Shown: piece after piece, positions 1-34,132 of the stretch
How positions within the stretch are numbered: position 1 is the first letter of the stretch
Layout: each line of letters opens with the position of its first letter
Source of the DNA: a virus
IMG/VR virus record: IMGVR_UViG_3300012954_000032
Coordinates: 1-34,132 of that record
Reading direction: 5' to 3' (one strand)
DNA length: 34,132 nt
Translations under genes and position numbers: made by a program
The notes under the pieces: generated by a model
The model's input: only the letters and a program-made list of their open reading frames with translations
Told to the model about the DNA's origin: nothing
The model's database searches: none

Positions 1-3000
1 GATCATGATACCGCCATCACCTTGAACATGTAAAGGAGCAACTGGGTTCACCCCAGCGTTAATACCAACACGATCAGTAGATACATCGACGAACAATGTG
101 TCAGTATCAACTGCAAGATCATTAGTTAGGTTGGTGGTTCCAGTTACATAAGCATTACCAGAAACTGTTAGGTTAGATCCTGCACCAGTGATGGTGAGAG
201 ATCCAGTCATTGTGTCGCCAGCTTTGCGAACGTTTAGTGATGCAGCACCAGTCAAGTCTGCTGTAATTGTTCCAGCAGAGAAGTTACCAGAACTATCACG
301 AATGACAGCAGAAGATACTACATTTACGCTTCTGAAGATTACATTACCCTCGTTCCAAATCTTTTGATTATTGATAGTAAACGAGTCTGCATTGCCAACC
401 GCAACATTCAAAGTACCAGAATTTTGAGTTGCATTACCACCAGAAGCAGTAATCGATGCGGTTCTATGAGCATCAACATTAGATCCAGGAACAACCTGAG
501 AAGATCTGAAGTAGATAGCAGGAGAAGAAGACTGACCATCAACTCTACCTAACTTGAGTAGTGCTGTACCACCACTGCTCTGGATTTTACCAACATCAAC
601 AGTGTTTCCATCTTCGATAGAGAAGTCATCAAACTCAACTCTGTTAGATGCAGTACCCGCAGTGAGTGCTCCTGCAAAGTTACCAGAAGTTAGTCTACCA
701 ATTAAGATTGTATAGTCGTTAAAGTTATCTGAGGTATCATCGTTGGTGACAACATTATCAATAGTAAAGCTACCAACACCCTGAGCATTTGCGTTATAGA
801 GGTTGATTGGGTTACCAGGAGCAAAATCTCCAGTTGGAGATGTGTTTAGAATTACACCAGAGAAGTAAATCTTATACTTAGGATCTCCCAAGAAAGATTT
901 GACAGTTACAGAATCTCTTACTCTGGTTGCTTCAATAAAGAGTGGCATTCTCTCTGTAGAGAGAGTACCGAAGTTAATGTTTAGAGCATTCTGATACCAT
1001 GGTCCTTGCTTGTTATCAAGTCTATCTGCGTCAAGACCAGAATCAAGACCATCATTTAGAGATGTCCAAACCTTACCCCAAGATCCAAATGTGGTCTGAC
1101 CTGTACCAGATCCACGGAGATACATGTTATCATTATCAGTGAAAGCAAGTTGTCTTGTTCCACCAAATCCAGTGTCGAAACCAGTACCACCAGATCTAAA
1201 GGTGACGACCATGTTTCTTGTGCCACCATCGTTCAGTCCATTAGCACTGTTAAAGATAGTATTAGAAACAATACCAGGAGCGAAGAAGTTTGGTGTTGGG
1301 GAAGATGATGGGTTGTTAGTACCAGTGAGCAATCTAATTGTACTACCAGACTGGTTGGAAATACTGATATTGTATGTGCCAGCAAGTCTATCAGTTGGTA
1401 GTGTACCTGCAGTTAGGTTAGATGCATTGGTATAGAACGAACCTTGTGCGCCATCTAGTAAGTCAGCGTCAAGTCCGCTGTCTGCACCAGTCTTAAGTTC
1501 AACAGAACCGTTGCCTGCTTGACCGATATTGAATTGAGACTTCTTATATCTAGAAACACCAATTGTACCGTAGAGGTCAGCAGAGATTGTTAGATCTGAA
1601 ACTCTCTGGATATCAACCGCGACATTTGCAAACTGTCTATTGACAGTAGATACTTTTGCTTGTAGAACCAGATTGGATCCTGTACCAATTTGAGTTGGAG
1701 AAATAGTAATCGTAAAGTCTGAACTATATCCAGTACCACCATCAGTAACAGTTAGTTCTGTAACTACATTGTTGGAAACAACAATGTTTGCTTTCAATCC
1801 TGTTCCTGTTCCACCAGTTAGAGGAATATCGAAGAACTGACCATTGGTGTATCCAGAACCTCCATTTGCAACGATAACAGAATCAACAAATCCACCTTGA
1901 GTGAATGTTGACTCAAACGTCAGAGGAGATCCACCACGCTGGAATTCAATGATTGTTCCGAGTGGGATTGTTTGAGTTACTGGATTGTTTAGTGAGACAG
2001 TTGTCAAACCAGCAGCAGTAACGACACCATTAATGTTGGTGTTTGCTGGAATGCCATTTACAGATGTTACAACCTCATGTCCAATAAGAACATCCGAGTT
2101 GGTTGTAAAGATCATCTGAGACGACCCTGTATTGACTTGTGCCGCGAGTTTTGCGAAGTAGCGTGTCTCTGCACCCTTCAGTGATTGAACCGCTAGAGCG
2201 AAGTTCTGGTCACCACGGAGGAAGGTGAAGGAGTTAGCAGCGCCACCTGTTGCAAGTCTGTCAGTCTCAATAACACCAGATGTAATGTCGGATGCAGCAA
2301 TCTGGTTAGAAGATAGAGATACCCAGTTATTGACATTAAACGAAGAAGTGTTGACAACTCTGTTAATATTAACAGTGTTTGCAGTTGGTGTTGTGCTGTC
2401 ATCAAAAGTATCGGTATCAACAATTTTAATGTTGTTGACGATATCACCATATAGTCTGCTTTCCAGCAATGCCGTACCTTGTGCTTGTGTACCAGCACCA
2501 GGAGGAGCAGAGAAAGTGACCGTGGGTTGAGTTGTGTAACCCTTACCACCCTGGATGCCACCGAAAGTTTCAATCGTTACTGTAACGACAGTTCCATTTG
2601 CAATCGTACATGTAGCAGAAGCAGCAATAGCACCTGTAGATGGATTACCACCAGCAATTGTTACTGTTGGTGCTACAGTATATCCAGAACCACCATCACT
2701 AATGTTGATTTGATAAACAACACCCTGTCTATATTCGGTTGCTTGAATAGAACCTGTTGATACACTACCAGTGAAGACATCACCAATAGTAAATGCCAGT
2801 GCAGAATCTACAGCAAAACCAAGGAACAAACTATCATTATCATCATTTAGAATGAACGATGTAGATGTATCCTGTTGGATTGCGATGTCACCAGCAAGTG
2901 CTCCTTCAATAGAAGTTCTTTCTGCTTGGTTTGCAACAGTGTAAACTTGGAAAGGTCTGAGTGCTGGGATCTGATCAATAGAGATCTTACCAGAGTCAGT

Positions 3001-6000
3001 TAGTTCAACCAGTGCTCTAGGAACAGCATTCGTGGAGTATGGTTTGTTGATGTATGGTCCAAGGTTGTTGGTGATATAATCTCTAACTGCCTTCTGGGTA
3101 GGTAGTTTAGAGTCAGTTGCGTTAGCACCACCAAGTGTGTTAGATGCGTCGAAACCAGTAACAACAACATCACCACCTTTCAGTTTCAAGAATTCAACTT
3201 CAGAGATGGTAACCGTACCTGTAAAGGTAATAGCACCAGTTCTGTTTTCAATTCTAGCGAATGTACCAACTTTGAAGTCACCAAGTTCATCAGTACCAGA
3301 AACATAAACACGACCGTAGTCTTGTGAAACTTGTTCGTTTGCTTCGATCTTAGTACCACCGTTTTCAGGTAGTGCAAGATAGTTAGTACCAGAACCTGCA
3401 AATTCCCAAGTGTGTGAGGAAGAGTTGACAATAGATGGTCTGTGTAGTCTAACTGTCTGACCAATTAAGGTGCTTGTAGATACTGCCTGACCAGATGCTG
3501 TATTGGTGAGATCCATTGCACCACCAGTACCATCATCAATGGTTAACTGAGCGGAGAAAGGAGGACCAACAGTAACGCCAGCTACAACATCAACAAAGTA
3601 TTCAATGTTGGTATTTGTATTAGTGTGTCCATCAACTTTGACAACATAGTGCTCTAGTGGTTCTCTTCCAAGACCACTTACTGTTAGAATAGTTCTACCA
3701 GTTGGAGTTGCAGAGACATTAGAAATTGTTGCAACGTCAAATACATATGGATTTTCACTGAATCCCTTACCACGAAGAGCAAATTGTCCAAAGTTTGTAG
3801 CGGAGTTAGTGATAGATGCATAACCACCAGACTCACAAAGAACACCATCAGCACAGAAGATAACGAAGACGGAAACCAACTGAGTGTAACCATCATTGAT
3901 AACCTTATAACCTGTACCACCAAAGGAAACGATAGTGAATGCCGCAGCAACCATCGACTTACCTTGGTTGGGGAACGATGCAGAACCGTCTAGTTCTAGA
4001 CCAGGGAAAGGACAGTTAGGTTGCTTAACTTTATTACCATCAATCAGAGCACCGCCACCACCTAGGAAGGAAATAACAGATGCGTTCTGGGTATATGGTG
4101 ATGCCTCAATGATAGGATAATCATCAAAGTCACCGCGAATAGCAACTCTCTGATTATTAGCGTCATAGATGAAACTATCTGGATATGTAATAATATTTGC
4201 TGTATCATACAAAGTTCCATTGGTTTTTGTTGTAGCACCAGGAAGTATTGTTCCGTCTAAAATATCTTCAAATAATTCCAGTTCTGTAATGATAGATGTT
4301 GCTACATTTGCACAAAGTGGAGTTGTGTTATAAAGAAGGATATTCCAATCTTCAAACTTGGGAATTGGAGATGTAAGTGTTACTGGATCAAGAATTAAAA
4401 TAGTTGCGCCTGCTCTTGCACTTACGAATGTGTGTGCTGAAGCAGATGCTGCTCCTGCATTTGGAACCGTGCAAGTGATTGTAGTATTACCACCAGAAGA
4501 AGAAACATTTGTGATGGCATAACTCTGTCCATAGTTAGAATCGAATCTAAGAGGACTTGGATGGTTTCCAGATGTGCCATTATAAGTACAACTAAAAGTA
4601 AGTGCTTCCTCAGCAAATGCAATTCTATCGCTAGTTGTTGGTAAAGTAGAAGGAGATGGAATTGTTACTGTTACTTGACCAGTAGATGCATTATAAGTAG
4701 CTGCAGATGGTGTAGTATCAAATGCTTCTCCACCAGTCCAGTTACGCATTGCATCTTGTGCATACTGCTTAACTCTTTGGAAAGCATAGATAGTTTCATC
4801 TCTCTGTGCTTCTGGAATACCAGTGAGTTGAGTTCCAGTAAAGTAAAGTTCCGCAGCCTCTACAATACCTTTATTGCCACCAAATACCAAGTCTTTGATT
4901 AAACCATCAAGAGTTTTCTTGATATCTCTACGGCACTTAGCTTCATTGACATTAGATAAACCGAGTGATGGATACTGAACCTTAGTATCAGCATATGCTT
5001 GATCCGCAATGAGATCTTTGTTTCTATTAATTAGATATGCAGCATCTAAGTATGTTCCTGTCTGGTTCTTGGAAATAATATCCACCCAGAGGAACGCTAA
5101 AGTATCAATAGCAGATTTAACATCTGCACAAGCAGGTGTTCCAGCAGTGGTTGTAATTACACTATCATCAAAATATCTTGTGATGCTAGAGTGGCGAGGA
5201 ACGTAAATGTCATCTGATGTAGTACCATCACCAATCCTCCAGTTTCTCATGCAATAAATTGCTAGTTCTCTAGCATATTCAATAGCACGAATGCACTGAA
5301 GAATTTCATCTTGAATATATGTAACTTCATCGTTGACAATATACTTCTTCGCTGCTTCAATAATATTATGGTTACTTCCAAATTCTAAGTCTCTAATTAG
5401 AGCATTGATAAAGTGTCTAGTATCTTGACGGCACTGTTCATCACCATTGTTACCAGTGCTATCTGGGGAACTGTAAGATGGATATATTTTTTGTCCAGCA
5501 TCACACTCTAGTAGAATATCTGCTAACTTAACAATACCATCTTCTACAAGTCCTGCAATAGGAGCACCTGTTGTGATTGTAGCTACTCCAGTTACAATAT
5601 TATCATAAGTAAATCCAGTGATACCAGTAGTTGTTCCACCAAATGTTACAGTACCACCAGAAATATAAGTATGTGTTGCTGTAGTTTGTCCTAAGTAAAT
5701 ATCAAAAGAATTTCCAGAAATATTGTATACTGGATAATGATCTGTTTTAAATTCGGTATTGACAATACCTACAACTTCATCAGCAATAAAGTCGATATTG
5801 TTGCGTAAGAAAGTGCAAGCATCTTGGAATCTTCTCTCTACTGGTGTTGATAGGGGGAAGGTGTTTGGAGAGTTGAGTAGAGATAGAGTAACGACTTTAG
5901 AAGAACTCTTGACTACAGCAAATCCACCTGGGTCAAGATTAGCATCTGTAATAGATGGTAATTTTTTGGGGATAACAAATCTTCTGGCACGACCGTCCGC

Positions 6001-8163
6001 GTCTTCAATAACCTTGTAGATTCTTTGCTTGCCATTAAGCACAGACAAGTCTGGACCACCAGTTGGCAGACCTTCAATTAAAATTTCTTGACCTTCTTTG
6101 AACTCGTGAGTATTTGTTCTACCTACAAGAGCACTGGTGTAGAATACAATACCACCAAGATCTTCTGCATTACCAAACTGTTCGTTTTGGAAACCACCAG
6201 TTGCGATACTTGGATCGCCTTGCAAAGAGAAGTCGAGTCTGGAGATAGGTAGAGTTGTGGTATAATCTTCGTCTACCGATACAACCTCACCTTCAGCACG
6301 AATCGACTTAATGGAAGTGGTATCAATTGTTTGAATTACTGGTGTTGCAGCATTAATCGCATAACTACCACCAATACCTGTACCATTCCAAGATGGAGAA
6401 GTTAAGATTGGGAAGAAAGATACATCCCAAATATTATTAGCGGAAAGTGTGCTATCAATAGCAGAAACTTCATAGAATCCAGTAAAAGCACCGCCAGTAG
6501 ATGGTGTCGCTACAACTTGGACATATGTACCAGGAGGAATTACTGATGTTGGATCAGTTGTAACTCTTAGTTTGTTTTCACCTTGCTGTTGGGTTGCAGT
6601 AAGCGAGTATGCAGAACCCGCAGATGCAGATGTAATAAATTCAAATCTCTCACCTTCAACGAAAGAACCACTGATTAACTGTACATCAATATCACCAGTT
6701 ACATAGGCGCTTGCACCAGTTGTTGTATTGAAATCAACGTCAATAATTCTTGCTCTAGCACCAGTGTTAACACCCTTTACTTTTAGTCCACTCTGTAAAG
6801 TTGAGAGACCTGTGTTGTTCTGGAATAGAACATTAAATTGCTGTGGTCCAAAGATTTGATGACCGATTGGAAAATTGGTGCCAAAGTCGCCATTTGCTTC
6901 TTTGTCAATGATAATTCTTTGCTTATCGTCAAAGACCATAGCAAAGTCCCAGGTCTCAACTGAGTCACCGTTAGAGTCAATTTGGTCTCTATATGTAACA
7001 CCAGTTACATAGTTTTTATCGCCAAACTTGAAGATGTGCTTACCAGCATTTCCTGGTCTAATAATTACAAGACGCAAGTTGTCACCAACAACCGATGCAT
7101 CAGGTGGTAACGAGATTGGGTTGTCTTCTACATAGTCTCCACCAGAAACAATCAGAGTTTCTTTAACGCCAGGAGTTGCCCATGCTAACTGTGCCGCTTT
7201 CTTAATTGTACGGACAGGGTTTACAGCAGAACGACCGTCGTTGAGGTCAGAACCAATAGTCTGTGAAACATAGATACGACCACCAACGTCATTCGTTGCT
7301 AGGTTTAGAACATATTCTGTAGTAGCAATCTTATCCGATCTGTCACCTAACAGTGGTGTAATAGAACGAGGGAATTCACCAGCAGCACCTGTTTCATTAT
7401 ATTTGTAAGCATTTTGATCTGCTACACGGAAACCGATGTGCTTTAATTGAACTTCACCGTTTAGTACAATACCGTCAGTGTGTTCTGGTGCTTCTGCACC
7501 TGTTTGCCCAGTATTCAGTGCCTGATACATATTGGCACCAAAGTACCTATATGAATCTTTTTGTAAAATTACATTGGAAGACCACAGAGTACCAGTATTG
7601 TTGACAAATGTCTTTAAGTTTGGTCCTCTGAATTCTGGGTTTGGAGTAACAAAGTTGTCGATATCTAGGTTTAGAATTCTCGCCGTATCAGAAATGATAG
7701 ACGTAGATGTTCTAATAGCACCATTAATATCAAGTTCGTAGTCAACAGTGTCAAGAACAGCAGTCGCAGTAGCACCAGCCCCGCCACCAGAAGTAATGCT
7801 TACAGCAGGAGCAGTTGTATATCCAGTTCCAGGTTCATTAACAGCGATCGATACAACTTTACCGTTAAAGATGAAAGCAGATGCAAGAGCTTGAATTCCA
7901 CCAGCAACATTTGGCGCTGCAATAGTTACAGTTGGATTTACTGTATATCCAGAACCAGCAGTGTCAACAACGATGTTGTTAACTCTTTGTCCAGTTCGGT
8001 TAATACCGACACGAGGTAATGAAGTAGCAGGATCTAACTGAGCTCGTAGAACCTCCTTCTCTCCAGAACCCGTTCCAGATCGAACTGTTACCTCATTATC
8101 ACCGATAAGTTTAGGTTGTACGCCCCTAATTTTCTCTTTATCGGAATTGATATGAAAACTCAT
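1..8163 (-). CDS. Giant tail-fibre/adhesin protein, 3' end beyond window (at least 2721 aa)
   Basis: An open frame runs from ATG at 8163 (MSFHINSDKEKIRG...) to base 1 with no stop seen in my codon-by-codon reading, giving 2721 codons; the C-terminus lies outside. In order: GxGYxxxP strands (residues 66-125); a carbohydrate-binding-like unit (202-245); a parallel beta-helix start, IYVSQTIGSDLNDGR (298-312); a helical insert with two CRxD...DLxFGxN...MRNW units (892-977, 1036-1142); a second beta-helix stretch with SPYTQN and QLVSVFVIFC (about 1337-1470); fibre motifs KLPTQKAVRDYI and KAGDTMTG; and two DSGLDADxLD repeats (2226-2406). The last residues in the window (VDVSTDRVGI, then PLHVQGDGG) are typical of phage fibres near their tip. 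A role as receptor-binding or side fibre is inferred from these motifs. The receptor is unknown. Upstream is a weak late-promoter candidate and GGGAACACC before the ATG. Confidence 0.9.
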   Translation of the reverse strand, partial: MSFHINSDKEKIRGVQPKLIGDNEVTVRSGTGSGEKEVLRAQLDPATSLPRVGINRTGQRVNNIVVDTAGSGYTVNPTVTIAAPNVAGGIQALASAFIFNGKVVSIAVNEPGTGYTTAPAVSITSGGGAGATATAVLDTVDYELDINGAIRTSTSIISDTARILNLDIDNFVTPNPEFRGPNLKTFVNNTGTLWSSNVILQKDSYRYFGANMYQALNTGQTGAEAPEHTDGIVLNGEVQLKHIGFRVADQNAYKYNETGAAGEFPRSITPLLGDRSDKIATTEYVLNLATNDVGGRIYVSQTIGSDLNDGRSAVNPVRTIKKAAQLAWATPGVKETLIVSGGDYVEDNPISLPPDASVVGDNLRLVIIRPGNAGKHIFKFGDKNYVTGVTYRDQIDSNGDSVETWDFAMVFDDKQRIIIDKEANGDFGTNFPIGHQIFGPQQFNVLFQNNTGLSTLQSGLKVKGVNTGARARIIDVDFNTTTGASAYVTGDIDVQLISGSFVEGERFEFITSASAGSAYSLTATQQQGENKLRVTTDPTSVIPPGTYVQVVATPSTGGAFTGFYEVSAIDSTLSANNIWDVSFFPILTSPSWNGTGIGGSYAINAATPVIQTIDTTSIKSIRAEGEVVSVDEDYTTTLPISRLDFSLQGDPSIATGGFQNEQFGNAEDLGGIVFYTSALVGRTNTHEFKEGQEILIEGLPTGGPDLSVLNGKQRIYKVIEDADGRARRFVIPKKLPSITDANLDPGGFAVVKSSSKVVTLSLLNSPNTFPLSTPVERRFQDACTFLRNNIDFIADEVVGIVNTEFKTDHYPVYNISGNSFDIYLGQTTATHTYISGGTVTFGGTTTGITGFTYDNIVTGVATITTGAPIAGLVEDGIVKLADILLECDAGQKIYPSYSSPDSTGNNGDEQCRQDTRHFINALIRDLEFGSNHNIIEAAKKYIVNDEVTYIQDEILQCIRAIEYARELAIYCMRNWRIGDGTTSDDIYVPRHSSITRYFDDSVITTTAGTPACADVKSAIDTLAFLWVDIISKNQTGTYLDAAYLINRNKDLIADQAYADTKVQYPSLGLSNVNEAKCRRDIKKTLDGLIKDLVFGGNKGIVEAAELYFTGTQLTGIPEAQRDETIYAFQRVKQYAQDAMRNWTGGEAFDTTPSAATYNASTGQVTVTIPSPSTLPTTSDRIAFAEEALTFSCTYNGTSGNHPSPLRFDSNYGQSYAITNVSSSGGNTTITCTVPNAGAASASAHTFVSARAGATILILDPVTLTSPIPKFEDWNILLYNTTPLCANVATSIITELELFEDILDGTILPGATTKTNGTLYDTANIITYPDSFIYDANNQRVAIRGDFDDYPIIEASPYTQNASVISFLGGGGALIDGNKVKQPNCPFPGLELDGSASFPNQGKSMVAAAFTIVSFGGTGYKVINDGYTQLVSVFVIFCADGVLCESGGYASITNSATNFGQFALRGKGFSENPYVFDVATISNVSATPTGRTILTVSGLGREPLEHYVVKVDGHTNTNTNIEYFVDVVAGVTVGPPFSAQLTIDDGTGGAMDLTNTASGQAVSTSTLIGQTVRLHRPSIVNSSSHTWEFAGSGTNYLALPENGGTKIEANEQVSQDYGRVYVSGTDELGDFKVGTFARIENRTGAITFTGTVTISEVEFLKLKGGDVVVTGFDASNTLGGANATDSKLPTQKAVRDYITNNLGPYINKPYSTNAVPRALVELTDSGKISIDQIPALRPFQVYTVANQAERTSIEGALAGDIAIQQDTSTSFILNDDNDSLFLGFAVDSALAFTIGDVFTGSVSTGSIQATEYRQGVVYQINISDGGSGYTVAPTVTIAGGNPSTGAIAASATCTIANGTVVTVTIETFGGIQGGKGYTTQPTVTFSAPPGAGTQAQGTALLESRLYGDIVNNIKIVDTDTFDDSTTPTANTVNINRVVNTSSFNVNNWVSLSSNQIAASDITSGVIETDRLATGGAANSFTFLRGDQNFALAVQSLKGAETRYFAKLAAQVNTGSSQMIFTTNSDVLIGHEVVTSVNGIPANTNINGVVTAAGLTTVSLNNPVTQTIPLGTIIEFQRGGSPLTFESTFTQGGFVDSVIVANGGSGYTNGQFFDIPLTGGTGTGLKANIVVSNNVVTELTVTDGGTGYSSDFTITISPTQIGTGSNLVLQAKVSTVNRQFANVAVDIQRVSDLTISADLYGTIGVSRYKKSQFNIGQAGNGSVELKTGADSGLDADLLDGAQGSFYTNASNLTAGTLPTDRLAGTYNISISNQSGSTIRLLTGTNNPSSSPTPNFFAPGIVSNTIFNSANGLNDGGTRNMVVTFRSGGTGFDTGFGGTRQLAFTDNDNMYLRGSGTGQTTFGSWGKVWTSLNDGLDSGLDADRLDNKQGPWYQNALNINFGTLSTERMPLFIEATRVRDSVTVKSFLGDPKYKIYFSGVILNTSPTGDFAPGNPINLYNANAQGVGSFTIDNVVTNDDTSDNFNDYTILIGRLTSGNFAGALTAGTASNRVEFDDFSIEDGNTVDVGKIQSSGGTALLKLGRVDGQSSSPAIYFRSSQVVPGSNVDAHRTASITASGGNATQNSGTLNVAVGNADSFTINNQKIWNEGNVIFRSVNVVSSAVIRDSSGNFSAGTITADLTGAASLNVRKAGDTMTGSLTITGAGSNLTVSGNAYVTGTTNLTNDLAVDTDTLFVDVSTDRVGINAGVNPVAPLHVQGDGGIMI
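946..1050 (-). repeat. DSGLDADxLD repeat, copy 2
   Basis: Residues 2372-2406 read GLDSGLDADRLDNKQGPWYQ, then NALNINFGTLSTERMP. It repeats copy 1 about 146 residues downstream, keeping DSGLDAD.LD..QG..Y.NA.N...GTL.T.R. Confidence 0.8.
1381..1488 (-). repeat. DSGLDADLLD repeat, copy 1
   Basis: Residues 2226-2261 read GADSGLDADLLDGAQGSFYT, then NASNLTAGTLPTDRLA. The DADLLDG.Q...Y motif followed by GTL.T.R is a recurrent phage fibre shaft unit. Confidence 0.8.
3754..4155 (-). other. Parallel beta-helix segment (second part) in the giant fibre
   Basis: Residues about 1337-1470 hold SPYTQNASVISFLGGGG, LELDGSASFPNQGKSMV, QLVSVFVIFC and GGYASITNSATNFGQ. These are later rungs typical of cyanophage beta-helix fibres. 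They lie more than 900 residues after the first part, with helical modules between. Confidence 0.65.
4738..5058 (-). repeat. Helical DLxFGGN module, fibre copy 2
   Basis: Residues 1036-1142 read GTYLDAAYLINRNKDLIADQ, then QYPSLGLSN, CRRDIKKTLDGLIKDLVFGGN and QYAQDAMRNW. It matches the gp7-like copy at 28390-28073 more fully than it matches its own tandem neighbour. Confidence 0.8.
5233..5490 (-). repeat. Helical DLxFGGN module, fibre copy 1
   Basis: Residues 892-977 read KIYPSYSSPD, then CRQDTRHFINALIRDLEFGSN, EAAKKYI and ELAIYCMRNW. It lacks the opening GT..DAA..I.RNK helix present in the copy at 5058-4738. Confidence 0.75.
6964..7284 (-). other. Parallel beta-helix segment (first part) in the giant fibre
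   Basis: Residues about 294-400 contain IYVSQTIGSDLNDGR, NPVRTIKKAAQLA, ETLIVSGGDYVEDNP and SVVGDNLRLVIIRP. YVS..GSD.NDG....P..TI..A........I....G.Y.E.. is the usual start of right-handed parallel beta-helix (pectate-lyase-like) domains in phage adhesins. No catalytic set is recognisable. Confidence 0.65.
7429..7560 (-). other. Carbohydrate-binding-like unit in the giant fibre
   Basis: Residues 202-245 read DSYRYFGANMYQALNTGQTG, then EAPEHTDGIVLNGEVQLKHIG. The Y..G.NMYQ...TG.TG..PP-like H..G pattern resembles the aromatic face of CBM5/12 modules and recurs in cyanophage fibres. Glycan binding is inferred from pattern only. Confidence 0.5.
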
Positions 8164-8198
8164 GGTGTTCCCGTGCCCTTGACTTTTTTCCTATTTTA

Positions 8199-8206
8199 TA
8201 TTTAGC
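8199..8206 (-). promoter_or_regulatory. Candidate late promoter (GCTAAATA, one mismatch) for the giant fibre gene
   Basis: On the minus strand the 44-base gap before the 8163 start holds GCTAAATA, one mismatch from the T4-like late element NATAAATA, followed by an overlapping TATAAAATA (8192-8200). It lies 35 bases from the ATG, close to the 36 and 37 bases seen for the two clear late promoters at 22179 and 24092. The call rests on that spacing and on AT-richness only. Confidence 0.45.
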
Positions 8207-8207
8207 A

Positions 8208-8708
8208 TCATGCCCAATCAATGCTGACCACTTCGGTCTTAGCAATCCACTTAATTGTTGAAGTTGTTCCTGCTCTGGTTGTAGAATAACTAAATCTATT
8301 TGCTGCACCAACAGGTTCTACATTCCAAGTTTCTCCAGATGGAATATCATCTTTGATTACAGTTTGAAAACTTGACTGCACAGTAGTGTTTCCTGATCCA
8401 TCACAGTAGAGTGATGTTTCAAACTTAGTAGCATATACAGTTCCAACCGCATTAACAGCAATAATATGACCTGTGATAAAATTAATCGTATTACTTAAAA
8501 TAGGAACTTGAGTGCCTAATCCATCCAAATCTAGAGTAGATGTGTTAAGACCTCTAAGAATGTAATTAGTTGTTCTACTGTCAGAATAACTAGAATTCTT
8601 AAGTTCTATAGTATTAAGATCCTTTGCATTTCTAAGTTCATCTACTACTGTGGTTTTATCAACTGAAAATCCACCAGTAGAATCAAACTTATCGATTGTT
8701 GTTGCCAT
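8208..8708 (-). CDS. Small virion protein, 166 aa, cyanophage-type
   Basis: Starts with ATG two bases after the TAA of the 1701-aa gene (which ends at 8711), so it is probably translated from the same message; AAGAAATAAAA precedes the start and no strong ribosome site is visible. The C-terminal half contains KDDIPSGETWNVEP and RFSYSTTRAGTTSTIKW, and it ends VVSIDWA. I recognise this signature from small proteins beside tail-fibre genes in T4-like cyanophages, where the function is unknown. No signal peptide or membrane segment is seen. Its composition is beta-rich (many T, S, V). Position between two fibre genes suggests a small fibre or baseplate-decorating protein, which is inference. It might instead be a chaperone for fibre assembly, but nothing in the sequence favours that. 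Confidence 0.85.
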   Translation of the reverse strand: MATTIDKFDSTGGFSVDKTTVVDELRNAKDLNTIELKNSSYSDSRTTNYILRGLNTSTLDLDGLGTQVPILSNTINFITGHIIAVNAVGTVYATKFETSLYCDGSGNTTVQSSFQTVIKDDIPSGETWNVEPVGAANRFSYSTTRAGTTSTIKWIAKTEVVSIDWA

Positions 8709-8710
8709 TT

Positions 8711-11700
8711 TTATTTCTTAGTAACGTTTGACACAATAGTGATGACTACATTATGACCAGCGGTAACTCCACTACCGATTGCAAAATTAACTCTTGCATA
8801 TCCACTAGCAGTTCTTTCAAAAGTTGGAGTAACCAGTTCAATATCTGTTCTAATATTTCCATACTGTGTGTGGAAAATATCAGTACCATCATCAATTACA
8901 CCAAACTCAAAGAATTCTTTCTCGTTGTTAGTTGTATTTTCTGCAACAACCATGACCTTTGCACCATTTTGAGTAGCAATCTCAAAGATGTTAGATCCTG
9001 CATTATTGACTGTTCCTGCTGTTAGTGTCAGTTTCTCAGAGAGAATCTTAACATCAGCAAGTTCAAATTCTTTTAGATCACTATCAAATACCTTGACGCC
9101 ATTATAAACTCCTGTGCCAAAACCAATATTTAAGAAAACATCACCTTGGTTATCTAATCTTAAGACAGGATCTACACTCAGACCAGCAGAAAGACCGATA
9201 TCGAAATACTGCTTACTTGTATGTAGGAAAGTAGTATCAGCAGCAGTGTTATCTAGAGTAGTTTCTGCAGAATTGAATGTCATCAAGTTTGCAGTGATTT
9301 CAAACTCACTAGAAGTTTGAGATCTAATTGTATCTACAGAATAGAAGTCGAGTGCAGTCGTAGTGAGTTGTACTGTATTGCTTCCATCATTGTAGAAGTA
9401 TAAAATATTTTCATTAGCGCCAGGGGTGGTCTCTGGAATGATGTAAGTGTTTTGATCAACGTCTTTAACACCACCAAGAGAACCCCAGTTGGTTCCATCA
9501 TAACCTTCATATGTTAAAGTAGTTGTGTTATATCTAATCGAACCTTGCTCAGCAGTTCCTCTTTCTCCAGTTGTACCAGAAGGAACTACCAAACTTGTGT
9601 TAATATCACACTTAACTTTCTTACCAGCATTTGGTCTTAAGTTAATATCGTTGATAAGTGTTGTAATTTCATTGCCAAGGAATCTCAGATCGCCACCAAT
9701 AGTAAGTGGTGTTCCGCCAAGAGGACCAATTTGAACGTCTTCAATTTCTTCAAATGTTAATAGTCCTACTGCGGAGACATTGAACTGCAGTGTAGCAGAA
9801 CCATTTACAAATGGATTGCCAGATGTATCTGTTGGTTCGCTACCAGAAGTTGCTGTTGTACCACTAACAGTTACTTCAAAGATGTTGTTTCTATACTTAA
9901 CATAAGATCCTACAGTAACTGGTGTGTTTGCTGCCCACTCGGTGTATGCAGGTGCCGCTACATTAATTGAGCGGAGTTTCTTCATGTTAACAAACTCTAA
10001 GTGGTTTGGCGTAACTCTGATGGTATTGTTACCATCATTGTAGAACCACAGTCTGTTATCATTAGATCCAACACTTTCTTCTGCAGCGATGTAAGTATTA
10101 CCATCTAGGTCTCTTACGCCACCAAGAGATGCCCAAGATGTTGTTGATGCATTGTATCCTTCATACTGTCCACTATCAGTGTTAAATCTAATTGCACCAT
10201 TAGCAACTACTGCTGCAGATGGTCTAGCACCAGTATCACCTGCAGGAATAATCAAAGCAGATGTTCCATCAATCTTAGCAACTCTGGTTGCTGCAGGAGT
10301 CAATAGAATATCAAATCCTGGTAGAGCTCTAATATTGTTATCTTCAATCTCGATCTGATCATTACTATTAAACTTATCAAGTGTTTTAATAAATCCGTTA
10401 GTAGTTAGAGCACCCGTACTGCCAACAACAGATAGTACATTTGATTGTGGGTTGGTTCCAATAAAGAAATTGCCATTAGTTACATTATCTGGAGCAGTTT
10501 GTGTTAATGTTCCTGTTGAATTGATTGCATTGACACTAAGTGTTCCCCCACTAATAGTTGGAGCAGTTAAAGTTCCAGAAACACTTGCCGTTGTTGAGGT
10601 TAGTGTTGTTGTAGTAAGAACTTCTGTAGAAGCTGTACCTGTAGCAATATCAAGTTTAATTACATCCTCAGATTGAATTTGGTTGACAGTTAATTCAAAT
10701 CCACTACCAAATACTTTGGGGTTGGTAGAATTCATTGTAATTAATGCTGTTCCGCCAATTCCAGCAGACTCTTTAGAGTAATAATATAAATTTGGTGTGT
10801 TTGATGTAACTTTAAGTTCTAGAGAATCTGCTTCTCTTGTAACACCAGTTGTATATTCGGAACCAGCAAAGATTAATGTAATAGTTCCATCGTTAATTGG
10901 GAACTCATTTAAAGTTAGTTGAGTAGCACTATCTACAGATGCAACAGTAGTAACAGCGTTTAGTTGTCCAACACCTGATCCAGTTACATCCATTCCAACA
11001 GAAATTCCTGTTGTAGAAGCAACGGTCAGTTGTTTGTTAGTAGTGACTACTGTTGTTACAACGTTTTCTACCCTAGATGGACTCCAAGCACCACCTTCAA
11101 ATTCACTTAAAGCAAATGTCTCATCTACCAGAGATCCGTCTGATAAATCAAATCTATAAGTGCTTCCAACATAGAAAGTTAAATTTGGATTGAATACATC
11201 ATCAATCAAAAAGACTTCATCATCCGTAGATGTGACGGCAGTAAATGTTGATGTGCCAGTTGCTGATGTGTTGAACACATCATTAGCGGTAAATCCTGTA
11301 TTTACATCATCAATTTCGATTACAATACTGTCAGTATTTCCTCCAGACTCATTGATCTGCAAAATTCCATAATCATATAGATCAGTTACACTATCAACAT
11401 CAATACTGATATCATCTGCTGGAGTTGCACCACCAACTGCAGTTCCTGGAATTGTTAAAGTGTCAGTTGTCTCGTAGTCAAAACCACCAGATGCAACTGT
11501 AACTGTTGCAACACCCTGAGCATCGCGAGTAACATTAAATGTTGCTCCTGATCCAGTACCACCAGATCCAGAAACAGTAGTATAACTTTGATTTGCTTGT
11601 GCTAAAATTGTTGTCCCTGTTGGGATAAATGTTACAATAGCGCCATCTCTGAGATTTGCAGTTAAACTACTACCACTAATTGTTCCAGCAGCAACTCCAC

Positions 11701-13816
11701 TTAATGTTATCGTTTGAATTTTCTTATATTCTACGACTTTAATATCTGGTTGCACAAGGTTGGTTGGATCAACAGATAAGATATCACCTTCTGAATATCC
11801 GTTACCAGCAGCAGCCGTATTGTTAGCAGCAATCGCTGCGACAGAAACAGCGCCCAATTTATTAATAGTGTATGAAAATGCGGTTGTTCCTACACCAAAA
11901 GATGGGGTGATTGTTAAAGTTGCTTGTCCTGGTTCAGTAGCACCAATAGAAAGCGTAATAACATTGTTGATTGCATCAATAGATTGAATTGTCGTATTAG
12001 CTGCCAGGACAGCAGTACCAGCAGTAAGGGTAATTGGATCACCCGAAGACAAACCTGCAACCGATGTAAGTGTTACATTTAAAGCATCCAGAGAAATAAA
12101 TGTTAGACTTGCAGCACCAGCTGTTTGTGGTGCTTGGGATATGGTAACATTATTACCAGATATGCTTGCAATAGTAATTCCTTGACCAACATCACCTGTA
12201 CTACCAGCATCGGTAGTCACAGTCATTCCAACTTCTAATCTAGAACCATCAGGAACCGCAAAAGTTGCTGATGCTCCTAAAGTTACAGAAACTCCAGATA
12301 AAGTTCCTGGGATATAACAATTGATTCCTGTAGTTGGTCCTGGTAGTGCAAGAACATCGTTTACTGCATAGTTAGATCCATATGTTGAGATTTCAAAATC
12401 TGTAACTACTCCAGGAGTCTCTCCAATGGTATACGTAAATCCAGATCCACCACCGTTTCCTAGGTTAGAGTCAGTAATACTTAAAATATCACCACCCTGG
12501 TAATTTTGACCTTGATCAATTACAGTAACATTTGTTACTTCACCTGTGTAAACTGGTGTGCCAATAGTTCCAAGTAATCCAGAACCAGTTCCACCAAGAT
12601 CTACAGCAAGAATAGAAAATGTATCACCATTCTTATATCCATTACCAGCACTGTTAATTGTGAGATCAGTAACAATTCCATTAGCAACGGTTACATCAGC
12701 GGTAGCATTTCTACCAGCAACTCCAGCGGAACCAGCAATAATGTTAATTGTTCCACCCATTCCACTATGCTGACCACAAGCATATCCGAGACTATCTCCT
12801 GCGACCGCAGTTTCATGAACGATCAAGTCTACAAATGCTCCAGCATTTCCTTCGACGCCCTGCTGAACTTGAGTAAATTTTGTTGAATCTAATGCATTGA
12901 GTTCGCCGCCAGCACCATGGAAATACAATGGGTGACTATTGTTGCTTGCATCAGAAAGATCAAATCTGTATGTGTTACCAACTACCAGACTTAAAGTTGC
13001 ATTTTGGGTGCCATCAATTACGTAATCGTATGGAACTCCAGCACCATCACCAACAACTGTTAGTACCAAAGTTGATGTTGGCGTATTACGAACTACATTT
13101 CCAGAATAAGTTCCATCAACATATCCAGAACCAGCGTTGGTAATTGTTACTGGTAAACTTGTATTACCAGTGATCGTAACATCTGCAGTTGCACCAGTAC
13201 CATTACCACCAGTGAATGGTACATTAGTATAAGATCCTGGTGCATATGCAGAACCTGCGGCAGAGATAGCACCAGTTAGAGCAGGAATCTCGAAATTACA
13301 AGTAGCATCCGTACCACTTCCACCTGTCAAAGCGATACCACTGTATTGACCAGAGTTATAGTTTGCACCTACATTGGTAATAGTACCAGCATAATCAACA
13401 ACAGTGATGTCGAGAAGTGCATTGTCACCTGTTCCTCCCAGAACAGCAACTTCTGTATATGTTCCTGAGTCATAGTTTTCACCAGAATTGGTGATTGCTA
13501 AACCATCATCGAATAATTTTTTCTGTTGTACAATAATATCTTTGTAGTATTTGACATCTGTAGTTGAGATATCAAACAGTTTCTTTTCTGCTGCCACAAA
13601 TCCAATAGTTGCAGCAGATGGTTTATAAATACCGAGTTGTGCATCTGTGGTAAAAGCCAGAGATGGTGCTGTTCTAGTACCATCCCCTAACCTCAGATTG
13701 CCAGTAGACAAGTCTGTGCCACCTGCCGTGACATTAAAGATTTGTGTACCGATTTCGTTAATCTTGACCCTTTGTTGTTCAAAGGTATCTGTTCTAGCGA
13801 CTTGTGTTGCTGGCAT
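8711..13816 (-). CDS. Multidomain tail-fibre-like virion protein with cupredoxin-like domains, 1701 aa
   Basis: The N-terminus (ARTDTFEQQRVKINEIG) and the following LAFTTDAQLGIYKPSAATIG segment are cyanophage fibre signatures; KIN followed by a short helix also recalls T4 gp9/gp10 starts, but only weakly. Then come four GGxGTGA/GxxY repeats (105-235); a cupredoxin-like domain with H295, C347, H350, M353 (268-360); more GxGY strands (385-490, 670-690); a second cupredoxin-like copy lacking the ligands and split by an insert (869-1027); two copies of a fibre module with EGY...W.SLGGV.D.D.NTYI (1186-1275, 1407-1490) flanking a carbohydrate-binding-like unit (1291-1346); and a C-terminal beta domain with EKEFFEFGVIDDGTD. 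The ATG lies inside the 71-aa gene, with a 23-base overlap. It is probably a peripheral fibre or baseplate adhesin; no enzyme motif was seen. Confidence 0.92.
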   Translation of the reverse strand: MPATQVARTDTFEQQRVKINEIGTQIFNVTAGGTDLSTGNLRLGDGTRTAPSLAFTTDAQLGIYKPSAATIGFVAAEKKLFDISTTDVKYYKDIIVQQKKLFDDGLAITNSGENYDSGTYTEVAVLGGTGDNALLDITVVDYAGTITNVGANYNSGQYSGIALTGGSGTDATCNFEIPALTGAISAAGSAYAPGSYTNVPFTGGNGTGATADVTITGNTSLPVTITNAGSGYVDGTYSGNVVRNTPTSTLVLTVVGDGAGVPYDYVIDGTQNATLSLVVGNTYRFDLSDASNNSHPLYFHGAGGELNALDSTKFTQVQQGVEGNAGAFVDLIVHETAVAGDSLGYACGQHSGMGGTINIIAGSAGVAGRNATADVTVANGIVTDLTINSAGNGYKNGDTFSILAVDLGGTGSGLLGTIGTPVYTGEVTNVTVIDQGQNYQGGDILSITDSNLGNGGGSGFTYTIGETPGVVTDFEISTYGSNYAVNDVLALPGPTTGINCYIPGTLSGVSVTLGASATFAVPDGSRLEVGMTVTTDAGSTGDVGQGITIASISGNNVTISQAPQTAGAASLTFISLDALNVTLTSVAGLSSGDPITLTAGTAVLAANTTIQSIDAINNVITLSIGATEPGQATLTITPSFGVGTTAFSYTINKLGAVSVAAIAANNTAAAGNGYSEGDILSVDPTNLVQPDIKVVEYKKIQTITLSGVAAGTISGSSLTANLRDGAIVTFIPTGTTILAQANQSYTTVSGSGGTGSGATFNVTRDAQGVATVTVASGGFDYETTDTLTIPGTAVGGATPADDISIDVDSVTDLYDYGILQINESGGNTDSIVIEIDDVNTGFTANDVFNTSATGTSTFTAVTSTDDEVFLIDDVFNPNLTFYVGSTYRFDLSDGSLVDETFALSEFEGGAWSPSRVENVVTTVVTTNKQLTVASTTGISVGMDVTGSGVGQLNAVTTVASVDSATQLTLNEFPINDGTITLIFAGSEYTTGVTREADSLELKVTSNTPNLYYYSKESAGIGGTALITMNSTNPKVFGSGFELTVNQIQSEDVIKLDIATGTASTEVLTTTTLTSTTASVSGTLTAPTISGGTLSVNAINSTGTLTQTAPDNVTNGNFFIGTNPQSNVLSVVGSTGALTTNGFIKTLDKFNSNDQIEIEDNNIRALPGFDILLTPAATRVAKIDGTSALIIPAGDTGARPSAAVVANGAIRFNTDSGQYEGYNASTTSWASLGGVRDLDGNTYIAAEESVGSNDNRLWFYNDGNNTIRVTPNHLEFVNMKKLRSINVAAPAYTEWAANTPVTVGSYVKYRNNIFEVTVSGTTATSGSEPTDTSGNPFVNGSATLQFNVSAVGLLTFEEIEDVQIGPLGGTPLTIGGDLRFLGNEITTLINDINLRPNAGKKVKCDINTSLVVPSGTTGERGTAEQGSIRYNTTTLTYEGYDGTNWGSLGGVKDVDQNTYIIPETTPGANENILYFYNDGSNTVQLTTTALDFYSVDTIRSQTSSEFEITANLMTFNSAETTLDNTAADTTFLHTSKQYFDIGLSAGLSVDPVLRLDNQGDVFLNIGFGTGVYNGVKVFDSDLKEFELADVKILSEKLTLTAGTVNNAGSNIFEIATQNGAKVMVVAENTTNNEKEFFEFGVIDDGTDIFHTQYGNIRTDIELVTPTFERTASGYARVNFAIGSGVTAGHNVVITIVSNVTKK
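9347..9598 (-). repeat. Fibre module copy 2 in the 1701-aa protein
   Basis: Residues about 1407-1490 (SLVVPSGTTGERG, then EGYDGTNWGSLGGVKDVD, then LYFYNDGSNTV) repeat the module at residues 1186-1275 of the same protein. The pattern V/IPxGxTGxR...IRxN...YEGY...W.SLGGV.D.D.NTYI...FYNDG.NT is shared by both copies, and is a recurrent unit in T4-like cyanophage fibres. Confidence 0.85.
9779..9946 (-). other. Carbohydrate-binding-like unit in the 1701-aa protein
   Basis: Residues about 1291-1346 read YTEWAANTPVTVGSYVKYRN followed by FEVTVSGTT and a Ser/Thr/Pro-rich stretch. W...T.VTVGSYV.Y...IFEV...G resembles CBM5/12-type chitin-binding modules (W-x-Y-xxGd-V-x-Y-xxxxYxa). The match is by pattern only; glycan binding is inference. 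Confidence 0.5.
9992..10261 (-). repeat. Fibre module copy 1 in the 1701-aa protein
   Basis: Residues 1186-1275 contain LIIPAGDTGARPS, then EGYNASTTSWASLGGVRDLD, then LWFYNDGNNTI. It pairs with residues 1407-1490 downstream. The two copies have diverged at many positions but keep the EGY, W, SLGGV, NTYI and FYNDG landmarks in the same order and near-equal spacing. Confidence 0.85.
10736..11212 (-). other. Degenerate cupredoxin-like domain with insertion
   Basis: Residues 869-1027 keep the frame of the upstream cupredoxin-like domain: FYVGSTYRFDLSDGS near the start and LYYYSKESAGIGGTALI at the end. The first-His position is not retained (VDETF replaces NSHPL), and the Cys, His and Met positions are Ser, Glu and Ile. 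An insert of about 75 residues (roughly 912-986) with a TTGISVGM...V pattern separates the halves. Metal binding is therefore not expected here. Confidence 0.65.
12737..13015 (-). other. Cupredoxin-like domain with intact His-Cys-His-Met residues
   Basis: Residues 268-360 read VIDGTQNATLSLVVGNTYRF, then DLSDASNNSHPLYFHG, and end with LGYACGQHSGMGGTINII. H295, C347, H350 and M353 fall in the order and context of type-1 copper ligands (His, then Cys-x2-His-x2-Met on the last strand loop). Similar YYC..H.GMGG domains are frequent in marine phage structural proteins. Copper binding has not been shown here and is inferred from residues alone. Confidence 0.65.
13112..13504 (-). repeat. Tandem GxxY/GGxGTGA repeats in the 1701-aa protein
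   Basis: Residues about 105-235 hold four successive units of roughly 30-40 residues: ITNSGENYDSGTYTEV, ITNVGANYNSGQYSGI, ISAAGSAYAPGSYTNV and ITNAGSGYVDGTYSGN, the first three followed by a GG.GT.A segment. At DNA level the copies have diverged, so this is a protein repeat, not a recent DNA duplication. Confidence 0.8.
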
Positions 13817-14009
13817 TTTTTACTAACTCTCGAAGTAGGGATTTGATTTCAGAGACTTCATCCTTCAACATATTTATGTCTTCTAACGCGGAATTCAAAT
13901 GCCTAACTTTACGTCTCGCTTCAATAGCCGAGGCGTCATTATTCAAGATGGCACCTGTGGTCTCGTCTCTAACGAGACCATCATGCCCTTCAACTCTGAT
14001 ATAACTCAT
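13794..14009 (-). CDS. Small coiled-coil protein, 71 aa
   Basis: MSYIRVEGHDGLVRDETTGA is followed by an acidic/basic helical segment (residues about 27-66) with a heptad-like pattern of L, I, M and V ending in SEIKSLLRELVKN, which predicts a coiled coil. The start is nine bases after the TAA of the 2707-aa gene and the stop overlaps the first 23 bases of the 1701-aa gene, a layout that suggests translational coupling among the three. No Shine-Dalgarno-like sequence is visible before the ATG. Proteins opening MSY.+VEGH.GL.RD..TGAI are common near structural genes of T4-like cyanophages; their function is not known to me. An oligomerisation or fibre-attachment role would be a guess. Confidence 0.85.
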   Translation of the reverse strand: MSYIRVEGHDGLVRDETTGAILNNDASAIEARRKVRHLNSALEDINMLKDEVSEIKSLLRELVKNASNTSR

Positions 14010-14018
14010 ACGCGGAAA

Positions 14019-17000
14019 TTAGAAAGATGCAACAGCACGGATGTCCTGAATCTTGGGAACAAATGCAGGATCATCAGTCTTCATAACAATTTTAACAGCA
14101 AACGAGGTAAACTCTTGTAAATTAGAAACACTATACTTGAGTTCTTGATATGCAGATTGCTTCTCAACAATACTAGAAATAGTGTTCTCACTTGTTGCCA
14201 ATTCCAGCGTATCTGGTTCGCCTGCTACATTAAAGTATTCCCACTCAATGTCATCGAAGTTTTCTTGACTTGATGCTTTTTTGAACTTATACAAGACCGC
14301 AATATTAGCAACATCTTTCACATTAGCAGTGAGTCTAACATCAATTGATGTTGCTGGATTTTCGATGAATACTTCTTTAGTTACATACTTAGCAGCGGCA
14401 GAACCATTCTTGGAAGTATCTTCCCCAACATACTCAGATCCATTTGTATATGTTACGCCCTTAACACGAAGTGTTAATTTATCATCATCAATTTGATCTG
14501 GATACTTGACATAATCTTCAATTCTAAAGATATCTGGTGCCTGATCTGCAGTTGTTCCATTTCTAGAATAGAATGTACTGGTAGAAATTGCTCCAGTAAA
14601 ATCATCACTAATTGGTTGCTTGTCAACTCTTAGTGTCAACTTATCATTTTCAGAATCCCAGAAAATAACTTTTCCAGAAATTGTGTTAACATAAGTATCT
14701 GCATCGTTTGGACCTGCTGGCGTGACGTTTCTAGCAATAACCGTAACTCCTTCTGAAATAGATGGACTATATTTTAGAGGATTGGAATTGACCGATGTAG
14801 AAGTCAATCCAGAGTTAGCACCACCAAATGTTAGCGTCTCGCCTTTTTGGAAGAACTGAGTTGTGGAGATACGAACAAAGAGAATATTGTTTGTTGCATC
14901 CACCTTAACAACTCTTCCTTTTGCCTTAGATGTTTGTCCCTCAATAGACTGATCATTGGTAATAGCGGTAGCGCCATTACCAGTAATTGTAAACTGATAA
15001 ACTGGGAAGAATTCGAGAATTTGATCTCTCTTACCAAATCTATCTTCTTGTCCTTTAGAATTTTGAATTCGATTAGAGACAGTTTTAACACTTGCGCTAG
15101 ACAAGTCAACTACAGGACTTAAGTAAGTTTTTGTGGAGCTCAACATCATCTTGTAGGTCAATGAAGAATCAATATTGTTTACTGTTTCATTGATATCAGA
15201 AGCAATAAGTTTCTGATTTGTAAAGTAATGTGGTTCATTTAAGAAAGTTTTTTCGTAACTAGTCTGTGAATAAGATGTATAATTTGTAGTATTAGAATCT
15301 ACAGAGATTACATTAGTCGTCTTTACAGAAGTTTCTAGTTTTGTTCCTGTATTGATTAGATATCTTACTTGTGGGAATAAAGTTTCAAACTTTCTATTGT
15401 ATGTTGCATAAACACTGGAACCACCACCAATAGCATTAGTAGATGCACTTGTAGCAGATTTGATTGTATAAGAATCAATACCAGAGTTGTCTACTTCAAA
15501 CAGAGTATTATTCAAACTACTTGCAGAAATACTAGCAATTTCTTGAGCAGTTCTGTAGAATACAAAAGACTTTCCTCTGTCTTCAAAACCATTATCTCTG
15601 TGAGAGACATTGACAATTTTATTATTGTTCTTAAAGAGCATGGATGTTGCATTTGAATTAGACTCTGCATTAGTTGCAAATGGATTAGTATCCAAAAGCG
15701 TATAACCTAGAGACTCATTCTTTAGAAGAAGTTCGCATGGTCTGTCAATTCTAAATTCTGCACGATACAGAGTAAACTTAAGATCTTCAAAAATATCTTC
15801 AGACCAGTTTTCTGTATTTTGAGATTTGTATACAGATCCCAACGATGGTTGTGATGTAATTACTGTACTGGAAGAGACATCGATTTCGCCTAATTTAGAA
15901 ACCCACATTTCATAATCTGTCGAATCTGTCTCAACAGCAAGAGCATATTCAGTATCATTTTGTAGGTATACTGGATGAGCAAATTTAAACTTAGTTGCGG
16001 TAGTAGATGGTGTAATGCCAGTAGAATCGGTTGCAATACCCATTCTAACAGCAGGTGTATCAATCTCTATTTCAGTCTCAATTACACACCCTCCAGCACC
16101 ATTTCCAATGCCCTTAACAACTACTGAGGGTGCTTCGGTATATCCAAAACCAGATAGTGCCAACGCTACATTATATGCTTTTCCGCCAGAAATTTGTACA
16201 CTTGCAGTTGCTACCGAACCACCAGGAAGTTGTGGACTTTCAATAGTAAGTAATGCACTATCGTAATTAATTCCAGACTCTGTGATTTTGATACCAGAAA
16301 CTCGTCCACTATCTTTCGCGATAGTTAGTTTTAGATTAGTTCCGTCTGTTGCATTAGCAAGAGTTACAGATGGAATATTGAGATCTTCATTTTGTGCAAA
16401 GGTGTTACCATTGTGGTTATCAAGAACCAGAGTATATACCATCTCATTGGATAACGTAAACACACCATCCGCAGAAGAAACTAAGTCAATTCCATTTTTA
16501 TCAATGACTTTCAGAATAGGACCAGATGCAGCAGAAGTTGCACCAGTAACAAATTCTCCTTTTGTTACTTTGACAGTTCCATTTGTGTAACACTTGAGAA
16601 GTGTATTTGGAAGTAGTGCTACTTCACTACCAGGAATAACATTCTTTCCTGGTCTGTCACTATCAACATCAGTCAGATAAACTCTTAGTGGAATGTTCTT
16701 ACTCTTTTTAGAGAAGAAAAGATCTAAACCAGTAACAAAGCAACCACCTTCAAAGTTTTCAACCTTGAATGTTTGTGCAAGTGGATTTGGTCTAACTGGA
16801 TTGTCAGTGTTATTATCTACAAACTGAACACCTTCATTCGCTTTGAAGAATGCTGGTTTTGTGGATACAATACTTGATGGATTTTCTGGAAGAACACCTG
16901 TAGCATAATACTTGACTTCTGCGTAAGTATCTACTTCCGCCTTTTCTTCATTTGTAGAACTGGATGTAAATCGGAAAGTTTGGATGCCAGTAGTTACCCT

Positions 17001-20000
17001 AATTTCTTCCGCATCACTGTCATACTCTACAGTGTCTAAGTCTCCAGTCCATGTTGTATTCTCCTTTGGAGGTGCTCCAGCAGGGAGTAGAATAATGCCA
17101 CTAGCATTGCCATTTTCATCAGTAGAAACCTGACCGTTAAATGCGGAGAGTGAACTTCCTGCAATACCACTAAATCTCAAGTCTGGATTAACCCAACGAC
17201 TAATATTTCTACCTTCTAAGAATACAGAAATTTTTGTATTTGGTTTTAATCTGCGAATCTCATATTTAATTACATTAGATCTTGCGAAGAATGATAATGC
17301 AGTAGAAACTTTGCTTTCTCCAACGGTTTTACTTTGAACTCCTTTACCAATATCATTGTTGTTTGGACTGATATTAGAAGAACTCGCTACTTTAGCAGTA
17401 TTTACAGATGCAGTAGCTGCTAGAGAAGAAACTTCGCCTAAAGAAGTAATCGAAGTGAAACTATTGGAAGTTCCAACCCAGTTTACAACAAAGGAATTAA
17501 ACAAACTAGAGAAACTTTCGACTACAGATTCTTTTGCTAAGAAAATATTGAAGAGACTTGTATTTGTATCAACAACAATAGGATCTACAGATTGGTCATA
17601 CCATTGATCAATAGACGGGGAAATACTAGCATCTCCAACATACTGAAGAACAACGAATGGATTTGGATTTATAGTTTTAGATGCAAAACTATTACCAAGA
17701 AGTTCTAAAGAACTAAATGGGAGAGTAACAATGTCTCCAGATTTTTGATATCCAGAAACAATTCTTTGATCCTCTCTTACATTAACTTCTTTGAGTCTAA
17801 CCGAATCTTCTTTTGCTTGTGGGCGAAGAACAGACTGCTGACTATCAATAGAACATCTATAATCTCTAGATGCAAGATTGCCAACTCTATGCTCTTCAAA
17901 ATTATCAACGAAGAAACCAGACTTGAATCTATCTAGTCCAATCTCATCTTTGATTTGCATATTCAATGCTTGCTGTTCTAGAATGCTAAGAACAGTATAA
18001 TACTCAAGACGCTCAATACGTTTTTCCAATTGACCGATATCGCGCATTGTATAACGGCGATTGTCAACAGATGTAATTCTTACATCTTTACTGGTCTTGG
18101 TGTATGCTGGGATGTATGCATAGAACAGAGGAACTGCATCATTAATTGTATCTGGTTTAGTTGGGTTGAGAGAAGAGTTTCCTTCTTTAACGACAAACTC
18201 ACCAGATTTGTTGAGGAAAATACCATCAATACGATCAAGATATTGTACTTGACTGAATGAGAAAGTAAATTCTAAATTTGTATCTGGAGCAGGAGTAGCA
18301 GCAATAACTGCACCTGCTGCAGAGAATTTTCCACTATTGATAGCAAGAGATGCCGTATCTTGGAAACCAGGGACAATAGCAGTGCTATCTACTTTGGGTC
18401 TAAAATCAAGTACATTCTTGAGTTCTAAATTTCCATGAACAACGGAGTTGAAAGATGGAATTTCATCTTCAGGAACTCCTGCTTCGTGGAGATAACTATC
18501 GATAGTACAGAAATCTCCTTGAGAATGATTGAAATAATCAAATGCAACAACTAACTGACCACTAGTTTGTTCAAATCCTGGTTTGAGAACGAGTCTAGAA
18601 ACATCGTAAATTGTATCTCTTTGACCATTATCAAAAGTGAATCTATCAGTTACGTCAGTTCCAGAAATTAGATTTCCTGCACTATCAATTTCAGGTGGTT
18701 GTGATACAGTTCCTTCATAAACATATCTCAAGTTAATTGCATCAGAGTAAGATAGAACTTCTACTACCTCACTATCATACTGCGTTCCTCTGAATGGAAT
18801 GATTCTATCACCAGGAGATGTGATAACAATCTGCTTATTCTTAATGATTGTTTTTAATCTTGGTTTAGCATTCTCTACTTCTAAAGTAGCAGTAAGTTTT
18901 AGTTTGGGGAATGTTCCGTTGGAAGGAATGGTGCCAAAATAGTTTGAGTCTAACTCAAGACTCAAACTACCCGAAGTTAGTCCACTAGCAGTATCAGTTG
19001 CAGAACTGATAGTTACAGCATCTGCAGGAATGTATACAATATCTCCTTTAGCAATATCAGGTGCATCTCCTGGGTCTAGAACAGTAATGATGTAATTCTT
19101 TTCATTGAATTCTGTGAACCTTTGTGTTCCAAATGGTAATTGTGCAGCAAAAGTGATAACACCACCACTGCTAGATGCTGTAGTTACAAAATCTCTACGG
19201 AAGAAATACTTGATATTGCTATTATCCGTGCTAGAAGAGATTTGAGAAATCTGCTTACTTCCAGTTGGGAATAGTAAAGATCCCTTGGATGCATTCTGGA
19301 CAGATGGTTTGAATACAACAATACTTGAATTGACAACATTCGCAGGCAAGAGAGTATCTAAGTAAATTCTGGTTTTAACAGGACCTTCTTGCTTGGTTGC
19401 ATATTGTACTGTTGCTTTAACAGTATTATTGTCTTCATCACTGAATTGAATAATATCTCCTTGAGATACTAATTCGGATGCATCTGCGCTAAAACTTGTA
19501 GATTCTACGAAGTTAAACCCTTTACCACCAAAGAACGTAAAGTCAGTAACATTCTTTACATTTGCAAACTGCTTGTTATCAATTACTAGATCAGCAGTAA
19601 ATGTATTTGCATTTCCAGATCCAAAAGAACAACCTACAGATTTTACATCTTGTGGTGTGTATGTAGTTACTGTATTTCTAAACAATACTACAGAAATATT
19701 TGCTGCTGGGGATGGACTTCCAGATCCTTGTGGTTGCTCAATAGTAACCGATGGTGGTTGTGGATATTGTGTTTTAAAAGCAGTTCTATCTTTAATAGTA
19801 GCTTGCTTAATATTTCCAGCTGCACTGATGTCTAGTTCAATCTTAGATGCATCGATGGTTACACCATTAATTACAATTAAGGATGCAGAATTATAATTAC
19901 CACCTCTATTTTGACAGATGAAGTGAGAAATAGTATTCTCTGTTGCGATAGTTACTGTATTTGCATCCTCATCACGAAGAGTTTCTCCAGGTAAAAACTT

Positions 20001-22142
20001 ACCAAATAAAGTCTTTACAAACAGTAAGTTTCCTGTGCTATATCTTCCAGCAGAAGTTTCTTCAATTACACCATACGCACCACTTTGTGTTCCAAAAACA
20101 TATTTACCACCTTTAAATGTTGATGGTGGTTCTTGCTCCAAAACAATTCTGGTAAAGAACGATGGGTCAAAATACGAAAGACCAAATACAGAATTGTAAG
20201 ATGATCCACCCTCAGCAAGACGACCTTTAGAAAGAATGATATCAGTATCTTGATTGAATCCAGATCCTCTTTCTTGGAGGAAGAAGTTACTTGGTTTAAC
20301 TCTACCAATTAATGGAGTAATTGTTTCGGAATAATCAACAACGTTTCCAAATGGTGTTCCATTTCTTGCGTCCAATTCAGAAAGATAAATGACTCTGTTA
20401 TCACCAGAATCCTCATCATCAAACTCTGTCAATAACGCTTCGAGTTCATCCTTCTTACCCAAAACAGTAAGTTCTAAAAATACCTCTGCAGCAGATGGGT
20501 TGACTAAGAAATTATTTACTTTTGCAAACGATAGACATTTTACAGTTGTAGTGACAACTGAAGTTCCACCAGTTCTAGTTTTAATGATATACAACTCATT
20601 AATGTTTGGTCCACCAGTTTTAGTACCTGCTAAAGATTCTTCAGTAACATTAGTGAGTGAATACTGAGCACTGGTGAGTTGTACACAAATAGTTTTAATT
20701 CCATCCTCTGGAGAGAATTTTAATCCTCTTCTGGCAATTGTCTGGCGATGAGCAGTAGATAGTTCTGTGCCATTAGAACCAACACTTCCATCATTAAAGC
20801 TAGCATATAGATCAATTTCTGGATATGCTGTTAACTCAGAACCTTCTTTGTTCAGAGGAACACTACCAAAGACATTAGAGACACTAAAAGTAGGTAGTCC
20901 TCTAGATTTTAAAGTTACATTATCACTAGTAAGACTTTCTCTTGCTTTGTTGAGTTCAATATATTTTGTTTCTTTATTGACAATCTCAAATCCTTTGATG
21001 TATGCTTTACCAGGACCAATGCTAGCAATCATCTTTCTAGATGCATCTGCTGCACTTAGATTATTGTAGAGTCCTAGATCATCTACACCATAAATGCCAC
21101 GGTTGCCATCTTTCTGTGCATACTCTCTAACATCAACAGAGAAATTCTCTACAACGTAATCTCCAGACTCATCAAAAGTTCTACGAGCTAGAGTTTGCTC
21201 TAGAAGATTGTAATTTGTAGGGGATACCTTCTTCTTGACTACACCTCTAAAGATAGTAACTAATTGAATAAAGTTTTTATCAGTTACTGCATCAAGTGCA
21301 AACTCTTTCAGAGAAAGAGAAATCTTTAATCTATGTGCTCCAGGTGCAGTTTGATTAGATGATCCGATAGAATTGTCATAAAGAGAAGCATCTTCTTCTG
21401 GAGTGATAATCTCTTCTTTGATAGTAAAACCAACCTTTGCAGATGGTTTGTTATAATATTCATCAATAACTAAGAGAGATTCATCATTACGAACAAAATA
21501 TCCATTAACGAAATAGATACCTTCTTCTACCTTAACAGCAGAACCATATCCCATAGCGGGACTTGTGAGGGAAGACTGTTCTCCAGTATCTGGATTTGTG
21601 ACTAGAATGCTGGTTGGAAGAACACTACCATCTGTACCTACAACCAATAGTGGAGTGTTAACACCATCTTCAACTTCTAATGTCTCACCTTGTCTAAAAG
21701 TTGTCTCGGTGTTAGAATTACCACTATTAAGATAATTTACATAGATGGTATCTGCGGAAGACTCAGTTGCTAATCTAGTGGCAAGAATAGTTCCTCTAAC
21801 ACCAGAAGTAAGACCCAATACAGTTTGTCCTACTAGTTGTGTGATATCATATTTCTTATATACAATGTCGTTGCCGTCATTGATAGCAACTTCTGACACA
21901 GAAGATAGTTTAACAAAATCTAATTTTGTGTTAAGACCAATCTCTCCAGGGATGACCATTTCTCCCTGCTTAAAAGCATACTTACCAAAGCTTTCTACTT
22001 GGTTCTGGAGAATTGATTGTAACTGAGTTAATTCTCTAGTTTGAATCGAATATCCAGGTCTGAAAAGAATTTTATAAAAATTCTTATTCTCATCAAAGTC
22101 CTCGTAGTAAGGGCTTACGTTAAGGTTAGTCTTCTGTGGCAT
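14019..22142 (-). CDS. Giant virion structural protein, DUF4815-type, 2707 aa
   Basis: The N-terminus (PYYEDFDENKNFYKILFRPG, then ELTQLQSILQNQ) matches the family I know as DUF4815, found in marine T4-like phages. Further family landmarks are FDNGQRDTIYDVSRLVLKPG (1170-1189), LDFRP (1245-1249), DRIDGIFLNKSGEF (1303-1316), DNRRYTMRDIGQLEKRIERL (1360-1379), GLDRFKSGFFVDNF (1402-1415) and NPLAQTFKVE (1786-1795). After a GxGY-rich insert, EYALAVETDSTDYEMWVSKL (2065-2084) and DLKFTLYRAEF (2120-2130) continue the family. It sits directly after gp8, where T4 has genes 9-10, so it may do a peripheral baseplate or fibre-connecting job. That is inference from gene order. Its own late promoter lies 36 bases upstream, with GGCGGA before the ATG. 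Confidence 0.93.
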   Translation of the reverse strand: MPQKTNLNVSPYYEDFDENKNFYKILFRPGYSIQTRELTQLQSILQNQVESFGKYAFKQGEMVIPGEIGLNTKLDFVKLSSVSEVAINDGNDIVYKKYDITQLVGQTVLGLTSGVRGTILATRLATESSADTIYVNYLNSGNSNTETTFRQGETLEVEDGVNTPLLVVGTDGSVLPTSILVTNPDTGEQSSLTSPAMGYGSAVKVEEGIYFVNGYFVRNDESLLVIDEYYNKPSAKVGFTIKEEIITPEEDASLYDNSIGSSNQTAPGAHRLKISLSLKEFALDAVTDKNFIQLVTIFRGVVKKKVSPTNYNLLEQTLARRTFDESGDYVVENFSVDVREYAQKDGNRGIYGVDDLGLYNNLSAADASRKMIASIGPGKAYIKGFEIVNKETKYIELNKARESLTSDNVTLKSRGLPTFSVSNVFGSVPLNKEGSELTAYPEIDLYASFNDGSVGSNGTELSTAHRQTIARRGLKFSPEDGIKTICVQLTSAQYSLTNVTEESLAGTKTGGPNINELYIIKTRTGGTSVVTTTVKCLSFAKVNNFLVNPSAAEVFLELTVLGKKDELEALLTEFDDEDSGDNRVIYLSELDARNGTPFGNVVDYSETITPLIGRVKPSNFFLQERGSGFNQDTDIILSKGRLAEGGSSYNSVFGLSYFDPSFFTRIVLEQEPPSTFKGGKYVFGTQSGAYGVIEETSAGRYSTGNLLFVKTLFGKFLPGETLRDEDANTVTIATENTISHFICQNRGGNYNSASLIVINGVTIDASKIELDISAAGNIKQATIKDRTAFKTQYPQPPSVTIEQPQGSGSPSPAANISVVLFRNTVTTYTPQDVKSVGCSFGSGNANTFTADLVIDNKQFANVKNVTDFTFFGGKGFNFVESTSFSADASELVSQGDIIQFSDEDNNTVKATVQYATKQEGPVKTRIYLDTLLPANVVNSSIVVFKPSVQNASKGSLLFPTGSKQISQISSSTDNSNIKYFFRRDFVTTASSSGGVITFAAQLPFGTQRFTEFNEKNYIITVLDPGDAPDIAKGDIVYIPADAVTISSATDTASGLTSGSLSLELDSNYFGTIPSNGTFPKLKLTATLEVENAKPRLKTIIKNKQIVITSPGDRIIPFRGTQYDSEVVEVLSYSDAINLRYVYEGTVSQPPEIDSAGNLISGTDVTDRFTFDNGQRDTIYDVSRLVLKPGFEQTSGQLVVAFDYFNHSQGDFCTIDSYLHEAGVPEDEIPSFNSVVHGNLELKNVLDFRPKVDSTAIVPGFQDTASLAINSGKFSAAGAVIAATPAPDTNLEFTFSFSQVQYLDRIDGIFLNKSGEFVVKEGNSSLNPTKPDTINDAVPLFYAYIPAYTKTSKDVRITSVDNRRYTMRDIGQLEKRIERLEYYTVLSILEQQALNMQIKDEIGLDRFKSGFFVDNFEEHRVGNLASRDYRCSIDSQQSVLRPQAKEDSVRLKEVNVREDQRIVSGYQKSGDIVTLPFSSLELLGNSFASKTINPNPFVVLQYVGDASISPSIDQWYDQSVDPIVVDTNTSLFNIFLAKESVVESFSSLFNSFVVNWVGTSNSFTSITSLGEVSSLAATASVNTAKVASSSNISPNNNDIGKGVQSKTVGESKVSTALSFFARSNVIKYEIRRLKPNTKISVFLEGRNISRWVNPDLRFSGIAGSSLSAFNGQVSTDENGNASGIILLPAGAPPKENTTWTGDLDTVEYDSDAEEIRVTTGIQTFRFTSSSTNEEKAEVDTYAEVKYYATGVLPENPSSIVSTKPAFFKANEGVQFVDNNTDNPVRPNPLAQTFKVENFEGGCFVTGLDLFFSKKSKNIPLRVYLTDVDSDRPGKNVIPGSEVALLPNTLLKCYTNGTVKVTKGEFVTGATSAASGPILKVIDKNGIDLVSSADGVFTLSNEMVYTLVLDNHNGNTFAQNEDLNIPSVTLANATDGTNLKLTIAKDSGRVSGIKITESGINYDSALLTIESPQLPGGSVATASVQISGGKAYNVALALSGFGYTEAPSVVVKGIGNGAGGCVIETEIEIDTPAVRMGIATDSTGITPSTTATKFKFAHPVYLQNDTEYALAVETDSTDYEMWVSKLGEIDVSSSTVITSQPSLGSVYKSQNTENWSEDIFEDLKFTLYRAEFRIDRPCELLLKNESLGYTLLDTNPFATNAESNSNATSMLFKNNNKIVNVSHRDNGFEDRGKSFVFYRTAQEIASISASSLNNTLFEVDNSGIDSYTIKSATSASTNAIGGGSSVYATYNRKFETLFPQVRYLINTGTKLETSVKTTNVISVDSNTTNYTSYSQTSYEKTFLNEPHYFTNQKLIASDINETVNNIDSSLTYKMMLSSTKTYLSPVVDLSSASVKTVSNRIQNSKGQEDRFGKRDQILEFFPVYQFTITGNGATAITNDQSIEGQTSKAKGRVVKVDATNNILFVRISTTQFFQKGETLTFGGANSGLTSTSVNSNPLKYSPSISEGVTVIARNVTPAGPNDADTYVNTISGKVIFWDSENDKLTLRVDKQPISDDFTGAISTSTFYSRNGTTADQAPDIFRIEDYVKYPDQIDDDKLTLRVKGVTYTNGSEYVGEDTSKNGSAAAKYVTKEVFIENPATSIDVRLTANVKDVANIAVLYKFKKASSQENFDDIEWEYFNVAGEPDTLELATSENTISSIVEKQSAYQELKYSVSNLQEFTSFAVKIVMKTDDPAFVPKIQDIRAVASF
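18941..18968. repeat. Perfect 10-bp inverted repeat inside the 2707-aa gene
   Basis: AGTTTGAGTC (18941-18950) and GACTCAAACT (18959-18968) are exact reverse complements around an 8-base spacer. The repeat encodes residues around 1058-1067 (SLSLELDSN). On the minus strand it is followed by ATTTTGG, too short a T run for a convincing terminator. One such repeat in 34 kb can arise by chance. Confidence 0.6.
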
Positions 22143-22178
22143 TGTTTTCCGCCAAATACTAGCATTCTTTGTCCCTAG

Positions 22179-22187
22179 TATTTATAG
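22179..22187 (-). promoter_or_regulatory. T4-type late promoter (CTATAAATA) for the 2707-aa gene
   Basis: The minus strand carries CTATAAATA, an exact match to the T4 late consensus TATAAATA read by the sliding clamp-activated gp55 sigma factor. It lies 36 bases before the ATG at 22142 and immediately after a terminator. Three bases downstream begins GGGACAAAG, where the transcript probably starts. Confidence 0.88.
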
Positions 22188-22191
22188 AGAT

Positions 22192-22218
22192 AAAAAAAAT
22201 CCCCCGATCTCTCGGGGG
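22192..22218 (-). terminator. Rho-independent terminator after gp8-like gene
   Basis: On the minus strand a 7-bp stem CCCCCGA / TCGGGGG (22201-22218) with GAGA tetraloop is followed by ATTTTTTTT (22192-22200). It lies 21 bases past the TGA of the gp8-like gene and ends five bases before the late promoter element. The T run is only on the minus-strand side, which fixes the direction. Confidence 0.93.
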
Positions 22219-22239
22219 ACTTAATCGTGGATATTTAAA

Positions 22240-24054
22240 TCAGAATTCGATGACGAGTTTGATGTCTTCAATCTGGTCAGGAGCACGAGTGATTAGACGA
22301 CGGTTTTCCTGATAGATGATATCGCCAGAATTGTTTTCAATCTCTGGATTTGCTAGACCAGCAGCAAATGTGACACCCAATAGAGTGGAAGCATATCCAG
22401 TATCTACATTACCAGATGCAGCAGAACCTTCGCCAGTAATTGCGTTAGAACCATTGGATTCAAATGCTCTGACGACACCTTGATCTAGGTGAGCATCGTT
22501 TGTTTGGATGTACTTGAGAACACCAGCAGTTGTAGAACCACTATCTAGAGTCCAAGAAACAACTGTACCATATGCAGTACCACCAGTTACGGTTTGAGTG
22601 ATCTTTTCATCAACCTGATAGTCTGCTGTAGCTCCAGTAATCTTAACCGCTTTTAGACCAGACAGTGTATCAGCAGTTGCAAAAGCAGTCGTTCCGTGGT
22701 TGTATGGATCCTTGATAATACCAATTCTACGGAAGTCGTTATCTACAGGGAAGTCTCCAGAACCTTCAGCATAAGTTAGACGAATATTCGTCATAACACG
22801 CTTACCATTTAGTTCTAGTTCATGATCGGAACCATGACCGCCTTGTGGAGGTAGAACAACTTCAATAGCACCAACAGCAGAAGCACCAGTTGTGACTGCA
22901 CTGCTTAGACCAGCATCCGAGAAGAGGTTACCGTTACCGAGAAGAACATTTCCGTAAGTATAACCCGATCCACGAGATTGAACTTCAGCAGAAGTGATAG
23001 AACCAGAACCGTTTGTAGCAAACTGAACTACACCACCAGTTCCATCACCTTTAACAGAGGTGTAAAGGGTCTGAGACGCTGGTAGACCAGATCCTGCGTT
23101 CTCGATGAGGGCAACATCAATAGCACCTGCAACTGCCTGTGCTACAACTCCTGTACGAGTAGAATCAGAGCTGAGGACGATAGGCATAAAGTCCGAAGAT
23201 AGGAACTTAAGAACATCATCGGTTGGGATGGTGTACATATACTTCCAGATATAACCAGCACCAGTAGTCTCAGTGTAGAGACCAGTAGAAGATGCATAGT
23301 TAGCGCCACTGGTTAGTGGTTCTTCAGTTGCGTTTTGACCAGATGGGTTGGCAATATTTTCACCGTTGTAGACGCACTTGAAAACCTCATAAGCAGAGTT
23401 CATTACATAGAACTTTGCGTCGGCAATGGCAGTTTGACCAGTTGCGGTGGTTTTACCAACCTGACCGCCACCTGCAGGGGTAGCAGAGTAGTCTGGTTTC
23501 CACATGTCAAACTTAGGGTTGGCAACCAAATCCCAGTTGTAGCGACGAACTACCGTTCTAGCAAACGCTGTGGTAATTCTCTTCGCAGCAATAATTTCGT
23601 CGTAAACGCTGATCTTTTCTCTCTGGTTATCTAGGGGCAGAGGGGGCACATCCTCTGTTCCGTAGCGGTAAACACCAGACTTAGCAGTAGCACCTGTATC
23701 AGAGCCACCTGATCCACCAGTTCTACCCTTCAGGGTGCTGTTTAGTGGAGGAACAGAATTGACGCCATTAGTTCCGAAGATGTCGGTTAAGAGAAGGGCA
23801 TTGTCATAGATAGCAGCAATAGTTCCTCGGAATGCAGTCGATGCATATGTTCCGATATAAACTTCTTGACCTACGACAAAAGCAGTAGCATTCTTAGAGT
23901 GAATTTCTAAGTATGCTTTCCAGGGTTGTGGGCGACCCACAAAGAAATACATTCTAGAACGCTCTGCACTGGAATCATTGGGTCCTTCAGTGAGAGATTC
24001 GAGGAATTGTTTCGCGTTAAAAATGCGAAACTTATCAGAGATAATAGCAGCCAT
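22240..24054 (-). CDS. gp8: Baseplate wedge protein gp8 homologue, 604 aa
   Basis: T4 gp8 forms part of the baseplate wedge, bound to gp7 and gp10. From memory of T4 gp8, this protein keeps its landmarks in order: AAIISDKFR (2-10; T4 AIVTSKFR), FFVGRPQPW (37-45; T4 ITFGRSEPW), VVRRYNW (168-174; T4 VIPRRDW), GAGYIWKYMYTIP (265-277; T4 GDGYVWEYLFEIP), FRRIGIIKDP (441-450; T4 FRQISIITNP) and the C-terminus NSGDIIYQENRRLI...IEDIKLVIEF (575-604; T4 HSGEMIYMENRPPI...). T4 gp8 is 334 residues. The extra length lies mainly at about 50-110, 300-400 (with RGSGYTYGNV) and 455-570. The gene follows gp7 as in T4, has its own late promoter 37 bases upstream and ends at a strong terminator. No strong ribosome site is visible. 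Confidence 0.93.
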   Translation of the reverse strand: MAAIISDKFRIFNAKQFLESLTEGPNDSSAERSRMYFFVGRPQPWKAYLEIHSKNATAFVVGQEVYIGTYASTAFRGTIAAIYDNALLLTDIFGTNGVNSVPPLNSTLKGRTGGSGGSDTGATAKSGVYRYGTEDVPPLPLDNQREKISVYDEIIAAKRITTAFARTVVRRYNWDLVANPKFDMWKPDYSATPAGGGQVGKTTATGQTAIADAKFYVMNSAYEVFKCVYNGENIANPSGQNATEEPLTSGANYASSTGLYTETTGAGYIWKYMYTIPTDDVLKFLSSDFMPIVLSSDSTRTGVVAQAVAGAIDVALIENAGSGLPASQTLYTSVKGDGTGGVVQFATNGSGSITSAEVQSRGSGYTYGNVLLGNGNLFSDAGLSSAVTTGASAVGAIEVVLPPQGGHGSDHELELNGKRVMTNIRLTYAEGSGDFPVDNDFRRIGIIKDPYNHGTTAFATADTLSGLKAVKITGATADYQVDEKITQTVTGGTAYGTVVSWTLDSGSTTAGVLKYIQTNDAHLDQGVVRAFESNGSNAITGEGSAASGNVDTGYASTLLGVTFAAGLANPEIENNSGDIIYQENRRLITRAPDQIEDIKLVIEF

Positions 24055-24091
24055 TGGTTTTTCGTTCCGACGTGGTAATTTGTGCCCGAGT

Positions 24092-24104
24092 TATTTATAT
24101 TTAT
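24092..24104 (-). promoter_or_regulatory. Double T4-type late promoter element before gp8 homologue
   Basis: In the 58-base gap between the gp7-like and gp8-like genes the minus strand reads ATAAATATAAATA, which contains one exact TATAAATA (24092-24099) overlapping a second ATAAATA (24098-24104). The exact copy is 37 bases from the gp8 ATG. Four bases downstream lies GGGCACAAA, similar to the element after the 22179 promoter. Confidence 0.85.
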
Positions 24105-24112
24105 GCAGTTAT

Positions 24113-27100
24113 TTAGTCAATTGTAAATGGTACGATTTCCGCAGCATTGACAATGCTAGTCGATCCATTATACACTGTACAACCAGTAAATGAAGTTGCA
24201 GTTTTTCCAGTGTATTGAATGACTCCAAAGTTAGATGGACCACTAACAGCAGCATGGAATAAGTATCCTGCACTTGGGAAATATGTAGTATCAGGAACAA
24301 CAATTGCTCCTCCAATAGATCCCTGTGAAGAACTAGTTGTCACTGGATTTTGCTGAGATGGTTTGTCTAGGTTAAAATAGTCACCTGCCTTAGTATAACT
24401 AGATTCTGATCTATCAGCAAAGTCTCCAACTGTAAGTGATGGATAGTATAGATCTAATTCATATAGAGAAATACCAGATACATTAGCAAATCCATCATCC
24501 ATTAGAATGTCAAAAGTCTTAATTCTATGTCCAACATTAGTAACTTCATAAGTTCCAATGTACTCAGAGAGTAAACTAAACTTTTTGTTACGAGCGTAGA
24601 TTTCTGTTGTATCTCTCTTGACAACTGGATATCCCTGTAGGGGAACTTCAATCAGATCGACAAGATTTCCATTTCTTTGCTGTAGAGGATCAACAATAAA
24701 TGCCGTCTCTTGGTATCTGTCAACAACACCAGATCCAGGTGGAATCAACTCAAATTGCTTGCTAACCTTACTGACATCCATATCGGGGATTGGTGTCAAT
24801 ACTTGGAATTGTCTTTGCTTCTCTACTGGTCTTCCTTCTGCAACACCAATTGATAGTGTGACAATTTCAGAATCGGAAGTAATAGATGTAGCACCACCAA
24901 ATACAACAGATACTGGATCTGGAATCTGTCTGAGATATGTTCCCGCTGCCCAAGTTTTAGCAGTCGTTCCTTTTTGACCTCTATGGATATAAATGAAACG
25001 ATCAAACATCGTATCTTCATAACGAATAATTTCATCACCAACTAACAGGTATCCCTGTGGTGTGAATCTTGGCATTGCATTTTCACTAATAAAGACAACC
25101 AGATCAGTTACGTCTAGTTCAATATCCAACAGTGCGCCAACTTCAAAGTAATTGATGTTAGACAATGCAGTATTGTTAATTACTCCAGTAACTTCTGTAG
25201 TAATAACTCTGCTTGTATTGGTGATAGAATTGAGAGAAGCAATATCTTGAATCTGTGCATTTAGAACAGATACAGAGTCTTGTGGTCTCAACGCACCACC
25301 TACACCTTCAATCTCAACTGGTTCTGGTTCGATGTACACAATCTGAGCACCGCCAGGTTGCTCAGAATCAATTGGCATATCAGGTCCATTGCCAATGAAA
25401 GTAGAGGATGGCAATCCAGTCTGACCTGTTTGAATCTCTGCTCTAATCTTACGAGAAACATCTGCTGGACTGGATAGATCTACAGAAGAGAACGAGAATG
25501 CATCGACAAGTCTGTTACCAAGAATATCAATAGTTGATGTTGCAGTCATTCCAGCGGACTGGATAAATGGATTGATACCTACATTGATTACAGATACTCC
25601 AATACCTCTTTCGCTTAAAGTATCATATCTTCTTGCAACAATAACTTTTGGTGCTGTAGTATATCCACTGCCACCATCAATCAAGTCTACACTGATTACT
25701 TGACCTTTGCTTACTAAAACATTAGCTTTAGCACCGCCACCTTCTCCATTTTCAGGAATAAAATGTAGAACTGGTGGTGTATAATATTGATATGCTGTTG
25801 GTTGTGTAAGTGGTTCGTAACTACGTTGGTTCCATGTAAGTGAAGTAACAGAACCATTTTCGATAGTTGCAACTACCGAGAGACCTTCTCCACGAGTAGT
25901 GCCACTATAAGCACTTACTTCTACAGTTCCAAACAAAGAATTGTTTACAGGTTCCTGTAATCTTTGTTCTATACTTGTAGTAATAGTAGGTAACTTTTTA
26001 ATTTTTCTGAACTTGTCTTCTCCCTCAACACGGAGTCTATCGTCATCTGCAAGACTTACAAAAGGTTGTTTGTATGTTTTACCCCAAGCAGTGTTTTTCC
26101 ATGGAGAATTAAGAGTATCCGACAATCTCATACGACCTTCACTATCGAGGGTATATGTAACAGTAGATCCTGTTGTGTCTAGAGATACTGTTGTGGATAC
26201 ATCATAGTGACCCTTAACTACAAATACAACATCTGTTCCCTGTAAAAGTTCTACTTTAGAACCATATACTTCTAAGTTCAGAGTGTTTCCATTCAATTCA
26301 TAGTTTAGAATTTCACCAATGACATTTTTAGTTCCATTTGGTCTTACCTGATATGCGTGGATAGGTAGACCTTGATAAATGTTCATCCATCCACTACGAT
26401 CAAATACAAAGGTATTTGCTCCAGCAGTTGTATTAAGACTGACATCTGCAGTTGCAAAATATGTGTCTGGATTAAAGTTGTAGATGTTTAGAATTTGACC
26501 AATATCTCTTCCATAGAGATATCTCATATCAATTTTTGTCTCTTTGGAAATAGGTGCAGTAAATGTAATATTGGGACCAGAAACTGTATAACTATTCAAC
26601 TGACCTTCTTTCTGTAAAACACCATCTAAGAAAACATACAAGTATGCAGAATCATCAATGGATTGAACAGTGCCATCTTCTACATCCAAAATAATGAAAG
26701 GACCAGATCTACTGCCATCAACCAAATCAGGTTGAATCTTCAATCTCTTATAGTTACCAACACCCATGCCGATAACTTTTTCTACCGCAGTTGGTTCTCC
26801 AATTGTCTTTGCACCAAAGTCTTGATCCCAAATAGGAGCAACATCAAACTTGAGTAAGTTTGGAATTACAGATCTATCAATAACGTAAGAATCTTCTAGT
26901 GGGAAAGTTTCTGTATACTTTGGTCTTTGTAGAACAGCATTTAGAGTCAAGAAAAGATCTTCATCTTCTTCTAGATTAACTACACTATTGTCATCCCAAT
27001 AGAGTTCAAATTCCTTGGTTTCTCCGTCAACGTAATCTGGTAAAGACTTAGTTACTGGATCTCCTTCGAGAATATCTTTAATGTTTCCATATAAAGAATC

Positions 27101-30100
27101 AAGTGCTGCAACTACATCTACACACTCAGTGTATGGTGGTGCTGATAATCCAGTGTCAGGAAGAATATTGTTATTAGAATAAGTTAGAGATGATGTATAG
27201 TTTCCTCTTCTGTTTAGATTTTCTTTTGTTGGAACAACTAGTCCTCTTCCATCAGTCAAAATAGTATCTACGATACTGTGGTAAGTATTAAGAGCACTTT
27301 CAACTTCTGCACAAGTAGGAGTAATAGAATCTACTAAGACATTAGGATCTGTTGTAGGCAATTGATTTCTCATTGCCTGAATCATTAGATTCTTAGCATA
27401 TTCATATGTTGCTTCTGTAGAAACAGCAGATAGAATAAATTTATATTCTTCTTTATCGGGATAACTTGCTTTATCCCAATAACTTTGCATATCTTCTACA
27501 ATCTTATAGTTTCCTCCATATCTTAAATGATACGCATAATTATCAATTAAAATACCAAGTCTTTCCGTCAACGATGTGGTAAGTTGACCTGCCCATGTGA
27601 GAGATGGATATGTAGTCTGTGCCCAAGTTACAGAAGTGGAAACAATATATGTTTTATTTGCAAGAATTAAACTTCCTGCATCATAGAATGTTCCGTTATT
27701 GAGATTACTTAAAGAGAATGTGGCAACATCAGTTCCAGAGAAAGCAGTAGGAACAGTTACCGTAACTCCTGGTGGAACTGCGTATGAGTTTCCTGGGGCA
27801 ACGGATCCTTGTGATGTTGGAACAACATAATTTGTAGATTGAGTTCCAGAAAGATCAGTATTTCCAGCAGGTGCTCCACCGCCACCACCAGAATTTGCAA
27901 GAGCAAAATTACTTACAGTAATTTGAGTATCGCTATCGATAGATACAATCTTGGTATCTGATGCAAATGATCTACCAGAACTTACATTCATTCCAGCAAC
28001 TAGATTTTTTGTGCTGGGCAATGTAATAGTTTTAGTTCCTTGAATATAATTGACATTATTTTCAACTACATCCCAATTTCTAACAGCAAGTCTTGCCAAT
28101 CTAGTAACAAATTCAAAAATACCAGAAGATTCTGTTTTATAGTTACTGATGTGTAGATAATCAGATGATCCAGAGTTTAGAATGTTTGTATAATCAACTG
28201 CTTTGATGTTTCCACCAAAACGTAAATCGTGATTTAATGCATCAACAATAGATTTGATGTCATTTTCATAGTTACTTTGTTTTACATTCCAATTCAAACT
28301 TGGATATTTGTCTCTGCCATATCCGATTGCTTCTTCAGTGATAAACTGTTTGTTTCTTTCAATTTGATTGGCAGCATCAATCCATGTTCCACCACGCTGG
28401 AAAATATTTCTAAGTTTTCTGAGATATCTTGTGTTATACTGAGAATCCTTGAACGCAAAATATTTTCCATAGAAAATAGTACCACCATATTCTGTTGTTT
28501 CTCCAGAAGATCCTGTTAACTTAGTATTATCACCAAGTGGAGGTTTTGAGAATACAACGCTATTGCCAGAAACAGTATATGCTACCTCTGGTTCTTGTAA
28601 AACACCATTGAGAGTTATAATAAGATTTTTAGTGCCTACAGGAGTAAATGCAGCATCTGGTTGTACAGTTCTAAACTGGAATGTTGTCGATCCTTGCAAC
28701 CTCCCATCATTATCATAATATCCATCAAATGGATTTTTTGTCCACCATGGTTTAGCATCAGCAGGATTTGGTGGATTGGTAGTTGCATCATAGAATCCTA
28801 GTGTGGTATTGTAGATTCTAAACTCGAATGCATTAGTTTCGTTGAAATTAAATTCAGAAACAGCAACGGATCCTTGACCTTTTCTGATTCTAGTATTCTC
28901 AACTTTCTGAACTGTTTGTGTTACTGTTCTTCTTGTATTTTCAACAGTGATTTTATTCTTCGCTGGATCCCACAGTTGTACTACAGTAAAGTGAGATGCC
29001 TTTGGCATTTCTACAGGCATCTCGGTGCTTGCAGAAGTTTCTACATCTACTTGTCCAAATAATTTAAATCCAGCAGGGTGTGTTGTAGACTTAATTAAGT
29101 CTCTCCATTCCTCAATAGAAGTTTTAGATTTAACAACGTAAGAGTAATCTTGATAGAAGAAACTATCTGTTAGTCTTTGATTAGAAACACCAAGTTTACC
29201 TCTATCTGAAGTATAGTATCCTAGATTATCATAGAAACTTCTAAGATCAGCAGCAAAACCTGTTACAAATACTTTGTCAATAGTTCCAGATGCTTTGGAT
29301 ACTTTACCTTGGATAGTTTGATTTTCTCTAATGATACCAGTAATTTTCTTAACTTTTAGTAAGTTAGATCCTTTTCTCCACTCACTAACAATACCAGACA
29401 TTACCTCTACATTATTAATAACTTGGACTACATTTTCTCCAAGTAAAAACTCACCAGTGTAATTTGTTAGTGCAAATACATGATTGGATGTAATATCAGA
29501 AGATACTGTTTTATCTAAATGGTATGCACCACCGTTTTGTGTAATTGTAACACTTCTAGGTACACCAATGTCACCTTCTGCCTGTAAATTGACATCACTT
29601 TCAACAATCTCAATATCAGGTGCAAAAGTATATCCTCTACCAGCATTTTTAACAGTAATGGAGAAAATCTCTCCATTTCTAATAACAATGGTGAACTCTG
29701 CATCAACACCATCACCATTCGTAATTACAACTTTTGGATTTACATAATTAGATCCTTTTTTGTCAATTTTTACACCAGTGATTACTTTTGATGTCAAATC
29801 ATAGAGTGCAGTTGCAGATGCTCTATAATTTTCTGTTGGATCAACTCCAACAATAATAGGTGGTTTTTTGTAATTCAATCCCGAATTTGTTACTGAGACT
29901 TTATGGATACTACCAACTGCAAACTGTCCTGTTGTAGTATAAGTAATTGTTCCAGATCCATCCCACAATGGAGTTGATGGGATTTGATAAACAAATCTAT
30001 TTGGAGTAACATAAGTAACAGTTTTTACACCTTGTAATGGATCTGCTACTAAGTTGAAAAACTTCCCTTCAGAATCTACAACATTCTTCTGATCAAAGTA

Positions 30101-33100
30101 ATAGAATTTAGAGAAGTCAGTTTTACGTTTTTGCTGATAGTTATTTGAGGCAGTTCTTGGTCCAAACCCAAACTTAACATCTGTAAAAGATCCAGCAGAT
30201 CCTGGTAAAATAGTGGATTCGTTTTTCTCTGCAGTAACCAAGTTGTAGTTAATACTTGGACTAATGTCAAAATATGTTCCACTCAATGAAGAGTGTGAAG
30301 TATCAAACACATACTTATAATCTTCTTGTAAATCCAATTCTGGATTGACAACAAAGTTAGTATTGTCTTCAGAAAATTCAAATTTATATACTAATTCGGT
30401 AACAGAATTGATGCCAACACTTCTAGCAGGTGTGCTATTATCAAAGAAATTAGATGAAAGAATTACTTCATCAGCATTCTGCTTTGTTGTAGAATAATCA
30501 TATGAGATAACAACTTTTTGAGTTTCTGGATCATAAGATACAATAGTACCAGTAGTGCTTGTAGAGAATACTGTACGATTATCAGTAAAATTATATCTAC
30601 CAGACTTAAGTGTAACTTTTTGACCATCAAAATGATCAATAGCACTGGTTCCATTTTGTGCTCTATCTACAGTAAATGTGCTACCATTGATAGATACAAT
30701 TTTTAAATCTTCTTCCCCAATAGTAACAATATCGTTTACAGCATAATCCAAAGGATCATCTACTGTTAATGATGTTGAACTATCAGCGAAACCAACATGT
30801 CCGATATAAATTGTAAATCTTGATGTGGACTGTGATGCACCAGATCTTACTAAGTCTGCATCAGCAACAGATAATAAGTCACCTCTTTGATACCCAGATC
30901 CAGAATTTTGAATTTGGATACCAGAAACTAAACCTGCAGAAGATACAGTAACTGTAGCAGTGGCACCAGTTCCCGATCCACCAGTAAGATTAATATTAGT
31001 GTAAGTACCAGCAGTGTAATCAGCTCCACCATTAAGAATTTCATAGCGACCAATTCCAGTATCATTAATGGTTGTCTCCTTAGTTGGAGTAACCAGGGTA
31101 ATTTCCTGGTACAACCTCTTCCTTAAATAATAGGTCTTAGTCTTTGTTGAATCATCTGGATTGATATCAATTGTTACTTTGTCACCAATTCCTAATCCAT
31201 GATTCGATCCTGTTTCGATTAAAGCAACACTCTGATCAACAATGAATGGTTCCAGTCCTTTACTCAATGGAGTATTGCTAACAATTTTAGATCCAGTAGT
31301 ATCAAAGAGGTTGCTGGACTGTAGGAAATAATCGTCATAATCATAGTTTGTCGCTTCCCAGTCACCACTGATAACCTTAATCTTAACTAGGTTTTGACCA
31401 CTGGTAGTCTCTAGAACTTCTCCAAAAGCAATAGATGGATCAACACCATTTGTTAGTTCTAGTGTTACACCAGCACGATAAGAACTCTCTGTGTCTAGAA
31501 GTAGACTGAATGTTTCAATTGCAGAAGCAAAAGTTCCTGTTTGATCGAATGTTCCTTGGACATTTTTCAAAACAATTACATTATCATTTGCAACTGTTCC
31601 GACAATTGTTCCTTGTGCGTTAGATGATGGTTGTCTTAGAACATCATCAACAAACAAATACGCATTCTGAATGGTTGTTAGTTGTACAACTTTATTTTCT
31701 TTCGATTGTAAGTAGTTTACAGATTTTCCATTAATAGAAGATACAATTGCTTCTGCTTCTACACCATCAGTTCCTCTATTGTCAAAATAGATTTTTGAAT
31801 TTTTGGAGAAGTTAGTAGAAGAACTAATAACATTTACGTTATCTACATTTCCAGGACTTACATCAGAAATAGACGCAATAAGACCTTCGCCATTTCTAGA
31901 CATGCCTGGGATGTAATATCTTTTTGCATCCTTGGGAATATCGTTTTGATTGATGTCTGAATTATAGTTACTATCTACTGGTAGAGAATAATAATTTTCT
32001 CCTATAAAGTATGGGTATTGCGGTACTTGATTGCTATCAATAGTAATGAAATAAGCATAAGTTCCTTTCGGAAAGTCTGGGGTAATACAAAATCTTCCAT
32101 TGTTTTCGTCTAGTGTTCCACTCTTGTGTGTATAAGTGTAATCATTAGTAAACGAACCCAGAGAGTATTCTCCAGTAGATGGACCGTCATTTCTATTTCC
32201 ATTTAAAGCATAACTAGAAGTCATTCTCACAATTGGAGAAAATGTGTCTAGAGGGTTCTCATGGGCAAATGGACCATAAATTGGATTTCCGTCATAAGCA
32301 AATCCGATAATAGGTGAGTGAACCTTGGTAGAAGGTTCTGTTCCTGCACTATTGATATTATCGTTTAGTGCAACCCTCAATGATTGAGGATTTCCAACAT
32401 GTCCATAACCATACTCTAATACATTATTATAATTTTCAAAAAGAAATCCGTTGTTTGGATCTAACTTACTTTGTAATTTTTTAAATCTATTGAGATTCCA
32501 TTCCGTAAGAGATGGAATAGCAGTAGCACCACTTCCAACAGGAATGATATCTACTTTTACTGTGTCTTGCTGGTAAAAATTACCTTCAGTAAGTTGGTTA
32601 AATCCTGTGAGTTGACCTTCTGGATTTACTACCGCTTCATAATCAGCAAATCTGCCTTTGCCAGATGTATCTGTAATTCTTACAACTGGTGGAGTTGAAT
32701 AAAATTCTCCAGGGTTATCAATAACAAGACTTGTTACTTTTCCTCGTGTGACGATGGCACGCACATCTGCACGCCTGCCTGTGGTAACAGTAATGACAGG
32801 AGTTCTTGTAAATACGTCATTAGTATCAACTACAATACTTTCCACAACCTGACCAGCAAGAATTGCTCTTGCTTTATTTGCAACTCCGTCTACGAGAACA
32901 AAAGGTGGTGATACATATCCAGATCCTCTAGTGTCTACAGCAATCTTTTCTAACTTACCATATCTTACACTGTCGAGATCTTTGTGACTATAAATGGGAA
33001 CGCCATTTACAAGAATGCCAGTATCTCTTTTTGGTGTCTTGTAAACTTCAGTTGTTCTAGTCGCGACTTTTCTGATAAGTCTTAGTAACTTCTGATCTTG

Positions 33101-34132
33101 TACTGGTTCAGATACAGTAGATCCATCTAAAATTTCATATGATGGAAAACTAGAACTTGTGATATAATAATACTGATCATCCGCAAAAATAGCAGATACA
33201 TTAGGTTTTACTTCATTTAAATTTGTAGCAACATATGGAGCACCAGATGATGTTACATTTCCTGTGCTAAAAATCCATCTTGCTTGATTTGTTCCAGTCT
33301 TTACAATCTTTGTGTCGGCAGTTTCAAATCCAGGTTGAGAAATTTCAATGCTATCGCCAGGATATGCATATGGATGTGAATCTGCAGGAGATAGATTGTA
33401 TACAATACCCATAGAGAGCAATGTAACATCTCCAACTTTCAATGTTACTGGTTTGTATACTGGCGTTCCAGCAACATAAGTTTGTGGATTATTTCCCCTT
33501 GCTTTTAAAATAAACTGATTGACAGTTTTATCATCAAACTCAATTACCTCTTCATCAATTAGAATTGATCCTGTTGATCCCCATCCAATTGTAGAAAATA
33601 CATTAATTCTCTTTCCAGCAGAATCTCCTGCATTTAAGGTAGATTCTAGCTGTGTCTTTGTTGAAACACCAAAAGATCCATTAACAGTTTCTGGTGCAAG
33701 AACAATATTATAAATTGCTTCTTTATCAAATGTTCCAGATGCATACGCAGTATCTACAATTGCACTAGCATAACCATACTCATCTGTTGCCTCTTGAACA
33801 ATAGTTTTACCAACTAAAGTTGTTGGATCACCAGAGATGACTTTTACTTTTAGAGCAAATACATTTACCCAATCAGATTCAGATGATTTGTATGTAAAAT
33901 CTCTTGGTTTATAAACTTCTGGTTTATTGTCAACATCTTTGGCGACAATAGTATTGAAGATAAACTTAATTGAACTTGTAGTTCCTTTTGACTTATAGAA
34001 CTTCTGAATGTTCTTAATTAGAGTTCTTTTGTCTACTTCACCTTTAAGATACTTTTCTGGAAAAGATCCTAGATATTGACTCTCGAAGTTTTTGACAAAT
34101 GCATACAGGAAAAGGTTACTAATATTCTGTAC
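24113..34132 (-). CDS. gp7: Baseplate wedge protein gp7-like, 5' end beyond window (at least 3339 aa)
   Basis: The frame is open from the window edge (34132) to TAA at 24113. The only start-like codon near 33442 is a TTG in mid-protein, so the true start lies outside. Near the edge, FYKSKGTTSSIKFIF and LVGKTIVQEATDEYGYASAI align by eye with T4 gp7 FYSTKGIEASYKFLF and LVGQTIYTATG; with gene order (next gene is gp8) this supports gp7, the wedge protein that links central and peripheral baseplate. Downstream come GxGY/PP strands (33000-32650), a YHYH-type domain (32335-31997), more GxGY units, LNGVLQ repeats, two helical DLRFGGN-type units (28390-28073, 27675-27362) and an RGQKGT unit with GDEIIRYE. 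T4 gp7 is 1032 residues, so this one is at least three times longer. The C-terminal half may act outside the wedge core. Confidence 0.92.
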   Translation of the reverse strand, partial: VQNISNLFLYAFVKNFESQYLGSFPEKYLKGEVDKRTLIKNIQKFYKSKGTTSSIKFIFNTIVAKDVDNKPEVYKPRDFTYKSSESDWVNVFALKVKVISGDPTTLVGKTIVQEATDEYGYASAIVDTAYASGTFDKEAIYNIVLAPETVNGSFGVSTKTQLESTLNAGDSAGKRINVFSTIGWGSTGSILIDEEVIEFDDKTVNQFILKARGNNPQTYVAGTPVYKPVTLKVGDVTLLSMGIVYNLSPADSHPYAYPGDSIEISQPGFETADTKIVKTGTNQARWIFSTGNVTSSGAPYVATNLNEVKPNVSAIFADDQYYYITSSSFPSYEILDGSTVSEPVQDQKLLRLIRKVATRTTEVYKTPKRDTGILVNGVPIYSHKDLDSVRYGKLEKIAVDTRGSGYVSPPFVLVDGVANKARAILAGQVVESIVVDTNDVFTRTPVITVTTGRRADVRAIVTRGKVTSLVIDNPGEFYSTPPVVRITDTSGKGRFADYEAVVNPEGQLTGFNQLTEGNFYQQDTVKVDIIPVGSGATAIPSLTEWNLNRFKKLQSKLDPNNGFLFENYNNVLEYGYGHVGNPQSLRVALNDNINSAGTEPSTKVHSPIIGFAYDGNPIYGPFAHENPLDTFSPIVRMTSSYALNGNRNDGPSTGEYSLGSFTNDYTYTHKSGTLDENNGRFCITPDFPKGTYAYFITIDSNQVPQYPYFIGENYYSLPVDSNYNSDINQNDIPKDAKRYYIPGMSRNGEGLIASISDVSPGNVDNVNVISSSTNFSKNSKIYFDNRGTDGVEAEAIVSSINGKSVNYLQSKENKVVQLTTIQNAYLFVDDVLRQPSSNAQGTIVGTVANDNVIVLKNVQGTFDQTGTFASAIETFSLLLDTESSYRAGVTLELTNGVDPSIAFGEVLETTSGQNLVKIKVISGDWEATNYDYDDYFLQSSNLFDTTGSKIVSNTPLSKGLEPFIVDQSVALIETGSNHGLGIGDKVTIDINPDDSTKTKTYYLRKRLYQEITLVTPTKETTINDTGIGRYEILNGGADYTAGTYTNINLTGGSGTGATATVTVSSAGLVSGIQIQNSGSGYQRGDLLSVADADLVRSGASQSTSRFTIYIGHVGFADSSTSLTVDDPLDYAVNDIVTIGEEDLKIVSINGSTFTVDRAQNGTSAIDHFDGQKVTLKSGRYNFTDNRTVFSTSTTGTIVSYDPETQKVVISYDYSTTKQNADEVILSSNFFDNSTPARSVGINSVTELVYKFEFSEDNTNFVVNPELDLQEDYKYVFDTSHSSLSGTYFDISPSINYNLVTAEKNESTILPGSAGSFTDVKFGFGPRTASNNYQQKRKTDFSKFYYFDQKNVVDSEGKFFNLVADPLQGVKTVTYVTPNRFVYQIPSTPLWDGSGTITYTTTGQFAVGSIHKVSVTNSGLNYKKPPIIVGVDPTENYRASATALYDLTSKVITGVKIDKKGSNYVNPKVVITNGDGVDAEFTIVIRNGEIFSITVKNAGRGYTFAPDIEIVESDVNLQAEGDIGVPRSVTITQNGGAYHLDKTVSSDITSNHVFALTNYTGEFLLGENVVQVINNVEVMSGIVSEWRKGSNLLKVKKITGIIRENQTIQGKVSKASGTIDKVFVTGFAADLRSFYDNLGYYTSDRGKLGVSNQRLTDSFFYQDYSYVVKSKTSIEEWRDLIKSTTHPAGFKLFGQVDVETSASTEMPVEMPKASHFTVVQLWDPAKNKITVENTRRTVTQTVQKVENTRIRKGQGSVAVSEFNFNETNAFEFRIYNTTLGFYDATTNPPNPADAKPWWTKNPFDGYYDNDGRLQGSTTFQFRTVQPDAAFTPVGTKNLIITLNGVLQEPEVAYTVSGNSVVFSKPPLGDNTKLTGSSGETTEYGGTIFYGKYFAFKDSQYNTRYLRKLRNIFQRGGTWIDAANQIERNKQFITEEAIGYGRDKYPSLNWNVKQSNYENDIKSIVDALNHDLRFGGNIKAVDYTNILNSGSSDYLHISNYKTESSGIFEFVTRLARLAVRNWDVVENNVNYIQGTKTITLPSTKNLVAGMNVSSGRSFASDTKIVSIDSDTQITVSNFALANSGGGGGAPAGNTDLSGTQSTNYVVPTSQGSVAPGNSYAVPPGVTVTVPTAFSGTDVATFSLSNLNNGTFYDAGSLILANKTYIVSTSVTWAQTTYPSLTWAGQLTTSLTERLGILIDNYAYHLRYGGNYKIVEDMQSYWDKASYPDKEEYKFILSAVSTEATYEYAKNLMIQAMRNQLPTTDPNVLVDSITPTCAEVESALNTYHSIVDTILTDGRGLVVPTKENLNRRGNYTSSLTYSNNNILPDTGLSAPPYTECVDVVAALDSLYGNIKDILEGDPVTKSLPDYVDGETKEFELYWDDNSVVNLEEDEDLFLTLNAVLQRPKYTETFPLEDSYVIDRSVIPNLLKFDVAPIWDQDFGAKTIGEPTAVEKVIGMGVGNYKRLKIQPDLVDGSRSGPFIILDVEDGTVQSIDDSAYLYVFLDGVLQKEGQLNSYTVSGPNITFTAPISKETKIDMRYLYGRDIGQILNIYNFNPDTYFATADVSLNTTAGANTFVFDRSGWMNIYQGLPIHAYQVRPNGTKNVIGEILNYELNGNTLNLEVYGSKVELLQGTDVVFVVKGHYDVSTTVSLDTTGSTVTYTLDSEGRMRLSDTLNSPWKNTAWGKTYKQPFVSLADDDRLRVEGEDKFRKIKKLPTITTSIEQRLQEPVNNSLFGTVEVSAYSGTTRGEGLSVVATIENGSVTSLTWNQRSYEPLTQPTAYQYYTPPVLHFIPENGEGGGAKANVLVSKGQVISVDLIDGGSGYTTAPKVIVARRYDTLSERGIGVSVINVGINPFIQSAGMTATSTIDILGNRLVDAFSFSSVDLSSPADVSRKIRAEIQTGQTGLPSSTFIGNGPDMPIDSEQPGGAQIVYIEPEPVEIEGVGGALRPQDSVSVLNAQIQDIASLNSITNTSRVITTEVTGVINNTALSNINYFEVGALLDIELDVTDLVVFISENAMPRFTPQGYLLVGDEIIRYEDTMFDRFIYIHRGQKGTTAKTWAAGTYLRQIPDPVSVVFGGATSITSDSEIVTLSIGVAEGRPVEKQRQFQVLTPIPDMDVSKVSKQFELIPPGSGVVDRYQETAFIVDPLQQRNGNLVDLIEVPLQGYPVVKRDTTEIYARNKKFSLLSEYIGTYEVTNVGHRIKTFDILMDDGFANVSGISLYELDLYYPSLTVGDFADRSESSYTKAGDYFNLDKPSQQNPVTTSSSQGSIGGAIVVPDTTYFPSAGYLFHAAVSGPSNFGVIQYTGKTATSFTGCTVYNGSTSIVNAAEIVPFTID
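27362..27675 (-). repeat. Helical DLxFGGN module, gp7-like protein copy 2
   Basis: ILANKTYIVSTSVTWAQTTY, then PSLTWAG, LGILIDNYAYHLRYGGN and, after a spacer, EYAKNLMIQAMRNQ. It keeps the YPSL, L.YGGN and A.RN landmarks of the copy 400 bases upstream but has lost the first helix pattern. Confidence 0.7.
28073..28390 (-). repeat. Helical DLxFGGN module, gp7-like protein copy 1
   Basis: GTWIDAANQIERNKQFITEE, then KYPSLNWN, then DIKSIVDALNHDLRFGGN and, after a spacer, LARLAVRNW. It is strongly alpha-helical in composition, unlike the surrounding beta-rich sequence. The opening 60 residues align with the fibre copy at 5058-4738 with a single gap. Confidence 0.8.
31997..32335 (-). other. YHYH-type domain within the gp7-like protein
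   Basis: VHSPIIGFAYDGNPIYGPF opens the region and GTLDENNGRFCITPDFPKGT, then YAYFIT and YPYFIGE, close it, about 112 residues. This pattern (GxAxDGxPIYGP ... LDxxNGR ... TPxxPxGTYxYxxT ... YPYxxG) is the YHYH domain, found in bacterial secreted proteins and marine phage structural proteins. No biochemical role is established to my knowledge. A segment with YGYGHVGNPQ lies just upstream. Confidence 0.8.

Follow-up and report, generated by a model that had tools for sequence, protein, structure and literature searches.

A probable divergent cupredoxin domain with a putative copper-type site in a tail/baseplate protein of marine cyanophages, and the graded loss of that site in a second copy

Among the cupredoxins, the spacing of the ligand loop is CxxHxxM in amicyanin and CxxHx4M in plastocyanin, while nitrosocyanin is a red copper protein with a His2-Cys-Glu ligand set, the Glu of which is supplied by a different region of the fold. 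Cupredoxin His/Cys/His/Met sites, such as that of azurin, accept Zn when the protein is produced in a copper-poor cytosol. Two links between phages and metal-binding proteins have been described. Cyanophages carry petE (PMC3037559), and iron-binding HxH motifs in phage tails, including the long tail fibres of T4, are known, as is the Ferrojan or Trojan Horse idea (PMC11705849). In the open-licence literature searched, iron bound by HxH motifs is the sole metal considered for marine phage tails, and no report was found of a cupredoxin, plastocyanin-like or copper-binding domain in phage tails. HxH iron and petE are already known; what is new in the case described here is the setting of a cupredoxin-like domain, the marine phage tail.

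The domain is encoded by a marine cyanobacterial virus (IMG/VR record IMGVR_UViG_3300012954_000032), of which a stretch of 34,132 bases, referred to as the window, was analysed. It occurs twice, as copy 1 and copy 2, in a 1701-aa protein (Table 1) that matches phrog_6005 (virion structural protein) and phrog_32294 (baseplate wedge subunit), and that has orthologues in S-CAM4 (BOQ05_gp171) and Syn1 (Syn1_099). The surrounding cassette has the order gp8-type wedge protein, 2707-aa protein, 1701-aa gene, 166-aa structural protein and tail fiber protein. This order is identical in S-CAM4 and Syn1 and, over the part compared, also in S-RIM32, S-MbCM7, S-H9-1, S-H9-2 and Sf-CH1b. Positional counterparts of the 2707-aa protein are annotated as 'virulence-associated structural protein' (S-CAM4) and 'baseplate wedge initiator gp7' (S-MbCM7), and copy 1 itself shows 66% identity between the window and S-CAM4. 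Because the gene order with gp8 and the tail fiber gene is conserved along with the orthologous sequence, comparison assigns the 1701-aa protein to the structural proteins of the tail/baseplate cassette of Kyanoviridae (T4-like marine cyanophages). An earlier note on this DNA had called it a phage fibre protein; that it is a virion structural protein agrees with the match to phrog_6005, while 'fibre' is a possible label to which the wording 'tail/baseplate cassette' is preferred.

Table 1. Features of the tail/baseplate cassette and of the 1701-aa protein, with positions in the window.
Feature	Position	Strand	Evidence
gp8-type baseplate wedge subunit, marker of the tail/baseplate cassette	22240..24054	-	PF09215 (42 bits), phrog_438
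2707-aa protein between gp8 and the 1701-aa gene	14019..22142	-	annotated counterparts at the same place elsewhere
1701-aa virion structural protein holding copy 1 and copy 2	8711..13816	-	phrog_6005 and phrog_32294 matches
Copy 1, cupredoxin-like domain, residues 264-360	12737..13027	-	profile comparison and structure model
H295, first His of the candidate site	12932..12934	-	conserved in 108/109
C347, Cys of the candidate site, sole Cys of copy 1	12776..12778	-	conserved in 109/109
H350, second His of the candidate site	12767..12769	-	conserved in 108/109
M353, axial Met of the candidate site	12758..12760	-	108/109 at the aligned column
Insert-type module, free-standing, residues 502-573	12098..12313	-	E 5.8e-12
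Insert-type module, free-standing, residues 579-637	11906..12082	-	E 1.2e-7
Copy 2, residues 869-1028, ligand-free in the window phage	10733..11212	-	copy-1-type profile
77-aa insert within copy 2, residues 910-986	10859..11089	-	in all 65 orthologues
166-aa virion structural protein, downstream of the 1701-aa gene	8208..8708	-	phrog_5449
Tail fiber protein, truncated by the window end	1..8163	-	phrog_5342

The span in which the earlier note had placed a pair of cupredoxin-like domains (10736-13015) corresponds to residues 268-1027 of the 1701-aa protein, and the four residues it named as copper ligands of copy 1 (H295, C347, H350 and M353) read in the translation of the ORF exactly as claimed. 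Their conservation was followed in 109 distinct copy-1-type domains from IMG/VR and a few genome contigs, retrieved with the motif GNTYRFD, the conservation of which is itself biased because it served for retrieval. Outside this motif no position of copy 1 is conserved more strongly than the four ligands (H in 108, C in 109, H in 108 and M in 108), which persist even where identity has fallen to about 31%. With retention in 108–109 of 109 distinct domains, the ligand set is not a matter of chance. The loop from Cys to Met has the form CxxHxxM in 105 domains, CxxHx4M in two (L050 and L057) and CxxHx3M in one (L115), where the Met is shifted by one residue and Val occupies the Met column. Only a single copy 1 among the 109, that of L109, truly loses ligands, both His being replaced (by Tyr and Asp). 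All 13 named isolates inspected carry HCHM; they come from Kyanoviridae, S-TIM5 and a Pelagibacter podovirus, and include S-TIM5, P-TIM68, Melnitz (Methylophilales) and Mosig and Baldr (Pelagibacter).

Other roles for these residues were considered. A disulfide is ruled out for C347, the sole Cys of its domain in a protein with four Cys in 1701 residues, and a catalytic Cys-His pair is ruled out by the invariant Met. Copy 1 contains no HxH of the type found in the T4 gp37-like iron site, the site being H..CxxHxxM. In one clade of orthologues (L027-type), copy 1 has an additional Cys (AGCFTD), and nine residues are inserted ahead of its first His.

In searches of Pfam and NCBIfam with the window protein, copy 1 matches no model, and the gathering cut-off of PF00127 (21.2 bits) is reached neither by the window protein nor by A1 members, which gave no match to it. 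Weak Pfam matches (At5g54830, thaumatin, DUF4466) were dismissed as chance or sub-threshold, and a phmmer search of the PDB with copy 1 as a single sequence gave no useful match. Profile searches of the PDB brought plastocyanins closer to, but still short of, the threshold as sequences were added (E 1.4 to 0.14), with an Ig domain as the top match. In a direct comparison of profiles by hhalign against a plastocyanin/azurin set of 27 PF00127 proteins from cyanobacterial and other genomes, the copy 1 profile matched with 95% probability (E 4e-8) and all four ligands aligned, whereas the control sets, fn3 and Big_2, both gave less than 1%. When the ligand loop was held fixed and the other columns were shuffled, the score dropped from 47 to 23 ± 2 (maximum 30 of 150), so the remainder of copy 1 contributes to the match. 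When the ligands and loop were masked instead, the score was 16.8, the null being 9.4 ± 1.8 (maximum 15.2); this weaker match depends on one strand pair around GNTYRFD. The description of copy 1 as cupredoxin-like, with a near-invariant H/C/H/M set, is upheld by this profile match together with the ligand counts.

A second route to the cupredoxins leads through a cellular protein. L259 (G277:C1:348223-348624), 134 aa long, probably has a signal peptide; it carries an H/C/H/M set and is encoded in a 1.7-Mb cyanobacterial (picocyanobacterial) genome. It matches the phage A2 profile, with all four ligands in register, at an E of 7.6e-6 for a single genome and of about 2e-3 when all 292 genomes searched are taken into account, and it passes the PF00127 Copper-bind model (28.2 bits, cut-off 21.2). 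Its score against the plastocyanin model TIGR02656 (E 1.5e-6) is far under the equivalog cut-off of that model, so it is not plastocyanin itself. The 189-kb G001 contig encodes a long tail-like protein, one domain of which is 44% identical to L259 and scores 19.0 bits against PF00127 (E 0.002; cut-off 21.2). At the level of sequence, L259 thereby links the phage tail domain to Copper-bind transitively, a link that confers no formal Pfam membership on the window domain. The G001 contig derives from a Prochlorococcus single-cell genome and is probably a co-sorted cyanophage; L289 (G001:C3:180000-187500) is a long tail-like protein with a string of cupredoxin-like domains, only some of which have ligands.

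Copy 2 was described as a relative of copy 1 split by an insert of about 75 residues, and both points hold. Among the proteins of the window, a copy-1-type profile matches residues 869-947 (E 8e-20) and 961-1023 (E 2e-4), and the insert measures 77 aa in the window and 75–81 aa in 65 of 65 orthologues; its presence in every orthologue indicates that it is old. The insert is a copy of a module that is free-standing elsewhere in the 1701-aa protein. The module is also present in a 3339-aa protein (window 27893-28054, minus strand, E 2.7e-13), the ORF of which holds the frame once more, as a third and strongly diverged copy that lacks metal ligands (window 30176-30358, minus strand, YKYVFDTSHSSLSG, E 2e-4). 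As for the substitutions reported in copy 2, the first His is missing, Ser replaces C347 and Ile replaces M353, all as stated, but the Glu placed at H350 is a Ser. When copy 2 is aligned from its GG end, a Glu falls at the H295 position and another Glu at the Q349 position.

In the domain tree, copy 2 forms a single clade (97*), and copy-1-like domains are split from copy-2-like and other tail-fibre domains (98*). A first tree had nested copy 2 inside the other tail-fibre domains, a placement that was dropped when the AU test failed to reject the alternative, in which the 12 other domains form one clade (p-AU 0.71). Because the tree is unrooted and this alternative is unrejected, in-gene duplication and the separate acquisition of a sister subtype are indistinguishable. 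The TYRFDLSD frame common to both copies, and their presence in one gene, speak for duplication, while the split of the copy-1 subtype from copy 2 and the other tail-fibre domains speaks against it; we regard it as quite possible, if short of likely. The earlier proposal of duplication followed by loss of the metal site is therefore retained for the loss, through orthologues that have HCHM or H, C and H, but its first half is fitted by the tree no better than separate acquisition.

The state of copy 2 differs widely among the 65 orthologues: six have HCHM, 28 have H, C and H with Glu, 13 have H only and 18, the window phage among them, have none of the ligands. The Cys and the second His are both present in 34 and both absent in 31, never one alone, the pattern that a single functional unit would give. 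On an unrooted tree of the downstream part of the 1701-aa protein (59 rows), the states are strongly clustered and require at least 12 changes, and the seven-row clade of the window (100*) includes the S-CAM4-type L003, which retains H, C and H in copy 2. As some orthologues keep HCHM, and H, C and H remain in S-CAM4, the nearest isolate, copy 2 would descend from site-bearing forms; the simple reading, on a tree without a root, is that the site was lost after a site-bearing ancestor. Also supported is a putative course of loss via Met-to-Glu, occurring several times and amounting to more than simple decay. L109 reverses the situation of the window: both His are gone from its copy 1, and H, C, H and Glu are all present in its copy 2.

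The H/C/H/E form of copy 2 might itself be a functional metal site, only of a different type, re-tuned rather than decaying. Wherever H, C and H are kept without Met, the axial position is Glu at H+3 (28/28, e.g., L027, L003 and L011), and the close relatives L117 and L132 differ there by Glu and Met, respectively, which agrees with re-tuning. The C-to-H spacing is variable (x2, x5, x6), however, and the site is wholly lost in several clades, that of the window included, leaving this reading somewhat doubtful.

If copy 1 is a metal site, it could bind Zn, Fe or Ag instead of copper, or be loaded with Zn in the cytosol alone, purely for stability. It is general knowledge from azurin expression that cupredoxin His/Cys/His/Met sites also take Zn in a copper-poor cytosol, but the invariant axial Met and the CxxHxxM loop are the type-1 copper pattern, and Met is seldom retained in sites for Zn or Fe. 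Iron has a precedent in the T4 long tail fibres, which bind it via HxH, and HxH has been reported in marine phages (PMC11705849), although HxH differs from the site of copy 1. Overall, a metal other than copper is judged fairly unlikely.

A first AlphaFold model of copy 1 (29 sequences, pLDDT 81.5), for which Foldseek gave Ig-like and other sandwiches and no cupredoxin, was superseded by a model from 70 sequences (pLDDT 94.9, pTM 0.86), which is a seven-strand beta-sandwich. For the Greek-key cupredoxin fold expected from the earlier note, the later model gave a divided answer in the PDB. The highest TM among the matches listed by Foldseek belongs to a multicopper oxidase (laccase 9rcj_B, TM 0.52, rmsd 4.1, E 0.055), while by E-value Ig sandwiches come first (TM 0.31–0.47), and there is no PDB match with E <= 1e-3. 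Among viral models, many cyanophage fibre and structural proteins resemble copy 1 with TM 0.7–0.8. Two small 'beta-sandwich proteins' of pithovirus-like genomes (BFVD A0A481Z6J5 and A0A481Z7Q7) have a TM of 0.65 to the copy 1 model. That the four residues are conserved for the fold or folding of an Ig-like sandwich, with no metal, is quite improbable: although Ig domains rank first in Foldseek and give the top PDB profile match, copy 2 keeps the frame after ligand loss and drops Cys and the second His together, the Met is kept despite changes in loop length, and the profile match to the fn3 (Ig-like sandwich) set is below 1%.

The preferred reading, which we hold to be probable, is that copy 1 is a divergent cupredoxin with a putative type-1-copper-style site in a tail/baseplate protein, and that in copy 2 the axial Met became Glu before the site was lost. 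Copy 1 would bind one metal ion per domain, with copper favoured. As the protein is made in the host cytosol, where free copper is scarce, the metal would probably be taken up after lysis; the low level of free copper also makes another metal, or no metal, possible. Once bound, the metal would lock the loop end of copy 1 and so stiffen an adhesion module that is presumably surface-exposed. This is the favoured, if tentative, reading of its job; direct host contact comes next and is less probable, and redox work is distinctly unlikely because no partner is known. Related domains keep the frame without the site, which shows that the fold as such can do without metal. In copy 2, the change from Met to Glu would have come first, with later loss on several occasions, and copy 2 of the window phage would act as a scaffold carrying the inserted beta-module.

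A broader version, in which a working type-1-like copper centre is common in the adhesion machinery of marine phages (cyanophages, pelagiphages and methylotroph phages), with copy 2 re-tuned to Glu and then lost, is advanced only tentatively. If it is true, attachment or particle stability would be copper-dependent, and virions would be copper ligands in seawater. The sequences suggest that many ocean viruses carry a metal centre that is apparently undescribed. A near-invariant H/C/H/M set shared by phages that infect three major groups of marine hosts would bring copper into the question of tail metals, and would make it directly testable in cultured cyanophages, through their metal content and the dependence of their adsorption on copper. 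The copy 2 series, with close forms having axial Met or Glu, amounts to a cupredoxin site mutagenised by nature.

With plastocyanin/azurin (PF00127) and amicyanin-type cupredoxins, copy 1 shares the ligand order, the beta pair, the first His and the Cys-His-Met loop. The main form of its loop has the amicyanin spacing, and that of L050 and L057 the plastocyanin spacing. Unlike the PF00127 cupredoxins, copy 1 is embedded in a large virion protein, lacks a Pfam match and has copper as a predicted ligand, and its seven-strand model does not rank cupredoxins first in Foldseek. T4 gp37, taken together with the Ferrojan Horse idea, resembles it in placing a metal site (putative in copy 1) on a phage adhesion protein in the sea, but gp37 differs in having HxH pairs in a trimeric fibre rather than an H/C/H/M set in a single domain. 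The plastocyanin auxiliary gene petE is likewise a cupredoxin encoded by cyanophages, and a PF00127 match (L151) shares the 189-kb contig with the G001 tail-domain copies; the petE product, however, is a separate, small, host-type electron-transport protein outside the virion. Nitrosocyanin has a Glu in a His2-Cys set, as does copy 2 of 28 orthologues, but draws its Glu from another region of the fold, whereas the Glu of copy 2 is at H+3.
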